NCBI GenBank assembly: GCA_027483445.1 | Contig: JAIXUS010000045.1 | Location: 124,001 to 188,000, forward strand | DNA: 64,000 nucleotides | Direction: 5' to 3' | Source of the DNA: Bacteroidota bacterium | Lineage (GTDB): Bacteria; Bacteroidota; Bacteroidia; M30B66 | Shown here: piece by piece, positions 1 through 64,000 of the stretch | Position numbering within the stretch: the first letter of the stretch is position 1 | Layout: the number at the start of each line of letters is the position of its first letter | Position numbers and translations under genes: made by a program | The notes under the pieces: generated by a model | Told to the model about the DNA's origin: nothing | The model's input: the letters and a program-made list of their open reading frames with translations, nothing else | Database searches by the model: none

Positions 1-299
1 CCCGGCGCGACCGCAACGGCTTTGCCCACCGCGAATGGCAAAAGATGCGCGAGCGTAACGAGGCGCTCGATTGTTATGTCTACGCCCGCGCTGCCGCCGC
101 CGTTGCGGGTCTGGACCGGTTCGAGGACCGGCACTGGCTCGAATTGGAAAAACAACTCGGCGTCGGTCCTCCAACCGATGCCATCACTACTGATACCCCC
201 GAGGCCACTCGAGAACAGAAGTTCGACGGTGGCCTCGGCACTTCTGGCAACACCACACCGGCTTCGCGCCGAGTGGTGCGCAGCCGATGGATGACCTGA
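1..299 (+). CDS. Phage terminase large subunit (GpA family), C-terminal end
   Basis: This is the 3' end of a gene that begins left of the window; about 98 codons are visible, ending in TGA at 297-299. The segment contains the run RNEALDCYVYARAAA, which I recognise from the C-terminal nuclease end of lambda GpA-type terminases. That family cuts and pumps phage DNA into the prohead. The variable tail after it is rich in Thr, Glu and Arg. The gpW-like connector follows after one base, which is the lambda gene order (A, W, B, C). Everything upstream, including the ATPase part and the small terminase subunit, is outside the window. Assignment rests on this motif plus gene order. Confidence 0.82.
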   Translation, partial: RRDRNGFAHREWQKMRERNEALDCYVYARAAAAVAGLDRFEDRHWLELEKQLGVGPPTDAITTDTPEATREQKFDGGLGTSGNTTPASRRVVRSRWMT

Positions 300-300
300 C

Positions 301-507
301 ATGACCTACACCCCCGAACACCTGCAGGCCTTGCGTGAAGCCCTGGCCAGCGGCGAGCACCGCGTGACCTACGAGGGCAAGAGCATCGAGTACCGCAGTG
401 TGGCCGATCTCAAAGCCGCGATTGCCGAGGTCGAAGCCACCCTTGCGCGTGAATCCGGTGCCCCAAAGTTACGCCAGATCCGCGTGACCACGAGCAAGGC
501 GCTCTGA
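301..507 (+). CDS. gpW-like head-tail joining protein
   Basis: A 68-residue protein, the same size as lambda gpW, placed between terminase and portal as in lambda. The text of the protein shows the family pattern: an N-terminal helix (LQALREALASG), a short beta hairpin (HRVTYEGKSIEYRSVADL) and a second helix (LKAAIAEVEATLAR), then a charged tail. In lambda, gpW fills the portal channel after packaging and prepares the head for tail attachment. It starts directly after the terminase stop and its own stop codon overlaps the portal start (TGATG), so translation is probably coupled. The call is confident from size, fold pattern and position. Confidence 0.85.
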   Translation: MTYTPEHLQALREALASGEHRVTYEGKSIEYRSVADLKAAIAEVEATLARESGAPKLRQIRVTTSKAL

Positions 508-2009
508 TGGACTGGCTCAAAAAACTTCGTCGCCGCATGTTCGGCGGCACGCCCGTCTATGACAGTACCGGCGGTGGTCGTCGCGCCTTGGCCTGGATGC
601 CGGGCAACCCAGGTGCCGTGGCCGCTTTGTCGTTGGCTCAGGACGAGCTGCGCGCTAAGAGCCGGGATCTGGTGCGGCGCAATGCCTGGGCTGCGGCTGG
701 CATCGAAGCCTTCGTAGCGAATGCCATCGGTACCGGCATCAAGCCGCAGAGCATGGTGCAGGACCAAACCATTCGTGAGGCCATCCACAGCCTGTGGTGG
801 GACTGGTGTGAGCAGGCGGATGCCGCAGGCCTGACCGACTTCTACGGTCTGCAGGCACTGGCCACCCGGGCGATGCTTGAGGGTGGCGAAGCCCTGATCC
901 GACTGCGTTACCGGCGTGTCGAGGATGGCTTGCCAGTGGCACTGCAGATCCAGGTAGTGGAAGCCGAACACCTGCCGACCACGATGAACCGAGATCTGCC
1001 TGGTGGGAATGTGATCCGTGCGGGTATCGAGTTCGACCGGCTGGGGCGGCGGGTGGCTTACCACCTGTACCGATCTCATCCCAACGACGGGTTGTTGGCA
1101 CCGATGTCCAGCCAGGGTGGGATGGACACCGTGCGTGTGGATGCCAGCGAAGTGATCCACCTGTTCCGCCCGTTGCGACCTGGCCAGATTCGAGGCGAGC
1201 CATGGCTGACGCGGGCACTGGTCAAGCTCAATGAACTCGATCAGTACGACGACGCCGAGCTGGTTCGCAAAAAGACCGCCGCCATGTTCGCTGGTTTCAT
1301 CACCCGCATGGCCCCAGAAGACAACCTGATGGGCGAGTCGGCGGCTGATGCCAACGGTGTGGCGCTCTCGGGCATGGAACCCGGCACGCTTCAGATTCTG
1401 GAGCCCGGGGAGGACATCAAATTCTCAGCCCCCGCTGATGTGGGCAGTTCCTACGCAGAGTTCATGCGTCAGCAGTTCCGCGCGGTGGCTGCGGCCATGG
1501 GCATCACCTACGAGATGCTCACGGGTGACCTGACGCAGGTGAATTACTCCTCCATTCGTGCTGGCCTGCTGGAGTTTCGACGCCGCTGCGAAGCTTTGCA
1601 GCACGGCGTGATCGTGCACCAGCTGTGCCGTCCAATCTGGTGCGCCTGGATGGATCAGGCGGTGCTCGAAGGTGTCCTCGACTTGCCCGTTTATCGAAAG
1701 AGCCAACGCCAGTACCAAGCTGCCAAGTGGATCCCACAGGGTTGGAAATGGGTCGATCCGCAGAAGGAATACAACGCGATGAAGCTGGCGATCCGCGCGG
1801 GCCTCATGAGTCGATCGGAAGCGATCTCAGGCAATGGTTATGACGCCGAAGACGTGGACCGCGAGATCGCTGCGGACAACGCCCGAGCCGATGACTTGGG
1901 TTTGGTCTTCGATTCGGATCCCCGTTACGACCAACCCCTGACGACCCCATCACCACCGGCCAGCGATGCCACGCTGTCCGATCTCTCAACCGATACTTCT
2001 CTGGAGTAG
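507..2009 (+). CDS. Phage portal protein, lambda family
   Basis: A 500-residue protein with the features of lambda gpB-type portals: an N-terminal segment rich in Arg and Trp, the run ARDLVRRNAWAAAGIEAFVANAIGTG-type helix early in the protein (about residues 45-80), and a central part with GMEPGTLQILEPGEDIKF and the Tyr-rich MGITYEMLTGDLTQVNYSS segment near residues 330-350 that is highly conserved in this family. Twelve copies normally form the ring through which DNA enters the capsid. The start at 507 overlaps the stop of the gpW gene. The length matches the family and I see no interruption. The next gene, the protease, starts four bases after the stop. Confidence 0.93.
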   Translation: MDWLKKLRRRMFGGTPVYDSTGGGRRALAWMPGNPGAVAALSLAQDELRAKSRDLVRRNAWAAAGIEAFVANAIGTGIKPQSMVQDQTIREAIHSLWWDWCEQADAAGLTDFYGLQALATRAMLEGGEALIRLRYRRVEDGLPVALQIQVVEAEHLPTTMNRDLPGGNVIRAGIEFDRLGRRVAYHLYRSHPNDGLLAPMSSQGGMDTVRVDASEVIHLFRPLRPGQIRGEPWLTRALVKLNELDQYDDAELVRKKTAAMFAGFITRMAPEDNLMGESAADANGVALSGMEPGTLQILEPGEDIKFSAPADVGSSYAEFMRQQFRAVAAAMGITYEMLTGDLTQVNYSSIRAGLLEFRRRCEALQHGVIVHQLCRPIWCAWMDQAVLEGVLDLPVYRKSQRQYQAAKWIPQGWKWVDPQKEYNAMKLAIRAGLMSRSEAISGNGYDAEDVDREIAADNARADDLGLVFDSDPRYDQPLTTPSPPASDATLSDLSTDTSLE

Positions 2010-2012
2010 TTC

Positions 2013-3254
2013 ATGCTGCCTCACCTCGCTTCCCGCCTTTTCGGGACGCCCTTGCTCGTCCATCGCGCCAAACTCGATGTCATTCTGGCGGTGATGGGCG
2101 AGCGCTTAGGCGTCGCGCCTCCATTGGCGGATCTGGCCTTGCCGGGACCGAAGTCGGCTACCGCCGCTCCAACGGGGATTGTCGTCATTCCCATTCTGGG
2201 CACGCTCGTCAAGCGCGCACTCGGCATGGAAGCCGCCTCGGGCTTGACATCCTATAGCGAGATCGCCGCGATGCTGGATGCGGCCGTCGCAGATCCGATG
2301 GTCAGCGGCATCCTGCTAGACATCGATTCCTCGGGCGGTGAAGCCTCGGGCAGTTTCGAGTTGGCCCGCCGCGTGCGCGAGGCAGCCACCATCAAGCCCG
2401 TCTGGGCCGTGGCCAACGATGCGGCGTACTCAGCCGCCTATGCGATTGCTGCCAGTGCCCAACGTCTGTTCGTCACCGAAACCGGCGGTGTCGGCTCCAT
2501 TGGCGTGATCGCCTTGCATGTCGACCAGTCGATCAAGGATGCCAACGACGGCTACCGCTACACCGCCATCACCGCTGGCGCACACAAGAACGACTACTCG
2601 CCGCACGAACCCTTGTCGGATGCAGCCAAGTCGGAACTGCAAAGTGAAGTCGACCGGCTCTACGCGATCTTCACCGAACACGTCGCGGCCATGCGCAGGC
2701 TGGATCTTGATGCCGTGCGCGCGACCGAAGCTGGACTCTATTTCGGCAGCAATGCCGTAGTTCAGGGACTTGCCGATGGTGTCCAGACGCTGGAGGCCAC
2801 CCTCACCGAATTTCAGTTGTTTCTAAACGCCCCCCAAAACGCCCTTACCCAGTCGCCGTCTCAGGTGCGGGGCGTCTTCCGTACTGAGACGGCTAATCCG
2901 AGAAAGGATCTGAACATGAGTGAAGAACAAACCATCGATATTCCCGGTGGCGACGAAGCTGCTGCGCAACTGGCGCAAGCCGTGGCCGAGTCCAAACGTG
3001 ATGTCACCCAAACCGCGCAGGCCATTGCCGAAATTTGCATGCTCGCCGGTTGTCCTGAGCGTGCCGCTGAATTCATCGCAGCGGGCAAGTCGCAGTCCGA
3101 GGTGCGCCGCGTACTGATCGATGCGCGTGCCGCCCACACTGAAGCGACCGAAATTCGCTCGACCATCACTGCTGAGGCCGGTACCGCCGTACCCAGTCAC
3201 GCCGAAACGTCGCCGATCGTCGCGGCCGTCAAGAAACTCGCTGGTACCGCCTAA
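2013..3254 (+). CDS. S49-family prohead protease with C-terminal scaffold region
   Basis: A 413-residue protein. Residues about 45-270 match the SppA/S49 serine peptidase fold used by lambda gpC. The nucleophile is probably Ser140 in NDAAYSAAYA, and the run TGGVGSIGVI follows near residue 155. The last 112 residues (from MSEEQT) are acidic, helical and Ala-rich, as expected of a capsid scaffold. In lambda, protease C and scaffold Nu3 are made from the same frame. The start at 2013 follows CTGGAG six bases upstream. A second start inside the gene is listed separately. The decoration and capsid genes follow, so the job is prohead assembly and maturation. Confidence 0.88.
   Translation: MLPHLASRLFGTPLLVHRAKLDVILAVMGERLGVAPPLADLALPGPKSATAAPTGIVVIPILGTLVKRALGMEAASGLTSYSEIAAMLDAAVADPMVSGILLDIDSSGGEASGSFELARRVREAATIKPVWAVANDAAYSAAYAIAASAQRLFVTETGGVGSIGVIALHVDQSIKDANDGYRYTAITAGAHKNDYSPHEPLSDAAKSELQSEVDRLYAIFTEHVAAMRRLDLDAVRATEAGLYFGSNAVVQGLADGVQTLEATLTEFQLFLNAPQNALTQSPSQVRGVFRTETANPRKDLNMSEEQTIDIPGGDEAAAQLAQAVAESKRDVTQTAQAIAEICMLAGCPERAAEFIAAGKSQSEVRRVLIDARAAHTEATEIRSTITAEAGTAVPSHAETSPIVAAVKKLAGTA
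2916..3254 (+). CDS. Nested in-frame scaffold protein (Nu3-like) start inside the protease gene
   Basis: An in-frame ATG at 2916 is preceded by a clear Shine-Dalgarno sequence, AGAAAGGA at 2901-2908, seven bases upstream. It would give a 112-residue acidic, Ala/Glu-rich helical protein identical to the C-terminus of the protease. Lambda Nu3 scaffold is made in exactly this way from within gene C, so this is a known arrangement rather than a stray start. The strong RBS in the middle of an open frame is hard to explain otherwise. No experiment is available; expression is inferred. Confidence 0.68.
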   Translation: MSEEQTIDIPGGDEAAAQLAQAVAESKRDVTQTAQAIAEICMLAGCPERAAEFIAAGKSQSEVRRVLIDARAAHTEATEIRSTITAEAGTAVPSHAETSPIVAAVKKLAGTA

Positions 3255-3268
3255 GAAAGGAAATCCCC

Positions 3269-3646
3269 ATGTCCGTCATCACCCAAGCCAATGATCTCGC
3301 CGACCTGCTGCGTTTCGAGGCCGAGAACCGCTATTCCCGTGAACGCGCCACGCTCGCTGCAGGCCACAACCTGATGCTGGGCACCGTGGTCGCCACCGAT
3401 ACGGCCACTGGCAAGATCGCCCCACTCGATCCAAATGACATTGGCTCGTTGGCTGAAGCCACGGGTGTGCTGCTCAACGATTGCGATGCCACTGCTGCTG
3501 ACAACCCCGACGCCCTGGTGGTGGTCCGCCACGCCATCGTGTTACGCGATGCGCTGATCTGGCCGGCGGCGATCACTGCTGAGCAGAAGGTGACTGCCAT
3601 TGCCCAGCTGCGCGCACTGGGTATTTTGGTCCGCGACGCTGTTTGA
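3269..3646 (+). CDS. Head decoration protein (gpD-like)
   Basis: A 125-residue protein with the gpD family pattern: GHNLMLGTVVATDTATGKIAPLD near residues 35-55 and DALVVVRHAIVLRDALIWP near residues 85-105. Trimeric gpD proteins clip onto the expanded capsid and stabilise it against DNA pressure. The start at 3269 has the Shine-Dalgarno AAGAAAGGAAA at 3253-3263. It lies between the protease/scaffold and major capsid genes as in lambda (C, Nu3, D, E). Length and order agree with the family. Confidence 0.88.
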   Translation: MSVITQANDLADLLRFEAENRYSRERATLAAGHNLMLGTVVATDTATGKIAPLDPNDIGSLAEATGVLLNDCDATAADNPDALVVVRHAIVLRDALIWPAAITAEQKVTAIAQLRALGILVRDAV

Positions 3647-3740
3647 ACCCACACCATCTCGCCACTGCACCCACTTTCTTCCGTCATACCTCCGGCCCGC
3701 TGGTCATCCCGCGGGCCGTTCCTTTTATTGGAGCCCTCTC

Positions 3741-4757
3741 ATGCAAAACCCTTTCCAGAATCCCGGGTTCTCGATGGCCAGCCTCACGGCGGCCATCAAC
3801 CTGATCCCCAACCGCTATGGTCGGCTCGAAGAACTCAACCTGTTTCCGGCCAAGCCCGTGCGCATGCGCTCGGTGGTGATCGAATCGCGCAATGGCACGC
3901 TGAACCTGCTACCCAGCCTGCCGGTGGGCAGTGCCGCGACGCAGAACAAGCACGACAAGCGTCAACTGCACTCCTTCGTGATCCCGCATATTCCGCTGGA
4001 AGACGTGGTGCTGCCCGAGGAAATCCAGGGCGTGCGTGCCTTTGGTTCTGAGACCGAAATGGAAACGGTGGCCCAGGTGCTGGCCCAGCATCTGGAGTCC
4101 ATGCGCAACAAGCATGCCATCACCCTGGAACACCTGCGTATGGGGGCCTTGAAGGGCGTGATTCTGGATGCCGATGGCAGCGTGCTGCACAACCTCTTCG
4201 ATGTCTTCAAGCTCACGCCCACCACGGTCAACTTCCAACTCAATGCCGACGGCACCAAGGTGCGGAACAAGTGTTCCGATGTGGTGCGCAGCATCACCGA
4301 GAACCTGCGCGGTGAATTCATGACCGGCGTGCGTTGCCTGTGCTCGCCCAGTTTCTTTGCCAAGCTCACTGAGCACGCCAATGTCGTCAAGGCCTATGAG
4401 AACTATGCCCAAAGTGCCATGCTGCGTGACGATGTGCGCAATGGCTTTGCCTTTGGCGGCATCGTCTTTGAGGAGTATGTTGGCAAGGCGAGCTATCTCG
4501 ATGGGACTGGCACCGCTCAGACGCGTGACTTCATTGCCGAGGGCGAAGCGCATGCCTTCCCGCTGGGCACGGTCGACACCTTTGCCACCTATTTCGCACC
4601 GGCCGACTTCAACGAAACGGTCAATACGCTCGGTCAGCCCATCTACGCCAAGCAGGAGCCGCGCAAATTCGATCGAGGGACTGAGCTGCACACGCAGAGC
4701 AACCCGCTGCCGATGTGCCATCGTCCCGGCGTATTGGTCAAGCTGACTATGGCGTGA
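3741..4757 (+). CDS. Major capsid protein (gpE family)
   Basis: A 338-residue protein of the lambda gpE family. Family hallmarks in the text are the early LTAAINLIPNRYGRLEELNLFP, the QLHSFVIPHIPLEDVVLPEEIQG region near residues 70-95, and the C-terminal ELHTQSNPLPMCHRPGVLVKL. It forms the hexamer and pentamer lattice of the head. I chose the ATG at 3741 because it gives the expected length and has a GGAG six bases upstream (TTGGAGCCCTCTC). An upstream in-frame ATG at 3600 lies inside the decoration gene and is rejected. The stop overlaps the next start (TGATG). Confidence 0.93.
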   Translation: MQNPFQNPGFSMASLTAAINLIPNRYGRLEELNLFPAKPVRMRSVVIESRNGTLNLLPSLPVGSAATQNKHDKRQLHSFVIPHIPLEDVVLPEEIQGVRAFGSETEMETVAQVLAQHLESMRNKHAITLEHLRMGALKGVILDADGSVLHNLFDVFKLTPTTVNFQLNADGTKVRNKCSDVVRSITENLRGEFMTGVRCLCSPSFFAKLTEHANVVKAYENYAQSAMLRDDVRNGFAFGGIVFEEYVGKASYLDGTGTAQTRDFIAEGEAHAFPLGTVDTFATYFAPADFNETVNTLGQPIYAKQEPRKFDRGTELHTQSNPLPMCHRPGVLVKLTMA

Positions 4758-5074
4758 TGTGGCGGCACACACAGCCCTTCGCCCGCCTGCTCATCAGCAC
4801 TTTTCTGCACCTTGGTACGCCGGGCACCTACCGGCGTGCTGATGGGGCGGAGGTCGCCACGCACTTTATTGCCAAGACACCGGATGTCATCGCGTCCTTT
4901 GGCGACACCCGGCTGGTGATGGCCACGCACCGCTTCGATATGCTCGCGCGGGATGTGCCGGAGCCGCAGGAAGGTGAACGCTTCAGCCTGAACGGCCAGA
5001 TGTGGCAGGTGGTGGGTGAACCGCTGGCCGATCGTGACCGGCTGATCTGGACTATCACTGGAGCGCCCGTATGA
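4757..5074 (+). CDS. Probable head-tail connector protein (gpFII-type position)
   Basis: A 105-residue protein starting at the ATG that overlaps the capsid stop. It has a predicted beta-rich make-up with AKTPDVIASFGDTRLVMATHRFDMLARDVPEP and FSLNGQMWQVVGEPLADRDRLIWTI. Short beta-barrel proteins in this position, right after the capsid gene, are head completion proteins such as lambda gpFII, which provide the surface to which the tail docks. Sequence similarity to gpFII is not something I can demonstrate by eye; the call relies on size, position and the general pattern. It overlaps the next gene by four bases (ATGA). Confidence 0.6.
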   Translation: MWRHTQPFARLLISTFLHLGTPGTYRRADGAEVATHFIAKTPDVIASFGDTRLVMATHRFDMLARDVPEPQEGERFSLNGQMWQVVGEPLADRDRLIWTITGAPV

Positions 5075-5733
5075 GGTTGATGTCTGCCCTTTCCGGAGAA
5101 CTCAACCAAATGCTGGCCGATGAGGTACGCATTGCCGAGCAGGCGGTGACGCAGTCCATCCGCGAAGCCACCGAGGGTCTGAAGACCGAACTGCGCAACC
5201 AGATCACCGGTGCGGGCCTCGGTCAGCGCCTGGCCAACACCTGGCGTGGCGAGGTTTACCCCAAGGGGCAGATGAGCATCAAGGCGGCGGGCCTGGTCTA
5301 CAGCCGTGCCCCTGAAGTGGTCGGTGCCCATGACCGGGGCGCCACCATTCGCTCCAGGGACGGCTTCTGGCTGGCGATCCCGCTACCCGCTGCTGGCAAA
5401 GGTCCACGCGGCAAACGCATGACGCCGGGTCTGTGGGAGAGGATGCGCGGCCAGCGCCTGCGCTTCGTTTACCGCCGGGGCAAGCCCTCGCTGCTGGTAG
5501 CTGAAAACCAGCGTGCCCGCCAGGGTCAACGCGGTGGTTTCTCGGTTGCGTCACAGAAGGCCCAAGCCACCGGTCGGGGCCTGGTCACGGTGCCGATGTT
5601 CCTGCTGGCGCCGCAAGTCACCTTGAAGAAGAAATTCGACATCGACAGTGCCTCGCGTCGTTGGGTCAGCACCCTGGCCAAGCGGATTGCTAACCGCTTC
5701 GATGAGGCGGAACGCCGAGGAGTACGCCCATGA
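5071..5733 (+). CDS. DUF6441-type phage protein, possible tail completion protein
   Basis: A 220-residue basic protein. The N-terminal third is a long helix of the form EVRIAEQAVTQSIREATEGLK, followed by LGQRLANTWRGEVYP and the run LVYSRAPEVVGAHDRGATIRS. These are features I associate with the DUF6441 family of siphophage proteins, which sits between head completion and tail terminator genes, where lambda has gpZ. The probable role is joining or length-setting at the tail end, but no function is established. It overlaps both neighbours by four bases, so it is expressed as part of the morphogenesis operon. Confidence 0.62.
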   Translation: MRLMSALSGELNQMLADEVRIAEQAVTQSIREATEGLKTELRNQITGAGLGQRLANTWRGEVYPKGQMSIKAAGLVYSRAPEVVGAHDRGATIRSRDGFWLAIPLPAAGKGPRGKRMTPGLWERMRGQRLRFVYRRGKPSLLVAENQRARQGQRGGFSVASQKAQATGRGLVTVPMFLLAPQVTLKKKFDIDSASRRWVSTLAKRIANRFDEAERRGVRP

Positions 5734-6182
5734 GCCAGCGACCCAGTCAACGTGAGAGCGCCATCGGCGCGTTGTTCGCAGTGCTTGGCCAGTTGTCGCT
5801 GGGGATGTTCGGCACCACGGTCAAACGCAACGCCGCCTTTCCCGAACGGGTCTTAGACCACGCCATGGCCATCCTGCGCGACGGTGAGATGGGCGAGCCC
5901 GAGGTGTCGCTCTCGCCGCTGACTTACCACTGGCAGCACCAGGTGGCTATCGAACTATTCGTGGCCGACCCGAATGCCAGCGCGCGCGATGTCCGGATGG
6001 ACGGTCTGTTGCTTGAGTTAGCCGCGCTGATCGAAGCCGACCGTACGCTCGGCGGTGCCATCGATTACGCCGAAACAGGCCAGCCGAAATTCGACGATCT
6101 CGCGCCCGAAGGCAGCAGCGGCATCAAGGCCTGCTTGCTGCCCGTGGTCCTGCACTACAGCAGCTCCGGCCCCCTGAACTGA
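5730..6182 (+). CDS. Probable tail terminator protein (gpU-type)
   Basis: A 150-residue protein. It has an N-terminal helix (ALFAVLGQLSLGMFG), a central strand-rich part (SLSPLTYHWQHQVAIELFVAD) and a helix EDGLLLELAAL-type segment near residue 95, ending with ACLLPVVLHYSSSGPLN. Proteins of this size and pattern between the connector genes and the tail tube gene are tail terminators: they cap the tail tube and bind the connector. The assignment is mainly from order and secondary structure pattern. Some databases give homologues unrelated enzyme names, which the context here does not support. Confidence 0.55.
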   Translation: MSQRPSQRESAIGALFAVLGQLSLGMFGTTVKRNAAFPERVLDHAMAILRDGEMGEPEVSLSPLTYHWQHQVAIELFVADPNASARDVRMDGLLLELAALIEADRTLGGAIDYAETGQPKFDDLAPEGSSGIKACLLPVVLHYSSSGPLN

Positions 6183-6206
6183 AATCTATTCCACAAGGAG
6201 AATCCT

Positions 6207-7145
6207 ATGGCCCGTGCCTATGGCGCAAACGCGAGCCTCTTGGCTGCGTTCGAATCCACGTACGGCAGCATACCTGTAGATGGTTACTGGCAGCTGCCCT
6301 TTGTATCTACCTCACTCGGCTCTGAGCAGGGGCTGATCGCCAACGACCTGATCGGTTTGGGGCGTGACCCCAGCGCGCCGATCCGTGATGTGATCAAGGT
6401 CGAGGGTGACATGGTCGTGCCGCTCGATGTGCGGCACATCGGCCTGTGGCTCAAGGCTTTGCTGGGCGAGCCCACCTCGGTGGGCACAGGCGTAGTCACT
6501 CACACTTTTGGCTCTGGCAAACAGAGCTTGCCGAGTCTGACACTGGAAACCGGCCTGCCCGATATTCCGGCTTGGTTCGTGGCCTCCGGTGTCATGGTCA
6601 ATAGCCTGCAGGTTGGCTTTGCGCGTTCCGGCGCAGCCAATGCCACGGTGGGTCTGGTGGCACAAGGCGAGGTGCGACGCACCGCTACCCTGGATGACAC
6701 CCCGGCCACGCGCGAATTGCAGCGCTTCAACCAGTTTCAGGGGCAGATCCTGCGTGATGGCCAGGCGCTGGGCAATGTGGTCTCGGCTCAGCTCACGTAC
6801 TCCAACAACCTGGAACGCATCGAGACCATCCGATCGGATGGCAAGATCGACGGCGCGGATCCGACAGTGGCCAGTCTCACCGGCAACCTGGAAGTGCGCT
6901 TTGCCGATACGACGCTGATCGATGCGGCCACCAATAACACGCCGCTGGAGTTGACCTTCGGCTATGCCATCGACGCAGATCACCGGCTGACCTTCATCGC
7001 GCACGAGGTCTACCTGCCCAAACCCAAGCTGTCCATTTCGGGTCCCGGTGGCATCCAGGCCACTTTCGAATGGCAAGCCGCCAAGGCCACGAGCGTGGCG
7101 CGCATGTTTACCGTCGAACTGGTGAACGACGTCTCTTCCTACTGA
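6207..7145 (+). CDS. Phage tail tube protein (major tail protein)
   Basis: A 312-residue beta-rich protein with the pattern of the tail tube family found in many siphophages of proteobacteria. It begins ARAYGANASLLAAFESTYGSIP and contains PLDVRHIGLWLKALLGEP near residues 70-90 and TSVGTGVVTHTFGSGKQSLPSLTLE-type beta hairpins after it. Rings of this protein form the tail tube. The start at 6207 has AAGGAG at 6195-6200. It precedes the tail chaperone pair and tape measure gene, the normal order of a long flexible tail module. Confidence 0.82.
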   Translation: MARAYGANASLLAAFESTYGSIPVDGYWQLPFVSTSLGSEQGLIANDLIGLGRDPSAPIRDVIKVEGDMVVPLDVRHIGLWLKALLGEPTSVGTGVVTHTFGSGKQSLPSLTLETGLPDIPAWFVASGVMVNSLQVGFARSGAANATVGLVAQGEVRRTATLDDTPATRELQRFNQFQGQILRDGQALGNVVSAQLTYSNNLERIETIRSDGKIDGADPTVASLTGNLEVRFADTTLIDAATNNTPLELTFGYAIDADHRLTFIAHEVYLPKPKLSISGPGGIQATFEWQAAKATSVARMFTVELVNDVSSY

Positions 7146-7165
7146 TAACCCGACTGAGGTTTCTC

Positions 7166-7516
7166 ATGATCAAACTCAACCTTCCGCGTGAACCGCACTG
7201 GATCACGCTGGCCGCCGGCGTGCGCCTGCAGGTGCGTCCCGCCACCACTGCCTTGGTCATGGCCGCGCGCCATGCCGCCTCGAAAGTGGCCGGCACCGAC
7301 CTCGCCGCTGCCGGCGAGCGCACCGCCACGCTGATCACCGAACTCGCCAAGTTGGCCGTACTCGCTTGGGAAGGTGTGGCCGACGACAAGGGCAAACCCG
7401 CCGCCGTCACTCCCGAGGGCGTGGCCGCCCTGATGGAGCATTGGCTGCTGGCCGACGCCTTCGAGCGCGAATACCTCGCCGGCCTCTACGCCCTGGATTC
7501 GGAAAAAAACGCCTGA
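7166..7516 (+). CDS. Tail assembly chaperone, short form (gpG-type)
   Basis: A 116-residue mostly helical protein between the tail tube and the tape measure genes, the place of lambda gpG. These proteins coat the tape measure protein during tail assembly and are absent from the virion. The 0-frame product ends DSEKNA. Just before the stop there is a run of seven A followed by C (7503-7510), which places a classical slippery heptamer A AAA AAC at 7504-7510 in the reading frame, so a fraction of ribosomes should shift by -1 into the downstream frame. The start at 7166 is chosen over in-frame sites further upstream, which lie within the tail tube gene. Confidence 0.72.
   Translation: MIKLNLPREPHWITLAAGVRLQVRPATTALVMAARHAASKVAGTDLAAAGERTATLITELAKLAVLAWEGVADDKGKPAAVTPEGVAALMEHWLLADAFEREYLAGLYALDSEKNA
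7504..7510 (+). promoter_or_regulatory. Slippery heptamer for -1 programmed frameshift
   Basis: The sequence A AAA AAC is read in the frame of the 7166 gene as GAA-AAA-AAC. It fits the X XXY YYZ rule for simultaneous -1 slippage, and lies six bases before... in effect two codons before the 0-frame stop (TGA at 7514-7516). The -1 frame is open for a further 102 codons including stop. The position, between the tail tube and tape measure genes, is where siphophages commonly use a frameshift. Confidence 0.62.
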
Positions 7517-7815
7517 AGGCTCGCACCGCGTGGCACTTCGGTGGCGGGCCGAGCTATTGCAGTGCCTGTCCGGAGCCATGCCCCGAATGCCCCTACGCTA
7601 TGAACGCACCCGAGAGTCTGGAGGGTTGGCAGGCGGCGAGCGCGATTGAGATCTGTGCCAGCCAGTTGCGCATGGCCCGGGGTCGGGTGGTCGGGCTGGA
7701 TCTGAACGCCTGGATGCTGGCCTGTGAAAGTACCGGGCTGGACAAGGCCACGGCCATCGATCTGTTTCCAGCGGTCGAGGCGGGCCTGATGAGCACTTTG
7801 CAACAAGATGAATAA
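7510..7815 (+). CDS. Tail assembly chaperone -1 frame extension (gpT-type, made as GT fusion)
   Basis: This 101-codon segment is open in the -1 frame relative to the upstream chaperone and has no good ribosome binding site at its own beginning. A shift at the A AAA AAC heptamer (7504-7510) would join it to the first 115 codons of the upstream gene and give a 216-residue fusion. It contains a cluster of five Cys in YCSACPEPCPECPY, possibly a metal site, and a helical C-terminus ending LMSTLQQDE. In lambda the GT fusion links the tail tube protein to the tape measure protein. The stop is 21 bases ahead of the tape measure start. An internal ATG at 7600 is an alternative start. Confidence 0.6.
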   Translation, partial: RLKARTAWHFGGGPSYCSACPEPCPECPYAMNAPESLEGWQAASAIEICASQLRMARGRVVGLDLNAWMLACESTGLDKATAIDLFPAVEAGLMSTLQQDE

Positions 7816-7836
7816 CCACGACGACTGATTTCTTCA

Positions 7837-10458
7837 ATGGCTGAACGCAACCTCTCCATCCGCCTGTCCGTGGTCGACGGCGGCAAGGTCAAAGCCGAGC
7901 TGGCCGAGATCGGTGAGAAGGGGGAGCGCTCGCTCAAAAAAATCGAGTCAGCGGCCACTCCGGCGTCCAGTGGTTTGAAACTGCTGTCGTCAGCGGCCAA
8001 CGACGCCAAGTTTCATCTGGAAGCTGCGACTGAACGTCTGGGCCTGTTGGGTTCAGTCCTCGGCAAACTCGGTCCCGCAGGTTTGATTGCTGGTGCGAGC
8101 ATCGCCGCGCTGGGCGTTGGCATCGCGGCGCTCGTCATGCCGGTGGCCCGGGTGGGCGATGAATTCTTCAAGCTCTCGCAAAAGACCGGCGTTTCTGTTG
8201 AAGCCCTGACCGCGCTCGACTATGCCGCCAAGTTGTCGGACGTCACCACCGAAGGGTTGACCAAGGCCCTGCAAAAGCTGTCGGTGGCGATGTTCGACAC
8301 GCAGGTCAATGGTGAAGAGGGCAGTGCTGCCTTGAAGGCCCTGGGGGTGTCGGCTACTGACGCCCACGGTCAGATTCGCCCGACCGAAGCCGTGTTGCTC
8401 GACTTGGCCGAGAAATTTGCCCGGATGCCCGACGGTGCGGACAAAGCAGCGCTCGCCGTCAAACTCTTTGGCAAAGAAGGTCTGGCGATCATCCCGTTCC
8501 TCAACCAGGGACGCGAAGGTATTTCCGCGCTGATGGAAGAAGCGCAGCGCTTGGGCTTGGTCATGTCTGAAGACGTGGCCAGGGCATCCGAGGTCTTCAA
8601 CGACAACCTGACGCGCTTGTCCGCCATCTTCGAAGGCGTGCAGCGCCAGATCGGTGCTGCCGTCATTCCCATCCTGGCTGATTTCACCGAGCAGGTGATC
8701 CTGGCGCAGACCGAGACCGGCAGCTTCAGCAACGAGCTACAGCGCATCACGGCCAACCGGGAAGCGACGCTTGTGTTCCTTGAAGCGGTCGCGTCTGGCT
8801 TGGCCTTCATTGCCGAGTCGGCCGTGCTCTTAAAGCGCGTCATCGCCCAGCCGTTTGACAGCCTTTCGGTAGTAGGCAAAGACATCGAGACCTGGTTCAA
8901 GGCGGATCTTTTAAGGTCGATGAAGTCGATGGGCTATGACCCCAAGCTCATCGATGCAGAAATCGCCAAACTGCAGGGCGCGCGTGATGACTACGTGCGC
9001 GCGGCTAATGACCGACTGCTCAACATCAATCAGAACCCGGGTTATGCAGATCGCGTGGCCCGGTTCTTTGATGAACAGCGCCGCACCGTGCGCGTCATGG
9101 GCCAAAAGTTTGTGCTGGACACCGAGGCGCAGGCCAAGGAAGTCCAGGCGATCTACGACAAATTTCTGCCAACGCTGCCACGCAAGCCACGTCCCAATCT
9201 TGATCTCAGCGGTTTCGAGAAACCCAAGCCCGCCGAAAAAATTAATGAGGGCGAGGTCTTTCTCAACCAACTGCGCTCGCGCCTGACTCGGGCACAGGAG
9301 GGAGAAGTCGCCGAGCTGCGCGCCCGCGCGCTGCAGATCGAAGCCAAGGGCTACAAGGGCGTGTCCGTCGAAGCGGAAAAATACATCCAGGTGCTCGAAG
9401 CCATTGAGCGACAAAAAGAAAAAGACAAAGCCTTCGAGGCTTACGAAAAAGAAGAGGCTAACGCCCGCAAGATCGTCGAGACCCTGATCGGTGGCAACCG
9501 CCAGCGCATCGAAGCCCTGCAGCTGCAGCGCGAGATGCTTGATCTCTCCGCCAGCGAACGTGCCGTCCTGCAAGCCCGCACCGAGCTAGAAAAGTCCGCC
9601 ACCACCGCACGCAAGGAAGCCAGCCAACTCCAGGACGCCGATCTGCGGGCGCAAACCATCGAAGCCATCAACGACGCCCTGGCGCGCCAGCTTCCCATCG
9701 TAGAAAACCTCATCCGCACCAATGCCGAATACCAGCGCAGCACCGAGTTCGGGGCCAAGGCGGCGCTGCGTACCTATATCGAGGACGCCACCAACGCGGC
9801 CAAGCAGGCCGAGCGCGCCGTGACCGGGGCCTTCAAGTCCATGGAGGACGCGCTGACCCAGTTCGTGATGACTGGCAAGCTGGATTTCAACAGCCTGGCC
9901 AACTCGATCATCAGCGATCTGATTCGCATCCAGATCCAGCGTGCGATCACCTTGCCGTTGGCGAACTGGGCCATGAGCTTGTTCACACCGGCGACCAGCG
10001 CAGCATTCCCCCTGGGTTCCGGCGACCTGATGGGTGTGAACGCCAACATCGCCCACAGCGGCGGGCTGTTGGGCGCAGATGGGCTGCCATCCCGGCAGGT
10101 CGGTAGTGCTGTGTTCACTGGGGCACGGCGGTTTCATACCGGTGGCCTGGTCTCGGGCGAGGTACCCATCATCGCCCGCCAGGGTGAAGCGGTATTCACG
10201 CCGGGGCAGTTGCGAGCGCTGGGCGGTGCGGTCGGCACCAAGCCCCAGGTCAATGTCGAAGTGAATGTCATCAACCGCGCCAGTGGTGTCGAAACCCGGG
10301 TCGAGCAACAGCAGCAGCCCGATGGCAGTACCCGGCTCGATGTCATCGTCGAACAGATGGAAGCGCGGATGGCCCGATCGATCTCCCAAGGTTCCGGACT
10401 GGCACCGACCCTGGAGCGCCGCTACGGGCTGAATCCTGCCGCTGGCGCGATGCGATGA
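7837..10458 (+). CDS. Tail tape measure protein (gpH-like)
   Basis: An 873-residue protein, the longest in the tail module, as expected of the ruler that sets tail length. It has a hydrophobic helical stretch at about residues 70-105 (AGLIAGASIAALGVGIAALVMP type), long Ala/Glu/Arg-rich helices across the middle (about 480-640), and a C-terminal region with SGGLLGADGLPSRQVG and FHTGGLVSGEVPIIARQGEAV, typical of lambda-family tape measure C-termini. The hydrophobic segment may take part in DNA passage through the host membrane. It follows the chaperone frameshift pair that would bind it. No interruption is seen. Confidence 0.93.
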   Translation: MAERNLSIRLSVVDGGKVKAELAEIGEKGERSLKKIESAATPASSGLKLLSSAANDAKFHLEAATERLGLLGSVLGKLGPAGLIAGASIAALGVGIAALVMPVARVGDEFFKLSQKTGVSVEALTALDYAAKLSDVTTEGLTKALQKLSVAMFDTQVNGEEGSAALKALGVSATDAHGQIRPTEAVLLDLAEKFARMPDGADKAALAVKLFGKEGLAIIPFLNQGREGISALMEEAQRLGLVMSEDVARASEVFNDNLTRLSAIFEGVQRQIGAAVIPILADFTEQVILAQTETGSFSNELQRITANREATLVFLEAVASGLAFIAESAVLLKRVIAQPFDSLSVVGKDIETWFKADLLRSMKSMGYDPKLIDAEIAKLQGARDDYVRAANDRLLNINQNPGYADRVARFFDEQRRTVRVMGQKFVLDTEAQAKEVQAIYDKFLPTLPRKPRPNLDLSGFEKPKPAEKINEGEVFLNQLRSRLTRAQEGEVAELRARALQIEAKGYKGVSVEAEKYIQVLEAIERQKEKDKAFEAYEKEEANARKIVETLIGGNRQRIEALQLQREMLDLSASERAVLQARTELEKSATTARKEASQLQDADLRAQTIEAINDALARQLPIVENLIRTNAEYQRSTEFGAKAALRTYIEDATNAAKQAERAVTGAFKSMEDALTQFVMTGKLDFNSLANSIISDLIRIQIQRAITLPLANWAMSLFTPATSAAFPLGSGDLMGVNANIAHSGGLLGADGLPSRQVGSAVFTGARRFHTGGLVSGEVPIIARQGEAVFTPGQLRALGGAVGTKPQVNVEVNVINRASGVETRVEQQQQPDGSTRLDVIVEQMEARMARSISQGSGLAPTLERRYGLNPAAGAMR

Positions 10459-10468
10459 AGAGGCTTGG

Positions 10469-10960
10469 ATGAATATCACCTGGCCCACCACACTGCCGCT
10501 GCCTTCGGTCGAAGGCTATGGCCTGACGCCCCAAGAAGCCGTGCTGCGCACCGACATGGAGTCGGGTCCTGCGCGCCAACGACGGCGCTTTCGGCAAACC
10601 CCCACGCGCATTACCGTGCGCTGGCTGTTCCTGGAGACCCAATTTGCGCTCTTCGAAGCTTGGTACAAGTACCACGCCGACGAGGGCGGCCAGTGGTTCG
10701 AGATCACCTTGCTCGGCGGCCTTGGCTTGCTGCCACACGAAGCCCGCTTCACCCGCCAGTTCGAAGCCCGCTTGTTGTCAGCGCGACGCTGGGAGGTCAA
10801 GGGTGAGCTGGAGATCCGTGAGCGTCCCACGCTCGATGAAGGCGCGCTCAACTTGCTGCTGGAGTTCGAGGCGCAAGACCTCTTTGCCATGGGCAGTGAA
10901 CTGCATCAGCTGGTGCACATCACCTTGCCATTGCGCTTACCTCTTTCTCACCCTGCTTAA
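10469..10960 (+). CDS. Minor tail protein (gpM-type position), function unknown
   Basis: A 163-residue protein directly after the tape measure gene, the place of lambda gpM at the distal tail. It contains EAVLRTDMESGPARQRRRF near residue 25, WLFLETQFALFEAWYKYH near residue 52, and a beta-rich RRWEVKGELEIRERPTLDEG near residue 115. I do not recognise a named family with certainty. Position indicates a structural protein of the tail tip. The start at 10469 follows AGAGG at 10458-10462. Confidence 0.58.
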   Translation: MNITWPTTLPLPSVEGYGLTPQEAVLRTDMESGPARQRRRFRQTPTRITVRWLFLETQFALFEAWYKYHADEGGQWFEITLLGGLGLLPHEARFTRQFEARLLSARRWEVKGELEIRERPTLDEGALNLLLEFEAQDLFAMGSELHQLVHITLPLRLPLSHPA

Positions 10961-10983
10961 AGCTGATCCCGGACCAATTCACC

Positions 10984-11622
10984 ATGAGCCTTCAAACCGA
11001 TTTGCACAATGCCGTCACGCAGGTGGCGGCTGACAGTGCGTTAATGCATGCCGTCGTGCATGGCGGCCCCCAAGATACCGTGATCACCGAAGGCGGCGTG
11101 GTCGTCACAGTCGCCAAGCTGCTGAACGATGCCGATGTGCGTATCAATGCGGCGGCAAGCGGCATCCTCGCGCAAAGCCAGGCAGCCGCCCAGGATGCGC
11201 TGACCTCGGCCGAACTCGCCGCCAGCGAAGCCGACCGTGCCCAGTCTGCGGCTAGCCAAGGTATCACCGACACGACTGCCGTCTTGCAACTGGTGCAGAG
11301 CAGCGGCAACCAGATTCTGGTCGATGCCGAAGATGTGCTGCAGCAGGTCATCACCCGCCTGCTGGCGGTGGGTTTGCCCGATGTGCTGACGGGTGCAAGG
11401 GGCATGCTCCTGAAGGTCAAGGCCGATGAATCCGGGTATGAACTGGTCCACACCGCTGCGTTGCCGCGCTTCTATGGGTTTCATCTGTCCAGTGATGGCT
11501 CGGAGCTGTTGCTGACTGAAGGGCGTGAGGAAGCGTTCAATAGCAGCGACTTCACTGCCTGGACGATCTCGGAAGGCGTGAGCTTTGCCGTGCAGAACAA
11601 CGCGCTGGAGGTACGGCTGTGA
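10984..11622 (+). CDS. Putative tail fibre or tail appendage protein
   Basis: A 212-residue protein. The middle (residues about 45-100) is very Ala-rich with heptad-like spacing (AQSQAAAQDALTSAELAASEADRAQSAASQ), which suggests a trimeric coiled coil. The C-terminal third (RFYGFHLSSDGSELLLTEG and onwards) is beta-rich and could be a small knob. Such helical stalk plus knob proteins are usual in tail fibres. The gene overlaps the next by four bases (GTGA), so it is probably co-translated with the first RCC1 propeller protein and may attach it to the tail. No specific family is recognised. Confidence 0.5.
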   Translation: MSLQTDLHNAVTQVAADSALMHAVVHGGPQDTVITEGGVVVTVAKLLNDADVRINAAASGILAQSQAAAQDALTSAELAASEADRAQSAASQGITDTTAVLQLVQSSGNQILVDAEDVLQQVITRLLAVGLPDVLTGARGMLLKVKADESGYELVHTAALPRFYGFHLSSDGSELLLTEGREEAFNSSDFTAWTISEGVSFAVQNNALEVRL

Positions 11623-13286
11623 ACCTCGACATCTCGGCGCTCGGCTATCGCTGGTGCGGCATTTATTCGCCTTACCTCAGCTATCGCGATGGTGATGTGG
11701 TTCTCAAAGACGGAGGCGCTTGGGTGATCCGCCATGGCCAGCCGCAGCCCTTTGCCTTGGGGCAGCAGGACGCGATTCTCAAGGGGCATTTGCTGACCGG
11801 TGGTGTGTCCGTAGGCGGTATTGGCAGCATGGTGCTGCACTCCAACGGTACGGACGGTGTGGAGTTCCGCTTCATGGCCGATCGCAATGGCACGATTGCC
11901 ATGGCGCTCATGAACACCGATCGGGCAGCAGCGGACTATCACAGCGCCAACTACTTCATGGCAGCCATCATGAACGACGGATCAGTCCGTGCGTGGGGGC
12001 GCGCCATTTATGGCCAACAGGGTACCGGCAACACGGGGGATATTAGTCGCACTTTCCCGGCGCGGGTGGCATTCCCACCCGGTACACCACGCATCGTGTC
12101 TGTGAATTGTGTGTGGGATGACACCTTCTTCATCGATGCTGAGGGCGGGCTCTGGCACGCCGGGGGTAACAGTGGCTATGGCTCACCCACGGCTAGCGCC
12201 AATGCGGTGCCGCGACGTGTCAATGGGTTGGGGCAATTGCCTGCCAATGCGGTGGTCAAGCAAATCATCACCGGCCATGACTGGTATGGCTACCGCATGC
12301 TGGCTTGTCTGGATGCCCAGGGTCGGGTCTATGTGTGGGGTAACAACCAGCAGGGCAGCTTGGGTCTGGGGCACACCTCGGCAGTGACTTCGCCGCAACT
12401 GGTGCCATTCACCGTCGATACGCCCATCAAGGCGGTGTTTCTGTCGGGCGGCACCTATGCCGCCAGCTACCTGATCGACACAGCCGGCAAACTCTGGGTG
12501 GCCGGCGAAGCCAACTCCTGTGGCTTTGGCAGCGACCAGTACACGCACCGTCTTTGGATGCCCTGGGGTACCGAGAAGCGGGTCAAGAAAGTGTTCTGCT
12601 CCGAGTCCGACGCCCATTGGGTGGCTGGCAGCCAGTATTACCGCAGCTATGGCGTGCTGCTCGAAGATGGAGCACTCTATCGCTGGGGACACGACGAGGG
12701 TCAGACCTCCGGCATTTGGGGCACGGGCTACACCGGGACCATCTGGACGGGCCACGCCCAGTTTCCTTACAAAGTGCTCGACGGCGTGGCGGACGCCTAT
12801 GCCATTTCGGGTGGGTACGGTCGCACCTTGGCGCTGATGCAAGACGGCACGGTTCGTCACACCGGTAATAACAACTATCAGATTGGTGGCGGCAGTGACC
12901 GCACCACCTGGGCCACCATCGGCGGCGACTACCTCGCGCAAGTCACCAAGCTGCGCATGTATGGCAGCAGCTACGGTTCATCGGCTATGGCGTTGCGTGC
13001 CGATGGCAAAGCGGTGGGTTGGGGCATGGGTGGCGCTGGACAGTGTGGCAACGGCTACGCCGATTCTTCGAATACGCCTTCACGCTTTGTGCTGATTGAT
13101 CGGCCCATTGTCGATTTCTCGCGCTCGGGCGTGATGGGCTGTGGCGACGGTGGCGAGTACCACTACGGCGCTTACCACTTCCTCACCCGCGATGGCCAAG
13201 TGATGTCCACGGGGTACGGCAGCTATGGCCAGACCGGTGACGACGACAGCGACCATCGCTTTGCGCCGTCGCCGATCCTGTTCTGA
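11619..13286 (+). CDS. RCC1-repeat beta-propeller tail protein, copy 1
   Basis: A 555-residue protein starting at a GTG that overlaps the stop of the preceding gene. Residues about 1-100 are a non-repeat N-terminal part. From about residue 105 there are repeated blocks of about 50-60 residues with the RCC1 signature: a variable DG(S/T/A) strand, W-G, then a G-x-x-G-x-G turn (VRAWGRAIYGQQGTGN, VYVWGNNQQGSLGLGH, AVGWGMGGAGQCGNG). RCC1 repeats form a seven-bladed propeller used for protein or glycan binding. The phage setting suggests a receptor-binding or adhesion role at the tail tip; that is inference. The adjacent gene is a diverged copy. Confidence 0.72.
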   Translation: MNLDISALGYRWCGIYSPYLSYRDGDVVLKDGGAWVIRHGQPQPFALGQQDAILKGHLLTGGVSVGGIGSMVLHSNGTDGVEFRFMADRNGTIAMALMNTDRAAADYHSANYFMAAIMNDGSVRAWGRAIYGQQGTGNTGDISRTFPARVAFPPGTPRIVSVNCVWDDTFFIDAEGGLWHAGGNSGYGSPTASANAVPRRVNGLGQLPANAVVKQIITGHDWYGYRMLACLDAQGRVYVWGNNQQGSLGLGHTSAVTSPQLVPFTVDTPIKAVFLSGGTYAASYLIDTAGKLWVAGEANSCGFGSDQYTHRLWMPWGTEKRVKKVFCSESDAHWVAGSQYYRSYGVLLEDGALYRWGHDEGQTSGIWGTGYTGTIWTGHAQFPYKVLDGVADAYAISGGYGRTLALMQDGTVRHTGNNNYQIGGGSDRTTWATIGGDYLAQVTKLRMYGSSYGSSAMALRADGKAVGWGMGGAGQCGNGYADSSNTPSRFVLIDRPIVDFSRSGVMGCGDGGEYHYGAYHFLTRDGQVMSTGYGSYGQTGDDDSDHRFAPSPILF

Positions 13287-13319
13287 ACCTTTTCAAATTC
13301 CACTCTTCAAGGACTGTTC

Positions 13320-14966
13320 ATGGGAACCGTTTCTCTGGGCAAGATTGCCTTTACCTGGCGCGGCGCGTATGACGCCAGCGCCATCTATGCCCGCCAGGAT
13401 GTGGTGAGCCACAACGGCGACAGCTTTGTGTGCCTGGTCGATGCCACCACGGGCGTGGCACCGCATGCGAGCTCACCGGCCTGGGATCTGTTTGCGCAAG
13501 GCACGCAAGGGGTGTCGAACCTACCCGGCGAAGTCATCTACTTCGATGGCAATCAGCTGGTCGCTTTACCGGTAGGCCAAACCGGGCAGGTGCTGACCAT
13601 CGGCGCGCAGGGTGTACCAGTTTGGGCCACGCCCGATGTGCGCTCAGGCACCAAGGCATTGAAGCTCCCGGAGAACGCGAGCAACACGCAGCCCAACAGC
13701 TACCGTCAGTTCGGTCTCATCATGACCGATGGCAGCATCCGCTCCTGGGGACGCAACGCCAACTGGAAGTTGGGGGATGGCACCACCTATGCGCGCTCCT
13801 ATCCGGCACGCACGGCGTTTCCGCCCGGGTTTCCGGGCGCGGCCAAGCTCTATTACAGCCATGACACCAATGGCTACTGCATCGACAAGAACGGTCAGCT
13901 CTGGGGTTGGGGCTACAACGGCTACGGTCAGCTGGCTAGCGGCAACACGACCAATCAGCCCGTGCCGTACAACATGAGTGCCAATGCCAGCAATTCGATT
14001 GCCGGCAAAACCGTGACTCAATTGGCGCTGAACTGCGGCACCGAGGGCTACAACAGCACGCTGGTGCTTTGTAGCGACGGGTCGGTGCACGCCTGTGGCT
14101 ACAACGGCTACGGTCAATTGGGTCTGGGCGACACCACCCAGCGCAACAACTTCGTGCAGTTGCCGGTCCTCGCTGGCATTACGCAGATTGCCGCCGGACG
14201 CGAGCGCTACACCGCCTGTTACGCGGTCAAGACCGACGGCACGCTGTACTCGTGGGGCTACAACGGCAACGGGCAACTGGGCGACGGCACCGCCAACCAG
14301 GCCAACGTCGCCATGCCACGCGCCGGTGGCAGCTTGGCTAGCAAAACCATTGTCAAGGTCTTCGGTGGCTATGTGCACGCTTTTGCGCTGGACAACACCG
14401 GTGCCCTGCATGCCTGGGGCACCAACGACTACGGTCAACTGGGCAACGGCAATCTCGCCAACCAGTTCACCCCGGTGCAGGTGGCGACCAATGTGGTCGA
14501 TGTCTACGCCGGCAGCTACGACTACCCGCTCACCTTTCTCAAGAAAACCGACAAGACACTGTGGGCCTGTGGCGCCGGTGCCTACTGGGGCAATGCCAAC
14601 GGCAGCAACAGCGGCAACTTCGTGCAAGTGCCGGTGGGCAACACCGTGGTCAAGGCCGTGCATGGAGGCACCGGGTCCTACAACTACGGCGCGGCCTTAC
14701 TGGAAAACGGCACTGTCTATGCGTGGGGCTACAACGGCAACGGCGCGCTGGGCCTGGGCGACGCCACCAACCGAAGCAGCGTGGAGCTGGTGCGCATCGC
14801 CCAGCGCCGGGTGGTGGATATCTCGTCCTACGGCTTGAGCTCCGAGCAGGGCCTGGTGTTTCTGCTCGACGACGGTCAGGTGCTGGCCAGCGGCTATGCA
14901 GGCGAGGCGCAATTGCCCGAGGACGATAGCGAAACCAGCTACGTCCCTTACCCGGTGATCCTGTAA
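13320..14966 (+). CDS. RCC1-repeat beta-propeller tail protein, copy 2, with carbohydrate-binding-like N-terminus
   Basis: A 548-residue protein. Residues 1-65 contain FTWRGAYDASAIYARQDVVSHNGDSFVCLVDA, the pattern of small chitin-binding or fibre-attachment modules (W-x-x-Y-x-x-Y-x-x-x-D-V-V). Residues about 110-545 carry at least six RCC1-type blades with near-identical turns such as WGYNGYGQLASGN, CGYNGYGQLGLGD, WGYNGNGQLGDGT, WGTNDYGQLGNGN and WGYNGNGALGLGD. The gene is downstream of copy 1 with a 33-base gap. Its blades are much more uniform than those of copy 1, suggesting recent internal duplication or gene conversion. Likely a receptor-binding tail component; function is inferred from place. 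Confidence 0.74.
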   Translation: MGTVSLGKIAFTWRGAYDASAIYARQDVVSHNGDSFVCLVDATTGVAPHASSPAWDLFAQGTQGVSNLPGEVIYFDGNQLVALPVGQTGQVLTIGAQGVPVWATPDVRSGTKALKLPENASNTQPNSYRQFGLIMTDGSIRSWGRNANWKLGDGTTYARSYPARTAFPPGFPGAAKLYYSHDTNGYCIDKNGQLWGWGYNGYGQLASGNTTNQPVPYNMSANASNSIAGKTVTQLALNCGTEGYNSTLVLCSDGSVHACGYNGYGQLGLGDTTQRNNFVQLPVLAGITQIAAGRERYTACYAVKTDGTLYSWGYNGNGQLGDGTANQANVAMPRAGGSLASKTIVKVFGGYVHAFALDNTGALHAWGTNDYGQLGNGNLANQFTPVQVATNVVDVYAGSYDYPLTFLKKTDKTLWACGAGAYWGNANGSNSGNFVQVPVGNTVVKAVHGGTGSYNYGAALLENGTVYAWGYNGNGALGLGDATNRSSVELVRIAQRRVVDISSYGLSSEQGLVFLLDDGQVLASGYAGEAQLPEDDSETSYVPYPVIL

Positions 14967-14979
14967 GTGATGGTGTCCA

Positions 14980-15522
14980 ATGCCGAACACTGCATTGTCA
15001 GAAGCGATCAAGGAGGCCTACGCCAGCGCTCCGTCCGAGCAGATCATCCTGCACACGCTGGAATTGCGCCATCCGGCCTTCGTCGATGATGCGGGTGCGC
15101 CGGTCGCCATCCGGGTAGTGCGTGACACCGGCGACCTGTGGGCCCGGCTGGAATCGAAAGCGCCGCTGCAAGCCGGTGAGCGCGTGCAGTTCGTCGCGAT
15201 GGGGTTTGAGCTGGACCTGCCGCCGGTCGATACCATGCCGGTGCCGGAAATCACGGTCACGCTGGACAACGTCTCGCGCGAAATCGTGCGTCATCTGGAT
15301 GCAGCGGCTGAGTCGCAATCGGTGATCGAAGTGACCTATCGGCCCTATCTCTCGACCGACCTGGAGGGTCCGCAAATGGACCCGCCGATTCACCTGGTCC
15401 TGACTGAGGTGGAAGCCGACATCTTCCGGGTGACAGGGCGCGCGCGCATGCTCGATGTGGGCAATAAAGCATTTCCGGGCATCAGCTACACCGCCAAAAC
15501 GTTTCCGGGGCTGACCCGATAA
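14980..15522 (+). CDS. DUF1833-family phage tail protein
   Basis: A 180-residue protein that begins with ALSEAIKEAYASAPSEQIILHTLELRHPAF, the characteristic opening of DUF1833 phage proteins. The rest is beta-rich (FELDLPPVDTMPVPEITVTLDN and FRVTGRARMLDVGNKAFPGISY). In related phages it sits between the tape measure and the NlpC/P60 gene, matching lambda gpL, a tail tip component. Here a toxin-antitoxin cassette has come between it and the NlpC/P60 gene. The family function is not established beyond tail tip assembly by position. Confidence 0.75.
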   Translation: MPNTALSEAIKEAYASAPSEQIILHTLELRHPAFVDDAGAPVAIRVVRDTGDLWARLESKAPLQAGERVQFVAMGFELDLPPVDTMPVPEITVTLDNVSREIVRHLDAAAESQSVIEVTYRPYLSTDLEGPQMDPPIHLVLTEVEADIFRVTGRARMLDVGNKAFPGISYTAKTFPGLTR

Positions 15523-15550
15523 CGGGCGCAGAACGACGTGCTTATCGTGT

Positions 15551-15871
15551 TTAACCGCGCGTGCCCCGACTGCGTTTGAAGGCCCGCAGCGTCTGGGCCG
15601 AGAACATCTGGTTGCGCCCCACGATGTGGCTGGGCACGAGCTTGCCTGATTGCACATAGCGGCGCAGCGTCGGAACGGAAATCTCCAGGTACTCGGCGGC
15701 TTCCCATGCAGAAAACGGTTCCTGATGGGTTTCGCCAAACACCTGCTCATGCGTGAAATCGTCTTCCCGAAACGCGTTGCTGGCCAACAGTGAAAAAAAC
15801 CTAACCCGCTCGGTGGTCGGCATCCGCTTCATCTCGGTGTAGAGGTCCTCGGCAGTGAGCGCGTGGTTCAT
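15551..15871 (-). CDS. Antitoxin with excisionase/MerR-type HTH domain
   Basis: A 106-residue protein on the minus strand. The C-terminal half contains a helix-turn-helix of the excisionase type: FSAWEAAEYLEISVPTLRRYVQSG, then KLVPSHIVGRNQMFSAQTLRAF. The N-terminal half is helical and acidic. It is the second gene of a two-gene cassette; its ATG overlaps the stop of the RelE-like gene (4-base overlap), which is the reversed toxin-first order seen in HigBA-type pairs. Antitoxins bind and inhibit the toxin and repress their own promoter. The in-frame open stretch upstream of 15871 is inside the toxin gene and is not used. Pairing with a toxin makes the call likely. Confidence 0.72.
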   Translation of the reverse strand: MNHALTAEDLYTEMKRMPTTERVRFFSLLASNAFREDDFTHEQVFGETHQEPFSAWEAAEYLEISVPTLRRYVQSGKLVPSHIVGRNQMFSAQTLRAFKRSRGTRG

Positions 15872-16191
15872 GGTGTTTCTCCCGTTGGCTTCTCGTGTCG
15901 CAAATACTGTTTCAGTTCGTCGTAGAAGTTCTCGTGAACGCCGACTTGGTAGAAATCGATGATCAAAAACTCCACGGGCGCGTTTTTGGCCGGCGGCCGG
16001 TAGGCCATCAGGTACTCCTGGCGGCTGAACCGGAACTTGTGAACCCGAATCCCGGCCAGGTCGCCCACCTTGAGTTCGCCAATCTCCGGCGCCTCGCACA
16101 CCACCTCCACCTCGTCTTCGATGGCCAGTCGCAAAGGCTTGTGCGCCTTCTTGACGTACTGGGCAAAGGGTCGTTTGAAGTTGGTCTGCAT
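15868..16191 (-). CDS. RelE/ParE-superfamily toxin
   Basis: A 107-residue basic protein on the minus strand. It has the RelE/ParE layout: N-terminal helices (FAQYVKKAHKPLRLAIEDEV), a strand pair with G-L-K-V-G-D-L-type text (GELKVGDLAGIRVHKFRF), then YLMAYRP and a C-terminal strand and helix (EFLIIDFYQVGVHENFYDEL). Members of this superfamily cut mRNA on the ribosome or poison gyrase; which one applies here cannot be read from sequence. It is followed with a 4-base overlap by an HTH antitoxin. The cassette is antisense to the phage tail operon, so it is probably a lysogenically expressed passenger (moron). Confidence 0.75.
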   Translation of the reverse strand: MQTNFKRPFAQYVKKAHKPLRLAIEDEVEVVCEAPEIGELKVGDLAGIRVHKFRFSRQEYLMAYRPPAKNAPVEFLIIDFYQVGVHENFYDELKQYLRHEKPTGETP

Positions 16192-16197
16192 GCGTCG

Positions 16198-16226
16198 ATA
16201 TTAGTGAAATAGTGATTCTATGTCAA
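16198..16226 (-). promoter_or_regulatory. Sigma-70-type promoter of the toxin-antitoxin cassette
   Basis: On the minus strand there is a perfect -35 hexamer TTGACA (16226-16221), a 17-base spacer, and a -10 of TAATAT (16203-16198; four of six match TATAAT). The expected start of transcription, about seven bases further, is at or within one or two bases of the toxin ATG (16191), so the message would have little or no leader. The -35 hexamer overlaps the start codon of the NlpC/P60 gene (16220-16222) on the other strand. Confidence 0.6.
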
Positions 16227-16660
16227 ATCATATAGGGATCAACACGAGTTCGTCCGCCCACTGGGCAGCCCAATACATCGGTCGGCCCTGGCACGCCGGT
16301 GCGCGTGGCCCGGATGCGTTTGACTGTTGGGGGCTGTTCCTCGCCATCCAGCACGCGCACTTTGGCCGCGATTTGCCGGAAATCCCGGTCGACGCCAACG
16401 ACCTGCGGACCGTGATGACCACCTTCCGAGATCACCCGGAGCGGGAACGTTGGTCCCTGGTAGTGCAACCCGCAGAGGGCGATGCCGTGCTGCTGCGTCA
16501 ATCCCGCCACCCGGTGCATGTCGGCGTTTGGCTCACCGTCGATGGCGGTGGCGTGCTGCACGCGGTCAAGGACGCGGGCGTCGTCTTCCAAAAGCTGCCC
16601 GAACTCCTGCTGCACGGCTGGCGGGTGGAGGGCTTCTATCAATTTGTGGAGTCGTTGTGA
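16220..16660 (+). CDS. NlpC/P60-family tail tip peptidase (gpK-like)
   Basis: A 146-residue protein with the NlpC/P60 cysteine peptidase core. The Cys is in PDAFDCWGLF (about residue 35), the His in HPVHVGVWL (about 96), and a third polar residue is in GVLHAVKDAGVV (about 110). In lambda-type tails, gpK belongs to the tail tip complex and may cleave peptidoglycan peptide links during DNA entry. The start at 16220 has no clear Shine-Dalgarno sequence, unusual for this operon, and lies just past the divergent toxin-antitoxin promoter. The GTG/ATG starts of the next gene follow its stop directly. Confidence 0.85.
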   Translation: MSNHIGINTSSSAHWAAQYIGRPWHAGARGPDAFDCWGLFLAIQHAHFGRDLPEIPVDANDLRTVMTTFRDHPERERWSLVVQPAEGDAVLLRQSRHPVHVGVWLTVDGGGVLHAVKDAGVVFQKLPELLLHGWRVEGFYQFVESL

Positions 16661-16686
16661 TCGAGGGCAATCCAAGAGCAGTGATC

Positions 16687-18939
16687 ATGCTGCGCAATCC
16701 GTTCCAGCCCAGCCAGCGCGAGGTGATGGTGGCCCACCCGAGCCAGACCATCCGCCAATGGCTCGGCACCCATGGCATTGCCGAGTTCGATCAACCGACC
16801 GTCTGCATCAAGAACGGCACGCCGGTGCTGCGTGCCGACTGGGCGGTCACGCCCATCGATGGAGTGGTGCTCTTCATCACCCTGCCGCAGGGTGGCGGAG
16901 GTGGAGGAAGCGGCGGCAAAAACCCGTTGCGTACCGTCCTGATGATCGCGGTGATGGTGGTGGCGACCGTCTATGGCGGCCCCTTGGGTGCCAGCCTGGG
17001 TTTCAGCGGCAACCTGGCCACGGCCATCGGTTCGGCCATCATCATGACGGCGGGTTCCGCCTTGGTCAGTGCGCTGGTGCCACTACCCACGCCCAACATG
17101 CCGTCCTTTGCTGCCGGTGGGGGTAACCTGACGCAACCGTCACCCACCTACAGCCTGCAAGGCCAGGGCAACTATGCGCGGCTGGCCCAACCCATCCCGG
17201 TCATCTACGGTCGCCATCTGGTCTATCCGGACCTGGCCGCCACGCCCTGTGGCGAATACCAAGGCAACGAGCAGTACCTGCACCAGTTGCATTGCATTGG
17301 TCTGGGCGAATACGACATCGAGCAGATGCGCATCGAAGACACGCCCATTGCCTCGTTCGAGGAGGTCACCTACCAGATCGTCCCGCCGGGCAGTCCGGTC
17401 ACGCTGTTCAACCCAGATGTGGTCACCGCCCCTGAGGTGGCCGGACAGGAACTGCTGGCTGGTACCTGGACTGGGGGATTTGCCATCAACCCGGCCGACA
17501 GCGAGGTGACGCACATCGGCATCGACATCCTGCTGCCACGTGGGCTGTACTACGCCAACGACGCTGGTGGATTGGACAGCCGCAGTGCCAGCTGGCGAGT
17601 CGAAGCCCGCGCCATCGATGCCGAGGGTGACGCGCTGGGCGATTGGTTCACCCTGGGCAGTGAAAGCCTGACGGCCGCGACCACCACGCCGCAGCGCCTG
17701 TCCTACAAATACCCAGTTGCCGCAGGGCGCTACGAGGTGCGCGCCACACGGCTAGATGGGAAGGACACCAACTCACGTGCTGGTCACGAAGTGCGCTGGG
17801 GCGAGGCCCGTGGCTACCTGGCTGGTGGCGTCACCTTCCCCGGCAACGTGACACTGCTCGCGATCCGCATGCGCGCCACCGACAACCTGTCGCAGCGCTC
17901 GAGCCGCCTGATCAACTGCATCGTCTCGCGCAAGCTGCCGGTTTGGTCGGCCGAAGCGGGATGGTCAACGCCGGTACCCACGCGCTCGATCGCCTGGGCC
18001 TTCGCCGACATCCTGCGCGCTAGCTACGGTGCGAAGTTGCCAGATGCCCGGATCGATCTCGCCGCCTTGGCGCAACTCGATGAGGTCTGGTCCAGTCGGG
18101 GCGATCAATTTGATGGTGTCTTCGACCAGCAGGTGACGGTGTGGGAAGCCCTGACCCGGGTCGCCCGTTGTGGGCGGGCGGTACCGTTCCTCCAAGGCGG
18201 CATCGTGCGCCTGGTGCGCGATGAAGCCCGGTTGCTGCCGGTCGCGCTCTTCAGTCCGCGCAACATCGTCAAGAACAGCCTCAAGATCCAGTACGTGATG
18301 CCGGGTGAGGAAACCGCCGATGCAGTCACGGTGGAGTTCTTCAGCAGCCGCACCTGGAAACCGGATGAAGTCACGGTGAGCCTGCCGGGATCCAGTAGCG
18401 CCAACCCGGCCAAGCTGCGCCTCTTCGGTTGTACGACCGAAGCCCATGCCATTCGGGAGGGGCTGTACCTGGCCGCCGCCAATCGCTACCGCCGCCGCAT
18501 CATCACCTTGCGCACCGAACTGGAAGGCCTGATTCCCACCTATGGCGATCTGATTGCAATTGCCCATGACATGCCCAGTTGGGGCACGGGTGGCGAGATC
18601 GTCGCCTGGGATGCGGCCAGTCAAATCGCCACGCTCTCCGAGCCGGTCGTCTTTACGGATACGCAGCCGCATGTGATGGCCTTGCGCCGTCGCGATGGCG
18701 GCGTCAGCGGACCGCATGCCGTGACCCCGGGTAGCGATGCGCAGCAGGTGATCTTTGCCGATCTGCCTGATATCTCCATTGAAACCGGCCTGTCGGCCGA
18801 ACGCACCCATTTCGCTTTCGGCATCGCCGAGCAGTGGAGTTTGCTGGCCCGAGTCATTGCCGTACGTCCGCGTGGCGAGCAGGTGGAAATCACCTGTGTG
18901 GCCGAGCACCCGGCCGTGCACAGCGCCGATCACGTTTGA
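16687..18939 (+). CDS. Tail tip protein J / host specificity protein (TipJ type)
   Basis: A 750-residue protein from the ATG at 16687; a GTG at 16657 overlapping the NlpC/P60 stop is an alternative. Residues 1-75 resemble the ubiquitin-like gpI fold (VMVAHPSQTIRQWLGTHGI, and GVVLFITLPQ at the end), followed by a Gly-rich linker (GGGGGGSGGK) and a hydrophobic segment (about 85-140). From about residue 140 the text LQGQGNYARLAQPIPVIYGRH and YPDLAATPCGEYQGNEQYLHQL matches tail tip J proteins. The rest is beta-rich with a typical C-terminal part. J-type proteins form the tip and recognise the receptor. The gpI-like part appears fused, which is noted as a finding. Confidence 0.82.
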   Translation: MLRNPFQPSQREVMVAHPSQTIRQWLGTHGIAEFDQPTVCIKNGTPVLRADWAVTPIDGVVLFITLPQGGGGGGSGGKNPLRTVLMIAVMVVATVYGGPLGASLGFSGNLATAIGSAIIMTAGSALVSALVPLPTPNMPSFAAGGGNLTQPSPTYSLQGQGNYARLAQPIPVIYGRHLVYPDLAATPCGEYQGNEQYLHQLHCIGLGEYDIEQMRIEDTPIASFEEVTYQIVPPGSPVTLFNPDVVTAPEVAGQELLAGTWTGGFAINPADSEVTHIGIDILLPRGLYYANDAGGLDSRSASWRVEARAIDAEGDALGDWFTLGSESLTAATTTPQRLSYKYPVAAGRYEVRATRLDGKDTNSRAGHEVRWGEARGYLAGGVTFPGNVTLLAIRMRATDNLSQRSSRLINCIVSRKLPVWSAEAGWSTPVPTRSIAWAFADILRASYGAKLPDARIDLAALAQLDEVWSSRGDQFDGVFDQQVTVWEALTRVARCGRAVPFLQGGIVRLVRDEARLLPVALFSPRNIVKNSLKIQYVMPGEETADAVTVEFFSSRTWKPDEVTVSLPGSSSANPAKLRLFGCTTEAHAIREGLYLAAANRYRRRIITLRTELEGLIPTYGDLIAIAHDMPSWGTGGEIVAWDAASQIATLSEPVVFTDTQPHVMALRRRDGGVSGPHAVTPGSDAQQVIFADLPDISIETGLSAERTHFAFGIAEQWSLLARVIAVRPRGEQVEITCVAEHPAVHSADHV

Positions 18940-18950
18940 AAGGAAAAAAG

Positions 18951-19241
18951 ATGAACGAACCCCACCTGATCGATGGCATGGTGGTCATGCCCCATGATGA
19001 ATTCGAGACCCTGCTGGAGCGCGCAGCCGAGCGGGGTGCGCGCCACGCCTTGTCCGATGTTGGTCTCGACGGGCCGGACGCCGCCCGAGACATCCGCGAG
19101 CTGCGCAGCCTGCTCGATGCCTTCAACGAGGCCAAGAAAACCGCCGGCCTAACCCTCGTCAAGATGCTCGTCACGGGTCTCGTTCTAGCCCTCTTGGCCG
19201 GCACCATCGTCAAAATCAAACTGTTCGGAGGCCCGCAATGA
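18951..19241 (+). CDS. DUF6127-type small membrane protein of the lysis region
   Basis: A 96-residue protein. Residues 1-65 are soluble and charged with a helical DIRELRSLLDAFNEAKKTAG; residues about 70-92 form one transmembrane helix (MLVTGLVLALLAGTIVKI). This is the layout of DUF6127 proteins found next to 3TM holins in prophages and gene transfer agents. Its exact role is unknown; it could assist the holin or anchor something. The start at 18951 has AAGGAAAAAAG just before it. Its stop overlaps the holin start (ATGA). Confidence 0.62.
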   Translation: MNEPHLIDGMVVMPHDEFETLLERAAERGARHALSDVGLDGPDAARDIRELRSLLDAFNEAKKTAGLTLVKMLVTGLVLALLAGTIVKIKLFGGPQ

Positions 19242-19666
19242 GCCCGATCTTCACCACCCTAGCGCCCGGCCTCTTCGAAGCCGGTGCCAAACTCATCGAC
19301 CGACTGATTCCCGATCAGGCGCAGCGCGAGCAGGCCAAACTCGCCTTGTTCCAAGCCGAAGGTCAGCAGGCTTTGCAGGAAATGCAGGTGAGCCTCTCGG
19401 CCATTCTGGCTGAGGCCAACTCGGCGGACCCATGGACCAGCCGGGCGCGGCCCACCTTCCTGTATGTGATCTACGGCGTGATCCTGCTGTCGGTGATCGG
19501 CAGCATTATCGGTATCTGGTGGCCGGCTGAAGTCTTCCAGGCAGCCGAGAATCTGTCCAAGCTGCTTAATGCCGTGCCGGAGAGCCTGTGGTGGCTCTTC
19601 GGTGCCGGCTACCTTGGCTACACCGGCGCACGCAGTTTCGATAAGTGGCGTGGCGTGCCGCGATAA
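19238..19666 (+). CDS. Holin of the 3TM family
   Basis: A 142-residue protein with FEAGAKLIDRLIPDQAQREQAK and a long helix in the first half (residues 15-60), then DPWTSRARPTFLYVIYGVILL leading into a strong membrane segment (about 70-95) and a second one (WWLFGAGYLGYTGARS, about 117-135). The DPWTSRARP run before the membrane part is a hallmark of the 3TM holin family known from gene transfer agents and siphophages. Holins time lysis by making pores for the endolysin. No endolysin gene follows. The operon terminator starts 62 bases after the stop. Confidence 0.83.
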   Translation: MSPIFTTLAPGLFEAGAKLIDRLIPDQAQREQAKLALFQAEGQQALQEMQVSLSAILAEANSADPWTSRARPTFLYVIYGVILLSVIGSIIGIWWPAEVFQAAENLSKLLNAVPESLWWLFGAGYLGYTGARSFDKWRGVPR

Positions 19667-19727
19667 ACATCACACCTTTGTCATTGATTGCTGGGATTCA
19701 TCGCCAGCGATTGCTCTAGCAAACCAT

Positions 19728-19784
19728 AGACCCCGTCTTCATCGGCTTCCCTTCTTGGGCAGCGGGTGAAGGCGGGGTCTTTTG
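19728..19784 (+). terminator. Rho-independent terminator of the prophage late operon
   Basis: A 13-base stem, AGACCCCGTCTTC at 19728-19740 paired with GAAGGCGGGGTCT at 19768-19780 (12 Watson-Crick pairs and one G-U), with a 27-base loop, then TTTTGTCGTTT. Stem and T-run are in the correct order for the + strand. It lies 62 bases after the holin stop and before the HTH-NusG gene. Confidence 0.8.
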
Positions 19785-19885
19785 TCGTTTGTGCGCCAGA
19801 AATCTGCAGATCGTCTGCCAGATGGCCTTGGCTTTGTTCGCGAACAGCGCCTTCATGGAGGCATGTTCACCTTGCCCCACTTCCC

Positions 19886-20803
19886 ATGGCCCCGCGCCTG
19901 CTGACCTCACCGCAAGCGGCCGAGCGTCTGGGCCTGCCGGTGCAGGCGCTCTACAAGCTGCGCGATGCCGACGAGGGTCTGGCCATCACCCAGACCGGCC
20001 TGCAGGTCGGCTACCAGCTTGAAGACATCCAGGCTTATGAGCGCCGCGAGATGCTGGCCCTGGTGGAAAAGACCCTGGCGGCCGAACGACCGCTGCCGCT
20101 GATCCGAGCCATGGCGCAGCTGCTTCGCTCGCCGCCGCCGGCCGATGGATGGCCTGTACCCACGCCCAGCCCGAAACCGAAGCCCTTACCGCCGTCCGCT
20201 CCCCCGTCCGATCCCCCCAAGCGGGTGCTAGCGACCGAGCCCGCAGCAGCCGACGCACCGGTACTTGATCCACCTGCACCGGCAGTTCACACCCCGCCCA
20301 GCTCCATGGCCTGGTTCCTCGTGCGCAGCAAACCCCGGCAGGAATCAGTGGCACTCACCCATCTCGCCCGCCAAGGCTACGAGTCCTACCTCCCCCTGTT
20401 CGCCTCCGAAAAGCTCGTCCGCCGCAAACCCACGGTCGTGCAAGAACCCATGTTCGCGCGCTACCTCTTCGTGCGGCTCGACACCTCGGGAAACGGCCAA
20501 AGCTGGAGCCCGATCCGGTCGACGGTCGGTGTCAGCGAATTGGTCTCCTTCGGCAGCCGACCCGCTCGGGTCGATGCGGCCCTGATTACCAGTCTGCGCG
20601 AACGCGAAATGGCGCAGCAGGCCGATCCCGACGCCTTGTTCGCTGCTGGCGACAGCGTGCGCATCACCGAAGGGGCGTTTGCCGGGCTGGAGGCGATCTA
20701 CCAGATGAACGACGCGGAGGGCCGCGCCATGGTGCTGCTGGACCTCCTGAGCAAACCCGTGGCCATGACGATCGACGCAGCCAGACTGCGCAAGGTGGGG
20801 TGA
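19886..20803 (+). CDS. HTH-NusG fusion protein (RfaH-like antiterminator with N-terminal DNA-binding domain)
   Basis: A 305-residue protein in three parts. Residues about 4-55 form an excisionase/MerR-type helix-turn-helix (TSPQAAERLGLPVQALYKLR, then GYQLEDIQAYERRE). Residues about 85-145 are a Pro/Ala-rich linker. Residues about 147-305 are a complete NusG-type unit: NGN domain (MAWFLVRSKPRQESVALTHL, FARYLFVRLD) and KOW domain (GDSVRITEGAFAGLEAIYQ). The NusG part is clearly similar to the stand-alone RfaH-like protein at 24694. NusG paralogues bind RNA polymerase and suppress pausing and termination. The HTH would give it a DNA address; that is inference. The ATG at 19886 is preferred over open frame further upstream, which runs through the terminator hairpin. 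Confidence 0.8.
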   Translation: MAPRLLTSPQAAERLGLPVQALYKLRDADEGLAITQTGLQVGYQLEDIQAYERREMLALVEKTLAAERPLPLIRAMAQLLRSPPPADGWPVPTPSPKPKPLPPSAPPSDPPKRVLATEPAAADAPVLDPPAPAVHTPPSSMAWFLVRSKPRQESVALTHLARQGYESYLPLFASEKLVRRKPTVVQEPMFARYLFVRLDTSGNGQSWSPIRSTVGVSELVSFGSRPARVDAALITSLREREMAQQADPDALFAAGDSVRITEGAFAGLEAIYQMNDAEGRAMVLLDLLSKPVAMTIDAARLRKVG

Positions 20804-20937
20804 TGCATGACCACACACCGCCTGCCTGCGCCACTTTATCTCGGCGGTATCCCCTGCATGACCTTGATACGGCTTGGCCTTCGAAGCCAACATGGACCGA
20901 CACAACAAAAAGACTGATCGATCATGGCATTGACTGA
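20803..20937 (+). CDS. Possible 44-codon coupling ORF between HTH-NusG and recombinase genes
   Basis: An ATG at 20803 overlaps the stop of the HTH-NusG gene (TGATG) and opens a 44-residue frame that ends at 20937, 14 bases inside the recombinase gene. The recombinase start at 20924 has no clear Shine-Dalgarno sequence, so this frame could bring ribosomes to it. The peptide (rich in Pro, Thr, Asp) resembles nothing I know. It may be chance; confidence is low. Confidence 0.22.
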   Translation: MHDHTPPACATLSRRYPLHDLDTAWPSKPTWTDTTKRLIDHGID

Positions 20938-22492
20938 CACCACCACCGACGTCCAACCCAACACCAAACCCTTCCGCGCCGCGCAGTACGTGCGCATGTC
21001 CACCGAGCACCAGCAGTATTCGACGCTCAACCAGGCCGACAAGATTCTCGAGTACGCGCAAAAGCGAGGGATTGAAATCGTGCGCACCTATGCCGACGAC
21101 GGCAAGAGTGGGCTTTCCATCGGCGGTCGCGCCTCCCTGCAACGGCTGATCGCCGACGTCGAATCCGGCAACACCGATTTCAATCTGATCCTGGTCTACG
21201 ACGTTAGCCGCTGGGGACGGTTTCAGGATGCGGATGAATCCGCCTATTACGAGTACATCTGCAAACGCAACGGCATCAGCGTTGCCTATGTCGCCGAGCA
21301 GTTTGAAAACGATGGCTCTCCCGTCTCCACCATCGTCAAGGGCGTCAAGCGCGCCATGGCCGGCGAGTACAGCCGCGAGCTTTCGGCTAAGGTCTTTGCC
21401 GGCCAGTGCCGATTGATCGAACTGGGTTTCCGCCAGGGCGGCCCGGCCGGCTTTGGTCTGCGCCGGGTGCTGGTCGACCAGACCGGTGCCATCAAGGCCA
21501 CCTTGAAACCCGGTGAACACAAAAGCCTGCAAACCGACCGGGTGATTTTGGTGCCGGGGCCAGAGTCCGAAGTGGCCATCGTCAACCGGATCTACCGCTG
21601 GCTGGTCGATGACGATCTGCCCCTAGCTGAAATCGCTCAGCGGCTCAACGACATCCCCGTTTACACCGATCGTGATTGCCCCTGGACCTACAGCACGGTG
21701 CGCCAGGTGCTGACCAACGAGAAGTACATCGGTAACAACGTCTACAACCGCCATTCCTTCAAGCTCAAGAAAAAGCACGTCGACAACCCGCCGCAGATGT
21801 GGATCCGCAAGCAAGGGGCATTCGAGGGGGTCGTGCCGCTGGACACCTTCATGGCCGTGCAGGAAATCCTGGCCGAGCGCAGTCGCCGATTCTCAGATGA
21901 GGAGCTTCTGGAACATCTGCGGGCTCTGTACCAGGAGCGCGGCACCCTCTCGGGCCTGATCATCAATGAGGCCCCTGCACTGCCAAGTGCCGCCACCTAC
22001 ATCCAGCGCTTTGGCAGCTTGAGCAAAGCCTATGAACTGGTGGGCTTTCGCCCCGGGCGCGATCTTGAATTTCTCGAAATCAACCGGCGCCTGCGCCAGT
22101 TGCATCCGGAAATCGTCGAACGCACCCAGCACACGATCGCCGAGCTGGGCGGCGAAATCTGGCGCGACCCGCAAACCGACCTGCTGCACCTGAACCAGGA
22201 ACTGGTCATCAGCCTGGTGCTTGCACGCTGCCAGCAATTGCCCAATGGCCTGCAGCGCTGGCGCATCCGCTTTGACCCCAGTCGCTACCACCCGGACATC
22301 ACAGTGGCTGTGCGGCTTGATCCCGGCAATGCCGCTGAACTCGATTACTACCTGCTGCCACGCCTGGACCTGCCCAGTCAGGAATTACAGGTGACAGCGC
22401 GCAACAGCGCCGAGATCGAATGCTTCCGCTTTGACGACCTGAACTTCTTCTACGGCATGTCCGAGCGCGAACGCCTGCAACGACGCATTTGA
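20924..22492 (+). CDS. Large serine recombinase / site-specific integrase-type
   Basis: A 522-residue protein of the large serine recombinase class. The catalytic domain (about residues 18-165) has the nucleophile Ser26 in AAQYVRMSTEHQQ, conserved YADDGKSGLSIGGRASLQRLI near residue 63, and VYDVSRWGRF near residue 92. A recombinase domain follows (about 180-300) with GFRQGGPAGFGLRR and STVRQVLTNEKYIGNNVYN. The C-terminal 200 residues lack the Cys-rich zinc ribbon of many phage integrases. These enzymes join or excise DNA at specific att sites. It is followed by two ParB/RepB-like genes, an arrangement that suggests one functional cassette. Target sites are not identifiable here. Confidence 0.88.
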   Translation: MALTDTTTDVQPNTKPFRAAQYVRMSTEHQQYSTLNQADKILEYAQKRGIEIVRTYADDGKSGLSIGGRASLQRLIADVESGNTDFNLILVYDVSRWGRFQDADESAYYEYICKRNGISVAYVAEQFENDGSPVSTIVKGVKRAMAGEYSRELSAKVFAGQCRLIELGFRQGGPAGFGLRRVLVDQTGAIKATLKPGEHKSLQTDRVILVPGPESEVAIVNRIYRWLVDDDLPLAEIAQRLNDIPVYTDRDCPWTYSTVRQVLTNEKYIGNNVYNRHSFKLKKKHVDNPPQMWIRKQGAFEGVVPLDTFMAVQEILAERSRRFSDEELLEHLRALYQERGTLSGLIINEAPALPSAATYIQRFGSLSKAYELVGFRPGRDLEFLEINRRLRQLHPEIVERTQHTIAELGGEIWRDPQTDLLHLNQELVISLVLARCQQLPNGLQRWRIRFDPSRYHPDITVAVRLDPGNAAELDYYLLPRLDLPSQELQVTARNSAEIECFRFDDLNFFYGMSERERLQRRI

Positions 22493-22530
22493 TCCGATTC
22501 ACCATCACCCACCCAGAAAGGACCCCTGCC

Positions 22531-22581
22531 ATGACACCACGCCAGCCCCAACCACACACCGATAGGAGCCCCCCATGCTGA
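22531..22581 (+). CDS. Possible 16-codon leader ORF upstream of the first ParB-like gene
   Basis: ATG at 22531 is preceded by a good Shine-Dalgarno sequence (AGAAAGGA, 22515-22522, eight bases away) and encodes a Pro-rich 16-residue peptide that ends at 22581, overlapping the start of the ParB-like gene at 22575. Such short overlapping leaders can couple or tune translation. No family is known; it could be fortuitous. Confidence 0.25.
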   Translation: MTPRQPQPHTDRSPPC

Positions 22582-23474
22582 CCGATACCCCCGAAACCGT
22601 CACCCTGATCCCGATCGCCCGCGTGGAGATCCTCAACTCCCGCGAACGCAATATGAAAATCTTCGAGGATATCGTCGAGAACATCAAATCGATCGGCTTA
22701 AAGAAACCCATCACCGTCACCGAACGCCCCGGCGACGATGGCCAGCCGAAATACCTGCTGGTCTGCGGCGAGGGGCGATTGAATGCCTTCCGCATCCTGG
22801 GCGAAACCCACATCCCCGCCCTGGTGGTCGATGTCAGCGATGAAGACGCCTTCATCATGAGCCTGGCCGAGAACATCGCCCGGCGCGGCCACCGACCCCT
22901 GGAAATCTTGGCCGACATCGAAATCCTGCGCAAACGCGGCTACGACGCCGACACCATCATCCACAAAACCGGCCTCTCGCCCAAGTACGTCAAGGACATC
23001 GTCTTCCTGCTCGACCAGGGGGAGGAGCGTCTGATCGAAGGCGTGCAGCGCGGCGCAATCCCACTCACCACCGCCCTGGAGATTGCCCGCGCCAAGGACG
23101 ATGACGAAAGCCTGGGCGAAATGCTCCAGGAGGCCTACGAAAACGGCCAACTCAACCGGCGTCAGATCATCGAGACCAAGCGCCTCGTCGAAAAGCGACA
23201 GGAACACGGCCCCGGCTCGCCGAACCCCGGCCAGATCAAGCCGCCCACCTCCAGCTACAGCCTGGTGCGGACCTACCAGCGTGAAGTGGAGCGGCAGCGC
23301 AAGATGGTCTTGAAAGCCGAGCATGCGCACCAGCGCCTGCTGTTGGTTGTCCAGGGCCTGAAAAAACTCTTCGGCGACGAGCATTTCGTCAACCTGCTGC
23401 GCGCCGAGGGGCTGGACACCCTGCCCAAGTACCTCGCTGAGCGTATCGATAACTTCAATGGAGCCCCCGTATGA
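22575..23474 (+). CDS. ParB/RepB-like protein 1 (ParB N-terminal domain)
   Basis: A 299-residue protein. Residues about 10-105 form a ParB N-terminal domain: IPIARVEILNSRERN, then GLKKPITVTERPG, the ParB box equivalent CGEGRLNAFRILGE and SLAENIARR. An HTH-like stretch follows (about 120-150, GYDADTIIHKTGLSPKYVKDIV). The C-terminal part has long charged helices, including EVERQRKMVLKAEHAHQRLL. ParB domains bind CTP in chromosome and plasmid partition proteins and bind specific DNA; here no ParA and no replication gene accompany it. The stop overlaps the start of a second ParB-like gene by four bases. AGGAG at 22564-22568 precedes the start. Confidence 0.8.
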   Translation: MLTDTPETVTLIPIARVEILNSRERNMKIFEDIVENIKSIGLKKPITVTERPGDDGQPKYLLVCGEGRLNAFRILGETHIPALVVDVSDEDAFIMSLAENIARRGHRPLEILADIEILRKRGYDADTIIHKTGLSPKYVKDIVFLLDQGEERLIEGVQRGAIPLTTALEIARAKDDDESLGEMLQEAYENGQLNRRQIIETKRLVEKRQEHGPGSPNPGQIKPPTSSYSLVRTYQREVERQRKMVLKAEHAHQRLLLVVQGLKKLFGDEHFVNLLRAEGLDTLPKYLAERIDNFNGAPV

Positions 23475-24598
23475 ACCCCGCGAGCAATGCACAACCCAAG
23501 ATCACGCCGATGTACCCCGGTATCCATCAATCCGATTCGGAGGACGGTCCCGATTTACCCAAGGCGCCCTTGAACACCTTGCTCGGGTTCGATCTGGAAA
23601 CCTACCAGATCCCGCTTGACACCCTGATGCCCAGCAAGCGCATCCCCGACGGGGTCATGAGCACCCGCAAATACAAGCAGATCGTCTCGTCCATCCATGA
23701 AATCGGCCTGATCGAACCCCTATCCGTGATCCAGCACGACCCGGCCAAGCCGGAATTCATCCTGCTCGATGGGCATTTGCGGGTGCTGGCTTTGAAGGAC
23801 CTGGGCGTCCATGAAGCCCCCTGCCTGCTGGCCAAGGACGACGAGACGTACACCTACAACCACCGGATCAACCGGCTCTCGACCATCCAGGAACATTACA
23901 TGATCCGCCGCGCCATCGACCGAGGGGTGAGCAAGGAACGCCTGGCCCGGGCCTTTGGCGTGAACCTGAGTTCTATCAACCGGCGCATCAGCCTTCTGGA
24001 AGGCATTTGCCCTGACGCGATTGCCCGCCTGCAGGACAAGCAGTTCACCCCGGATGTGACCCGGGTGCTGCGCAACATGAAAGCCGCCCGGCAGGTGGAG
24101 GCGGTGGAACTGATGGTCGCCAGCAACACCATCACCGTGGCGCATGCCGATGCCCTGCTGAAAGCCACGCCACCGGAGCAACGCACCGACTTCAAACCCG
24201 CTGAACGCGACCGGCAACTGGCGCCCATCGAGCAGATCGTCAAACTCGAAAAGGAAATGAGCCAGGTCCAAACCCAGTACAAGGACGCTGAAGAGAACTA
24301 CGGCTCCGATTTGCTGAACCTGGTGGTTGCCAAAGGCTACTTGACCAAGCTACTCGGTAACGATGCCGTCAAAAGTTACATCACCCGACACGAACCCGAA
24401 ATCCTCGAGCATTTCGAACTGGTGGTGAACACCGTCAGCATGGAGGAAGCCGTGCAGCAGCAACTGGAGGCCGATGGCGAATTCGAGGAGGATCCGGACG
24501 CCGACAGCGATGCCCCACGTACCACTGACAACACCCACCCTGATTCCAAGAATGGCAACGAAACCCCAGTGCCAGGAGAGAACGCCGCCACCGAATAG
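23471..24598 (+). CDS. ParB/RepB-like protein 2 (RepB C-terminal domain type)
   Basis: A 375-residue protein. The ParB N-terminal domain covers about residues 40-135 (DTLMPSKRIPDGVMSTRKY, LLDGHLRVLALKDLG). An HTH region follows (about 150-175, SKERLARAFGVNLSSINRRI). The rest (about 180-340) matches the RepB-type C-terminal domain, with QFTPDVTRVLRNMKAARQVE, QTQYKDAEENYGSDLLNLV and LTKLLGNDAVKSYI. The last 35 residues are acidic and disordered. RepB proteins bind centromere-like sites in repABC plasmids, but no repA or repC is present. It overlaps the first ParB-like gene by four bases, so the pair is one translation unit and may work as a heteromer. Confidence 0.82.
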   Translation: MNPASNAQPKITPMYPGIHQSDSEDGPDLPKAPLNTLLGFDLETYQIPLDTLMPSKRIPDGVMSTRKYKQIVSSIHEIGLIEPLSVIQHDPAKPEFILLDGHLRVLALKDLGVHEAPCLLAKDDETYTYNHRINRLSTIQEHYMIRRAIDRGVSKERLARAFGVNLSSINRRISLLEGICPDAIARLQDKQFTPDVTRVLRNMKAARQVEAVELMVASNTITVAHADALLKATPPEQRTDFKPAERDRQLAPIEQIVKLEKEMSQVQTQYKDAEENYGSDLLNLVVAKGYLTKLLGNDAVKSYITRHEPEILEHFELVVNTVSMEEAVQQQLEADGEFEEDPDADSDAPRTTDNTHPDSKNGNETPVPGENAATE

Positions 24599-24631
24599 AA
24601 AACCCAAACCATGTGAGCGATGGGAATCCCA

Positions 24632-24661
24632 TTGCCGCGCCGCAATCCCGAAGGGTAAAAT
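24632..24661 (+). promoter_or_regulatory. Candidate sigma-70 promoter for the rfaH-like gene
   Basis: TTGCCG at 24632-24637 (four of six match TTGACA), an 18-base spacer, then TAAAAT at 24656-24661 (five of six match TATAAT). The start codon of the rfaH-like gene is 33 bases downstream. The region lies in the 95-base gap after the second ParB-like gene. Prediction by eye only. Confidence 0.42.
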
Positions 24662-24693
24662 GCTGACAATAAAGATAACCTTCGGAGGTGGCG

Positions 24694-25191
24694 ATGCACT
24701 GGTATCTCGTTCATACCAAGCCAAGGCAGGAAAAGTGCGCCCTCGAAAACCTCGATCGGCAGGGTTATCAGTGCTACCTCCCGACGATTCCCTCTGAGAG
24801 GCTCCGCCAAGGATTGCTAACCGTTGCGGATGAGCCGCTGTTCCCGCGTTACTTGTTCATCCGCCTGGGGCAGGGGGATTCGGCCAAGAGCTGGGCGCCG
24901 ATCCGTTCGACCAAGGGCGTCAGTCGTCTGGTCAGCTTCGGGGTAGAACCGGCGCGGGTCGATGATGGCCTGATCGAACTGTTGCGAACACAAGAAGCAT
25001 CAGTACAAACTGAGCCGGAGCGGCTGTTCAAGACCGGGGAGCGTGTGCGCCTGACCGAAGTGCCGTTTGCCGGCATTGAGGGCATCTACCAAATGGCAGA
25101 CGGCGAGCGCCGGGTCATGGTGCTGATCGAGATTCTTAGCAAGCCTGTCGCAGTGCGCGTTGCGCCGGCCAGTTTACGCAAGGCGAGTTGA
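24694..25191 (+). CDS. rfaH: RfaH-like specialised NusG paralogue, transcription antiterminator
   Basis: A 165-residue protein, the size of E. coli RfaH (162). The NGN domain (1-105) starts MHWYLVHTKPRQEKCALENL and has the conserved PLFPRYLFIRL near residue 50; the KOW domain (about 112-165) has GERVRLTEVPFAGIEGIYQ. RfaH loads onto RNA polymerase paused at an ops element and keeps it transcribing long surface-polysaccharide operons; its KOW domain can also recruit ribosomes. An exact ops element lies 170 bases after this gene, in front of the polysaccharide operon, which supports RfaH rather than general NusG. ATG 24694 is chosen with GGAGG at 24684-24688; a GTG at 24688 is less likely. Confidence 0.87.
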   Translation: MHWYLVHTKPRQEKCALENLDRQGYQCYLPTIPSERLRQGLLTVADEPLFPRYLFIRLGQGDSAKSWAPIRSTKGVSRLVSFGVEPARVDDGLIELLRTQEASVQTEPERLFKTGERVRLTEVPFAGIEGIYQMADGERRVMVLIEILSKPVAVRVAPASLRKAS

Positions 25192-25228
25192 GAAACCTGC
25201 CTCGTTATTGCCTGTTTGGCAAAAACCT

Positions 25229-25257
25229 TTCTCAAAGTCATGAAGGTGTGGCACAAT
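25229..25257 (+). promoter_or_regulatory. Candidate promoter of the polysaccharide operon (extended -10)
   Basis: TTCTCA at 25229-25234 (four of six match TTGACA), 17-base spacer, CACAAT at 25252-25257 (four of six match TATAAT) preceded by TG one base upstream, giving an extended -10. Transcription would start near 25264, about 100 bases before the ops element, a normal distance for RfaH-controlled leaders. Prediction by eye only. Confidence 0.35.
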
Positions 25258-25360
25258 TGTGCTCGTCCGTCAGACTTTCGGCAGTGCCTTTTGCTGCACT
25301 TTATTGCTCCGGACCCCTGCTAAATCCCGCTGACCGCGCTTGCTGATCGTGAAACGGCAT

Positions 25361-25372
25361 GGCGGTAGCGTG
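25361..25372 (+). promoter_or_regulatory. ops element (RfaH recruitment site)
   Basis: GGCGGTAGCGTG matches all 12 bases of the enterobacterial ops element and is followed by CTTATTTTC, as in ops regions where a T-rich stretch follows. It is on the coding strand of the downstream operon, 102 bases ahead of the ABC transporter start, and 170 bases after the rfaH-like gene. Known role: RNA polymerase pauses here and RfaH binds the exposed non-template strand. Confidence 0.85.
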
Positions 25373-25474
25373 CTTATTTTCCCAATGCGTGACTTCTCGC
25401 CTCTAGGTTCTCCTGAGTTCCGGGTGTGCGGCCTATTTTCATTTTTAGCCCACCGCCATCTAATTGAATAGCAA

Positions 25475-27262
25475 ATGAGATTGTCGTATTTGCTCCTCCG
25501 CCTTTGGCATCATATCGGCCCTTGTCGAAGAAGGCAGTTTTTCGCTATAGCGGTGCTCATGGTCGTTGCGGCAATCGCAGAGGTAGTCAGCCTTGGCGCA
25601 GTGTTACCGTTTCTTGGAATGCTTGCCTCACCGGATACCGTACTTAAATACCCGCTCATTCAAGAGGTAGAGAGAATACTTCCGGGGGGCCAGGAAAAAT
25701 TAGTAGTCTTTTTTACCGTGATGTTCATCGTTGCTGCCGTGGTTGCAGGTGCAGTGCGTTTGCTGCTGCTGTGGGCAACTACTCGTGTCGCTTTTGGCGC
25801 AGGGTCTGATCTTAGTATTGAGTTGTATCGTCGCACGCTGCATCAGCCCTATGAGGCGCATATAAGCCGCAACAGCAGCGAGGTGCTAAGCGGAGTTGGA
25901 AAGGTGGGCGGAGCTATGAATATACTCTCCCAATGCCTGATCCTGGCAAGTTCATTGATTCTGATGGTGGCCATTGCGGCGACTCTATTGGCGATGGATC
26001 CACCTGTCGCCATCGTATCGATCGTTGGATTCGGCCTAAGCTACAGTGTTATCACATTTATTGCGCGGCACAAATTGCGCCGCAACGGTTCGATCATCGC
26101 TAATGAACAGACGCGCGTCTTCAAGATCCTGCAGGAAGGGCTGGGCGGTATCCGCGATGTCTTGTTGGACGGCACCCAGAAGATTTACTGTGACACATAC
26201 CAGCAAGCTGATCTCCCTTTGCGGAGAGCGCAGGGAAACAATCTTTTTATTGCCGCTAGTCCACGTTTCGTGATGGAAACGCTCGGCTTGGTGATGATCG
26301 CCGTGCTGGCTCTAGTTCTCAGCAAGCAGCCACAAGGCATTACAGCTAGTTTGCCGATGCTTGGCGCCCTAGCCTTAGGGGCGCAGCGACTGCTTCCCGC
26401 TCTGCAACAGGCATATGGTGCCTGGGCCACGATCGTTGGAAGCCAAGCTTCGCTAGCGGACACCATCGATCTCCTCGAACAGCCTATTCGGGCCGAGATG
26501 TTGCAGTCGGCGCCTGAGCCTATGCAATTTCGCGAAGCTATCCGCTTTAAGGGCGTGAATTTTCGCTACACCGAGGATGGTCCCTGGGTCGTACGCAATC
26601 TCGATTTCATAATTCCCAAAGGTAGTCGCATCGGTCTGGTGGGTGCGACGGGCAGTGGCAAGAGCACAACGCTCGATATCCTGATGGGCCTCCTGAGGCC
26701 TACCGAAGGCCAGCTATTGATCGATGGCTATTCGTTGGACGGCGATCTCATGCGTGCTTGGCGGCGCACCATAGCCCACGTGCCGCAGAGTATTTATCTG
26801 AGCGATGCCAGCTTTATCGAAAACATTGCTTTCGGCATTCCTCTCGAGCAAATTGATTTCGAGCGAGTGAAGTTGGCCGCGAAGCAGGCGCAGATCGCCG
26901 ACTTCATCGAAAGCTCTCCGCAAGGCTACCGGACACCGGTTGGCGAACGCGGTATGCGCCTGTCCGGCGGTCAGCGACAGCGAGTAGGCATTGCGCGCGC
27001 GCTGTACAAGCAAGCCAGCGTCCTGATCTTCGACGAGGCCACGAGCGCCCTCGACAACGCGACGGAAAGTTCTTTGATGGAATCGATCGAAGCGCTCAAT
27101 CGCGACTTGACTATTCTGCTGGTCGCGCACCGTCTGACCACCGTACGCCAGTGCGATGTGGTGGTCGAGATTAAGGAGGGCTCGATACATGCGCAAGGCG
27201 ACTACGACAGCCTGCTGCGCAAGAGCGCTTCCTTTCGGCGCTTGGCTGGAGAGGCGACCTGA
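25475..27262 (+). CDS. PglK-type ABC transporter, probable lipid-linked oligosaccharide flippase
   Basis: A 595-residue half-transporter: membrane domain (about residues 15-335, several hydrophobic segments) followed by an ATPase domain. Walker A GATGSGKST is at about 390, the ABC signature LSGGQRQRVGIARAL at about 495, Walker B VLIFDEATSALD at about 513 and the H-loop VAHRLTT near 550. This layout fits PglK/WlaB flippases, which move undecaprenyl-linked glycans across the inner membrane; lipid A exporter MsbA is the alternative. It is first in the operon after ops, and no Wzx-type flippase is seen in the window, so it probably supplies that step. The ATG at 25475 overlaps GC-poor leader DNA with no strong RBS. 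Confidence 0.85.
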   Translation: MRLSYLLLRLWHHIGPCRRRQFFAIAVLMVVAAIAEVVSLGAVLPFLGMLASPDTVLKYPLIQEVERILPGGQEKLVVFFTVMFIVAAVVAGAVRLLLLWATTRVAFGAGSDLSIELYRRTLHQPYEAHISRNSSEVLSGVGKVGGAMNILSQCLILASSLILMVAIAATLLAMDPPVAIVSIVGFGLSYSVITFIARHKLRRNGSIIANEQTRVFKILQEGLGGIRDVLLDGTQKIYCDTYQQADLPLRRAQGNNLFIAASPRFVMETLGLVMIAVLALVLSKQPQGITASLPMLGALALGAQRLLPALQQAYGAWATIVGSQASLADTIDLLEQPIRAEMLQSAPEPMQFREAIRFKGVNFRYTEDGPWVVRNLDFIIPKGSRIGLVGATGSGKSTTLDILMGLLRPTEGQLLIDGYSLDGDLMRAWRRTIAHVPQSIYLSDASFIENIAFGIPLEQIDFERVKLAAKQAQIADFIESSPQGYRTPVGERGMRLSGGQRQRVGIARALYKQASVLIFDEATSALDNATESSLMESIEALNRDLTILLVAHRLTTVRQCDVVVEIKEGSIHAQGDYDSLLRKSASFRRLAGEAT

Positions 27263-27270
27263 AGACGCAT

Positions 27271-27978
27271 TTGCTCGTACTGGCTGGAGGTTTCGGGACG
27301 CGCCTGCGCTCGGCTGTTCCGGAATTGCCGAAGCCACTCGCGCCGGTGGCGGGGCAACCATATCTGCACTACCTCAATGCCCACTGGCTGTCTCAGGGAG
27401 TGAGCGAGCTCACCTACCTCTTGCATTACCAGTCGGAGCTGATCGAAGCGTTCCTGCAATCGCAGCAGCGCAGCGGCGATCTGAGTGTGCGCGTGAATAC
27501 CATCGTCGAACCGCAGCCCATGGGGACAGGTGGGGCAATCGCTTACGCTGTCCGTAAGCTAGGCATCGTGGGCGATTTTCTCGTCGCAAATGCTGATACG
27601 TGGCTTGGCGGCGGTGTCCGTGAAGTAGCTGCAGCCGAAGCGCCGGCAATAGCGACGTTGGAAGTGCCCAATGTTGAACGCTACGGCAATGTCGAAATCG
27701 AGAGGGGATGTGTCGTACGCTTTCGTGAGAAGCAAGAGAGTCACGGGCAAGGTTGGATCAATGCAGGTTTGTATCACCTGAGCGGCAGTATGTTTACCGA
27801 GTGGGACGGCAAACCATTCTCCATTGAGCGTGATCTGTTTCCGAGATTGGCCGAGCGCGGTCAGCTGACGTCGGTCCCGCTGCATGAAGAATTCATCGAT
27901 ATTGGCGTGCCGGAAGACTATTTCCGTTTCTGCCGCTGGATCGAGTCGGGAAGAGGGAAGTTCTGTGAACTTGGATAA
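27271..27978 (+). CDS. hddC: Sugar nucleotidyltransferase, HddC-like heptose-1-phosphate guanylyltransferase
   Basis: A 235-residue protein with the nucleotidyltransferase signature LAGGFGTRLRS followed by ELPKPLAPVAGQPYLHYL, and later PMGTGGAIAYA, LVANADTWL and EFIDIGVPEDY. This is close in pattern to HddC, which makes GDP-D-glycero-D-manno-heptose. The start is uncertain: a TTG at 27271 is used here, but a CTG at 27259 with GGAGAGG upstream would give a more normal N-terminus (MKTHLLVLAGG). The next gene is a heptose kinase-like fusion, and a GmhA-like isomerase is two genes further, which supports a heptose pathway. The product is soluble and cytoplasmic. Confidence 0.75.
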   Translation: MLVLAGGFGTRLRSAVPELPKPLAPVAGQPYLHYLNAHWLSQGVSELTYLLHYQSELIEAFLQSQQRSGDLSVRVNTIVEPQPMGTGGAIAYAVRKLGIVGDFLVANADTWLGGGVREVAAAEAPAIATLEVPNVERYGNVEIERGCVVRFREKQESHGQGWINAGLYHLSGSMFTEWDGKPFSIERDLFPRLAERGQLTSVPLHEEFIDIGVPEDYFRFCRWIESGRGKFCELG

Positions 27979-29353
27979 TTTTCTAGTCGATGAAGTGGCG
28001 CCGCTGAAGGATGCCCTGCAAAAGATCAACGCCAATCACCACGGCATCATCATGGTGAATGATGCAGCCGGTGCCGTCATCGGTGTTGCGACCGACGGAG
28101 ATATTCGCCAGCATCTACTTGAGGGCGCTTCCATTTCCGATCAGGTGGGCAACTTCGCCAACTCTAGTTTCGTCTGGGCCGACGAAGCCACGCCGCGCGA
28201 AGTACTGCTCAAGCAGCTTGATCACCATATCCGCGTAATCCCGCTGCTTGACGGGGAGCGCCGTTTGACCGGCATCATCAGCCGCGATCATTTCCCCGTG
28301 CGTGAAGAGGCGCCGACCTATGCGCGTGCGCGTTCGCCGGTTCGTATCAGCTTCGGTGGCGGCGGCTCCGACCTGACCCACTATTTCGCCGGCGATGGCG
28401 GCGCTGTGATCAACACCACCATTTCGCTGTACAGCCATGCAACGATGCGCATCCGCCAAGATAAGAAGGTCGTGGTCCATTCGCGTGATCTCGGCGCATC
28501 GTTATACGCCGACAGCCTTGCCGCCGCGCTGGCACGGAAGGGTTCATTCGGGTTGATCCAAGCCTTGCTCAAAGCCATACATCCGGAGTTCGGTTTCGAG
28601 CTCTATCTGAACTCCGATTTCCCCATGAACTCGGGACTCGGCGGTTCGGCCGTGGTTTCCGCTGCGATCCTCGGCTGCTTCAACCAGTTCCGGCAGGACA
28701 AGTGGGATCTGCATGAACTCGCCGAGCTGGCTTTTCAGGCCGAGCGCCTCTACCTAGGCGTTGCCGGCGGCTGGCAGGACCAGTATGCCACCGTGTTCGG
28801 CGGCTTCAATTTCATGGAGTTCCGGATGGACCAGAACATCGTCCATCCGCTGCGCATCCATTCGGACATCCTGCTCGAGCTTGAAGAAAGCCTGGTGCTT
28901 TGCGATACCGGCAAGCCGCACGACTCGGGCGATATCCATCAGGACCAGCATCAGCACATGCAGCAGGAGTCGGTTCGGGAAAAGGTCAAGTCGAATGTCG
29001 ACCTGACCTATCGCATGCGCAATCACCTGTTGCGGGGGCGCCTGCTCAAGTTCGGCGAGTCCATGCATGAGGCATGGCAATTCAAGCGCCAGTTCAGCAG
29101 CAAGATTTCAAACAAGTATCTAGATGATATTTACGACAGCGCACTGCGCGCCGGCGCAATCGGCGGCAAATTGCTGGGCGCGGGCGGTGGTGGCTTTTTC
29201 CTGTTCTACGCGCCACCGTTCCACAAGCATACGCTGATCGACTACCTGGAATCGCAGGGGCTGAAAGTGCGCCCCTTCCGCTTCGAGCAAGATGGCTTGC
29301 GTGCCTGGTCGGCGCGCGACAGTAAAAACCAAATGGAAATTCACGGGCAATGA
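27965..29353 (+). CDS. hddA: CBS-domain / GHMP kinase fusion, HddA-like heptose-7-phosphate kinase
   Basis: A 462-residue protein starting at a GTG preceded by AGAGGGAAG and overlapping the upstream gene by 14 bases. Residues about 5-115 are a pair of CBS domains (GIIMVNDAAGAVIGVATDGDIRQ, and VIPLLDGERRLTGIISRDHF). Residues about 120-455 are a GHMP kinase: ARSPVRISFGGGGSDLT, FPMNSGLGGSAVVSAAI (ATP loop) and GGKLLGAGGGGFFLF. The kinase resembles HddA, which phosphorylates D-glycero-D-manno-heptose 7-phosphate at C1. HddA is normally about 340 residues without CBS domains, so the fusion suggests allosteric control by a nucleotide. Fructose- or fucose-type GHMP kinases are an alternative. Confidence 0.78.
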   Translation: MNLDNFLVDEVAPLKDALQKINANHHGIIMVNDAAGAVIGVATDGDIRQHLLEGASISDQVGNFANSSFVWADEATPREVLLKQLDHHIRVIPLLDGERRLTGIISRDHFPVREEAPTYARARSPVRISFGGGGSDLTHYFAGDGGAVINTTISLYSHATMRIRQDKKVVVHSRDLGASLYADSLAAALARKGSFGLIQALLKAIHPEFGFELYLNSDFPMNSGLGGSAVVSAAILGCFNQFRQDKWDLHELAELAFQAERLYLGVAGGWQDQYATVFGGFNFMEFRMDQNIVHPLRIHSDILLELEESLVLCDTGKPHDSGDIHQDQHQHMQQESVREKVKSNVDLTYRMRNHLLRGRLLKFGESMHEAWQFKRQFSSKISNKYLDDIYDSALRAGAIGGKLLGAGGGGFFLFYAPPFHKHTLIDYLESQGLKVRPFRFEQDGLRAWSARDSKNQMEIHGQ

Positions 29354-31242
29354 AAATCAAGATCGGAAATTTTGAGATTGGCGGCCCTCGCAGCTTCGTG
29401 ATCGCTGAAATCGGCAACAACCATAACGGCAGCCTTAAGCGTGCGTTACAGATGGTTGATCAGGCTTTCGAAATGGGGGCCGATTGCGCCAAGTTTCAGA
29501 TGCGCCATCTGGAAGAAGTGTATCGCCAGCGTTCCTTGCGCAAAGACGGCGAAGATCTCGGTACCGAGTATGTGCTGGATCTTCTGCGCCGCTTTGAGTT
29601 GTCGTTGGAAGACCAAAAGACGATTGCCGCGCATTGCGCGAAAAAAGGCATTCTTTACCTGTGCACGCCATGGGACTCGCGCAGTGTCGATGAGCTTGAG
29701 ATGCTTGGCGTTCCAGCTTATAAGGTGGCTTCTGCGGACTTGACCAACTTGCCGCTGTTGGAACGACTCTGTGCGACCGGCAAGCCGTTGATTCTGTCCA
29801 CCGGCATGAGTGGTCGCCAGGAAGTGCAGATTACGGTCGACTTCCTCAACCGTCGCGACGCGCAATATGTGCTCCTGCATTGCAACAGCACCTATCCTGC
29901 GCCTCTGCACGATATTCACCTGCGCTGGATGGAACAGCTGCGAAAGATTCATCCGCTGATCGGTTACTCCGGCCACGAGCGCGGCATCGCCGTTACGCTC
30001 GGTGCTGTGGCCCTGGGCGCCTGCGTGGTCGAACGCCACTTCACGCAGGACCGAACAATGGAAGGCCCCGATCATGCAGCCAGCCTTGAGTTCCCCGAGT
30101 TCAAGCGCCTGATCGAAGGTGTACGTGAAATCGAAGAAGCCCTGGGCAGCGATGCCGAACGGCGTGTTTCTCAGGGCGAGATGATCAATCGCGAAAACCT
30201 AGGCAAGAGCTTGGTTGCGGCAAGCACCCTGAGCAAAGGTACGCTGCTCGAACCGCATCACATTAGGGCGCGCAGCCCCGGCCAGGGCCTGTCGCCGCAA
30301 AGCTACGAGCAATTGCTCGGCCGCGTGCTGCAACGTGACATGCGCGAAGAAGATTTCTTCTATCCCTCGGATCTCAAGGACGAGCGCATCGAGCCGCGCA
30401 ACTATAGCTTCCGCCGTCCTTGGGGCGTGCCGGTGCGCTATCACGACTTCAAGGAATACGCTGACCGGATTCAACCGGATTTATTCGAGTTCCACCTTTC
30501 CTATTCGGACATGGAGCTGAAGCCGGACGATTATTTGAGCGGTCCCTACCAAGCCGGCTTTGTCGTGCATGCGCCAGAACTTTTTGCCGAGAGCAAGCTG
30601 ATGGATCTGGCCAGCCCCGACGGGGAGTATCGGGCCCAGTCCCTGCGTGACACGCAGCGTGTCATCGATATTACCCGCGATCTCAAGCGGTTTTTCCCGA
30701 ATACGCCACGCCCAATGATCGTCGCCAACATCGGCGGCTTCACCATGGATGCGCCGCTGCCATCGGAGGTGATCGAAGCCTATTACGAGCGCTTCGCCCA
30801 GAGCCTGAAGCAGCTCGACATGGAAGGCGTCGAACTGATTCCGCAGACGATGGCGCCTTTCCCGTGGCACTTTGGCGGGCAGCGTTATCAGAACCTCTTC
30901 GTCAAGGCCGACGAGATTGTGCATTGGTGTTCCAAGCTGAATCTGCGCATGTGCTTTGACATCTCGCACAGCCGCCTGACCTGCAATCATCTGGATATGG
31001 ATTTCTACGAGTTCGCTGGCAAGGTCGCGCCGGTCACTGCGCATCTGCATCTCGGCGATGCCCAGGGTCTGAACGGCGAAGGCTTGCAGATCGGCGAGGG
31101 TGATCTGGACTTCCCACGCCTGGGCGCCATTCTCGACGCCGGCTGTCCGGATGCCTCGTTTATTCCCGAAATCTGGCAAGGCCACAAGAATGGCGGCGAA
31201 GGTTTCTGGGTTGGACTGGAACGACTGGAGGGCGTATTGTGA
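29350..31242 (+). CDS. NeuB-family sialic acid-type synthase fused to a xylose isomerase-like TIM barrel
   Basis: A 630-residue two-enzyme protein. Residues about 1-275 are a NeuB synthase domain (FVIAEIGNNHNGSLKRAL, ADCAKFQMRH, KVASADLTNLPLLE, GYSGHERG, EGPDHAASLE). Residues about 285-345 are an SAF (antifreeze-like) domain. Residues about 355-630 are a xylose isomerase/AP endonuclease 2-like barrel with CFDISHS, VTAHLHLGDAQG and IPEIWQGH, likely metal ligands. NeuB enzymes join phosphoenolpyruvate to an aldose to make a nonulosonic acid. The barrel may make or remodel the substrate. Its neighbours are heptose enzymes, so the sugar used is uncertain. It overlaps both neighbours by four bases. 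Confidence 0.84.
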   Translation: MKIKIGNFEIGGPRSFVIAEIGNNHNGSLKRALQMVDQAFEMGADCAKFQMRHLEEVYRQRSLRKDGEDLGTEYVLDLLRRFELSLEDQKTIAAHCAKKGILYLCTPWDSRSVDELEMLGVPAYKVASADLTNLPLLERLCATGKPLILSTGMSGRQEVQITVDFLNRRDAQYVLLHCNSTYPAPLHDIHLRWMEQLRKIHPLIGYSGHERGIAVTLGAVALGACVVERHFTQDRTMEGPDHAASLEFPEFKRLIEGVREIEEALGSDAERRVSQGEMINRENLGKSLVAASTLSKGTLLEPHHIRARSPGQGLSPQSYEQLLGRVLQRDMREEDFFYPSDLKDERIEPRNYSFRRPWGVPVRYHDFKEYADRIQPDLFEFHLSYSDMELKPDDYLSGPYQAGFVVHAPELFAESKLMDLASPDGEYRAQSLRDTQRVIDITRDLKRFFPNTPRPMIVANIGGFTMDAPLPSEVIEAYYERFAQSLKQLDMEGVELIPQTMAPFPWHFGGQRYQNLFVKADEIVHWCSKLNLRMCFDISHSRLTCNHLDMDFYEFAGKVAPVTAHLHLGDAQGLNGEGLQIGEGDLDFPRLGAILDAGCPDASFIPEIWQGHKNGGEGFWVGLERLEGVL

Positions 31243-31829
31243 CAGTCGAACATATCCAGGCATCGATCGATGCCTCCATGGCGACCAAGCAGCTTTTGCG
31301 CGCAGATCGCGCCACGCTCGAGCAAGTCTCCAAACTGGCCGATATGTGCATTGCCTCCTTGCGCAAAGGCGGCAAAGTGATCTTTGCGGGCAACGGCGGC
31401 AGTTTTGCCGATGCGCAACATTTGTCGGCCGAGTTCGTGTCCCGCTTTATGTTCGATCGTGCGCCGCTGGCGTCGATCGCTTTGGGCACCAACAGCTCCG
31501 CCATGAGCGCCATCGGCAACGATTACGGCTACGAACAGGTTTTTTCCCGGGAGCTGGCAGCAGTAGCCAAGCTGGAAGACGTTTTCATCGCCATCTCCAC
31601 CAGCGGCAACAGCCCCAATGTGCTTGCTGCGGTTGAAGTTGCCCGCGAACTGGGCGTGGCTACCGTCGGCCTGACCGGCCACAGCGGCGGCAAGATGAAG
31701 TCCCTGTGTGACTGCATCTGCGCACCGTCTAGTGAGACTGCCCGCATTCAGGAGTGCCACATCATGCTGGGTCACATTCTCTGCGGCCTGGTCGAAGAAG
31801 GCTATTTTACCGAGGGTCGCAAGCAATGA
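31239..31829 (+). CDS. gmhA: SIS-domain phosphoheptose isomerase (GmhA-like)
   Basis: A 196-residue protein starting at a GTG that overlaps the previous stop. It is one SIS domain with GKVIFAGNGGSFADAQHLSAEFVSRF, DVFIAISTSGNSPNVLAA and the C-terminal ARIQECHIMLGHILC, all marks of GmhA (DiaA-type proteins share some of them). GmhA converts sedoheptulose 7-phosphate to D-glycero-D-manno-heptose 7-phosphate, the first committed step toward ADP- or GDP-heptose. HddA- and HddC-like genes just upstream make the GDP branch the more likely use. A second copy for core LPS may exist elsewhere. Confidence 0.82.
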   Translation: MTVEHIQASIDASMATKQLLRADRATLEQVSKLADMCIASLRKGGKVIFAGNGGSFADAQHLSAEFVSRFMFDRAPLASIALGTNSSAMSAIGNDYGYEQVFSRELAAVAKLEDVFIAISTSGNSPNVLAAVEVARELGVATVGLTGHSGGKMKSLCDCICAPSSETARIQECHIMLGHILCGLVEEGYFTEGRKQ

Positions 31830-32971
31830 GCAGCAAGGCATTGAAGCTCGTTCATCTGGCCAACTTCAACAGCACCAATATCGGCAACGGCGCCTTGGCC
31901 AATGGCCTGGAAAATACGCTGGAAGCGGATTCGCCGCGGCCTGTTGAGTGGCATCGCGAAGCGTGGGATGACTACACTTTCCGCAAGATCGATTTTGATC
32001 AAGCCTTCGTTGACAAGATCAACGCCCGCGATGGGCTGGTCGTCGGCGGCGCTGTCACGTTCAACGGGCGCGATTACAACGACCGCACCGGCACCCGCTT
32101 CGAACTGCCTTTCGAGCTTTGGGGCGAGATCAAGAAGCCGGTGGTTTTTTACGGGCTAAGTTACCGCAACTGGCCGGGGCAAATTTACCATCATGCCGAC
32201 AAGCTTAAGCTGATGGTGGAAAAGGCCCTGTCTTCGAAGAACATGCTGTTCTCGGTGCGCAACGACGGCACCAAGGCCTGGCTGAAATCGATGACTGGCA
32301 TCGACAGCGATGAAATCATTGAAGTGCCTGATTCAGCCGTTTTTGTTGAGGCCGCAGTGGGCTTCTATCCGGAAGTTATCGATGGCGTGCGCAATGTGAT
32401 CGTTGCCTTCAACGATGAAGACGCCGGCGAACGCTTTGACCAGAAAGTCGGACATTCGCGTGAAGCTGTGATCGACACGCTGGTCTCTGTCATGGAACGG
32501 CTGGCTGAGCGCTATCCGATCAACATCATTCTTTGCCCGCACTATTTCGATGACTTCCGCATGATGAGCGCCTTCATCGAGCGCATCAAGCCGCGCCTGG
32601 CGCACCAGAATATGGTGGCCTCCGGCTTGTGCCGGGTAAAAGACACTGCCTATTTCTACGGGCGCTATACGCGCGCCGACCTGGCGATCAGCATGCGTGT
32701 GCATTCCATGTCGCCGTGCATCGGCCTGGGCGTGCCCATGGTTGCATTGACGACCCAGGATCGCATGAGCGACTTCATCGCCCGTCTTGGTTTGCAAAGC
32801 CAGGCCGTCGACGCGTTTGATCCACAACTTGCGGACAAGCTGTATGAACGGGCTGTTCACACCCTCGATCATGGGGCCCAAGTGCAGGCGAGTTTTGCGC
32901 AGGCGCGTGCGGGCCTGCGCGAGCAGACCCGTCAATTTCATCAACGGCTGAACGCCTTGTTCGCTGGCTAA
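31826..32971 (+). CDS. Polysaccharide pyruvyl transferase family protein
   Basis: A 381-residue protein. It opens with LANFNSTNIGNGALANGLEN, similar to the FGNxGDEA-type start of the family, and the C-terminal half has RADLAISMRVHSMSPCIGLGVPMVAL, the RxHS motif typical of pyruvyl transferases such as CsaB and ExoV. These enzymes add a ketal-linked pyruvate from phosphoenolpyruvate to a sugar, giving the polymer a negative charge. The start at 31826 overlaps the isomerase stop by four bases. Which sugar is modified cannot be told from sequence. Confidence 0.77.
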   Translation: MSSKALKLVHLANFNSTNIGNGALANGLENTLEADSPRPVEWHREAWDDYTFRKIDFDQAFVDKINARDGLVVGGAVTFNGRDYNDRTGTRFELPFELWGEIKKPVVFYGLSYRNWPGQIYHHADKLKLMVEKALSSKNMLFSVRNDGTKAWLKSMTGIDSDEIIEVPDSAVFVEAAVGFYPEVIDGVRNVIVAFNDEDAGERFDQKVGHSREAVIDTLVSVMERLAERYPINIILCPHYFDDFRMMSAFIERIKPRLAHQNMVASGLCRVKDTAYFYGRYTRADLAISMRVHSMSPCIGLGVPMVALTTQDRMSDFIARLGLQSQAVDAFDPQLADKLYERAVHTLDHGAQVQASFAQARAGLREQTRQFHQRLNALFAG

Positions 32972-32987
32972 GTACGGATCGGAAAAA

Positions 32988-33761
32988 ATGGCCAAAGGAA
33001 AATTTGGAGAAGTGCTGGCGCTGATCCCCGCCCGGGGCGGATCCAAGTCGGTGCCGCGCAAGAACGTCATCCCGCTGATGGGGAAGCCCATGATCGCTTG
33101 GGCGATCGAGCATGCGCTCGCGTCCGAACATATCACGCGGGTGGTCGTGACCACCGACGATGAGGAAATCGCTGCCGTTGCACGTGCCCATGGCGCCGAG
33201 GTGCCCTTCATGCGGCCTGCAGAGCTAGCGCAGGATCTGTCGGTGGATATCGAGTTTCATCGCCACGCCGTTGAATGGCTGCGGGACAACGAGGGCTATG
33301 TGCCTGACATGGTCATCAATCTGCGCCCGACGCCGCCATCCCGCCAGCCTGCGGTGATCGATCAGGCTATCGAAACCTTCGCCGCACATCCTGAAGTCGA
33401 TTCGCTGCGTTCGGTCCATCTTGCCGAGCAGTCGCCATTCAAGATGTGGACCCTGGATGAAAAGGGACTGATGCAAGCCGTGGCTCCGCTGCCGCATATT
33501 GCCGAACCCTACAACCAGCCGCGTCAGGAGTTGCCACTGGTCTACTGGCAGGATGGCTACATCGATATCACCCGGCCCAGCGTGATCCTTGAGCAGAATT
33601 CGACCACCGGCCGCGTAATCATGCCTTTCCTGATCGAAGAGCCGGCCGCCGATGTCGACTATCCGGATGAATTGGGAGAAGCCGAAGCGCAATTGCGTAA
33701 GCGCCAATCCGACAAGAGAACCACTGTTGTTGAACTTACTACCCCTCGTCACCCATCATGA
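32988..33761 (+). CDS. Acylneuraminate cytidylyltransferase-family CMP-sugar synthetase (first copy)
   Basis: A 257-residue protein with the CMP-sugar synthetase signature LALIPARGGSKSVPRKNV at residues 9-26, then VVVTTDDEEIAAVARAHGA and INLRPTPPSRQP (usually LQPTSPLR). It activates a nonulosonic acid with CMP. This is one of two such enzymes in the window; the other (45652) is at the end of the legionaminate set. It sits three genes after the NeuB-TIM fusion and is followed by a Gfo/Idh oxidoreductase and an SDR. I recall a similar trio (ptmB, ptmF, ptmA) beside legionaminate genes of Campylobacter, though I cannot check that here. The C-terminus overlaps the next gene by four bases. Confidence 0.85.
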   Translation: MAKGKFGEVLALIPARGGSKSVPRKNVIPLMGKPMIAWAIEHALASEHITRVVVTTDDEEIAAVARAHGAEVPFMRPAELAQDLSVDIEFHRHAVEWLRDNEGYVPDMVINLRPTPPSRQPAVIDQAIETFAAHPEVDSLRSVHLAEQSPFKMWTLDEKGLMQAVAPLPHIAEPYNQPRQELPLVYWQDGYIDITRPSVILEQNSTTGRVIMPFLIEEPAADVDYPDELGEAEAQLRKRQSDKRTTVVELTTPRHPS

Positions 33762-34795
33762 AAAAGTTTCTGATTTGCGGCCTCGGATCGATCGGACAGC
33801 GTCATGTCCGCATGATCCAGTCTGTTACCGAAGGCAAGGCTGAAATCGCCGCCTACCGTTCGCGTAAGCTCGACATCGTCATCTCGGACAAACTTGAGGC
33901 CACCTTTGGAAGCAAGCCGGAAGAGCATTACGGGCTCATCACCTTCGACAGCATGGAAGCCGCCCTAGCCTGGAAGCCGGATGCAGTGTTCGTGACAAAT
34001 CCAATTTCCATGCACTTAGCTACTGCAACCGCAGCGGCCCAAAACAGCGCGCATGTCTTTATCGAAAAGCCACTCGACTGCAGGGCTGACGGCGTCGCGG
34101 AGCTGTTGCAACTGGTGGACGAAAAGAAGCTCGCCTGCATGGTTGGATACCAGTTGCGTTACCACCCGGGCTATATCCGCATCAAGGATTTGATCGACAG
34201 CGGCGCGCTGGGACGCCTGACTTCGGCCGACCTGCACTTCGGTGAGTGGCTTCCAGGCATGCATCCCTACGAGGATTATCGTGAAAGCCATGCAGCGCGG
34301 AAGGATCAGGGCGGCGGCGTCATTCTGAGCCTGAGCCACGAAGTGGACATGGCCTACTGGCTGTTCGACAAGCCACGCAGTGTTTTTGCAATGGGCGGCC
34401 ATCTCTCCGATCTTGAACTCGACGTCGAAGATACCGCGGATATTTTCCTGAGTTGCAATAACGCCGGCCGCGAGTTCCCGGTGCATATTCATCTCGACTT
34501 CCTGCAAAAGCCAGCGCGTCGTTACATCCATATCGTCGGCGAAAAGGGTTCGCTGGTCTTCGACTACCGGACAAATCGCCTCGAGATCAATCTGTTCGAC
34601 GCCGCGCCGGAAGTGATCACCTACGACCAGTTCCAGCGCAATGACATGTTCCTGCAGGAAGTGGCGGACTTCATTTCCAGCGGCGATGCAGGCAAGAAGC
34701 CGCCGATTCCGCTGGAAGACGGCCTGGATGTTCTCAATATTTGTCTGGCCGCCAAACGGTCTCTGGAAACCGGCAAGCCGGAGGAGTTGGCGTGA
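33758..34795 (+). CDS. Gfo/Idh/MocA-family oxidoreductase
   Basis: A 345-residue protein with an N-terminal Rossmann fold (FLICGLGSIGQRHVRMIQ, residues 4-21), the family EKP motif (VFIEKPLDC, about residue 103) and a C-terminal substrate domain with GGGVILSLSHEVDMAYWLF (about 186-204; the His and Asp are likely active site residues). These enzymes oxidise or reduce sugar hydroxyls with NAD(P). The substrate here is unknown; the position between a CMP-sugar synthetase and an SDR suggests a step toward an unusual nonulosonate or its precursor. It overlaps both neighbours by four bases. Confidence 0.85.
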   Translation: MKKFLICGLGSIGQRHVRMIQSVTEGKAEIAAYRSRKLDIVISDKLEATFGSKPEEHYGLITFDSMEAALAWKPDAVFVTNPISMHLATATAAAQNSAHVFIEKPLDCRADGVAELLQLVDEKKLACMVGYQLRYHPGYIRIKDLIDSGALGRLTSADLHFGEWLPGMHPYEDYRESHAARKDQGGGVILSLSHEVDMAYWLFDKPRSVFAMGGHLSDLELDVEDTADIFLSCNNAGREFPVHIHLDFLQKPARRYIHIVGEKGSLVFDYRTNRLEINLFDAAPEVITYDQFQRNDMFLQEVADFISSGDAGKKPPIPLEDGLDVLNICLAAKRSLETGKPEELA

Positions 34796-35628
34796 AACAG
34801 AAAATGATCGATCGTTTTTCCCTGCAGGATCGCGTCGTCGTAATCACCGGCGGCGCGGGCCTGCTCGGCCGCAAACACGCGGAAGCGGTGGCTGAGGCTG
34901 GCGGCATTCCGGTGCTGCTGGATATTTATCAGGAGCCGCTGGATGCAGTCGTGGCGAATCTCAAGGAACAATACGGCGGCAAGGCACTGGGCCTGATCTG
35001 CAATATTGCCGACAAGCAGAATATCGAAGCCTGCCTGGCCAGGGTATTGAAAACCTACGGCCGCGTCGATGGCCTGGTGAACAATGCCGCCAATGATCCC
35101 AAGGTCGGTCCTGGCGCCGATGCCAAGAAACTGACCCGCTTCGAAAATCTGTCAGCGGATTTCTGGAGCGCCGATCTGGCGGTTGGTCTGACCGGTGCCT
35201 TTTTCTGCGCCCAGGTTTTCGGCCATTACATGGCGACGAATGGCGGTGGCGTCATCCTCAATGTTGCGTCCGATCTGGCCGTGATCGCACCGGACCAGCG
35301 TCTCTACGAAGTGCCGGGCCTGGCCCGTGACGAACAGCCGGTCAAGCCGGTGACGTATTCCGTCGTCAAGGCCGGCCTGGTCGGGCTGACCCGCTATCTG
35401 GCCACTTACTGGGCCGATGTCGGCGTGCGCGTCAATGCGATTTCTCCCGGCGGTGTCTATAACGGCCAATCTGACGAGTTTGTCGAAAAGCTGGCGCAGC
35501 GCATTCCGATGGGACGCATGGCCGAGCAAGACGAATATGAGGCATCGGTCCTGTATCTGCTATCCGATGCATCCAGCTATCTGACCGGTTTCAATCTGGT
35601 GGTCGATGGCGGACGGAGCTGCTGGTAA
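34792..35628 (+). CDS. Short-chain dehydrogenase/reductase
   Basis: A 278-residue classical SDR starting at GTG 34792, with GAGGAG five bases upstream and a 4-base overlap with the oxidoreductase. The cofactor motif TGGAGLLG is near residue 18, NNAAND near 97, the catalytic Tyr and Lys in YSVVKAG near 188-192, and the C-terminal SYLTGFNLVVDGGRS is standard. SDRs interconvert hydroxyl and keto groups. Genes of this type (PtmA-like) accompany Campylobacter legionaminate loci. The exact substrate is not known. An ATG at 34804 is a second choice of start. Confidence 0.85.
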   Translation: MKQKMIDRFSLQDRVVVITGGAGLLGRKHAEAVAEAGGIPVLLDIYQEPLDAVVANLKEQYGGKALGLICNIADKQNIEACLARVLKTYGRVDGLVNNAANDPKVGPGADAKKLTRFENLSADFWSADLAVGLTGAFFCAQVFGHYMATNGGGVILNVASDLAVIAPDQRLYEVPGLARDEQPVKPVTYSVVKAGLVGLTRYLATYWADVGVRVNAISPGGVYNGQSDEFVEKLAQRIPMGRMAEQDEYEASVLYLLSDASSYLTGFNLVVDGGRSCW

Positions 35629-35640
35629 ACATCGCTGATC

Positions 35641-36951
35641 ATGATCGTCTATTTCCATATTGATGAACTGGCGCGCGATGCTGTCGTCGCCTCAGCGCTG
35701 AAAAAAGAGCTGGAAGCCGTCGGTGGCCGCCTGGTCTACGGCAACCGCCTGATGACGCACCACGTCCTTCGCCATTTCAATGGCTTCGATGCCATCCTCC
35801 TTTCGTCGCTGGCGCATTACATCGACGTTTTCCGCGACACCGAAAAACTGCCGAACAATGTGTTCATCCTGCAGACCGAGGCGATCGGACAGGCTACCGG
35901 CACCTTGCGCCGCATGTACGGCAAGTATTTCGGCGACGACTCGCAAAAGTGCGAACCATGGCACCGTACTGTCGCCGGCTTCCTGCTGTGGGGGCACGCG
36001 CATCTGAATCCGTTCCAGGAGTACTACCCGTCGTATCTGCCGCGCGTGCGTGTGGTCGGACATCCGCGTCTGGCCGACTCGTGCGCCAAACAGGCGGATG
36101 TTGCGCCACGCAAGAAAAAGGTGATCGGCTTCGTATCGCGCTTCACCTTGTTGAGCCCTTACGACAGCAGAACGCCTTTTGAAAGCGTGCTCAGCACCAT
36201 GCGCTTCGGCAAAAAGGTTTTCCCTCTGTTCGAGAATTCGCCCGACCGCGATGTGGAAGACCTGTTCTTCACGGAAGTCATCGACTTCCGCATCATGTAT
36301 CAGATCATCGCCAGCCTGGACCAGGAAAAATACGACATCCACGTGCGCCCGCATCCGCGTGAGAATCGCCAGGGCTGGATTCGCCTGGCCGAGAAGATGA
36401 AGCTGAATGTGACCGTATCCAAATGGGACGAACCGTTCGGCCACTGGCTGCAGGACGTGGACATCGTGGTCACGCCGCCTTCCACCAGCCTGTATGACGT
36501 GTTCTTCCACAACAAGAAGCCTATCGTCATCGACCACATCATCGCCGGCCGCAAGGCACACACCCTGACCGAGAGCGATGACAACAACCAGATTCTGGAA
36601 GCGACCTGCCGACCAAAGTCGGTCGAGGAAGCCATCGCCCTGATCGAGTCGGGCGAGATTCCGTTCGACAAGCCGCTGGCCGACCAGCGTCTGCATGAAC
36701 AGGTTGCCGCCGAAATTGCGCAGCATTCGATCCGCAACATTCTCAAGGCGCTGCCGGAGCTGCGGCCAGCCATCAACCAGCCGAAGCCGCTGCGCGACGT
36801 GATGCTGGTCAATGCCTTTGTGCTCGTATCGACCATCCTGTCATCGCTGCGCTGGATTCGCGGTCGCCTGATCGGTCGCGTCGAGCAAGGCGCACTGTTT
36901 GACATGACTCTGCGCCGCAAGCGCTGGATCAACCGCCTGACATTGAAGTAG
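35641..36951 (+). CDS. Surface carbohydrate biosynthesis protein, putative GT-B glycosyltransferase
   Basis: A 436-residue protein. The C-terminal half has YDIHVRPHPRENRQGW, a basic His-Pro motif, and VVTPPSTSLYDVFFHNKKPIV, which resemble the donor-binding part of GT-B enzymes such as CDP-glycerol glycerophosphotransferases and capsule sialyltransferases. Residues about 380-410 are hydrophobic (MLVNAFVLVSTILSSL). I recognise the 'surface carbohydrate biosynthesis' group but no precise reaction. It may transfer one of the CMP-activated acidic sugars made by the locus. It is 12 bases after the SDR and 30 bases before legB. Confidence 0.6.
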   Translation: MIVYFHIDELARDAVVASALKKELEAVGGRLVYGNRLMTHHVLRHFNGFDAILLSSLAHYIDVFRDTEKLPNNVFILQTEAIGQATGTLRRMYGKYFGDDSQKCEPWHRTVAGFLLWGHAHLNPFQEYYPSYLPRVRVVGHPRLADSCAKQADVAPRKKKVIGFVSRFTLLSPYDSRTPFESVLSTMRFGKKVFPLFENSPDRDVEDLFFTEVIDFRIMYQIIASLDQEKYDIHVRPHPRENRQGWIRLAEKMKLNVTVSKWDEPFGHWLQDVDIVVTPPSTSLYDVFFHNKKPIVIDHIIAGRKAHTLTESDDNNQILEATCRPKSVEEAIALIESGEIPFDKPLADQRLHEQVAAEIAQHSIRNILKALPELRPAINQPKPLRDVMLVNAFVLVSTILSSLRWIRGRLIGRVEQGALFDMTLRRKRWINRLTLK

Positions 36952-36981
36952 AGCAGTCATCAAAAAGTACATATACGCATC

Positions 36982-37983
36982 ATGAGTCAAACTGTTCTGG
37001 TCACGGGCGCCGACGGCTTTATCGGTTCGCACCTCACCGAAGCGCTGGTACGGGCCGGCTACAAGGTTCGCGCCTTCGTCTTGTACAACTCCTTCAACAG
37101 CTGGGGCTGGCTGGATCGCTGCGCCCCCGACGTAAAGGGAAAGTTCGAAGTCTTCGCCGGCGACATCCGTGATCCGCACGGCGTCCGCACCGCCATGCAG
37201 GGCTGCGATGCGGTGTTGCACCTGGCGGCATTGATTGCGATTCCCTATTCGTATCACTCTCCCGACACCTACGTCGATACCAATATCAAGGGCACCCTGA
37301 ATATCGTTCAGGCGGCGCGCGAGCTCGGCTTGAGCAAAGTGATTCACACCTCGACCAGCGAGGTATACGGCACTGCGCGTTTCGTGCCGATCACCGAAGA
37401 ACATCCGCTGCAGGGGCAATCCCCTTATTCGGCCAGCAAGATCGGTGCAGACCAGATCGCCTTGTCCTTCCATGCTGCCTTCGGCACGCCGGTAACGGTC
37501 ATTCGTCCGTTCAATACCTACGGACCACGCCAGTCGGCGCGCGCCGTGATTCCGACCATCATTACGCAGATCGCCAATGGCAAGCGCGAGCTGAAGCTGG
37601 GCGCCTTGCATCCGACCCGCGATTTCAATTTCGTTGTGGATACGGTGGCTGGTTTTCTTGCGGCGCTGAAGTCGGAGCACGGCGTCGGTGAGGTCATCAA
37701 CCTGGGCAGCAACTATGAAATCTCCATCGGCGATACCGCCCGCACCATTGCGGAAGTGATGGGCGCCCATATCCAGGTGCTGTCCGATGCGCAACGCCTG
37801 CGTCCCGAAAAGAGCGAGGTTGATCGACTCTGGGCCAGCAACGCCAAGGCCGCCGAGTTGCTCGGCTGGCAGCCGGCGTATGGTGACCTCGATGGCTTCC
37901 GCCGGGGTCTTGTCGAAACCGTCGAATGGTTCTCGGCGAGCGAGAACCTCGGCATGTACAAAGCCGACATCTACAATCTCTAA
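36982..37983 (+). CDS. legB: LegB-like NAD-dependent 4,6-dehydratase
   Basis: A 333-residue extended SDR: cofactor motif VTGADGFIGSHL at residues 6-17, then HLAALIAIPYSYHSPDTYVDTN near 80-101, STSEVYGTAR near 125, and YSASKIGADQIA near 150-161 with the catalytic Tyr and Lys. The text LYNSFNSWGWLD near 45 and IAIPYSYHSP are features of LegB, which makes GDP-4-keto-6-deoxy-GlcNAc in legionaminic acid synthesis. The following genes are in the order legC, legH, legI, legG, ptmE, which confirms the pathway. Length is normal. Confidence 0.88.
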   Translation: MSQTVLVTGADGFIGSHLTEALVRAGYKVRAFVLYNSFNSWGWLDRCAPDVKGKFEVFAGDIRDPHGVRTAMQGCDAVLHLAALIAIPYSYHSPDTYVDTNIKGTLNIVQAARELGLSKVIHTSTSEVYGTARFVPITEEHPLQGQSPYSASKIGADQIALSFHAAFGTPVTVIRPFNTYGPRQSARAVIPTIITQIANGKRELKLGALHPTRDFNFVVDTVAGFLAALKSEHGVGEVINLGSNYEISIGDTARTIAEVMGAHIQVLSDAQRLRPEKSEVDRLWASNAKAAELLGWQPAYGDLDGFRRGLVETVEWFSASENLGMYKADIYNL

Positions 37984-37993
37984 GCACATTGAT

Positions 37994-39169
37994 ATGACGT
38001 CTTCCTTGGTAGAGCAGGTCGTGGCGGCGGTGTCCCGCGCGACGGGCGGCGCCTCGGCGCCGCTGCACGCACCGCGCTTTGGCGGCAATGAACTTGCCTA
38101 CCTGAAAGAGTGTCTGGATACGACCTTTGTTTCGTCGGTTGGTCCCTTTGTTGACCGTTTCGAACGTGAGCTGGCGGAGTACACCGGTGCCAAGCACGCA
38201 GTCGCCGTCGTCAATGGCACGGCTGCCCTGCATGTCGGCCTGCTGGTGGCTGGCGTCAAACCGGGCGACGAAGTCCTGGTGCCGGCCCTGACCTTTGTCG
38301 CGACCGCCAATGCGGTGGCGCACAGCAATGCCGTGCCGCATTTCGTAGATAGCTGCGAATCGAATCTGGGCATTGATGTGCCGGCGCTGAGGGACTATCT
38401 GACCAGCAATGCCGAACGCCGGGATGGTCTTTGCATCAACCGCAAGACGGGTCGGGTCATCCGCGCGGTCGTGCCCATGCATACCTTTGGCCACCCGGTG
38501 GAACTGGACGATCTGCTGCGTCTCGCGCAGGACTTCAATCTGGCTATTGTCGAAGATGCCGCCGAATCACTGGGCAGCAGCTATCGCGGTCGTCACACCG
38601 GAACCATTGGCCTGGTAGGCACCTTGAGCTTCAACGGTAACAAGACGATCACCACCGGCGGCGGCGGCGCGCTGCTGACCAACGATGCTGACCTGGCGCG
38701 TCGCGCCAAGCATCTGACCACCACTGCCAAACTTCCGCATCGATGGGAGTTCCGTCACGACGAAGTGGCCTTCAACTATCGCCTGCCCAATCTGAATGCC
38801 GCGCTGGGTTGTGCGCAGCTCGAACAGCTGCCATTGTTCCTGGCTGAAAAACGTCGCCTCTACGAAAAATACCGCGAGGCATTTGCCGGCATCGAAGGCG
38901 CACGCCTGCTCGGAGAGCCAGCCGATTGCGTGAGCAATTTCTGGTTGCAGACCCTGCTTCTTGACGAAGCGTCGGCATCGCTGCGCGATCCGATTCTGGC
39001 TGCTACCAACGATGCTGGCTTGATGACCCGGCCGGCCTGGGCTGCCATGCACACCCTGGCGGCGTATCGCGATTGTCCGCGGATGCCTTTGCCGGTGGCC
39101 GAGTCGCTGGAGCGCCGCATCATAAACCTGCCAAGCAGCCCGATTCTGGGCGCGGAGATCGCTGCGTGA
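37994..39169 (+). CDS. legC: LegC-like PLP-dependent aminotransferase
   Basis: A 391-residue DegT/DnrJ/EryC1-type enzyme. The PLP-binding Lys is in LSFNGNKTITTGGGG (about residue 218), the phosphate-binding NGTAALHVGL is near 74, and EDAAESLGSSYRGRHTG near 190 carries the Asp that contacts the PLP ring nitrogen. LegC adds the amino group at C4 of the keto sugar made by LegB. The ATG at 37994 is chosen just after the legB stop; in-frame open sequence upstream lies inside legB. Four-base overlap with the next gene (GTGA). Confidence 0.9.
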   Translation: MTSSLVEQVVAAVSRATGGASAPLHAPRFGGNELAYLKECLDTTFVSSVGPFVDRFERELAEYTGAKHAVAVVNGTAALHVGLLVAGVKPGDEVLVPALTFVATANAVAHSNAVPHFVDSCESNLGIDVPALRDYLTSNAERRDGLCINRKTGRVIRAVVPMHTFGHPVELDDLLRLAQDFNLAIVEDAAESLGSSYRGRHTGTIGLVGTLSFNGNKTITTGGGGALLTNDADLARRAKHLTTTAKLPHRWEFRHDEVAFNYRLPNLNAALGCAQLEQLPLFLAEKRRLYEKYREAFAGIEGARLLGEPADCVSNFWLQTLLLDEASASLRDPILAATNDAGLMTRPAWAAMHTLAAYRDCPRMPLPVAESLERRIINLPSSPILGAEIAA

Positions 39170-39795
39170 GCGACACCATTCTTCTGCTTGGGGCCGGTGG
39201 GCATGCCCGTTCGTGCATCGACGTGATCGAGCAGGAGGGGCGCTTCCGCATTGCCGGCCTGGTCGGTTCGGCGGATGAAATCGGCACCGAACAGCTGGGC
39301 TATCCCGTGCTCGGTTGCGATGCCGATTTGCCGCGCCTGCTGAATGAATACAGGCGCGTGCTGGTTACTGTCGGACAGGTCAAGTCGCCTGAAGTGCGCA
39401 TGCGTTTGTATGCCATGGCCAGGGAACATGGCTGCGAGCTTCCCGTCATTGTCTCGCCGCATGCCTATGTATCGCGCCACGCTACGCTGGGTGCCGGCAC
39501 GGTCGTCATTCACGGCGTGATCGTCAATCCGAATGCCCGTGTCGGCGAAAACTGCACCCTCAACACCGGCGCTATTGTCGATCACGATGCGGTCGTCGGT
39601 GATCACTGCCATATCTCAACCACTGCTGTTCTGAATGGCGGCGTGCATGTCGGCGCCGGAACTTTTGTGGGCAGCAATGCATGCGTGCGACAAGACATCC
39701 GCATCGGCGCGCGCTGTGTCATCGGCATGGGTCAGGCTGTTGTGGCCGACTGTGCAGATGGGGCCTGGTTACCTGTGCCACGGGAGCGGACATGA
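39166..39795 (+). CDS. legH: LegH-like sugar O/N-acetyltransferase (NeuD/PglD family)
   Basis: A 209-residue protein starting at GTG 39166. The N-terminal part is a small Rossmann-like domain (ILLLGAGGHARSCIDVI); the C-terminal part is a left-handed beta helix with hexapeptide repeats (ATLGAGTVVIHGVIVNPNAR, VGENCTLNTGAIVDHDAVVG, CHISTTAVLNGG). His118-type catalytic residue is in IVDHDAVVGDHCHIS. PglD/NeuD enzymes acetylate a 4-amino sugar with acetyl-CoA; in this operon the product would be the diacetamido sugar for LegG. Overlaps both neighbours by four bases. Confidence 0.86.
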   Translation: MSDTILLLGAGGHARSCIDVIEQEGRFRIAGLVGSADEIGTEQLGYPVLGCDADLPRLLNEYRRVLVTVGQVKSPEVRMRLYAMAREHGCELPVIVSPHAYVSRHATLGAGTVVIHGVIVNPNARVGENCTLNTGAIVDHDAVVGDHCHISTTAVLNGGVHVGAGTFVGSNACVRQDIRIGARCVIGMGQAVVADCADGAWLPVPRERT

Positions 39796-40793
39796 GCGTG
39801 ATCATCATCGCCGAAGCCGGCGTGAATCATAACGGCGATATCGAGATGGCCAAGCGTCTCATCGATGTGGCGGCTGAGGCCGGCGCCGATTATGTGAAGT
39901 TCCAGACCTTCAGCGCCGAACGCCTGGTGACGCGTGATGCCGCCAAGGCGGATTACCAGAAGCGCAATGATGGCGAGGCCGACAGCCAGTTCGAAATGCT
40001 CAAGCGCCTGGAGTTGTCCGAGGCCATGCACCACGAGCTGATAGCGCATTGTGCGAGCCGCAACATTGCATTCTTTTCTACAGGCTTCGATATCGAAAGC
40101 CTGGACTTCCTCAATACGCTCGGCTTGCCGCTGTTCAAGATCCCGTCCGGGGAAATCACCAATCTGCCTTACCTGCGCCACATCGGCTCGCTGGGCAAGC
40201 CCATCATCATGTCGACGGGCATGGCAACACTTGACGAGATCGGTGCAGCGCTGGGCTTGCTGGAGCAGGCCGGTGCACCGCGTGATGCCATTACGGTTCT
40301 GCACTGCACTACCGACTATCCCGCTGCGATGAGCGATGTGAATTTGCGGGCGATGCTGGCCATCAAGGAAAAATTTGGCGTCAAGGTCGGCTACTCCGAC
40401 CATACCCAGGGAATTGAAGTGGCCATTGGTGCCACCGCGCTGGGGGCACAGCTGATCGAAAAGCATTTCACTTTGGATCGCACATTGCCCGGCCCGGATC
40501 ACAAGGCCAGCCTGGAACCGTCCGAGCTGAAAGCCATGGTCGCGGCGATACGCAATATCGAAATCGCGCTGGGTGACGGCAACAAGCAGCCGACCGCCAA
40601 TGAACTCAGGAACGTGGCGATTGCCAGAAAATCACTGGTTGCCGCCCGGCCGATCAAGGAAGGCGAAATCTTCACAGCCGATAACCTGGGCGTCAAACGT
40701 CCGGGCAGCGGCATTTCCCCGATGCGGCTCGATGAATTGATAGGCAAACAGGCCAGCCGCGATTATCGGATCGACGAGGTTATCCAGCCATGA
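39792..40793 (+). CDS. legI: LegI-like nonulosonic acid synthase (NeuB family)
   Basis: A 333-residue stand-alone NeuB-type enzyme: IIIAEAGVNHNGDIEMAKRL at residues 4-23, DYVKFQTFSAERLV near 35, LFKIPSGEITNLPYL near 115, CTTDYPAAMSDVNLR near 175, GYSDHTQGIEVAI near 200 and GPDHKASLEPSE near 235. A short SAF domain ends the protein (KSLVAARPIKEGEIFTADNLG). It condenses phosphoenolpyruvate with 2,4-diacetamido-2,4,6-trideoxymannose to give legionaminic acid. It is the ordinary form, unlike the TIM-barrel fusion at 29350. The ATG at 39792 overlaps the acetyltransferase stop. Confidence 0.9.
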   Translation: MSVIIIAEAGVNHNGDIEMAKRLIDVAAEAGADYVKFQTFSAERLVTRDAAKADYQKRNDGEADSQFEMLKRLELSEAMHHELIAHCASRNIAFFSTGFDIESLDFLNTLGLPLFKIPSGEITNLPYLRHIGSLGKPIIMSTGMATLDEIGAALGLLEQAGAPRDAITVLHCTTDYPAAMSDVNLRAMLAIKEKFGVKVGYSDHTQGIEVAIGATALGAQLIEKHFTLDRTLPGPDHKASLEPSELKAMVAAIRNIEIALGDGNKQPTANELRNVAIARKSLVAARPIKEGEIFTADNLGVKRPGSGISPMRLDELIGKQASRDYRIDEVIQP

Positions 40794-41959
40794 AGCGCAA
40801 GATTTGTGTTCTCACCGGCACCCGCGCCGAATATGGTTTGCTGCGCTGGCTGATGACGGATGTCAGCAACGATGCCGCACTTGAATTGCAGGTCATCGCC
40901 ACGGGTGCGCATCTGTCGCCGGAATTTGGACTGACCTATCGTGAAATCGAGGCTGACGGTTTCAGGATTGATCGCAAGGTCGAGATGCTGTTGAGTTCCG
41001 ACAGCCCGGTTGGCATCACCAAGTCCATGGGCCTCGGCTTGTCGGGCTACGCGGATGCACTGTCCGAATTGCGCCCGGATGTGCTGGTGCTGATCGGCGA
41101 CCGTTACGAAACATTCTCTGCCGCCGCCGCCGCCCTGGTGGCGAAAATTCCGGTCGCGCACCTGCATGGTGGCGAAATTACCGAAGGCGCATTTGACGAT
41201 GCGCTGCGCCACGCCATCAGCAAGCTTTCGCACTTGCACTTCGTGGCGCTGGACGATTACCGACGTCGCGTCATCCAGCTTGGCGAAAGGCCGGAGTCCG
41301 TCTTTACCGTTGGCGGGCTGGGCATTGACGGCATGCTCAGGCAGCCTTTGCTCAGCCGCGACGTACTCGAACAATCGCTGGGCCTGAAATTCAATCGCCG
41401 CAACCTGCTCGTGACTTTCCATCCAGCCACGCTGGAAAACGCCTCTCCCGAAGCGCAAATGGAAGAACTTCTGCAGGCGCTGGATGCACTTGAAGAGACC
41501 CAGCTCATCTTCACCATGCCGAATGCCGATACGGGTGGTCGGGCGCTGATGTCCATGGTGGATAAATTTGTCGCGGCTCGCCCTGAGCGCGCCAAGGCTT
41601 TCGCTTCTCTCGGTCAGCAACGCTATCTGTCCTGCCTGCAGTTTGTCGACGGGGTGGTCGGAAACTCATCCAGCGGTGTACTTGAGGCGCCAAGTTTCGG
41701 CATTGGAACCATCGATATCGGCGGCCGTCAGCGCGGCCGTCTGAAGGCCGCCAGCGTGATCGAATGCGCTCCGCAACGCGAACAGATCGCCGCGGCGCTG
41801 AAGCGCATTTATGCGCCCGATTTCCAGGCCAGCCTGCGTGAGGTCAAGAACCCATATGGCGACGGTGGCGCTAGCGCCAGGATTCTGAGCGTATTGCGCG
41901 ACTGTCCACTGGATGCGCTCATCATGAAGCGCTTTTACGATCAACCCGAAACTGTGTAG
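40790..41959 (+). CDS. legG: LegG-like hydrolysing nucleotide-sugar 2-epimerase (NeuC family)
   Basis: A 389-residue GT-B fold enzyme. It starts ICVLTGTRAEYGLLRWLMT, and has VLVLIGDRYETFSAAAAALV near 98, PVAHLHGGEITEGAFDDALRH near 120 and NSSSGVLEAPSFGIGTIDIG near 293. NeuC-type enzymes remove the nucleotide and invert C2 in one step. LegG makes 2,4-diacetamido-2,4,6-trideoxymannose for LegI from the GDP-linked sugar. It overlaps legI by four bases and its stop abuts the next start (TAGATG). Confidence 0.9.
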   Translation: MKRKICVLTGTRAEYGLLRWLMTDVSNDAALELQVIATGAHLSPEFGLTYREIEADGFRIDRKVEMLLSSDSPVGITKSMGLGLSGYADALSELRPDVLVLIGDRYETFSAAAAALVAKIPVAHLHGGEITEGAFDDALRHAISKLSHLHFVALDDYRRRVIQLGERPESVFTVGGLGIDGMLRQPLLSRDVLEQSLGLKFNRRNLLVTFHPATLENASPEAQMEELLQALDALEETQLIFTMPNADTGGRALMSMVDKFVAARPERAKAFASLGQQRYLSCLQFVDGVVGNSSSGVLEAPSFGIGTIDIGGRQRGRLKAASVIECAPQREQIAAALKRIYAPDFQASLREVKNPYGDGGASARILSVLRDCPLDALIMKRFYDQPETV

Positions 41960-43051
41960 ATGGATTCGAACAAAGCCAATCCGCCATCTAAGCCTATCGC
42001 CAGCGACGACCCGCTGTGGTGCGCTGTGCTGCCGCCGGATGCGACTATCCAGCAAGCCATCCAGAACTTGGATGAAAGCGCGCTGCAAATCGTGCTGGTT
42101 GTCGATGGCGACGGCACGCTGGTCGGTACCGTGACCGACGGCGACATTCGCCGTGGCTTGCTGCGCGGCCTGACGCTGGACACGCGCATCGACTCGATCG
42201 CCTTCCGCGACTCGCTGGTGGTGCCGCCTGAGCTTGGCCGCGAGACAGTGCTGCAATTGATGCATGCCAACAAGATTCGCCAACTGCCGGTGACCGACTC
42301 CGACCGTCGCCTGCTCGGCCTGCACCTGATGGACGACCTAGTGTTTCCGCATGAGCGGCCGAACGTGATGGTGATCATGGCTGGCGGCAAGGGCGTGCGC
42401 TTGCGGCCGCATACCGAAAACTGTCCGAAGCCCTTGCTGCCTGTCGGCGGCAAACCCATGCTCGAACACATTATCGAACGCGCCAAGGCCGACGGCATCT
42501 GTCGCTTTGTGCTGGCCATCCATTATCTCGGTCACATGATCGAAGAGTATTTTGGCGATGGCAGCAAATGGCAGGTCAAGATCGAATACCTGCGCGAAGA
42601 TGCGCCGCTGGGCACTGCCGGTGCGCTGTCCCTGCTGCAGCCGGTGCCGACGCATCCGATCCTGGTGACCAACGGCGACGTGATGACCGACATTCGCTAC
42701 GGCGAAGTGCTCGATTTCCACAATCGCCATGCCGGCGCTTCCGCCACCATGGCGGTACGCCTGCACGAGTGGCAGCACCCGTTTGGCGTGGTCAATATCC
42801 GCGGCGTGGATATCGTCGGCTTCGAAGAAAAGCCGATGGTGCGCACGCACATCAATGCCGGCATCTATGTTCTCGATCCCGAAGCGCTCGGCTATCTGAG
42901 CCAGGGCGGCAATTGCGACATGCCGACCCTGTTCGAGCGCATGCAGCAGGACAGCCGGCGCACCATCGTTTATCCGATGTACGAGCCCTGGCTGGATGTA
43001 GGTCGTCCCGACGACCTCAGTCATGCCAGAAGCCAGCACTCGCCCGAATAA
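41960..43051 (+). CDS. ptmE: PtmE-like CBS-domain nucleotidyltransferase
   Basis: A 363-residue protein. Residues about 15-130 form a CBS pair (VLVVDGDGTLVGTVTDGDIRR, and RQLPVTDSDRRLLGLHLMDD). From residue 133 a nucleotidyltransferase follows: VMVIMAGGKGVRLRPHTENCPKPLLPVGGKP, then APLGTAGALSLL, LVTNGDVMTD and PWLDVGRPDD. This is the layout of PtmE, the GlcN-1-phosphate guanylyltransferase that starts the Campylobacter legionaminate pathway with GDP-linked sugars. The CBS pair may sense a nucleotide. The CBS part resembles that of the HddA-like kinase in this locus. Placement directly after legG supports PtmE. Confidence 0.83.
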   Translation: MDSNKANPPSKPIASDDPLWCAVLPPDATIQQAIQNLDESALQIVLVVDGDGTLVGTVTDGDIRRGLLRGLTLDTRIDSIAFRDSLVVPPELGRETVLQLMHANKIRQLPVTDSDRRLLGLHLMDDLVFPHERPNVMVIMAGGKGVRLRPHTENCPKPLLPVGGKPMLEHIIERAKADGICRFVLAIHYLGHMIEEYFGDGSKWQVKIEYLREDAPLGTAGALSLLQPVPTHPILVTNGDVMTDIRYGEVLDFHNRHAGASATMAVRLHEWQHPFGVVNIRGVDIVGFEEKPMVRTHINAGIYVLDPEALGYLSQGGNCDMPTLFERMQQDSRRTIVYPMYEPWLDVGRPDDLSHARSQHSPE

Positions 43052-43081
43052 ATCTATTTGAAGAAGTATCCCAAGGAAGCC

Positions 43082-44242
43082 ATGAAAAAACAGAACCTGA
43101 TTGAGAAGTACAAACTGCCTACCGAGATAAGGTACTGCAAGAAATGCACGATCTCCAACCAGCGCCCGCGCATCACCTTCGATGAGCACGGCGTATGTTC
43201 CGCCTGCAACTATGCCGAGTACAAGCGCAGCAAGGTGGACTGGGAGCGGCGCGAACAGGAGCTGATCGAACTGTGCAATCGCTACCGCAAGGGCAACGGC
43301 GAATACGACGTGATCGTGCCATGCAGCGGCGGCAAGGATGGCAGCTTTGTGGCGCATCAGCTCAAGTACAAGTACGGCATGAATCCGCTGGCTGTGACCT
43401 GGGCGCCGTTGCGTCCGACCGATATCGGACGCCGCAATCTGGATGCCTTCATCGATTCCGGCTTCGACAATATTTTCGGCAAGCCCAACGGCAAGGTGAC
43501 GCGTCGCCTCGCCAATCTGTCCCTGCTGCACATGGGCGATCCGTTCCAGCCTTTCATCTACGGACAAACCAACTTCCCGCTACACATCGCGGTGAAGTAC
43601 GGCGTGTCGCTGATCATGTACGGCGAGAACGGCGAAGTCGAATACGGCGGCGACATGAAGAACGCCTTTCGTCCGGATCGTGATATCCAGGATCACGACT
43701 CACACTATTTCTCCGGTCTGCCGCCAGAATTCTGGACCGAGCACGGTATTTCCGAGGCCGACCTGATGCCCTTCATGGCGCCCAAGTATGAGGACATCGT
43801 CAAGAACAAGACGCAGATCCATTTCATGGGTTACTACAAGTTCTGGGATCCGCAAGAAAATTTCTACTACTGTTCCGAGCACACCGGCTTTACGCCCAAC
43901 ACGGAACGTTCCGAAGGTACCTACTCGAAGTACGCCAGCCTGGATGACCGTATCGACGGTTTCCATTACTACCTGGGCTATATCAAGTTCGGTATCGGCC
44001 GCACGACTTCCGATACGGCGCATGAAATCCGCGACGGCAAGATCACGCGTGAAGAAGGGATTGCCCTGGTGCAGCGTTACGATGGGGAGTTCCCGAAGAA
44101 GCACCTGGTCGAGTTCCTCGAGTACTGCGACATCACCGAAGAGCAGCTGACCGAAGTCATCGACAGCTGGCGCTCGGATCACATCTGGGAACAGGTGGAT
44201 GGCGTATGGCAGCTGAAGAAGCCGGTGTGGAAGGCTGACTGA
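43082..44242 (+). CDS. N-acetyl sugar amidotransferase (WbpG/PseA type)
   Basis: A 386-residue protein with an N-terminal Cys pair cluster (YCKKCTISNQRP and CSACNY, residues about 20-45, likely a zinc site) and an ATP pyrophosphatase P-loop (VIVPCSGGKDGSFVAHQL, about residue 80). It matches the WbpG/PseA/PtmG family, which uses ammonia from a HisH/HisF-like pair to turn an acetamido group into an acetamidino group, on Man(2NAc3N) or on pseudaminic/legionaminic acid. The next two genes are those HisF- and HisH-like partners. The ATG at 43082 has AAGGA just upstream; a TTG at 43058 is the alternative. Confidence 0.87.
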   Translation: MKKQNLIEKYKLPTEIRYCKKCTISNQRPRITFDEHGVCSACNYAEYKRSKVDWERREQELIELCNRYRKGNGEYDVIVPCSGGKDGSFVAHQLKYKYGMNPLAVTWAPLRPTDIGRRNLDAFIDSGFDNIFGKPNGKVTRRLANLSLLHMGDPFQPFIYGQTNFPLHIAVKYGVSLIMYGENGEVEYGGDMKNAFRPDRDIQDHDSHYFSGLPPEFWTEHGISEADLMPFMAPKYEDIVKNKTQIHFMGYYKFWDPQENFYYCSEHTGFTPNTERSEGTYSKYASLDDRIDGFHYYLGYIKFGIGRTTSDTAHEIRDGKITREEGIALVQRYDGEFPKKHLVEFLEYCDITEEQLTEVIDSWRSDHIWEQVDGVWQLKKPVWKAD

Positions 44243-44250
44243 GTCTTTTC

Positions 44251-45021
44251 ATGAGAAACATCCGCCTCATCGGCCGGCTCGACGTCAAGGGCCCCAACCT
44301 CATCAAGGGCGTGCATCTTGAAGGCTTGCGCGTAATCGGCTCGCCGACGGAACATGCCCAGCGCTATTACCAGCAGGGCGCCGACGAGCTGATCTATATG
44401 GACTGCGTGGCGAGCCTGTACGGCCGCAACAGCCTGCACGACATCGTCGAGCAGGCTGCTCGCGACGTATTCATTCCGCTGACGGTCGGCGGCGGCATTC
44501 GTTCTGCCGATGACGCCAATCGCCTGTTGCGTTGCGGCGCCGACAAGGTCGCCGTCAATACCGCGGCGGTGGCCAATCCCAAACTCATCACTGAGATCGC
44601 ACGGCGCTTCGGCAGTCAATGCATGGTGCTTTCGGTTGAGGCCAAGCAAATCGGTCCCGGACATTGGGAAGCCTATACGGACAATGGCCGTGAAAGAAGC
44701 GGCATCGATGTGGTCGAGTGGGTCAAGCAGGGCGTGGCGCTCGGCGCCGGTGAAATCCTGCTGACGTCAGTTGACCGCGACGGCACCCGACGCGGCTTCG
44801 ATATCGAGTTGATCGAAGCAGTGAGCTCGGTGGTTTCGGTTCCTGTCATCGCCAGCGGTGGGATGGGCAAGCCGGAGGATATTGCAGCGGCCATTCACAC
44901 TGGCGGCGCGGACGCGATCGCAATGGCGGATATCCTGCATTACAAGCGCGCCACCGTCGGCGACGTACGCAAGGCGGCGCAGGCCGCAGGCATCGACGTG
45001 CGGGAGTTCGACCATGCGTAA
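44251..45021 (+). CDS. HisF-like cyclase-fold subunit of the amidotransferase system
   Basis: A 256-residue TIM barrel similar to HisF over its whole length: RLDVKGPNLIKGVHLEGLR, DELIYMDCVASLYGRN, FIPLTVGGGIRS, DKVAVNTAAVANPKLI, GEILLTSVDRDGTRRGFD and PVIASGGMGKPEDI. Asp11 is kept (RLDVKG), but the second catalytic acid of HisF (Asp130 in T. maritima numbering) is Glu here (LSVEAKQ). It is not part of a histidine operon but lies between a WbpG-type amidotransferase and a HisH-like glutaminase, so it probably channels ammonia to the amidotransferase. It overlaps the HisH-like gene by eight bases. Confidence 0.85.
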   Translation: MRNIRLIGRLDVKGPNLIKGVHLEGLRVIGSPTEHAQRYYQQGADELIYMDCVASLYGRNSLHDIVEQAARDVFIPLTVGGGIRSADDANRLLRCGADKVAVNTAAVANPKLITEIARRFGSQCMVLSVEAKQIGPGHWEAYTDNGRERSGIDVVEWVKQGVALGAGEILLTSVDRDGTRRGFDIELIEAVSSVVSVPVIASGGMGKPEDIAAAIHTGGADAIAMADILHYKRATVGDVRKAAQAAGIDVREFDHA

Positions 45022-45655
45022 TGTCGCCATCATCGATTACGGCCTGGGCAATCTCCTCAGCGTCGAGCGCGCTTTTGAGCATTGCGGCGCCAATGCCGTC
45101 ATCAGCTCTGATCCCGATTTCATCCTTCGCGCCTCGCATGTCGTCCTGCCTGGCGTCGGCGCCATCACCAATGCCATGGAATCTTTGTCCAGGGACGGTC
45201 TGGATGAAGTGGTCAAGGAAGTCGCACAGGCAGGCACCCCGCTGATGGGAATTTGCCTGGGCATGCAGATGTTGCTGGAGGAGAGCGAGGAATTCGGTCT
45301 GACCCGTACCCTGGGCCTGATTCCAGGGCGCGTGATTCCGGTTCCGAATACGGCGCCAGATGGTACATCGGTCAAGATTCCCAACATCGGCTGGTATGGT
45401 CTGCGTGTCGGTGAAGCCGATGTGCCCTGGACGGGCACCGTGCTTGAAGACGTGCAACCCGGCGAGGCGGTGTATTTCGTGCACTCCTTCATGGCCAGTG
45501 CGGCCGACCACCGCCACCATCTGGCCGATTGTGTTTACGGCGGCAATCCGGTGACTGCTGTGGTCATGCGCGACAACGTCGTCGGCTGCCAATTCCATCC
45601 GGAAAAAAGCGGCGATGTCGGCTTGCGCATTCTCAAGCGTTTCATGACCCTATGA
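45014..45655 (+). CDS. HisH-like glutaminase subunit
   Basis: A 213-residue class I glutamine amidotransferase. The nucleophilic Cys is in MGICLGMQMLLEESEEFG (about residue 80), the catalytic His and Glu are in GCQFHPEKSGDVGL near 195, and VVLPGVGAITNAM is near 45. HisH releases ammonia from glutamine for its HisF partner; here the pair likely feeds the WbpG-type enzyme upstream. It starts at an ATG overlapping the HisF-like gene and overlaps legF by four bases. In true histidine biosynthesis it would be next to hisA and hisI, which are absent. Confidence 0.87.
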   Translation: MRNVAIIDYGLGNLLSVERAFEHCGANAVISSDPDFILRASHVVLPGVGAITNAMESLSRDGLDEVVKEVAQAGTPLMGICLGMQMLLEESEEFGLTRTLGLIPGRVIPVPNTAPDGTSVKIPNIGWYGLRVGEADVPWTGTVLEDVQPGEAVYFVHSFMASAADHRHHLADCVYGGNPVTAVVMRDNVVGCQFHPEKSGDVGLRILKRFMTL

Positions 45656-46359
45656 AAATACTGGCGCTCATTCCAGCGCGTGGCGGCTCCAAGCGGCTGC
45701 CGGGCAAGAACATCCGCCAGCTCGGCGGACGTCCGCTGCTCACCTGGAGTGTGGACGCTGCCCGTGGTCTGGACTCGATCTGCGATCTCCTAGTCAGCAC
45801 CGACGACGCGCAGATCGCAGCGGCCGCCACTGCCGCCGGCGCCCTGGTGCCCTGGTTGCGTCCGCCCGAGCTGGCGACGGATACCGCCACCAGCGTCGAT
45901 GTTTGCCTGCACGCACTCGACTGGTATGAGCGCGAGCATGGCGCCGTGGATGGCGTGCTTCTGCTGCAGCCGACCACGCCGTATCGCCGCCGCAGCACCT
46001 TGTTGCGCGGCTTACAACTCTTTGAAAGCCAGGGTCGCCACGCCGTGGTTGGCGTTGCACCGGCAGCGGTGCATCCGCAGTGGTGCATGCGCGTCAATGG
46101 GCTGCAAATGCGACCCTACCTGTCCGGCGAAGGCCTGTCGCAACGCTCGCAGGATTTGCCGCCGGCGTATGCCGTTTGCGGCGCCTTCTATCTGGTGGCG
46201 CCGGATGAGTTGCGTCAGCGCGGCAGCTTCTTTCCGCCCGACGCGGTGCCTTTGGTGATTGATGACCCGGTCGAGTGCATTGATATCGATACCGCGATGG
46301 ACTGGCGCCTGGCAGAAGCCTGCCTGGCCGATTTTTCTGCATTGGCGACGGAGAACTGA
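45652..46359 (+). CDS. legF: LegF-like CMP-legionaminate synthetase (second CMP-sugar synthetase)
   Basis: A 235-residue acylneuraminate cytidylyltransferase: LALIPARGGSKRLPGKNI at residues 4-21, LVSTDDAQIAAAATAAGA near 45, LLQPTTPYRRRSTLL near 105, and the C-terminal PVECIDIDTAMDW. It lies at the end of the legionaminate set, so its substrate is most likely legionaminic acid or an amidino-modified form. The first copy (32988) has a more deviating LRPTPPSR motif. The ATG at 45652 overlaps the glutaminase stop. Confidence 0.88.
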   Translation: MKILALIPARGGSKRLPGKNIRQLGGRPLLTWSVDAARGLDSICDLLVSTDDAQIAAAATAAGALVPWLRPPELATDTATSVDVCLHALDWYEREHGAVDGVLLLQPTTPYRRRSTLLRGLQLFESQGRHAVVGVAPAAVHPQWCMRVNGLQMRPYLSGEGLSQRSQDLPPAYAVCGAFYLVAPDELRQRGSFFPPDAVPLVIDDPVECIDIDTAMDWRLAEACLADFSALATEN

Positions 46360-46360
46360 G

Positions 46361-47557
46361 TTGGATAATCCCGCGCCCAGCACCTTGAACCAAACAGACG
46401 ATGCCTTGCCCAAGCGCATCGTCTTCATGATTCCGCACCCGCCGGCAGTGGATTTCGCACGCAAGTTTTTTGTGCCGGAGCTGAAGGCGGCCGGCTTCGA
46501 GGTGTACCTCTGGAATATTGGTCCGCTGATGGATCTGGATTTGTCTGTCGAGACCAATGTCGAGTGCATGCATTACGCCCGCATCACCAGCCTTTCCGGT
46601 TTGCGCGCCAATATTAGCCAGGTGGATGCTTCGACGACTGTCTTCGTGCCACAGATTACGCGCTCGGGGCGTTCGTTCAGTGTGTACTTCATACTCGGCC
46701 TGGCCAAGGTAAAGACTGCATTTTTTGGTCGCGGCTATTTGCCTTTTATCAGCCAGCCGCGCAAGGACGGTCGTTTCTTCCTGAACAAGCTGCGCCAGGC
46801 GCGCAACTTCGGCCTGCTGCTGCGCTTTGTCTGGGAGGGCGTTCTGTCGCGCCTGCTGCCTGTGGTCAAGGTCTACGATCTGGCCTTCACCGCGGGACGA
46901 ATCGCCGAGCGGCTGCACGCCAATGATGCGGCAACGCTGGCCCCCATCCATCATTTCGATATCGACCAGATGCGCAGCGATACCGCGCCTGCGGAAGTGC
47001 AGGACAGGTATGCAGTCTTTCTCGATGACTACCTGCCTTTCCATCCGGATTTCAATATCGGCAACATTGGCCATATCGAGGCGGCGCCCTATTACAAGGC
47101 GCTCAACGCGTATTTTTCGTGGGCCGAACAAACAATGGGTTTGCGCGTGATCATCGCTGCGCATCCCAAGGCCCAGTATGCGTCCAATCCGTTTGGCGGG
47201 CGCGAGATCATTTTCGGCAAGACCCAACGCCTGGTGCGCGATGCCACACTGGTATTCGCGCATGGCTCGACCGCGATTTCGTTTGCGGTGATGTACGAAA
47301 AACCCTTATGCCTGCTGGTGAGCGAAGCAATCCGCACGGTGCATTTCCCCGAATACAACCAGATGCTCAAGACCGTGGAGCTGCTGGGTTGTCCCTTGCA
47401 GGACATTGAGCACGACCGTGCGCCGGAAGCGCTTGCGGCTTCCGTTGCGCATGACAAGTATCGTGAGTTCTATCGCGAGTTTCTTTCAAATACCGACGAC
47501 CCCAGAACATCGGCGGAGATCGTGGTTGCCGGAATTGCGGCATTGTCTGCGCGCTAA
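46361..47557 (+). CDS. Putative glycosyltransferase of unknown family, candidate nonulosonate transferase
   Basis: A 398-residue protein starting at a TTG right after legF (GGAG seven bases upstream). Features are RIVFMIPHPPAVDFARKFFVPEL at about residue 18, LRVIIAAHPKAQYASNPFGGREI near 265, and LVFAHGSTAISFAVMYEKPL near 298. The HP and HGST runs recall the donor-binding half of GT-B capsule and sialyl transferases. I do not recognise a family with certainty. Its place next to the CMP-legionaminate synthetase makes it a candidate for the transferase that adds the acidic sugar; that is inference from location. Confidence 0.52.
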   Translation: MDNPAPSTLNQTDDALPKRIVFMIPHPPAVDFARKFFVPELKAAGFEVYLWNIGPLMDLDLSVETNVECMHYARITSLSGLRANISQVDASTTVFVPQITRSGRSFSVYFILGLAKVKTAFFGRGYLPFISQPRKDGRFFLNKLRQARNFGLLLRFVWEGVLSRLLPVVKVYDLAFTAGRIAERLHANDAATLAPIHHFDIDQMRSDTAPAEVQDRYAVFLDDYLPFHPDFNIGNIGHIEAAPYYKALNAYFSWAEQTMGLRVIIAAHPKAQYASNPFGGREIIFGKTQRLVRDATLVFAHGSTAISFAVMYEKPLCLLVSEAIRTVHFPEYNQMLKTVELLGCPLQDIEHDRAPEALAASVAHDKYREFYREFLSNTDDPRTSAEIVVAGIAALSAR

Positions 47558-47586
47558 GCAGACGCGAGTGTGATGAAGAGGATGCA

Positions 47587-48354
47587 ATGGAGTTAACTGA
47601 AGTCAAGTTCTGGGAAGACTACTGGCGCGATTGCCAGCTCCCCTGCGAAGCCGACATGAAGAGTCCCTTCGACCGCGGCCTGGCCGAAGCACTGAAGGTC
47701 CGACTGAAGGGCGTACAAGGCGTTGCTTTCGAAGTCGGCTGTGCGCCGGGGAAATGGCTGACCTTCATGAGCAAGACGTTTGGCATGAAGGCCAGCGGCA
47801 TTGAATACTCGGAAGCCGGCATGCAGGCAACACGTCGAAATTTCGAGATTCTGGGTTTGCCTATCGAGACGATACTGGCCGGCGATTTTTTCGCCGTTGA
47901 GCCCGAGCCAAAATACGATGTGGTGATGTCGTACGGCTTCATCGAGCACTTCGACGATCCGGATGCCGTGGTGGCGCGCCATGCCGCCTGGTTGAAGCCC
48001 GGTGGCAAGTTGATCATCGGCGTGCCGAACTTCAATGGCATTTACAACCCGCTGCAGAAAATCCTTGATCCGGCCATCATCGACAAGCACAACCTCAAGA
48101 CCATGAAGCTGGATTATTTCCGCGGCCTGGCGCAACGCCTCGATCTCAAGCTGGAAAGCCTTGAGTACCTGGCTTCGTTCGAGCCGTCGCTGCCGATTGC
48201 AAAACCCGGCTTCGGCAATCCGGCGCAATTCCTGGTCAAGGGCTTCCTGCGCGTGGCCGCGAAACTGCGCCGCTCGCCGGCGCTGGACAATCTGAACGCC
48301 AGCTGGCTCAGCGCCTGCATTCTGGCCATCTACCAGAAGCCGGAGAGCAAGTGA
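47587..48354 (+). CDS. Class I SAM-dependent methyltransferase
   Basis: A 255-residue protein. The SAM-binding motif is FEVGCAPGKWLTFMSKTFG (about residues 44-62), followed by VMSYGFIEHFDDPDAVVARHA (about 117-137) and LKPGGKLIIGVPNFNGIY, the standard motifs of class I methyltransferases. It probably methylates a sugar of the repeat unit (O- or N-methyl), comparable to the methylated amidino group known on Campylobacter legionaminic acid. The substrate is unknown. It overlaps the next gene by four bases. Confidence 0.83.
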   Translation: MELTEVKFWEDYWRDCQLPCEADMKSPFDRGLAEALKVRLKGVQGVAFEVGCAPGKWLTFMSKTFGMKASGIEYSEAGMQATRRNFEILGLPIETILAGDFFAVEPEPKYDVVMSYGFIEHFDDPDAVVARHAAWLKPGGKLIIGVPNFNGIYNPLQKILDPAIIDKHNLKTMKLDYFRGLAQRLDLKLESLEYLASFEPSLPIAKPGFGNPAQFLVKGFLRVAAKLRRSPALDNLNASWLSACILAIYQKPESK

Positions 48355-49541
48355 GCGACGGCCTCCTGGTATTCACCGAAAGCTATGCCCGTGGCGGCGG
48401 CAATCGCTACATGATCGACCTCGCAAATTCGGTCGTAGAAGACTTTGCACAGGTGACCTTCGCTTCCAACCCCGGCGGCATCTATGCAGAAGATCTGGCG
48501 CGCTTCAAAGGCAAGCCCGAGGTATGCAGCATCCCCGTCCTGACGCGCAACGGATTGCTGCTGCGCATGGGCAAGCTGCCGGCAGTCGTGCGACGCATTG
48601 CTTCGCTGGTCTTGCTCTTGTGCGAACCGTTGTTGCTGCTCATCAATGTATTCCTGTTCTGCCTCCTGTTTGCTCGCTTCAAGCCGCGCCAGATCTTTGC
48701 GTGCAATGGCGGCTATCCGGCCTCGTCCGCATGTCTGGCCGCCGTCCTCGCTGCGCGTTTCTATGGCGTGCCCGCCGTGCTCAGCATCGTCAGCATGCCG
48801 TCCAGCCGTCGTCCGTATTTCTGGCTGTATGACGCAGCCCTTGATTCGGTGGTCTGGCGCGCCAGTCGCATGGTCGTGGTCAATGCACAGTCCATCGCCG
48901 TTGCACTCCAGTGCACGCGCGGCTTGGCCGGCCGTACGGTAGTGGTGCATAACGGGATTGATGACAAGCCTGCCGCTGCCGCTGCCGCTGAAATCGCGGC
49001 CGGTACCGTCGTGATCGGCTGCGTCGCGCGTCTTGACGTGCTCAAGGGTGTGCTGGTGCTTCTGGATGCATTCACGGAACTGACTGCCGGTCGTGACGAT
49101 TTGAGGCTGGTACTGGCCGGTGACGGTGATGCGTCGGCTGAGATGGCGGCGCGCGTCATGCAGCGCGGCCTGCAGGACAAGGTGGTTCTGCTCGGGCATT
49201 TCACCGGTGATGTCGATGCCTTGCTGCGCAGTTTTGATGTGTTTGCCTTTCCGTCCTTGTGGGAAGGGTTTCCGTACAGCATTGTCGAGGCGATGCGCTC
49301 GCAGCGGGCCATCGTGGCTACCCGTGTCGGCGGCATTCCGGAGGCGATTACTGATGGACGTGAAGGCTTGCTGGTTGAGCCCGACGATGCGGCGGAGCTG
49401 CTTGGCGCCTTGCGCCGGATGATCAGCGACCCTGCGTTGCGCGAGGCCTGCGCCGCCGCCGCCAGGGCCCGTTTCCTCAGCGATTTTTCGCTGCCGGAAA
49501 TGCATCGCCGCGCACGGGCAATTGTCATGGAGGGCGTATGA
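48351..49541 (+). CDS. GT4-family glycosyltransferase
   Basis: A 396-residue GT-B glycosyltransferase starting at GTG 48351. It has a glycine-rich start (ESYARGGGNRYMIDLANSVV), a hydrophobic segment near 85-105 that may bind the membrane face, VVVHNGIDDKP near 200, VIGCVARLDVLKGV near 220, VLLGHFTGDVDALLRSFDVFAFPSLWEGFPYSIVEAM-type donor site near 280-325 with the ExxxxxxxE-like Glu residues, and a short C-terminal part. GT4 enzymes are retaining. Donor and acceptor are unknown. Confidence 0.85.
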   Translation: MSDGLLVFTESYARGGGNRYMIDLANSVVEDFAQVTFASNPGGIYAEDLARFKGKPEVCSIPVLTRNGLLLRMGKLPAVVRRIASLVLLLCEPLLLLINVFLFCLLFARFKPRQIFACNGGYPASSACLAAVLAARFYGVPAVLSIVSMPSSRRPYFWLYDAALDSVVWRASRMVVVNAQSIAVALQCTRGLAGRTVVVHNGIDDKPAAAAAAEIAAGTVVIGCVARLDVLKGVLVLLDAFTELTAGRDDLRLVLAGDGDASAEMAARVMQRGLQDKVVLLGHFTGDVDALLRSFDVFAFPSLWEGFPYSIVEAMRSQRAIVATRVGGIPEAITDGREGLLVEPDDAAELLGALRRMISDPALREACAAAARARFLSDFSLPEMHRRARAIVMEGV

Positions 49542-50467
49542 CGGATTCGCTACACCGGGCCGCCGTACTCGGCGCCGGTTTCATCGGCATGAATTTCGTG
49601 CGTCACGCCTTGCAGCGCGGATATGAGTTGTCCGTGCTGGATCACAAGCCGGCGCCCGCAGATCTGGCTGGCCAACTGAAGTGGTTGCAGGGCGACATGG
49701 CCCGCGAGGCGGATGTTGCGCAGGCGCTGCAAGGCGCCGGCACGGTTTTCCACTTCATCTCCAGCACCGTTCCCGGCGATCAGGTGGATATTGCAGCCGA
49801 ATTGCAGCAGAACGTATTCCAGACCCTGCAGCTGCTCAATCTGTGCGTCAAGCACGAGGTTCGCCGCGTCGTATTCATCTCGTCGGCCTCCGTATATGGC
49901 GAGCAGAAAGTGCTGCCCATCGCGGAGACCGCCGCGACCGATCCGATCAGTGCGCACGGCATCCACAAGCTGACCATCGAAAAGTATCTGCAGTTCTATC
50001 GCCATCAGTATGGCCTCGATTGCAAGATCGCCCGCGTCAGCAATCCTTATGGACCCGGCCAGAAGATTACCGGCCGCCAGGGTTTCATCGCGATTGCGAT
50101 CGGCCGCATCGTGGCCGGCGAGCGCATCATGATTCGCGGCGACGGCACCGACATCCGTGACTTCATCTACATCGACGATGTCAGCGAAGCCTTGCACCGG
50201 GTGGCGACAACCACCTCGGATGAGACCTTGTTCAACGTCGGCAGCGGCTTTGGCTATTCACTCAACGATGTCGTGGCACAGATGCGAGAACTGACCGGAT
50301 TGCCGCTGCCGGTGATCTATACGGAAAGCCGCTTTGCCGATATTCCGCAAAGCGTGCTCGATACATCCCGCTCGCGTTTCGTCCTGCGCATCGAGCCCCA
50401 GCTGCCATTGCGCGCAGGGCTGATCAAAACACTGACATTCCATGGCGTAGCCTGCCCGGCGGCATGA
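49538..50467 (+). CDS. NAD-dependent sugar epimerase/dehydratase
   Basis: A 309-residue extended SDR. The cofactor motif AVLGAGFIGMNFV is at residues 9-21 (the first Gly-rich pattern reads LGAGFIG), STVPGDQV near 69, ISSASVYGEQKV near 114, and the catalytic Tyr seems replaced: the usual YxxxK site reads HGIHKLTIEKYL, so the Tyr before HKL is missing. The rest (IRGDGTDIRDFIYIDDV, LFNVGSGFGYSLND) is typical of GalE-like epimerases. Substrate unknown; the loss of the Tyr would alter or abolish the usual chemistry. It overlaps the glycosyltransferase gene by four bases. Confidence 0.8.
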   Translation: MTDSLHRAAVLGAGFIGMNFVRHALQRGYELSVLDHKPAPADLAGQLKWLQGDMAREADVAQALQGAGTVFHFISSTVPGDQVDIAAELQQNVFQTLQLLNLCVKHEVRRVVFISSASVYGEQKVLPIAETAATDPISAHGIHKLTIEKYLQFYRHQYGLDCKIARVSNPYGPGQKITGRQGFIAIAIGRIVAGERIMIRGDGTDIRDFIYIDDVSEALHRVATTTSDETLFNVGSGFGYSLNDVVAQMRELTGLPLPVIYTESRFADIPQSVLDTSRSRFVLRIEPQLPLRAGLIKTLTFHGVACPAA

Positions 50468-50499
50468 TGCCGGGCAATATCTAATCAAAGGGGTATGAG

Positions 50500-51267
50500 T
50501 TGAAAGTTGTCATTCTTTGCGGTGGTCTCGGCACCCGTCTCTCGGAAGAGACTCAGGTCAAGCCCAAGCCTATGGTCGAGATCGGCGGCCGACCCATTCT
50601 CTGGCACATCATGAAGATCTACGAACGCTATGGTCATGGCGACTTTATGCTGGCGCTGGGCTACAAGGGTGAAGTGATCAAGGATTACTTCCTCAACTAT
50701 CACGCCCACCAGAGCGATCTCACGGTAAGCCTGAAGACCGGTGACGTCGAATACGGCGCGCCAACGGCGGAGGACTGGCGTGTGGGTCTGGTCAATACCG
50801 GCGCCACCTCCATGACCGGTGGCCGTCTGCTGCGCCTGAAATCGCGTCTGCAGGATCAAGGGACTTTCATGCTGACCTACGGCGACGGCGTATCTAACGT
50901 CGATATTGACGCCTTGCTGGAGTTCCACCGCCAACACGGCAAGCTCGCCACCGTGACCGCGGTGCGTCCGCCTGCACGTTTCGGCGACCTGGCCATAGAC
51001 GGCGACAAGGTCGAGCGCTTTGCAGAAAAACCGCAGGCAGGCGAAGGCTGGATCAACGGCGGTTTCTTCGTGTTCGAACCCGGCGTGTTCGACTATCTCG
51101 AAAACGACAGCACCATTCTTGAAAAGGCTCCGCTCGAACGCCTGGCCGCCGATGGCCAGTTAATGGCGTATCGCCATTCGGGTTATTGGCAGTCGATGGA
51201 CACCCTGCGCGACAAGCATGCGCTCGAAGAGCAATGGGCGAGCGGCAATGCGCCGTGGAAAGACTAA
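50500..51267 (+). CDS. rfbF: Glucose-1-phosphate cytidylyltransferase (RfbF-like)
   Basis: A 255-residue nucleotidyltransferase: VVILCGGLGTRLSEETQVKPKPMVEIGGRP at residues 3-32, ILWHIMKIYERYGHGDFMLALGYKG, TGDVEYGAPTAEDWRVGLVNTG-type insert, GDGVSNVDI near 127 and WINGGFFVFEPGVFDYL near 185. These are diagnostic of RfbF, which makes CDP-glucose. It starts at a TTG with AAAGGGG at 50488-50493. The next gene is CDP-glucose 4,6-dehydratase, so the two steps to CDP-4-keto-6-deoxyglucose are adjacent. Confidence 0.92.
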   Translation: MKVVILCGGLGTRLSEETQVKPKPMVEIGGRPILWHIMKIYERYGHGDFMLALGYKGEVIKDYFLNYHAHQSDLTVSLKTGDVEYGAPTAEDWRVGLVNTGATSMTGGRLLRLKSRLQDQGTFMLTYGDGVSNVDIDALLEFHRQHGKLATVTAVRPPARFGDLAIDGDKVERFAEKPQAGEGWINGGFFVFEPGVFDYLENDSTILEKAPLERLAADGQLMAYRHSGYWQSMDTLRDKHALEEQWASGNAPWKD

Positions 51268-51270
51268 GCA

Positions 51271-52371
51271 GTGAAAGCATTTGATGATGCGTATCGTGGC
51301 CGTCGTGTTTTTGTAACCGGCCACACCGGTTTCAAGGGCTCCTGGCTGGTGCAATGGCTGCTGCAGCTGGGCGCCGAGGTTGCCGGCTATTCGGTGGACA
51401 TTCCAAGCCAGCCTTCCAACTTCGAGCTGCTTGGCCTGGACCAGCGCATCCGTCATTACATTGGCGACATTCGCGATCCGCGGCGCCTGGCAGCGGCCAT
51501 CGACGAATTCAAGCCAGATGTGGTTTTCCATATGGCGGCGCAAGCCCTGGTCCGGCGTTCCTATGCCGATCCGGTCGGCACGTTCGAAACCAATGCCATG
51601 GGAATGGTGCAACTGCTCGAATGCGTACGCAAGCGCGAGTGGATTTCCGCCGCCATCCTCATCACCAGTGACAAGGCCTATCGCAACGACGAATGGTGCT
51701 GGGGCTATCGCGAAGTCGATGCGCTGGGCGGGCATGACCCGTACAGCTCTTCCAAGAGCTGCGCCGACCTGATTGCCCAATCCTATGTGTACTCCTTCAT
51801 GCGCGAAGGCAAGACGCGAGTGGCTATTACTCGCGCCGGCAATGTGATCGGTGGCGGCGACTGGGCCGCCGACCGTATCGTGCCCGACTGTATCCGTGCC
51901 TGGAGCAACAATGAATCCGTGGCGATCCGCAGTCCCCACGCCACGCGTCCGTGGCAGCATGTGCTGGAACCATTGAGTGGTTATCTGTGGTTGGGCGCAC
52001 GCTTGCTGCAAGGCGCGACTAGCCTGCATGGCGAGGCCTTCAATTTTGGCCCCGACGCCAAGGTCAACCAGACGGTGGCCGAACTGCTCGATGCAATGAG
52101 CACGCGCTGGCCGGGAACGCAGTGGAATGTGCCGCAGGGATTCGAAGAGCAGGGGCGCGAAGCGATGCTGCTCAAGCTGTCCTGCGACAAGGCGCTGTTC
52201 CATCTGCAGTGGTCGGCCATTCTCGATTTTCCGGAAACCGTCGCCTTCACGGTGGACTGGTATCGGAACTGGCATCAGGGCCAGACCAGCATGGCGGCGT
52301 TTACCGACAGCCAGATCACGCTGTACTGCGAGCAAGCCAAAGCCAGGCAGGCTGCATGGATGCAGGCATGA
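51271..52371 (+). CDS. rfbG: CDP-glucose 4,6-dehydratase (RfbG-like)
   Basis: A 366-residue extended SDR with VFVTGHTGFKGSWLVQWL near residue 11, FHMAAQALVRRSYADPVGTFETN near 90, ITSDKAYRNDEWCWGYRE near 130 and YSSSKSCADLIAQSY near 157 with the catalytic Tyr and Lys. The GHTGFKG pattern and WGYRE separate RfbG from RmlB. It removes water from CDP-glucose to give CDP-4-keto-6-deoxyglucose. It starts at GTG 51271, four bases after rfbF, and its stop overlaps the next start. Confidence 0.92.
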   Translation: MKAFDDAYRGRRVFVTGHTGFKGSWLVQWLLQLGAEVAGYSVDIPSQPSNFELLGLDQRIRHYIGDIRDPRRLAAAIDEFKPDVVFHMAAQALVRRSYADPVGTFETNAMGMVQLLECVRKREWISAAILITSDKAYRNDEWCWGYREVDALGGHDPYSSSKSCADLIAQSYVYSFMREGKTRVAITRAGNVIGGGDWAADRIVPDCIRAWSNNESVAIRSPHATRPWQHVLEPLSGYLWLGARLLQGATSLHGEAFNFGPDAKVNQTVAELLDAMSTRWPGTQWNVPQGFEEQGREAMLLKLSCDKALFHLQWSAILDFPETVAFTVDWYRNWHQGQTSMAAFTDSQITLYCEQAKARQAAWMQA

Positions 52372-52838
52372 ACAGCCGCATTCACGGACTGATCATCACA
52401 CCTTTGCGCGAGATCGGCGACGGGCGTGGTTCGGTGCTGCATATGTTGCGCAGTGACGATCCGGCCTTCATCGGTTTCGGCGAATGCTATTGCTCGGAAA
52501 CCTTTCCGGGCGCGGTCAAGGCCTGGAAGCGCCACACGCGGCAGACGCAGAACCTGGCCGTTCCGGCAGGGCGCTTGCGCCTGGTGGTCTATGACAATCG
52601 TCCGGATTCGCCAACGCATGGCGCCTTGGAGGTGTTCGAGCTGGGCCGGCCGGACAATTACGTACGCATCACCATTCCGCCCATGCTCTGGTACGGCTTC
52701 AGCGCGCTGGGCTCCGCGCCTGCGTTGATCGTCAATTGCGCCAATCTTCCGCATGACCCGCAAGAGAGCGAGCGTCTGGCGGAAGACGATGCGGCGATAC
52801 CGTATCGCTGGCAGTCGCAGGTCGGAGGCGAACAATGA
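52368..52838 (+). CDS. dTDP-4-dehydrorhamnose 3,5-epimerase-related cupin protein
   Basis: A 156-residue protein of the RmlC-related cupin group: GLIITPLREIGDGRGSVLHML, GFGECYCSETFPGAVKAWKRH (the catalytic His should be in KAWKRHT), then QNLAVPAGRLRLVVYD and ITIPPMLWYGFSAL. RmlC proteins epimerise C3 and/or C5 of 4-keto-6-deoxy sugars. In this position it would act on the CDP-4-keto-6-deoxyglucose made by RfbF and RfbG. No RfbH (3-dehydratase) gene is nearby, so the branch probably makes a 6-deoxyhexose rather than a 3,6-dideoxyhexose. ATG 52368 overlaps the rfbG stop. Confidence 0.8.
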   Translation: MNSRIHGLIITPLREIGDGRGSVLHMLRSDDPAFIGFGECYCSETFPGAVKAWKRHTRQTQNLAVPAGRLRLVVYDNRPDSPTHGALEVFELGRPDNYVRITIPPMLWYGFSALGSAPALIVNCANLPHDPQESERLAEDDAAIPYRWQSQVGGEQ

Positions 52839-53740
52839 CGGCGCATCTGCTGGTGGTTGGCGGCAACGGTTTTATCGGCCGCCATATTGCGACGCATGCG
52901 CTTGGCCTGGGCTGGAAGGTGAGCTGCCTCGGCCTGTCCGGCAAGAGTCTGCCGGGTACGCCCGGCATTGCCGCGGATATTCGCGACGCCAGCGCTTTGC
53001 AGGATGCTTTGCGCGGTCGAGGCTTTGACTATGTGGTCAACTGCGGCGGTTATATCGATCATGCCAATTTCGGCAACGGTGGCCGCAGCCTGATTGATGC
53101 CCACTTCGATGGTGTGCTGAATCTGGTGCAGGCTATCGAACGTTCGACACTGAAGCGTTTCATCAATATCGGCAGCAGCGACGAATACGGTTCGGCCGCC
53201 GCGCCGCAATCGGAGCTGACTCGCGAAGCGCCGATTTCGCCGTATTCGCTGGGCAAGGTCGCCGCCACCCACTTCCTGCAGATGATGCATCGGACTGAAG
53301 CGCTGCCGGCCGCCACCTTGCGCCTGTTCCTGACCTACGGCCCCGGCCAGGATCAACGCCGCTTCCTGCCGCAAATCATTCGCGGCTGCCTGGAAGATCG
53401 CAGCTTTCCGACTTCGGGCGGCGAGCAGGTGCGTGACTTCTGTTACATCGACGATACCGTGCGGGCGATTTTCCTGGCCCTGCAAAACAATGCCATCGAT
53501 GGCGAAGTGATCAATATCGGTTCGGGCCAGGCTGTTTCGATACGCAGCATGATCGAGACAGTTTGCCGCATGACGGGCGGCGGCAAACCGGAGTTTGGCG
53601 CCGTGCCCTATCGTCGCGGCGAGAATATGGCCTTGTATGCAGATGTACGTAAGGCCGCCAAACTACTGGAGTGGAGTCCTCGAATCAGCCTCGAGATCGG
53701 TCTGGCGCGCACAATCGAATCGTATCGGGAGGCGCAATGA
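52835..53740 (+). CDS. NAD-dependent epimerase/reductase of the CDP-sugar branch
   Basis: A 301-residue extended SDR: LLVVGGNGFIGRHIATHAL at residues 4-22, GYIDHANFGNGG near 77, INIGSSDEYGSAA near 109, YSLGKVAATHFLQM with the Tyr and Lys near 137, and RDFCYIDDTVRAIFLAL near 200. It most likely reduces the 4-keto group of the CDP-linked sugar from the two previous enzymes, completing a CDP-6-deoxyhexose such as a 6-deoxygulose or similar; the precise product cannot be told. It overlaps both neighbours by four bases. Confidence 0.82.
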   Translation: MTAHLLVVGGNGFIGRHIATHALGLGWKVSCLGLSGKSLPGTPGIAADIRDASALQDALRGRGFDYVVNCGGYIDHANFGNGGRSLIDAHFDGVLNLVQAIERSTLKRFINIGSSDEYGSAAAPQSELTREAPISPYSLGKVAATHFLQMMHRTEALPAATLRLFLTYGPGQDQRRFLPQIIRGCLEDRSFPTSGGEQVRDFCYIDDTVRAIFLALQNNAIDGEVINIGSGQAVSIRSMIETVCRMTGGGKPEFGAVPYRRGENMALYADVRKAAKLLEWSPRISLEIGLARTIESYREAQ

Positions 53741-54630
53741 CCCGCCCCCTGGTGACGGTTGTGATGAACTGTTTCAATGGCGAGGCTTTCCTGCGCCAGG
53801 CGATAGACAGTGTCATTGCGCAGACTTGGATACATTGGGAAATCGTACTCTGGGACAATCAATCCACAGACGATAGTGCTGCCATAGCCAAATCCTATGA
53901 TGACCCTAGAATTCACTATTTCTATGCCCCTTCTCACACGCTGCTTTACGAAGCCCGAAATTATGCGATTGAGAAGGCTTCCGGAGAATTACTAGCTTTC
54001 CTCGATGTTGACGACTGGTGGCTACCCGAAAAGCTTGAGCGGCAGGTTGCTCTTTTTACTGACCCTGAAGTTTCTCTTGTATATGGAAATTATTGGGTGA
54101 TTAACGAGCGGAAGGGAAGAAAGTGGGTGGCGCACAAAAAAAACTTACCAAGCGGCCACATACTTGATGCCCTACTAGAAAACTATAGAGTTGGCCTATT
54201 GACTTTGATGGTGCGGCAGGCACATTTACCACTGTGTAAACCACCATTTGACCCGCGTTTCCATATTATTGGTGACTTTGATCTTGTTATTCGCTTGGCT
54301 TCGAAAGGAAAAGTGGCGTGTGTTCAAGAGCCTGTAGCCGTTTATCGCATACATGGAGGAAATGAAACTGCTCTGCGACGGAGCAGACATCTTGAAGAGC
54401 TTGCATGCTGGTGCGATGAAATGTCGCAAAAGTCCACCATAGTCAAAAGCAAGAATTTCATTCAAGTAAACCTTCATGCCGAATATATCGAGGCTCTGGG
54501 TATGTTGCTGGATGGAAAACGCTTGCAAGCAGCCAGACTTTTTTTCTCTATGCGATGGAGCAAATTTAAAATCAGGATTTTTGTTGCGCTGCTGCTGCCA
54601 AGAATGCTTATTTCTCACATAAAGAATTAA
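53737..54630 (+). CDS. GT2-family glycosyltransferase
   Basis: A 297-residue GT-A glycosyltransferase: PLVTVVMNCFNGEAFLRQAI at residues 4-23, HWEIVLWDNQSTDDS near 35-50, YEARNYAIEKASGELLAFLDVDDWW near 70-95 (the DVDDW is the DXD metal site), and IIGDFDLVIRLAS near 190. GT2 enzymes are inverting. From about base 53,880 on, the DNA turns AT-rich compared with its upstream neighbours, which continues through the next two genes. Overlaps the epimerase by four bases and abuts the polymerase gene. Confidence 0.88.
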   Translation: MTRPLVTVVMNCFNGEAFLRQAIDSVIAQTWIHWEIVLWDNQSTDDSAAIAKSYDDPRIHYFYAPSHTLLYEARNYAIEKASGELLAFLDVDDWWLPEKLERQVALFTDPEVSLVYGNYWVINERKGRKWVAHKKNLPSGHILDALLENYRVGLLTLMVRQAHLPLCKPPFDPRFHIIGDFDLVIRLASKGKVACVQEPVAVYRIHGGNETALRRSRHLEELACWCDEMSQKSTIVKSKNFIQVNLHAEYIEALGMLLDGKRLQAARLFFSMRWSKFKIRIFVALLLPRMLISHIKN

Positions 54631-55973
54631 TGAATATCGGGGCCTATACAAGACTTACGTGGATGGCAGCATTTCTATTTGCCATTCCTTTCTCTTATGC
54701 CTTGCAGGTATTTTTTCGTAATTACATTATCGGAGTAATTCCGTACTTTTTATTGCTGCCGTTGATTCTGCGAGTTGCTTTAGAGTTAACAAAAAAACGA
54801 GTGCAATTAATTCATGGCGTCGACATTTATTCTGTTACCGTGGGCGCTTTGCTATTATTGTCTTCGATCCACATCGCGGCCTCATTTTTGCAAGGGGTGG
54901 ATCTTTGGCATTCATTACGCAACCTCGTTATTTACAATTTTAGCTTATTGGTGTTTTTCTACTTCAGAAGCTATGTAAGCGTGACTGAGGCAAGAATGTG
55001 TATGGCTGCCGTTGCCATTGCCTCGCTTATCATTGGCGCCCATTGGTTATTTGATACTTATCAAAAGATAGTGCTTCGAGAAATTTCTTATTTCACTGAG
55101 CTGTCATATGAATACGTAAAAAATAGAAATAATTTAAGCGACGATCAGGTTAATGTATCCATGTTGAGGCCAGAATATCGTTCATATGGCCTGATGGATA
55201 AGCACACCATGACCGGTGCCGCAGTGCTGGTGGGGGGGCTGGCTCTTCTTGCGTATTGGGGATCAAGCAATCTACGCTACTTGGCCTTCGTGGTTTACTT
55301 TGTTTTGCTTTCGGTCGGGATGGCTACGACTGCTTGGCTATCATTCGTACTGGTCGCTCCATTTGTTCTATTTTTGGCAGGCGACAAGAAGATGGCAGAG
55401 ACTATGCTGACCAGTTATGGGGTCATGATATTCGGATTGTTCGCTATCTTGGCTTCTCTGACTATAGCGAGTCCGCAGCTATATGGAAAAATAATCGAAA
55501 TTGGTGCCGCTCAAATATCTCATGTTGGAAACCTTAGTAACCCAGATAGTACCTCTTATTATTCGATTTACAAGGCATATTTCTTGGCCTTTACTGATTT
55601 TCTTGCTAACAATCCCATGGCCTTTTATTTCGGCGAAGGTTTTCCGCCGCAGACAGCTTGGCAACGCGGAGGTGATGTGGGATTTTTCGAGCTTCTTGCG
55701 ACTTATGGGATTCCTGTGGTTGGATTGCTGTTTGTTACCATAGGCCTTGCTTTCAAAAATATATTTTCAAGAGCATTTGCTCCAGATGTTACGCCAGAGG
55801 AGCGTGGGATTTTGGCGTTCGCCTTCGGAGTTTTGTCCATGTTTGTTATCTCGCAAGTTCATTACAACACGTTTTTCAATAAAGCATTTTTTGTGCTCAT
55901 TCCAATGGCGCTCGGATTGGTATCCCGTTTTTCACCAAAAGTCACGCAAGAAATGCATGTGCAAAGCAAATAA
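54630..55973 (+). CDS. wzy: O-antigen polymerase-like membrane protein (Wzy)
   Basis: A 447-residue very hydrophobic protein with about ten or more predicted transmembrane segments and a large loop at about residues 140-190 (YQKIVLREISYFTELSYEYV). Two smaller loops resemble the Wzy layout: RPEYRSYGLMDKHTMTGAAV and YFGEGFPPQTAWQRGGDVGFFELLATYG. Wzy-like proteins polymerise undecaprenyl-linked repeat units on the outer face of the inner membrane; an O-antigen ligase has similar topology. Low GC (21 of 60 bases G or C in 54,781-54,840) is typical of polymerase genes acquired by transfer. Confidence 0.75.
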   Translation: MNIGAYTRLTWMAAFLFAIPFSYALQVFFRNYIIGVIPYFLLLPLILRVALELTKKRVQLIHGVDIYSVTVGALLLLSSIHIAASFLQGVDLWHSLRNLVIYNFSLLVFFYFRSYVSVTEARMCMAAVAIASLIIGAHWLFDTYQKIVLREISYFTELSYEYVKNRNNLSDDQVNVSMLRPEYRSYGLMDKHTMTGAAVLVGGLALLAYWGSSNLRYLAFVVYFVLLSVGMATTAWLSFVLVAPFVLFLAGDKKMAETMLTSYGVMIFGLFAILASLTIASPQLYGKIIEIGAAQISHVGNLSNPDSTSYYSIYKAYFLAFTDFLANNPMAFYFGEGFPPQTAWQRGGDVGFFELLATYGIPVVGLLFVTIGLAFKNIFSRAFAPDVTPEERGILAFAFGVLSMFVISQVHYNTFFNKAFFVLIPMALGLVSRFSPKVTQEMHVQSK

Positions 55974-56041
55974 ATAATCAGGATTCGTTTTGATCGAAAC
56001 GTGCTCGCCAAGTATCAACAGCAGATTATTTGTCATGAAAA

Positions 56042-57085
56042 ATGACTAGGCTAATAATACACGCGCCCAATATTCACCAAGGTGGCGGCGCTGTCCTCTT
56101 GTCAGAACTTCTAGCCGTTATTCCCGCACACATTTCAGCGGTGGCGTTGCTGGATGCGCGCTACAGTTTACCCGCTTCTCTTGATTCAAACTTACTCGTC
56201 CAGCGTGTCGAGCCGACAGTGCTGAGCCGATTCAGGGCTGAGGTCTCGCTTCGTCTACTTGTCGGTGAAAGCGATAGTGTGTTGTGTTTTGGAAACCTCC
56301 CTCCTTTATTTAGACTTAAGGCGGCCCCTACTGTTTTTTTGCAAAATAGGTATCTGGTAGACAAGCAAGCTTCTCTTTGTGCGTTGCCGTTGAAATCCAG
56401 AATTCGTCTTCACATCGAAAAGATCTGGTTGAGGAACTGCCGAAAGAATGCAAGCCACTTTGTGGTTCAGACCCATTCCATGCAAAGACTGACCGACGCT
56501 TGTCTTGGTGTTCAGTCGTCGTGTTTGCCTTTTGTTCCAGCCACTGTCAATTCGTTTTCACAGGTCCAAAGTGATCAGACCCTTCGACAATTCGATTTCG
56601 TGTATGTGGCCTCCGGCGACGCACATAAAAATCATTTTGCCCTGATTGAAGCTTGGAGGTTGCTTTCCGCAAAAGGTTTATTTCCCTCCCTTGCGCTGAC
56701 CCTTTCACCGGAGTTGGCGCCAGAACTGTGCCGCCGTGTCGAAAGGGAAGTGGTAACAGGTGGACTACGCATTCACAACCTTGGATATTTAGCACACACC
56801 CGCCTGCTGGAGATTTACCGTGTGTCGGGAGCGCTGATATATCCTTCAAGCTTTGAGTCTTTTGGTCTGCCACTCATCGAGGCGAGACAAGCTGGACTCC
56901 CGGTGCTGGCCCCGGAACTGGATTATGTGAGGGATGTAATCGACCCGCACGAGACTTTCGATCCGCGTTCGCCAGTGTCCATCGCGCGTGCAGTCATGCG
57001 CTACCTCAAAGGCAGGAGTCCACCACATGAGATTCACAGTGCGCAGTCGTGGCTAAATCATGTTATCGATGAAGGCCTTTTATGA
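56042..57085 (+). CDS. GT4-type glycosyltransferase in the AT-rich block
   Basis: A 347-residue protein: IHQGGGAVLLSELLAVIPA near residue 11, VASGDAHKNHFALIEAWRLL near 188, LGYLAHTRLLEIYRVSGALIYPSSFESFGLPLIEARQAG-type donor site near 242-285 with the ExFGLPLIEA pattern of GT4, and a DVIDPHETFDPRSP end. The donor and acceptor are unknown. It starts 68 bases after the polymerase gene without a strong RBS, and overlaps the WbuB-like gene by four bases, where GC rises again. Confidence 0.82.
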   Translation: MTRLIIHAPNIHQGGGAVLLSELLAVIPAHISAVALLDARYSLPASLDSNLLVQRVEPTVLSRFRAEVSLRLLVGESDSVLCFGNLPPLFRLKAAPTVFLQNRYLVDKQASLCALPLKSRIRLHIEKIWLRNCRKNASHFVVQTHSMQRLTDACLGVQSSCLPFVPATVNSFSQVQSDQTLRQFDFVYVASGDAHKNHFALIEAWRLLSAKGLFPSLALTLSPELAPELCRRVEREVVTGGLRIHNLGYLAHTRLLEIYRVSGALIYPSSFESFGLPLIEARQAGLPVLAPELDYVRDVIDPHETFDPRSPVSIARAVMRYLKGRSPPHEIHSAQSWLNHVIDEGLL

Positions 57086-58311
57086 GGATCCTGGTGCTCA
57101 GTCAGTACTTCTGGCCCGAAAGCTTTCGCATTAACGAGTTGGTCGCTGCACTGCATGCAAAGGGTGTTGAGGTCGAAGTGCTCACCGGCAAGCCGAACTA
57201 CCCGGCCGGGTCGGTCTTTGCGGGATACCGTGCATGGGGCTGTACCCGCGAGTCGTTCCAGGGGGTGCCGCTGCATCGGGTGCCCCTGATGCCTCGCGGC
57301 AGGGGGGCGCTGCGCCTGGCCCTCAACTATCTGTCCTTCATCCTGTCCGGACTTGTGTTTGCGCCTTGGTTGCTCCGCGGCCAGCGCTTCGATGCCATCT
57401 TCGTGTTCTCGCCCTCGCCGATTCTCCAGGCGATTCCGGCCATCTGGCTGGGCTGCCTGAAGAAGTGTCCGGTGCTGCTCTGGGTGCAGGACCTGTGGCC
57501 AGAGAGCCTGTCCGCAACCGGGCATGTGACGCATCCCGGCGCGCTGAAGGCAGTCGAGCATGTGGTCAAGTGGATCTACCGGAAGGTGGACTTGCTCCTG
57601 GTGCAGTCGCGCGCATTCATGCCCCGGGTGCAGGCGCTGGCGGCGGACACGCCGGTCGTGTACTACCCCAATTCCTTTCTGGAAGAGGAACCCGGCGGGG
57701 CGCAACCCGACGTGGACTGTCCCGGGTTTGATTGCGGCTTCCCCGTCCTGTTCGCGGGCAACCTTGGTACCGCGCAGGCGGTGGATGTGGTGTTAGAGGC
57801 GGCGATGCTTCTGGGCGATGAGCCGGATATCCGTTTCGTGATGGTGGGCGACGGCAGCCGGCGCGACTGGATGATGCGGCAGGCAGCAGAACGTGGCCTG
57901 GGAAACCTGGTCTTCCCGGGGCGCTTCCCGGTCGAAGCGATGCCGGTCCTGATGGGGCGGGCGGCGGCACTGCTGGTGACGCTGGCAGACACCGAAATCT
58001 TCCGCCTGACCATCCCGAGCAAGGTGCAGGCCTACATGGCGGCGGGGCGCCCGATCGTCGCCTGCCTGAATGGCGCAGGGGCGGAGGTGGTTGATGAGGC
58101 CGGCGCAGGCGTGACCGTGCCGGCAGAGGACGGTGCTGCGCTGGCGCGTGCCATCCGGGCACTCCACGCCCAGCCCGAGGCGGCGCGGGTGGCCATGGGC
58201 GCGCGTGGGCGCCGATACTACGAAGAACATTTCTCTCACGAAAAACTGGTGGATGAACTGATCGCCCGTCTTGATCAGTGCGCACACCGATATCGAGGAC
58301 ATGAAGCATGA
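57082..58311 (+). CDS. wbuB: WbuB/WcaI-like GT4 glycosyltransferase (probable FucNAc transferase)
   Basis: A 409-residue GT4 enzyme. It starts ILVLSQYFWPESFRINELVAAL, with TGKPNYPAGSVF near residue 35, FVFSPSPILQAIPAI near 113, WVQDLWPESLSATG near 134, YYPNSFLEEEP near 195 and AMPVLMGRAAALLVTLAD near 292. FWPESFRINEL, NYP and VQDLWPESL are typical of WbuB, the enzyme that adds L-FucNAc in several O-antigens; WbuB genes lie with fnlABC, as here. It overlaps fnlB-like by four bases. GC content is high again relative to the previous gene. Confidence 0.85.
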   Translation: MRILVLSQYFWPESFRINELVAALHAKGVEVEVLTGKPNYPAGSVFAGYRAWGCTRESFQGVPLHRVPLMPRGRGALRLALNYLSFILSGLVFAPWLLRGQRFDAIFVFSPSPILQAIPAIWLGCLKKCPVLLWVQDLWPESLSATGHVTHPGALKAVEHVVKWIYRKVDLLLVQSRAFMPRVQALAADTPVVYYPNSFLEEEPGGAQPDVDCPGFDCGFPVLFAGNLGTAQAVDVVLEAAMLLGDEPDIRFVMVGDGSRRDWMMRQAAERGLGNLVFPGRFPVEAMPVLMGRAAALLVTLADTEIFRLTIPSKVQAYMAAGRPIVACLNGAGAEVVDEAGAGVTVPAEDGAALARAIRALHAQPEAARVAMGARGRRYYEEHFSHEKLVDELIARLDQCAHRYRGHEA

Positions 58312-59159
58312 GAATTCTGGTGCTTGGCGCGAGTGGCATGCTCGGCAACGCCATGTTGAGGGTCATGAGCGCACAAGAGAAGTGGTCTGCCTTTGGTACC
58401 GTTCGCGGCGCCGACCCGGACTTGCACGCGGCTGCGCCGCGCGCGGTGCTGATTCCAGGTGTCCACGCAGACCAACCGGACAGCCTGTTGGCCGCCTTCG
58501 CGCAGGCGCGTCCCGACGTAGTCATCAACTGCGTCGGCTTGGTCAAGCAGTTGTCGAACGCTGAGGATCCGCTGGTCGCGGTGCCGATCAATACCCTGCT
58601 GCCGCATCGGCTTGCGCGGATGTGCGAGGTGGCCGGGTCGCGGCTGGTGCATATCAGTACGGACTGCGTGTTTTCCGGAAAGCAGGGCAACTACCTAGAA
58701 TCCGACCTGGCTGATGCGAAGGATGTCTACGGGCGCTCGAAACTGCTCGGCGAGGTCGACTACCCACATGCAGTGACACTGCGCACCTCTATCATCGGGC
58801 ACGAACTGCGCAGCACACATGGCTTGGTCGACTGGTTCCTGTCGCAGCATGCGCGGGTCAAAGGTTATACCGAGGCGGTCTTCTCCGGCTTGCCGACCTG
58901 CGAGCTGGCCCGGGTGGTGCGAGATTTCGTCATTCCACATGCCAGCCTGCGCGGCGTTTACCACGTGGCTGCCGAGCCGATCTCCAAATACGATCTACTC
59001 CAACTGGTGAACCGGGTCTATGGCAAGGCACTGGAAATCGAGCCCGACGATAGAGTGAAGATTTATCGTTCGCTTAACGCCGACCGCTTCCGAGAGGTCA
59101 CAGGATATGTGGCGCCTTCATGGCCGGAGCTAGTCGCACGAATGCATGATTTTGGCTAA
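58308..59159 (+). CDS. fnlB: FnlB-like reductase for UDP-L-FucNAc synthesis
   Basis: A 283-residue SDR of the RmlD-like type: ILVLGASGMLGNAMLRVM at residues 3-20, VINCVGLVKQLSNAEDPLVAVPIN-type region near 74, HISTDCVFSGKQGNY near 115 and YGRSKLLGEVDYP near 141 with Tyr and Lys. FnlB (WbjC/CapF functional family) takes part in the steps that turn the 4-keto intermediate into UDP-L-PneNAc before C2 epimerisation to UDP-L-FucNAc. It lies between wbuB and fnlA. The stop is 12 bases before fnlA. Confidence 0.82.
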   Translation: MRILVLGASGMLGNAMLRVMSAQEKWSAFGTVRGADPDLHAAAPRAVLIPGVHADQPDSLLAAFAQARPDVVINCVGLVKQLSNAEDPLVAVPINTLLPHRLARMCEVAGSRLVHISTDCVFSGKQGNYLESDLADAKDVYGRSKLLGEVDYPHAVTLRTSIIGHELRSTHGLVDWFLSQHARVKGYTEAVFSGLPTCELARVVRDFVIPHASLRGVYHVAAEPISKYDLLQLVNRVYGKALEIEPDDRVKIYRSLNADRFREVTGYVAPSWPELVARMHDFG

Positions 59160-59171
59160 AAAGGGAACGGG

Positions 59172-60185
59172 ATGTTCAACAACAAAACATTGATGATTAC
59201 GGGTGGTACTGGCTCGTTCGGGCAGACCGTTCTAAAGCGCTTTCTCGACAAGGATGTGCGCGAGATTCGGATTTTCAGTCGGGATGAAAAGAAGCAGGAA
59301 GACATGCGCATTGCGCTAAATCATCCTAAGTTGCGGTTTTACATAGGTGATGTGCGCGACGAAGCGAGCTTGCGGCAGGCCATGAAGGGGGTGAACTACG
59401 TATTCCATGCGGCAGCATTGAAGCAGGTGCCTTCCTGCGAGTTTTACCCGATGGAAGCCTTGCGCACCAATGTGATGGGCACTGAAAACGTACTAAACGC
59501 AGCGACCGATGCCGGTGTCGAACGGGTGGTGGTATTGTCCACCGACAAGGCGGTCTATCCAATCAACGCCATGGGTATTTCCAAGGCGATGGCCGAGAAG
59601 GTGATGGTTGCCAAAGCCCGGTTGCAGCAACTTGGAGAGACGGTCTTTTGCGCTACGCGCTACGGCAACGTGATGGCCTCCCGTGGGTCTGTCATTCCGC
59701 TATTCGTATCGCAGATCAAGGAAGGTCGTCCGCTGACCGTCACCGACCCGAACATGACCCGCTTCCTGATGTCTTTGGAAGATTCTGTGGACCTGGTGCT
59801 GTATGCCTTCACGCATGGCCAGCAGGGAGACATTTTTGTGCAGAAGGCGCCTGCCTCAACCGTAGGTGATCTTGCACAAGCACTCAAAGAGCTGTTTGGG
59901 CAGCCCGAAAAGCAGACGCAGGTGATTGGAACGCGGCACGGTGAGAAGCTTTACGAATCGCTGATATCCCGTGAGGAGATGGCGCATGCCATCGACATGG
60001 TGGGCTATTACCGCATTCCTGCCGACAACCGTGACTTGAATTACGCCAAGTACTTCAGCGAGGGGGATGCTGACATCTCGACGCTGGACGACTACACCTC
60101 ACACAACACCAAGCGCCTGAATGTTGAAGAGGTGAAGTCCTTGCTCCTGACCTTGGACTACATCAAGGATGAGTTGAATGCTTAA
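59172..60185 (+). CDS. fnlA: FnlA-like UDP-GlcNAc 4,6-dehydratase/5-epimerase (WbjB/CapE family)
   Basis: A 337-residue extended SDR: TLMITGGTGSFGQTVLKRFL at residues 6-25, IFSRDEKKQEDMRIA near 36, FHAAALKQVPSCEFYPMEA near 79 and STDKAVYPINAMGISKAMAEK near 122, where the catalytic site has Met and Lys in MGISK instead of Tyr-x-x-x-Lys, as usual in the inverting CapE/FlaA1 dehydratases. It makes the keto intermediate of UDP-L-FucNAc synthesis. Neighbours are fnlB and fnlC, with which it overlaps by eight bases. Confidence 0.9.
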   Translation: MFNNKTLMITGGTGSFGQTVLKRFLDKDVREIRIFSRDEKKQEDMRIALNHPKLRFYIGDVRDEASLRQAMKGVNYVFHAAALKQVPSCEFYPMEALRTNVMGTENVLNAATDAGVERVVVLSTDKAVYPINAMGISKAMAEKVMVAKARLQQLGETVFCATRYGNVMASRGSVIPLFVSQIKEGRPLTVTDPNMTRFLMSLEDSVDLVLYAFTHGQQGDIFVQKAPASTVGDLAQALKELFGQPEKQTQVIGTRHGEKLYESLISREEMAHAIDMVGYYRIPADNRDLNYAKYFSEGDADISTLDDYTSHNTKRLNVEEVKSLLLTLDYIKDELNA

Positions 60186-61308
60186 GGTCATGACCATCGT
60201 GGGTACCCGGCCTGAGCTCATCAAGATGAGTCGGGTGATAGCCGAATTCGACCGCCACACTCAGCATGTGCTGGTGCACACCGGGCAGAACTACGACTAC
60301 GAGTTGAATCAGGTCTTCTTCGATGACCTGGAAATCCGCAAGCCCGACCACTTTCTGGAGGCGGTGGGAGATAACGCGGCACAAACCATTGCCCGAGTGA
60401 TCGAGAAAGCCGACGAGGTATTGGCCAGCGAGCAGCCAGACGCCGTGATGCTGTATGGCGATACCAATTCCTGCTTGGCGGTTATTGCGGCAAAACGGCG
60501 GAAGGTACCGGTATTCCATATGGAGGCAGGCAACCGCTGCTTTGACCAGCGGGTGCCCGAGGAGCTTAATCGCAAGGTGCTGGACCATCTGAGCGACATC
60601 AACCTCGTCTTGACCGAGCACGCCCGCCGCTATTTGATCACAGAGGGCATACGGCCTGAAACGATCATCAAGACCGGATCGCACATGCGTGAAGTCTTGG
60701 ACCACTACATGCCCAAGATCCAGGCCTCTGACGTGCTCCAGCGCATGCAGCTTGAGCGAGGGCAATACTTTATCGTCAGTGCGCACCGCGAGGAAAATGT
60801 GGATTCCGAGGAAAACCTCCGGGACCTGCTGGTTACCCTGAACGCACTGGCAGAAACCTACGATGTGCCTGTGATCGTCTCAACGCATCCCAGAACCCGC
60901 AAGCGGCTCGATGCCCTGTCGGCGGTGGAGCCTGATGCCAGAATTCAGTTCATGAAGCCATTTGGTTTCTGCGACTACATCCGGCTGCAGATGGAATCGT
61001 TGTGCGTGATTTCCGATAGCGGAACGATCACCGAAGAAGCGTCTTTGTTGAATCTGCCTGCCATCACGATTCGCAATGCACATGAGCGCCCTGAAGGGAT
61101 GGATGCCGGTACGCTGATCATGGCGGGTCTAACGAAGGACCGTGTCCTGGATGCGGTTCGAATCACAGTAGCGCAACACACTCATGAGAAAGCCGCTGTA
61201 CGCACAGTGCAGGATTACGAGAATCCTTCAGTCTCCAAGCAGGTACTTCGCATCTTGGAAAGTTACACGGATTACGTGAATAGAACGGTGTGGCGCAAGG
61301 TTTCGTGA
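60178..61308 (+). CDS. fnlC: FnlC-like UDP-sugar 2-epimerase (WbjD/CapG family)
   Basis: A 376-residue GT-B type 2-epimerase: MTIVGTRPELIKMSRVI at residues 5-21, YDYELNQVFFDDLEIRKPDHFL near 41, VMLYGDTNSCLAVIAAKRR near 91, PVFHMEAGNRCFDQRVPEE near 112 and VISDSGTITEEASLLNLP near 281. AGNRCFDQRVPEE rather than AGLRTGDxxxPEE marks the FnlC/CapG group, which makes UDP-L-FucNAc. It overlaps fnlA by eight bases and is followed one base later by the gmhB-like gene. Confidence 0.9.
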   Translation: MLKVMTIVGTRPELIKMSRVIAEFDRHTQHVLVHTGQNYDYELNQVFFDDLEIRKPDHFLEAVGDNAAQTIARVIEKADEVLASEQPDAVMLYGDTNSCLAVIAAKRRKVPVFHMEAGNRCFDQRVPEELNRKVLDHLSDINLVLTEHARRYLITEGIRPETIIKTGSHMREVLDHYMPKIQASDVLQRMQLERGQYFIVSAHREENVDSEENLRDLLVTLNALAETYDVPVIVSTHPRTRKRLDALSAVEPDARIQFMKPFGFCDYIRLQMESLCVISDSGTITEEASLLNLPAITIRNAHERPEGMDAGTLIMAGLTKDRVLDAVRITVAQHTHEKAAVRTVQDYENPSVSKQVLRILESYTDYVNRTVWRKVS

Positions 61309-61309
61309 C

Positions 61310-61858
61310 ATGGGGCGCGCGGCAATTTTTTTGGATCGTGATGGCACCATTAACGTAGAAAAAGGGTACCTCTATCGCTTTGAAGATTGGGAATGGATTC
61401 CTGGTGCAGTTGAAGCGATTCGACGAATCAACTTAATGGGTTACTTAGCGATTGTGGTAACCAACCAAGCGGGCATTGCCCGAGGTTACTATGATGCTGA
61501 AGCGGTTCATGAACTTCATACTAAAGTTGATTGCCTGCTTGAGCGGGTTGGCGCGCATATTGATGGGTACTATTTTTGCCCGCATCACCCTGACCATGGT
61601 GAATTTCGATGTTGCACCTGCCGGAAGCCCGAGCCAGGCATGTTACTTCAGGCGTGTAGAGACTTCGATATCGATCTAAACCGGTCTTGGCTAATTGGAG
61701 ACAAACTTTCGGATATTGAGGCAGGTTTTCGTGCAGGTGTGTCTCCGATCTTGGTTCAAACAGGCTATGGAGAACGAGAAAATTCTGTCGCCCATACTGG
61801 AGTTTGTTTAAAAGCAGACGTATTGTCAGCTGTCCAAAGCATTGAAATTGCGTCATGA
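61310..61858 (+). CDS. gmhB: GmhB-like D-glycero-D-manno-heptose 1,7-bisphosphate 7-phosphatase
   Basis: A 182-residue HAD phosphatase: FLDRDGTINVEKGY with nucleophile Asp9 and acid Asp11, NQAGIARGYYD near 48, and a zinc loop (CPHHPDHGEFRCCTCRKP, about 86-103) with three Cys and a His, diagnostic of GmhB. It removes the 7-phosphate from heptose 1,7-bisphosphate before nucleotidyl transfer. The GmhA-, HddA- and HddC-like partners are 30 kb upstream. The gene is more AT-rich than its fnl neighbours. It overlaps the next gene by four bases. Confidence 0.9.
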   Translation: MGRAAIFLDRDGTINVEKGYLYRFEDWEWIPGAVEAIRRINLMGYLAIVVTNQAGIARGYYDAEAVHELHTKVDCLLERVGAHIDGYYFCPHHPDHGEFRCCTCRKPEPGMLLQACRDFDIDLNRSWLIGDKLSDIEAGFRAGVSPILVQTGYGERENSVAHTGVCLKADVLSAVQSIEIAS

Positions 61859-62802
61859 CTGTACTTGTAACAGGTGCTAACGGATTTGTTGGTTCGACTC
61901 TTTGCTCAAAGATTGCAAGAGATGGCATGCAAACTCGCGGTGCTGTTAGGCTATGCTCTGCTGGACAAAGAAACACTGAAACAATTAATGTGGGGGAAGT
62001 CTCTTCAAAGACCAATTGGTTTTCTGCGCTTGAAAATGTTCAGCAGGTCGTGCACTGTGCTGCCCGTGTGCATATGGTGAACGAGAGGAGTTCAACCCCA
62101 TTGGCCGCATTTCGTAGTGTGAATGTTGAAGGCACAGCCAATCTGGCGCGCCAAGCAGCTGCCACAGGGGTGAGGCGCTTTGTCTTTCTAAGCTCTGTAA
62201 AGGTGAACGGCGAATTCACGGAAACCGGGCAACCGTTCACCGCTGATGATGCGCCTGCACCAAAAGATCCCTACGGCGTGTCCAAGTACGAGGCTGAAAA
62301 GTTGCTCCGAAAGATTGCCGCTGAAACAGGCATGGAGGTGGTGATCATTCGGCCGCCTCTGGTGTATGGACCGGGCGTGAAAGCCAACTTCGAATCCATG
62401 ATGCGCTGGCTGATGCGCGGGGTACCGCTGCCACTGGCAGCGATGACCAACAACCGCCGCAGCCTGGTAGCTCTGGACAACCTGGTGGACTTGATCGTGA
62501 CGTGCTTGAATCACCCTGCAGCAGCCAACCAGACATTCTTGGTTAGTGACGGTGAGGACCTTTCAAGCGCACAATTGCTTAAGCGCATGGGCGCTGCCAT
62601 GGGGCACCCGGCACACCTGTTTTACATGCCACCTGCACTGTTAAAGCTGGGGGCGTCAGTATTGAATAAGCCAGGCATCTATCAGCGCCTGTGTGGCTCA
62701 TTGCAGCTGGACATTGCCAAGACCCGCCAGTTGTTGGGCTGGATTCCACCTGTGTCGGTAGATGAAGGGCTGCGGCGTGCCGCTGAAGGCTTTCGCTCAT
62801 GA
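61855..62802 (+). CDS. SDR-type sugar 4-reductase/epimerase (WbpV-like)
   Basis: A 315-residue extended SDR: VLVTGANGFVGSTLC at residues 3-17, VVHCAARVHMVNERSSTPLAAFRSVN near 63, LSSVKVNGEFTETGQPF near 119 and YGVSKYEAEKLL near 138 with Tyr and Lys. The VHCAARVHVM-type run and KVNGE are typical of WbpV/GnE-like enzymes that reduce UDP-4-keto-QuiNAc or epimerise UDP-GlcNAc. Its neighbours, a phosphoglycosyl transferase and a WbpM-like dehydratase, favour a role in making the first sugar of the repeat unit (D-QuiNAc or D-FucNAc). The first 150 bases are AT-rich (23 of 60 G or C at 61,981-62,040). Confidence 0.8.
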   Translation: MTVLVTGANGFVGSTLCSKIARDGMQTRGAVRLCSAGQRNTETINVGEVSSKTNWFSALENVQQVVHCAARVHMVNERSSTPLAAFRSVNVEGTANLARQAAATGVRRFVFLSSVKVNGEFTETGQPFTADDAPAPKDPYGVSKYEAEKLLRKIAAETGMEVVIIRPPLVYGPGVKANFESMMRWLMRGVPLPLAAMTNNRRSLVALDNLVDLIVTCLNHPAAANQTFLVSDGEDLSSAQLLKRMGAAMGHPAHLFYMPPALLKLGASVLNKPGIYQRLCGSLQLDIAKTRQLLGWIPPVSVDEGLRRAAEGFRS

Positions 62803-63359
62803 AGCGTTTGTTTGACTTTGCGATGGGGCTGGTGGCAGCTGTGTTTCTTGCGCTGCCGATCGTAATGACGGCTTTAGCTGTTCGTCTGACTTCGCCAGGA
62901 CCAGTCTTGTACTGGAGCGACCGTGTGGGCCGCCACAACCGCATTTTCAAAATGCCAAAGTTCCGCAGCATGCGCATCGACACACCAGCGGTGGCCACGC
63001 ACTTGCTGCAGAACCCTGAACATTGGCTCACACCCATCGGCTCATTTCTTCGCAAATCCAGCTTGGACGAATTGCCCCAGTTGTGGAGCATCCTCAAAGG
63101 CGACATGAGCTTCATAGGCCCCCGCCCGGCGCTGTTTAACCAAGACGACCTAATTGCTCTTCGCACAGAAAAGGGCGTGCACGAACTGGTGCCCGGTTTG
63201 ACCGGGTGGGCCCAGGTCAATGGACGAGATGAACTGCCAATTCCTCAGAAAGTGGAACTGGATGCAGAGTATCTGCAGCGTCGGTCATTGCTGTTTGATC
63301 TGAAGGTACTGTGGATGACAGCGTTGAAGGTGCTGGCAAGGGACGGGGTTTCACATTGA
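62799..63359 (+). CDS. Monotopic phosphoglycosyl transferase (PglC/WbaP catalytic type)
   Basis: A 186-residue minimal enzyme: KRLFDFAMGLVAAVFLALPI (re-entrant membrane helix) with TSPGPVLYWSDRVGRHNRIF near residue 32, KFRSMRID near 55, and the catalytic Asp90-Glu91 in RKSSLDELPQLWSILKGDMSF. GPRP and LVPGLTGWAQVNGRDEL follow. It transfers a phosphosugar from a UDP-sugar to undecaprenyl phosphate and so starts the repeat unit at the inner membrane. With the 4-reductase upstream and WbpM-like gene downstream the sugar is probably QuiNAc or FucNAc. Overlaps the reductase gene by four bases. Confidence 0.9.
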   Translation: MKRLFDFAMGLVAAVFLALPIVMTALAVRLTSPGPVLYWSDRVGRHNRIFKMPKFRSMRIDTPAVATHLLQNPEHWLTPIGSFLRKSSLDELPQLWSILKGDMSFIGPRPALFNQDDLIALRTEKGVHELVPGLTGWAQVNGRDELPIPQKVELDAEYLQRRSLLFDLKVLWMTALKVLARDGVSH

Positions 63360-63383
63360 AGAAAAAAAACATAGATCATCCTG

Positions 63384-63425
63384 AGGACTCAGGACTCAGG
63401 ACTCAGGACTCAGGACTCAGGACTC
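63384..63425 (+). repeat. Six tandem copies of a 7-base repeat (AGGACTC)
   Basis: Positions 63384-63425 are exactly six uninterrupted copies of AGGACTC. A partial seventh begins AGGA and merges into the Shine-Dalgarno AGGAGG (63426-63431) of the wbpM-like gene. The tract fills half of the 81-base gap after the phosphoglycosyl transferase gene. Its first unit with the bases before it also forms a small palindrome (CCTGAG GA CTCAGG). Tracts like this gain and lose copies by slippage. Confidence 0.93.
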
Positions 63426-63440
63426 AGGAGGCTACACGCC

Positions 63441-64000
63441 ATGAGAATGCGCATGTCTAAGCTCGTTGTTCCTCTATTGGGTTTGCCTCGAGCAGCAAAG
63501 CGATTTGTGGCGCTGTCCGTCGATCTAGGTCTTTGTGTCCTGACCGTATGGCTTTCCTACTATTTGCGACTGGGTGATTTCGTTGCCCTTTCTGGCGGAG
63601 CTCTTTGGGCCGTGGCCGCTTCAATTGGCATCGCGCTGCCAATCTTCATGGTGTCAGGCCTGTACCGTGCGATCTTCCGTTACAGCGGTTGGCCGACCTT
63701 GCTGGCAGTGGCACGGGCTGTAGGCATTTACGGATTACTATACGCATCCGTCTTTACCGCCATAGGTGTTGTTGGCGTCCCGCGCACCATCGGCATCATT
63801 CAGCCCATTCTGCTGTTGCTGTTTGTGGGTGCATCGCGCGCACTTGCCCGAGTTTGGCTGGGTGATCAGTACCTCAACATTCTCAAACATGCCTCGCGCC
63901 CAAAGGTTCTAATTTATGGAGCAGGCACAACTGGACGTCAGCTGGTTGGAGCCATGAACAACAGCCACGAGATGCAAGTTGTCGGGTTCCTCGACGACGA
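63441..64000 (+). CDS. WbpM-like nucleotide-sugar 4,6-dehydratase, N-terminal part (runs off the window)
   Basis: An open frame from ATG 63441 to the end of the window (186 codons, no stop). AGGAGG at 63426-63431 supports this start; in-frame ATGs at 63447 and 63453 are alternatives. The visible part has four hydrophobic segments (LSVDLGLCVLTVWLSYYL, AVAASIGIALPIFMVSGLY, AVGIYGLLYASVFTAIGVVG, GIIQPILLLLFVG), then a Rossmann-like start, VLIYGAGTTGRQLVGAM, and VVGFLDDD. This is the N-terminal half of the WbpM/PglF/CapD family, membrane enzymes making UDP-4-keto-6-deoxy-GlcNAc. The catalytic half is outside the window. Confidence 0.88.
   Translation, partial: MRMRMSKLVVPLLGLPRAAKRFVALSVDLGLCVLTVWLSYYLRLGDFVALSGGALWAVAASIGIALPIFMVSGLYRAIFRYSGWPTLLAVARAVGIYGLLYASVFTAIGVVGVPRTIGIIQPILLLLFVGASRALARVWLGDQYLNILKHASRPKVLIYGAGTTGRQLVGAMNNSHEMQVVGFLDD

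What the first reader, a model, noticed from the sequence alone, without database searches (positions are those of the whole stretch)
19886..20803. NusG paralogue with an N-terminal excisionase-type HTH domain
This protein joins a DNA-binding HTH (TSPQAAERLGLPVQALYKLR) by a Pro-rich linker to a full NGN-KOW unit. NusG and RfaH normally find their targets through RNA polymerase and, for RfaH, ops. An HTH would tether an antiterminator to a DNA address directly. I do not know a described regulator with this design. It is located after the prophage terminator and at the head of the recombinase-ParB-ParB cassette, so it may control the cassette, the late operon or the sugar operon.
Basis: partly seen in the sequence, partly recalled or inferred. 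Interest (0 to 1): 0.75.

Follow-up and report, generated by a model that had tools for sequence, protein, structure and literature searches.

The report
RfaH-type antiterminator fused to DNA-binding domain
A mobile gene cassette in environmental bacteria carries an RfaH-like protein that helps RNA polymerase keep transcribing, and this protein has an extra DNA-binding domain at its front, so it may be loaded onto polymerase at chosen promoters rather than at the usual RfaH signal.

Summary
Window 19886-20803 (+) encodes one 305-residue protein: an Xis/MerR-like winged HTH (residues ~5-82), a Pro-rich linker (~84-139) and an RfaH-type NGN-KOW. It is neither a strain accident nor an annotation artefact. 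I found 31 full-length fusions, including a second copy in the same genome. The HTH is under purifying selection as strong as the NGN (dN/dS about 0.04-0.17 in close pairs), while the linker is mostly relaxed.

The fusion belongs to one clade of a mobile recombinase-ParB-ParB cassette. Recombinases at least 80% identical to the window's, where the upstream region is held, carry it just upstream; those at most 74% identical do not. A promoter-like element precedes the fusion gene and another precedes the recombinase. A second, ordinary RfaH and an exact ops site follow the ParB genes, at the head of a sugar operon. The fusion has replaced RfaH R73, an ops contact, with V/I/L in 31 of 31 copies.

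Best model (inferred): the HTH loads the RfaH part onto polymerase at the cassette's own promoters, as lambda Q and Pseudomonas AlpA do with other effectors. No binding data exist. I found no description of this design in the papers searched. New variant of a known kind.

The parts
19729..19783 (+). intrinsic terminator hairpin closing the prophage tail/holin operon, just upstream of the fusion gene
   Evidence: RNA fold -42.1 kcal/mol, z -7.94; hairpin conserved in alignment of upstream regions
19828..19856 (+). promoter-like element H (TTGGCT-N17-CTTCAT) with palindrome TGTTCGCGAACA in the spacer
   Evidence: pattern with 17-bp spacing found in 26 of 26 fusion loci examined
19863..19904 (+). 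possible 13-codon leader ORF overlapping the fusion start in another frame, GGAGG just before it; unexplained
   Evidence: read directly from sequence; ATG 23 nt upstream of the fusion ATG conserved in window-type loci
19886..20803 (+). HTH-RfaH fusion gene (305 aa)
   Evidence: 31 full-length homologues
19898..20131 (+). winged HTH domain (residues 5-82), Xis/RdfS/MerR-like
   Evidence: AF2 pLDDT ~71-83 for residues 1-60; 4j2n and 8dgl fold matches; dN/dS 0.04-0.17 in close pairs
20135..20302 (+). Pro/Ala-rich linker (residues 84-139), predicted disordered
   Evidence: pLDDT <50 over 85-138; dN/dS mostly 0.3-0.66; 37.5% Pro
20306..20608 (+). NGN domain (residues 141-241)
   Evidence: Pfam NusG E 1.9e-17; VIA-align Z 11.4, 2.4 A over 91 residues to RfaH 8phk
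20639..20800 (+). KOW domain (residues 252-305), RfaH-type, R138 equivalent R280 invariant
   Evidence: TIGR01955 match 143-299; residue table
20864..20893 (+). promoter-like element R (TTGATA-N18-CAACAT) with TTCGAA inverted repeat in the spacer, upstream of the recombinase
   Evidence: 30 of 30 fusion-associated recombinases score 19.5-25.5 of 25.5; 60 recombinases without fusion at most 16.0; shuffles at most 17.0
20924..22492 (+). large serine recombinase
   Evidence: Pfam Resolvase and Recombinase
22575..23474 (+). ParB-like protein 1
   Evidence: Pfam RepB/ParB_N, NCBIfam parB_part
23471..24598 (+). ParB/RepB-like protein 2
   Evidence: Pfam RepB E 3.5e-36
24688..25191 (+). short, conventional RfaH paralogue (no HTH)
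   Evidence: TIGR01955 166.8 bits
25330..25373 (+). conserved box ending in an exact ops element (GGCGGTAGCGTGC, 25361-25373), upstream of the sugar operon
   Evidence: only exact ops match in the window; box conserved after the short RfaH in other loci

Best explanation
The protein is an RfaH-type processivity factor that carries its own DNA-addressing module. Shown by sequence: a conserved wHTH + flexible linker + NGN-KOW protein, genetically tied to one clade of the recombinase-ParB-ParB cassette, with a promoter-like element before its own gene (H) and another before the recombinase (R). Inferred: the wHTH binds in or next to these promoters, probably the spacer between the -35 and -10 boxes; the linker lets the NGN reach polymerase; the NGN-KOW, autoinhibited like RfaH, is handed to polymerase there and keeps transcription going through recombinase-parB-parB and into the region beyond. 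The short RfaH then acts in the usual way at ops to drive the sugar operon. Thus the fusion would address polymerase by duplex DNA at the promoter, and the short RfaH by ops.
For: 31 full-length fusions. HTH dN/dS about 0.04-0.17 in close pairs, linker mostly 0.3-0.66. Xis/RdfS/MerR-like wHTH fold. Fusion present upstream of every recombinase at least 80% identical whose upstream region is held (20 IMG/VR contigs, some near-identical), absent from those at most 74% identical, and absent from the plasmid cassettes inspected. Element R in 30/30 against 0/60, element H spacing in 26/26; in one MAG group H is nearly identical to R. K10, R23, Q24, E48, R138 equivalents invariant in fusions, R73 replaced by V/I/L in 31/31, while nine short RfaHs of the cassette type have K73. 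K10, H20, R23 and R73 are the residues that contact ops (PMC5995543). Precedent: AlpA binds an element between -35 and -10 and is loaded onto RNAP (PMC7969949, PMC9371919).
Against: No binding or transcription data. Element R and the fusion share one recombinase clade, so their co-occurrence may be common descent. Elements H and R are alike in one type only; in the others they share little beyond the -35 box. In L107 and L115 no short RfaH was seen between ParB2 and ops, yet ops is present, so the fusion may act at ops there. Some RfaHs without an HTH also lack R/K at position 73. HTH_17 score is below the Pfam cut-off.
Confidence: 0.42

Rival explanations
1. The fusion is recruited at ops like ordinary RfaH and serves the polysaccharide operon; the HTH is an add-on for autorepression or fine tuning.
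For: RfaH model above cut-off; K10, R23, Q24 equivalents invariant; ops follows ParB2 in L107 and L115 with no short RfaH found between; sugar genes follow in L115.
Against: R73 lost in 31/31 and H20 equivalent kept in only 6/31; a short RfaH sits next to ops in the window and most cassettes; the fusion tracks the recombinase, not the sugar genes, and in L030-L038 it lies beside toxin-antitoxin and defence genes.
Confidence: 0.25
2. The HTH works as an excisionase / recombination directionality factor or architectural partner for the adjacent large serine recombinase; the NGN part couples it to transcription of the locus.
For: Closest folds are Xis and RdfS; gene directly upstream of the recombinase clade; weak PHROG excisionase hit; a weak standalone HTH relative lies beside a tyrosine integrase.
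Against: Related recombinase-ParB-ParB cassettes do without it; elements H and R look like promoters with fixed -35/-10-like spacing, and cargo boundaries lie near the fusion stop codon rather than at R; NGN-KOW is kept under strong selection.
Confidence: 0.17
3. The HTH is a plain repressor of its own promoter or a dimerisation domain, and the NGN-KOW acts on polymerase without a DNA address, like housekeeping NusG.
For: HTH_17 proteins are often small repressors (general knowledge); element H lies directly upstream of the fusion gene.
Against: An element also precedes the recombinase; the RfaH-type E48-R138 autoinhibition pair is invariant, which argues for recruitment-dependent action.
Confidence: 0.1

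Closest known systems
RfaH (NusG paralogue, TIGR01955)
   Same: NGN-KOW, E48-R138 autoinhibition pair, K10/R23/Q24 equivalents; best fold match is RfaH, including its autoinhibited form on an ops-paused complex
   Different: extra N-terminal wHTH and Pro-rich linker; R73 replaced by V/I/L in all; gene belongs to a recombinase cassette
Xis / RdfS excisionases and other MerR-like small wHTH proteins (HTH_17)
   Same: helix-turn-helix, two-strand wing and long helix of residues ~2-64 (4j2n, 8c3t, 8dgl)
   Different: those are small stand-alone proteins; here the domain is fused to an RfaH and adds a further helix (71-81)
Lambda Q and Pseudomonas aeruginosa AlpA antiterminators
   Same: works-like comparison only: promoter DNA element bound by an HTH, then loading on RNAP (PMC7969949, PMC9371919)
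   Different: AlpA's effector part is a ring in the RNA exit channel, not an NGN-KOW; no sequence relation shown here
UpxY and LoaP specialised NusG paralogues
   Same: dedicated NusG paralogues linked to long operons (general knowledge); matched weakly
   Different: no HTH; scores far below their model cut-offs
Recombinase-ParB-RepB cassettes on proteobacterial plasmids
   Same: same three-gene core, recombinase about 54-66% identical
   Different: no HTH-RfaH, and none of the 60 HTH-minus recombinase upstream regions tested (five from plasmids, the rest viral or genomic) has element R

Membership tests
RfaH (TIGR01955) | curated HMM above cut-off | tested here: met
   157.7 bits against 144.5
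RfaH (TIGR01955) | autoinhibition salt bridge E48-R138 | tested here: met
   E and R in 31/31 fusions
RfaH (TIGR01955) | ops-contacting residues K10, H20, R23, R73 | tested here: not met
   K10 and R23 31/31, H20 6/31, R73 0/31; roles from PMC5995543. So it is filed as an RfaH-like NusG paralogue, not as an ops-dependent RfaH
RfaH (TIGR01955) | alpha-to-beta switch of the C-terminal domain | not testable with these tools
   AF2 shows a helical C-terminal part at low confidence only
Xis/HTH_17 excisionases | Pfam HTH_17 above gathering score | tested here: not met
   18.1 bits (whole protein) and 21 bits (domain alone) against 27
Xis/HTH_17 excisionases | excisionase wHTH fold | tested here: met
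   4j2n TM (target) 0.67-0.69, prob 1.00; 8dgl prob 0.97-0.98; 8c3t Z 6.1, 2.6 A over 56 residues
Xis/HTH_17 excisionases | small stand-alone protein promoting excision | tested here: not met
   fused to NGN-KOW in 31/31; excision activity itself not testable
Q/AlpA-type promoter-loaded antiterminators (function class) | binding element within the promoter | tested here: inconclusive
   conserved promoter-like elements H and R; binding not tested

The most novel reading that the evidence does not exclude
A natural modular antiterminator in which a promoter-bound winged HTH delivers a metamorphic RfaH-type NGN-KOW to RNA polymerase at a duplex DNA address, replacing ops recognition, and works in relay with a conventional ops-dependent RfaH in the same mobile cassette.
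Probability: 0.35. Interest if true: 0.8.

Novelty: new variant of a known kind. Interest (0 to 1): 0.62.

Why it matters
NusG-family factors are known to find targets through polymerase pauses and ops-type signals. A selected fusion to a sequence-specific DNA-binding domain would be a second, independent way to give an NGN-KOW its target. It would show that Q-type promoter loading and NusG-type effectors can be combined, would give a tool to direct an antiterminator to a chosen promoter, and would put two RfaH paralogues with different addressing into one mobile element that sits at the head of surface-polysaccharide genes.

Tried and rejected
Fusion artefact or internal start: rejected, as no Met is conserved at the NGN start and the HTH is under purifying selection. 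Longer GTG start at 19766: rejected, because it runs through the terminator and other types start elsewhere. Prophage late regulator: not favoured, as it occurs in non-phage contexts and is not seen in the third prophage. HTH-fused NusG elsewhere: in a sample of 274 class genomes, seven NusG genes with long open frames were inspected and all were out-of-frame upstream sequence, not HTH; not every hit was listed. Stand-alone form of this HTH: about 790 class- and order-level genomes gave only weak excisionase-like hits besides true fusions. AF2 of the HTH alone was poorer (mean pLDDT 62.6), so the full model was used for the fold search. Rfam: no match in the window. The sigma-70 consensus scan did not list H or R: their -10-like boxes are weak. 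No paper found describing an HTH-NusG/RfaH fusion (open-access library only). Tree of NGN-KOW parts: fusions and one short RfaH (L050) group apart from the other short ones, but E. coli RfaH has a long branch, so the number of fusion events stays open. Pseudomonas AlpA is used as a functional precedent only; no homology to this HTH was tested. Host taxon of the window was not determined.

Full report
Observation. The ORF at 19886-20803 (+) gives one 305-residue protein. Residues 141-237 match Pfam NusG (E 1.9e-17), and residues 143-299 match the NCBI RfaH model above its cut-off (157.7 against 144.5 bits). The N-terminal part matches HTH_17 only weakly (18-21 bits, cut-off 27), but the AlphaFold2 model shows helices 8-15 and 19-28, strands 34-37 and 40-44 and helices 45-64 and 71-81, with pLDDT about 71-83 for residues 1-60, then a disordered stretch 85-138. 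Foldseek puts the NGN-KOW nearest RfaH (8pfg, 8pib: autoinhibited RfaH on an ops-paused complex) and also returns Xis (4j2n, prob 1.00), RdfS (8dgl), BldC and MerR-type chains. A second aligner gives RfaH Z 11.4, and for the HTH part GIsul2 excisionase Z 6.1 and Pukovnik Xis Z 5.6; these middling Z values support the fold class, not a function.

Is it a real fusion? The same genome holds a second full-length copy, 82% identical, in a related prophage in inverted orientation. Genome and viral collections gave further full-length copies at 49-94% identity, and contexts around the recombinase gave more; 31 were aligned (300-328 aa). In close pairs dN/dS is 0.04-0.17 for the HTH, 0.04-0.13 for the NGN and mostly 0.3-0.66 for the linker. 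The NGN is not preceded by a conserved Met. The fusion is therefore a selected two-module protein.

Where it lives. In the window the order is tail genes, holin, strong terminator, fusion, large serine recombinase, ParB, ParB/RepB, short RfaH, ops, sugar genes. The order fusion-recombinase-ParB-ParB is kept in the other loci where contigs reach, whereas the flanks change: holin and tail in many; toxin-antitoxin, Wadjet (JetA/JetB) and AbiL-like genes in one betaproteobacterial MAG with at least seven copies or fragments of the HTH part. A divergent third prophage in the same genome lacks the cassette by inspection of its gene list. Among 68 viral-contig recombinases, those at least 80% identical with their upstream region held (20 contigs) have the fusion just upstream, and those at most 74% identical do not. 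Recombinase-ParB-RepB trios without it are common on plasmids. So the fusion is a component of one clade of this mobile cassette, not a phage late gene.

Promoter-like elements. Upstream of the recombinase lies TTGATA-N18-CAACAT, with a TTCGAA inverted repeat in the spacer (20864-20893). Thirty of 30 fusion-linked recombinases have it (scores 19.5-25.5 of 25.5); 60 recombinases without the fusion reach at most 16.0 and shuffles 17.0. The seed was made from the fusion-linked set and these loci share descent, so this shows conservation and clade specificity, not binding. Upstream of the fusion lies TTG(A/G)CT-N17-(C/G)TTCAT in 26 of 26 loci examined. In the multi-copy MAG group (L030-L038) the element upstream of the fusion is itself nearly the R element (22-24 of 25.5). 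A sigma-70 consensus scan did not list either element, because the -10-like boxes are poor; they are promoter-like by position, spacing and -35 box only.

Addressing. E. coli RfaH reads ops with K10, H20, R23 and R73 (PMC5995543). In the fusions K10 and R23 are invariant, H20 is mostly N, and R73 is V, I or L in 31 of 31. Nine short RfaHs have K at 73, but five other short ones, without HTH, have P, T, L or I, so loss of R73 alone does not prove a new address. The window's short RfaH is followed by the only exact ops match in the window (25361-25373), inside a 44-bp box conserved in the other loci. In L107 and L115 ops follows ParB2 with no short RfaH found between, which leaves open that the fusion itself serves ops there.

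Mechanism. I favour a promoter-loading model: the wHTH binds in the H and R promoters, the linker lets the NGN reach polymerase, and the RfaH part then makes transcription of the recombinase-ParB-ParB unit processive; the short RfaH takes over at ops. The wHTH, its selection, the elements and the residue changes are shown; binding, loading and antitermination are inferred. The logic has precedent in Q and AlpA, where a DNA-binding antiterminator is loaded on polymerase at a promoter-embedded element (PMC7969949, PMC9371919), but there the effector is unrelated. Rivals are ordinary action at ops with an accessory HTH (0.25), a directionality-factor role for the recombinase (0.17) and a plain repressor or dimerisation domain (0.1).

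Novelty. Published surveys of RfaH and NusG that I could search (PMC13015549, PMC7593976, PMC7819879) gave no hit for an HTH-fused member; one mentions an HTH regulator as a gene neighbour of an RfaH cluster. The library is open-access only. I rate it a new variant of a known kind.

Noticed in passing
L025 2301-9025 (G000:C67): Complete Wadjet type I system (JetA-JetB-JetC-JetD) beside the second HTH-RfaH cassette copy of the same genome.
   Followed up: partly
L031 2065-7676: JetA/JetB-like and AbiL-like genes beside an HTH-RfaH copy in a betaproteobacterial MAG with at least seven copies or fragments of the HTH part; the fusion gene seems to mark boundaries of defence or toxin-antitoxin cargo.
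   Followed up: partly
19863-19904: Short ORF (13 codons) with GGAGG just before it overlaps the fusion start 23 nt out of frame; the 23-nt offset also occurs in the L111-L116 type, whereas other types start in frame at the upstream ATG. Leader, coupling or frameshift not resolved.
   Followed up: partly
L107 6370-8000; L126 6914-8000; L031 8952-9860; L033 3395-4430: Different cargo (glycosyltransferase-like, nucleotidyltransferase-like, toxin-antitoxin-like by eye) inserted between the fusion stop codon and element R.
   Followed up: no
G000:C67 10.7-40 kb, 43-70 kb and ~104 kb to the window: Three related prophage late modules in one contig, two of them inverted relative to each other and 84% identical over 28.7 kb; the third lacks the cassette.
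   Followed up: partly
L025 about 10770 (copy B): In the second copy the ops sequence is cut at GGCGGTA and followed by unrelated DNA, so the junction with the neighbouring genes falls inside ops.
   Followed up: no
L115 11736-12035; L107 after 11846: First gene after ops looks like a MarR-type regulator; in L115 it is followed by a nucleotide-sugar dehydrogenase-like gene (by eye, not searched).
   Followed up: no
C67 104347-105819: A second, different large serine recombinase at the left end of the window's prophage, probably its integrase (by eye).
   Followed up: no

Follow-up and report, generated by a model that had tools for sequence, protein, structure and literature searches.

Introduction

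The large serine integrases, such as SPbeta YokA, Bxb1, phiC31 and A118, share their catalytic and recombinase domains with the enzyme described here, which differs from them in that neither zinc ligands nor an integrase coiled coil was seen after residue 320 and in being always accompanied by genes for two partner proteins, ParB and RepB. These partners resemble the CTPase clamps ParB, Noc and KorB in their ParB N domain and helix-turn-helix, and one of them, ParB A, contains the CTPase boxes. In contrast to the known clamps, however, the three genes, hereafter the triad, occur without ParA or a known parS and in an operon with a recombinase, and the other partner, RepB B, has no box II glutamate. 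In integrons and in the Ccr system of SCC elements, a recombinase unit lies beside a site of variable cargo, as it does in the triad loci; SCC elements also use large serine recombinases; ParB partners are not known from either system. The triad loci differ from both in showing no cargo array with visible sites and no attC- or attSCC-like repeats. Finally, polysaccharide operons governed by RfaH and ops/JUMPstart have their counterpart in a canonical ops element preceding a sugar operon and in RfaH equivalogs, except that RfaH is here encoded beside its target, with the triad inserted between.

The window considered here is a stretch of 64,000 nucleotides from a Bacteroidota bacterium assembly. 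No description of the triad was found in the open-access literature searched; a paper on phage WO mentions a separate methylase/ParB gene, not the recombinase-ParB-RepB triad.

Organization of the locus

The right part of a tailed prophage, encoding portal, protease, minor tail, tape measure, tail tip and holin proteins, occupies positions 1 to 19,666 of the window on the forward strand, which also carries all of the following features. The HTH-RfaH gene of the NusG family (19,886 to 20,803; PF02357, with a weak HTH_17 match) has an open frame that begins earlier, at 19,766. A conserved motif, CTTGATACGGCTTGGCCTTCGAAGCCAACAT (20,863 to 20,893), which contains an imperfect inverted repeat, precedes the gene of a serine recombinase of 522 amino acids with an atypical C-terminal half (20,924 to 22,492). 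The genes for the ParB-domain protein ParB A (22,575 to 23,474; PF02195 and PF07506) and for the RepB-type ParB protein RepB B (23,471 to 24,598; PF02195, and PF07506 at 3.5e-36) overlap by 4 bp (ATGA). A second RfaH gene (24,688 to 25,191; PF02357) separates the cassette from the ops element for RfaH recruitment, GGCGGTAGCGTGC (25,361 to 25,373). On the variable side, an ABC exporter gene (25,475 to 27,262; PF00005 and PF00664) opens the sugar operon, and the products of the next genes, judged from sequence, are like a sugar nucleotidyltransferase, a sugar kinase and NeuB. The window genome also harbours a second, inverted copy of prophage, cassette and RfaH with 84% DNA identity (prophage duplicate at C67:10760-39325). 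All five cassette genes listed in the initial annotation were recovered, and its description of the setting, with the prophage to the left and the sugar operon from 25,475 on the right, proved correct.

Conservation of the three-gene unit

The genes for the recombinase, ParB A and RepB B form, in this order, a tightly packed and co-inherited operon, and well over a hundred sequences from bacteria and viruses contain it. The same gene order occurs in 120 complete loci, far above chance, and the three proteins co-evolve, with pairwise distance correlations of 0.91, 0.92 and 0.95 over these complete triads. Among the 80 closest genomic relatives kept, a ParB gene immediately follows the recombinase on its 3' side in every case, and RepB is present, at least in part, in 76; the remaining loci are broken or ended by a contig edge. 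The RepB gene is absent from the nine other genomes of the window organism's own family that were compared. The co-occurrence of recombinase, ParB and RepB, proposed as a check in the initial annotation, is therefore confirmed with very high fidelity. The same annotation had noted that no ParA, relaxase or replication gene accompanies them, which also stands: no ParA is annotated beside the triad in the plasmid loci inspected or among the window genes. A co-occurrence this faithful, with none of those genes alongside, argues that the triad does not consist of plasmid leftovers. The general unit is the triad, and the NusG genes do not belong to its core.

Of the 20 clade loci scanned, 19, ranging from Alpha- to Betaproteobacteria, have the CTTGATACGGCTTGGCCTTCGAAGCCAACAT motif a short distance ahead of the recombinase; the locus devoid of it (L024) has a truncated recombinase. 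Within the window genome it is restricted to the two cassette copies, once in each. In three loci (L109, L110 and L128) the left flanks cease to resemble each other just upstream of the motif, which may serve as an operator, a ParB site or a recombination arm.

A comparison with the PADLOC defence families yielded no match for the recombinase, ParB A or the Zn-like protein, and a single weak methyltransferase match for RepB B; the triad was rejected as a known anti-phage defence system since no defence family was matched.

The recombinase and its partner proteins

The recombinase contains the Pfam domains PF00239 (4.1e-21) and PF07508 (4.2e-21), and its catalytic Ser26 with the surrounding residues, Arg69, Arg96 and Arg99 are invariant in 33 sequences. 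Profile matches include YokA, TP901-1 and TnpX, together with CcrB (2.5e-14), the latter confined to the catalytic region. In a fold search, residues 14-319 of the model aligned to the SPbeta integrase with a Z-score of 17.9, and the structural likeness to large serine integrases reaches about residue 320. Beyond this point come a PF18780-like helical repeat and a PD-(D/E)xK-like domain. No zinc-ribbon Cys pair is conserved across 28 C-terminal halves, which have a single near-invariant Cys, and no Pfam zinc-ribbon matches this half of the protein; the recombinase is accordingly predicted to lack the zinc ribbon with embedded coiled coil that large serine integrases carry.

Depending on a model with a pTM of 0.47, the C-terminal domain (residues 385-514) aligns with I-Ssp6803I (2ost) over 118 residues (Z 9.4, rmsd 3.6) and with an Eco15I domain (Z 7.0), and as modelled it resembles a PD-(D/E)xK homing endonuclease. 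Despite this similarity in fold to I-Ssp6803I, the PD-(D/E)xK catalytic set is incomplete: Asp458 and Asp474 are invariant, but the motif lysine is absent (DYY/DYF), and the sequence of the domain gave no credible match to solved structures, the best being CyaY (E 0.017). The domain may be used for DNA binding only.

ParB A aligns with Spo0J/Noc across the CTPase boxes GEGR and ENIARR, motifs which suggest a CTP-dependent clamp. In RepB B, aligned to Noc, the box II glutamate is replaced, and the model displays a long C-terminal helix (252-296) that is probably a coiled coil.

RfaH genes and the surface-sugar locus

Both NusG genes score above the NCBIfam cut-off of the RfaH equivalog TIGR01955 (144.5 bits), HTH-RfaH with 157 and the second gene with 167 bits, and by this sequence measure both encode RfaH. 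The ops element occurs in a single copy in the genome. The window clade (19 rows, support 100) spans alpha to beta/gamma; its readable members are located at sugar genes, with RfaH-type NusG genes in nearly all, and its triad adjoins an RfaH gene, upstream of a surface-sugar operon. The location before such a locus, already pointed out in the initial annotation, is thus conserved across the clade. In the betaproteobacterial part of the clade the HTH-RfaH gene keeps its position, and in the alphaproteobacterial part an RfaH-like gene that has diverged is found there. The second RfaH gene recurs in the closest relatives (L024, L025, L107 and L108), and a MarR_EPS-type gene takes its place in L026, L109 and L117. 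A strong HTH-RfaH match was found in 6 of 401 genomes of the Tepidicella family; among the five carriers beyond Tepidicella itself, the cassette occurs in two and is missing from three. The HTH-RfaH gene is part of the head of the sugar locus and lies outside the core triad.

The sister clades of the window clade are devoid of NusG. The link previously drawn between the NusG genes and the arrangement consequently holds within the window clade and fails in its sister clades, and RfaH as a family-wide partner of the triad is rejected, being limited to one clade. The two NusG genes of the window are unremarkable paralogues of RfaH accompanied by an ops site, and the role of RfaH and ops would be limited to the sugar operon. 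The ops element also marks the homology breakpoint between loci: in most pairs with different cargo, homology stops 10-22 nt past its start.

Ends of the unit and exchangeable cargo

The left ends of the unit lie near -650. The right end is located about 230 bp past repB in group A, at the end of GCCGCTGG..CAGCGGCACC (7 loci); in group B the distance from repB is about 1470 bp, and the end coincides with that of a set of TTTCGC repeats. These sharp ends recur unchanged across many different contexts. The cargo directly to the right consists of defence systems in one large clade and of the surface-sugar operon in the window clade. In the sister clades, near-identical, sharp-ended triads abut different defence systems at the same junction, e.g., Wadjet, BREX, DISARM, Hma, Druantia, DUF499, HerA and type I/II/III R-M. 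A PADLOC defence family was recognized in a large right-hand gene of 15 of the 17 loci tested, a count made without a matched control of other recombinase loci and with a hand-picked first batch of cargo genes. The second cassette copy in the window genome lies near a Wadjet locus. The right flank is common to 2/21 and 1/21 pairs, the left flank to 3/10 and 6/15. The statement that the cassette carries no cargo does not survive this wider view, its right flank being variable cargo. No second copy of the cassette end motifs was found at the far cargo end in the fetched flanks.

Possible functions of the triad

Because the unit typically lies beside exchangeable phage-resistance genes, it may help bacteria to swap such genes. 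We consider it evenly balanced whether the triad is a conserved module for recombination, marking a point of exchange for phage-resistance cargo and probably also giving rise to it. That the recombinase performs the exchange and that the ParB proteins take part in it is what we infer, no excised circle, att pair or recombination event having been observed. Homologous recombination in the conserved flanks can also swap both kinds of cargo independently of this enzyme, and JUMPstart/ops borders are known places of such replacement.

Somewhat doubtful is the proposal of a prophage or island integration module, i.e., a serine integrase with two accessory proteins beside its own att site. The sharp ends of the unit are consistent with it, as is the position of the triad after the tail/holin genes of a prophage, seen here and again in viral contigs that are close relatives, and near one end of an alphaproteobacterial GTA-like phage group. 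However, another serine recombinase is encoded upstream of the prophage (C67:104983), and Rhodobacterales triads occupy sugar loci without phage genes. Moreover, the empty-site test in Thauera led instead to the outer end of the L049 island, a tRNA-Phe gene located 5.1 kb away from the cassette. Such an end suggests that a different integrase acted on the island as a whole, and this weighs on the cargo-exchange reading as well. The att-like repeats that the initial annotation had suggested looking for were not found as a pair at the prophage ends, which are joined by no direct repeat longer than 13 bp, only by chance 13-mers, or in the fetched cassette flanks.

Unlikely, in turn, is a self-moving unit of 4-5.5 kb (recombinase, ParB, RepB and often Cys-rich zinc-ribbon-like and DUF3987-like proteins) that lands in islands and has the cargo as a bystander. 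It would account for identical pairs of ends in unrelated surroundings, with units at 85-95% identity, for the additional copies in some genomes and for the broken ones (L024, L028, L062, L076, L110, L266, L267 and L271). Against it, the variable cargo is mainly on the repB side, one clade is always placed just before a sugar operon, which is unexpected under random landing, and no empty site bounded exactly by both ends of the cassette was found.

Phase variation of the sugar operon by DNA inversion, a switch evoked in the initial annotation, is very improbable: the serine recombinase does adjoin a surface locus with RfaH and ops nearby, but no inverted site pair occurs within 19,660-26,000 beyond short chance-like matches, the motif is single in each cassette, and the sugar operons differ by replacement, not inversion. 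A plasmid partition remnant beside an unrelated recombinase, in line with the PGAP naming of the ParB/RepB genes as plasmid partitioning proteins and with the many relatives on plasmids, is hardly credible. As an explanation for the family at large it is ruled out by the constant gene order without ParA among the neighbours inspected, in which the recombinase invariably comes first and evolves in step with the two ParB genes, and it is contradicted by the many copies in chromosomal islands and prophages.

For the recombination module acting at a cargo exchange point, a mechanism can be sketched in which the recombinase would attach newly arriving cargo to the right edge of the unit, the ParB A clamp would load onto the motif that precedes the operon, and the two partner proteins together would bridge or order the two sites, possibly standing in for the synapsis and direction control exerted by the coiled coil of ordinary integrases. 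Both proteins may also repress the operon. More tentatively, and short of being probable, the triad could represent an undescribed class of ParB-assisted serine recombinase, in which CTP-switched clamps and a coiled-coil RepB replace the synapsis domain and one platform swaps defence systems in one lineage and polysaccharide operons in another.

For the swapping of defence systems and surface-sugar loci at fixed positions in the chromosome, a widespread, sharp-ended triad beside such cargo provides a concrete enzyme on which experiments can be built. If the recombinase is indeed controlled by ParB-type CTP clamps, the ParB switch would have been put to a new use, and the enzyme would represent a novel form of serine recombinase.

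Gene organization in the window and on its contig

Gene calls and domain profiles place the serine recombinase gene (20924-22492), the gene of a ParB-domain protein, ParB A (22575-23474), and that of a RepB-type ParB, RepB B (23471-24598), consecutively on the forward strand of the window. This triad is flanked on the same strand by an HTH-RfaH gene (19886-20803, from a gene call with domain and family profiles) and by a second RfaH gene (24688-25191, from a gene call with family profiles). The left neighbour of the five-gene stretch is a tailed prophage and the right neighbour a sugar operon, whose first gene, at 25475, encodes an ABC exporter. Inside or after the sugar locus, the segment 53000-57000 has a low GC content (43-50% vs 57-62% around it).

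In the source assembly (4.26 Mb), the window corresponds to C67:124001-188000. An inverted second copy of the prophage, the triad and both RfaH genes occurs on the contig that holds the window (C67:10760-39325, segments L004 and L005). It shares 84% DNA identity over 28.7 kb with window positions 1-25370 and further left, the identity being fairly even along the match, which ends at 25370. A third related prophage (C67:43402-70072, L013 and L014; 67-69% DNA identity) is devoid of both HTH-RfaH gene and triad; its terminal genes are instead a lysis-like set. A Wadjet-type Jet locus (C67:2301-9025, L004) lies near the second cassette copy. The same contig also carries three tandem tyrosine recombinases forming a RIT-like element (C67:40177-43329, L013; PF00589 in all three) that adjoins the second prophage on its left, a ParB-domain DNA methyltransferase near the prophage packaging end (C67:118003-119295, L006), unrelated to the ParB genes of the triad, and two further serine recombinases (PF07508) at C67:195768 and C67:225461.

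The triad as a conserved unit

A pattern scan of one genome per species, covering 84,980 species, yielded at least 578 relatives of the recombinase. Among the best 80 of these, ParB lies directly 3' of the recombinase in every locus and RepB, whole or partial, comes next in 76, which bears out the association proposed as a system in the initial annotation. On plasmids of Alpha- and Betaproteobacteria the three genes are consecutive, usually with start/stop overlaps or gaps of a few bases, and are accompanied by neither NusG nor phage genes. Pairwise protein distances correlate at 0.91, 0.92 and 0.95 among the three proteins (120 complete triads). On viral contigs the triad accompanies recombinases of about 53% identity or more and is missing at about 46% or less; in some of these contigs (L169-L175), serine recombinases about 41% identical to that of the window occur as tandem pairs without ParB genes. 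Since several copies are broken (L024, L028, L062, L076, L110, L266, L267, L271), the module is dispensable, like mobile or accessory modules. Recombinase clusters or a second whole triad adjoin the triad in L081, L064, L091 and L097, and the related prophages of L266 and L267 harbour a radical-SAM-like gene among their tail genes.

The surface-sugar clade

In a recombinase tree built with FastTree, the window recombinase falls into a 19-member clade (support 100) of Rhodobacterales and Betaproteobacteria. Members with sufficient sequence adjoin sugar genes, including those for UDP-sugar dehydrogenase, mannose-1-phosphate guanylyltransferase, epimerases, glycosyltransferases and a MarR_EPS regulator; such clusters were found in none of the other 101 loci. 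Nearly all readable loci of the clade contain an RfaH-type gene, which is co-oriented in the beta members and divergent in the alpha ones. A canonical ops element, which recruits RfaH, occurs at 25361-25373, with one copy in the source genome, and nine related loci also possess ops just past the cassette. Alignments between closely related loci span the cassette and RfaH and, in most pairs, break off 10-22 nt downstream of where ops begins, except where both loci have their first genes in common. Therefore, a fixed head, triad included, precedes a replaceable sugar operon, and both NusG genes are accordingly interpreted as RfaH paralogues of that operon. The two same-strand NusG genes reported to bracket the triad are indeed present, and the sugar operon would account for them.

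Sister clades and their cargo

Many other betaproteobacterial triads (50 loci) possess a fourth gene directly upstream of the recombinase (e.g., L007:8905-9330), whose product is rich in cysteine, zinc-ribbon-like and about 140-160 residues long, with the pattern CSACGQTFHPRPQVPDQ..CS..C, for which Pfam and NCBIfam gave no match. In one sister subgroup a DUF3987-like gene occurs downstream of the triad; both family names were given by eye. Sister-clade cassettes have two sharp ends in unrelated surroundings. The flanks of near-identical cassettes are unlike in 19/21 and 20/21 pairs on the right, and in 7/10 and 9/15 pairs on the left. AbiE-like genes are often found on the left. The large right-hand gene belongs to a defence family in 15 of the 17 loci tested, a count made without matched control loci, the second batch (n=8) being chosen by length from a mechanically made list. 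The families comprise Wadjet, BREX, DISARM, Hma, Druantia, DUF499, HerA and type I-III restriction-modification.

Structural features of the proteins

Residues 14-320 of the recombinase model (mean pLDDT 77, pTM 0.47) align structurally with large serine integrases. Beyond residue 320, the homing-endonuclease-associated repeat PF18780 is weakly matched, below its cut-off, and the top structural match of the mixed alpha/beta C-terminal domain, from this same model of pTM 0.47, is I-Ssp6803I (Z 9.4). Unlike this PD-(D/E)xK homing endonuclease, the domain lacks the motif lysine, although Asp458 and Asp474 are invariant in the alignment; no zinc ligands occur in the aligned C-terminal halves. Because both lysine and zinc ligands are absent, the domain is more likely to bind DNA than to cleave it, as far as its residues indicate. 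ParB A retains both CTPase boxes in the alignment, while RepB B keeps the glycine and arginine of box I but carries a tyrosine where box II normally has its glutamate. The model of RepB B displays a long C-terminal helix, and one may speculate that RepB B provides the coiled coil missing from the recombinase.

Possible mechanism and novelty

The operon, its sharp ends, the replacement of cargo and the domain make-up are established. We infer that cargo is exchanged by the triad's own recombinase, and both the sites used and all ParB roles are proposed on the same footing. The recombinase would work at the right edge of the triad unit; in group A, one of two sets of sister-clade cassettes with their own fixed right end, this edge is an imperfect inverted repeat, one variant of which folds 4 SD better than shuffled sequences, another not significantly so. 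ParB A would load on a conserved motif 5' of the operon and, together with RepB B, might govern pairing or direction, and perhaps expression as well.

The main doubt is that homologous recombination within the conserved head could yield the same pattern. That the triad is in general the integrase of its prophage or island is improbable, since the window prophage has another serine recombinase upstream (C67:104983), the Thauera island of L049, its edge placed by comparison with a 97% identical relative devoid of the island, starts at the 3' end of a tRNA-Phe gene, 5.1 kb from the cassette, and a search of the prophage ends and the cassette flanks for the att-like repeats suggested by the initial annotation found none.

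No description of the triad was found in the open literature searched. Its component families are already known; as far as can be tested, the novelty lies in their combination, in the altered C-terminus of the recombinase and in the link between the triad and two types of phage-resistance cargo.
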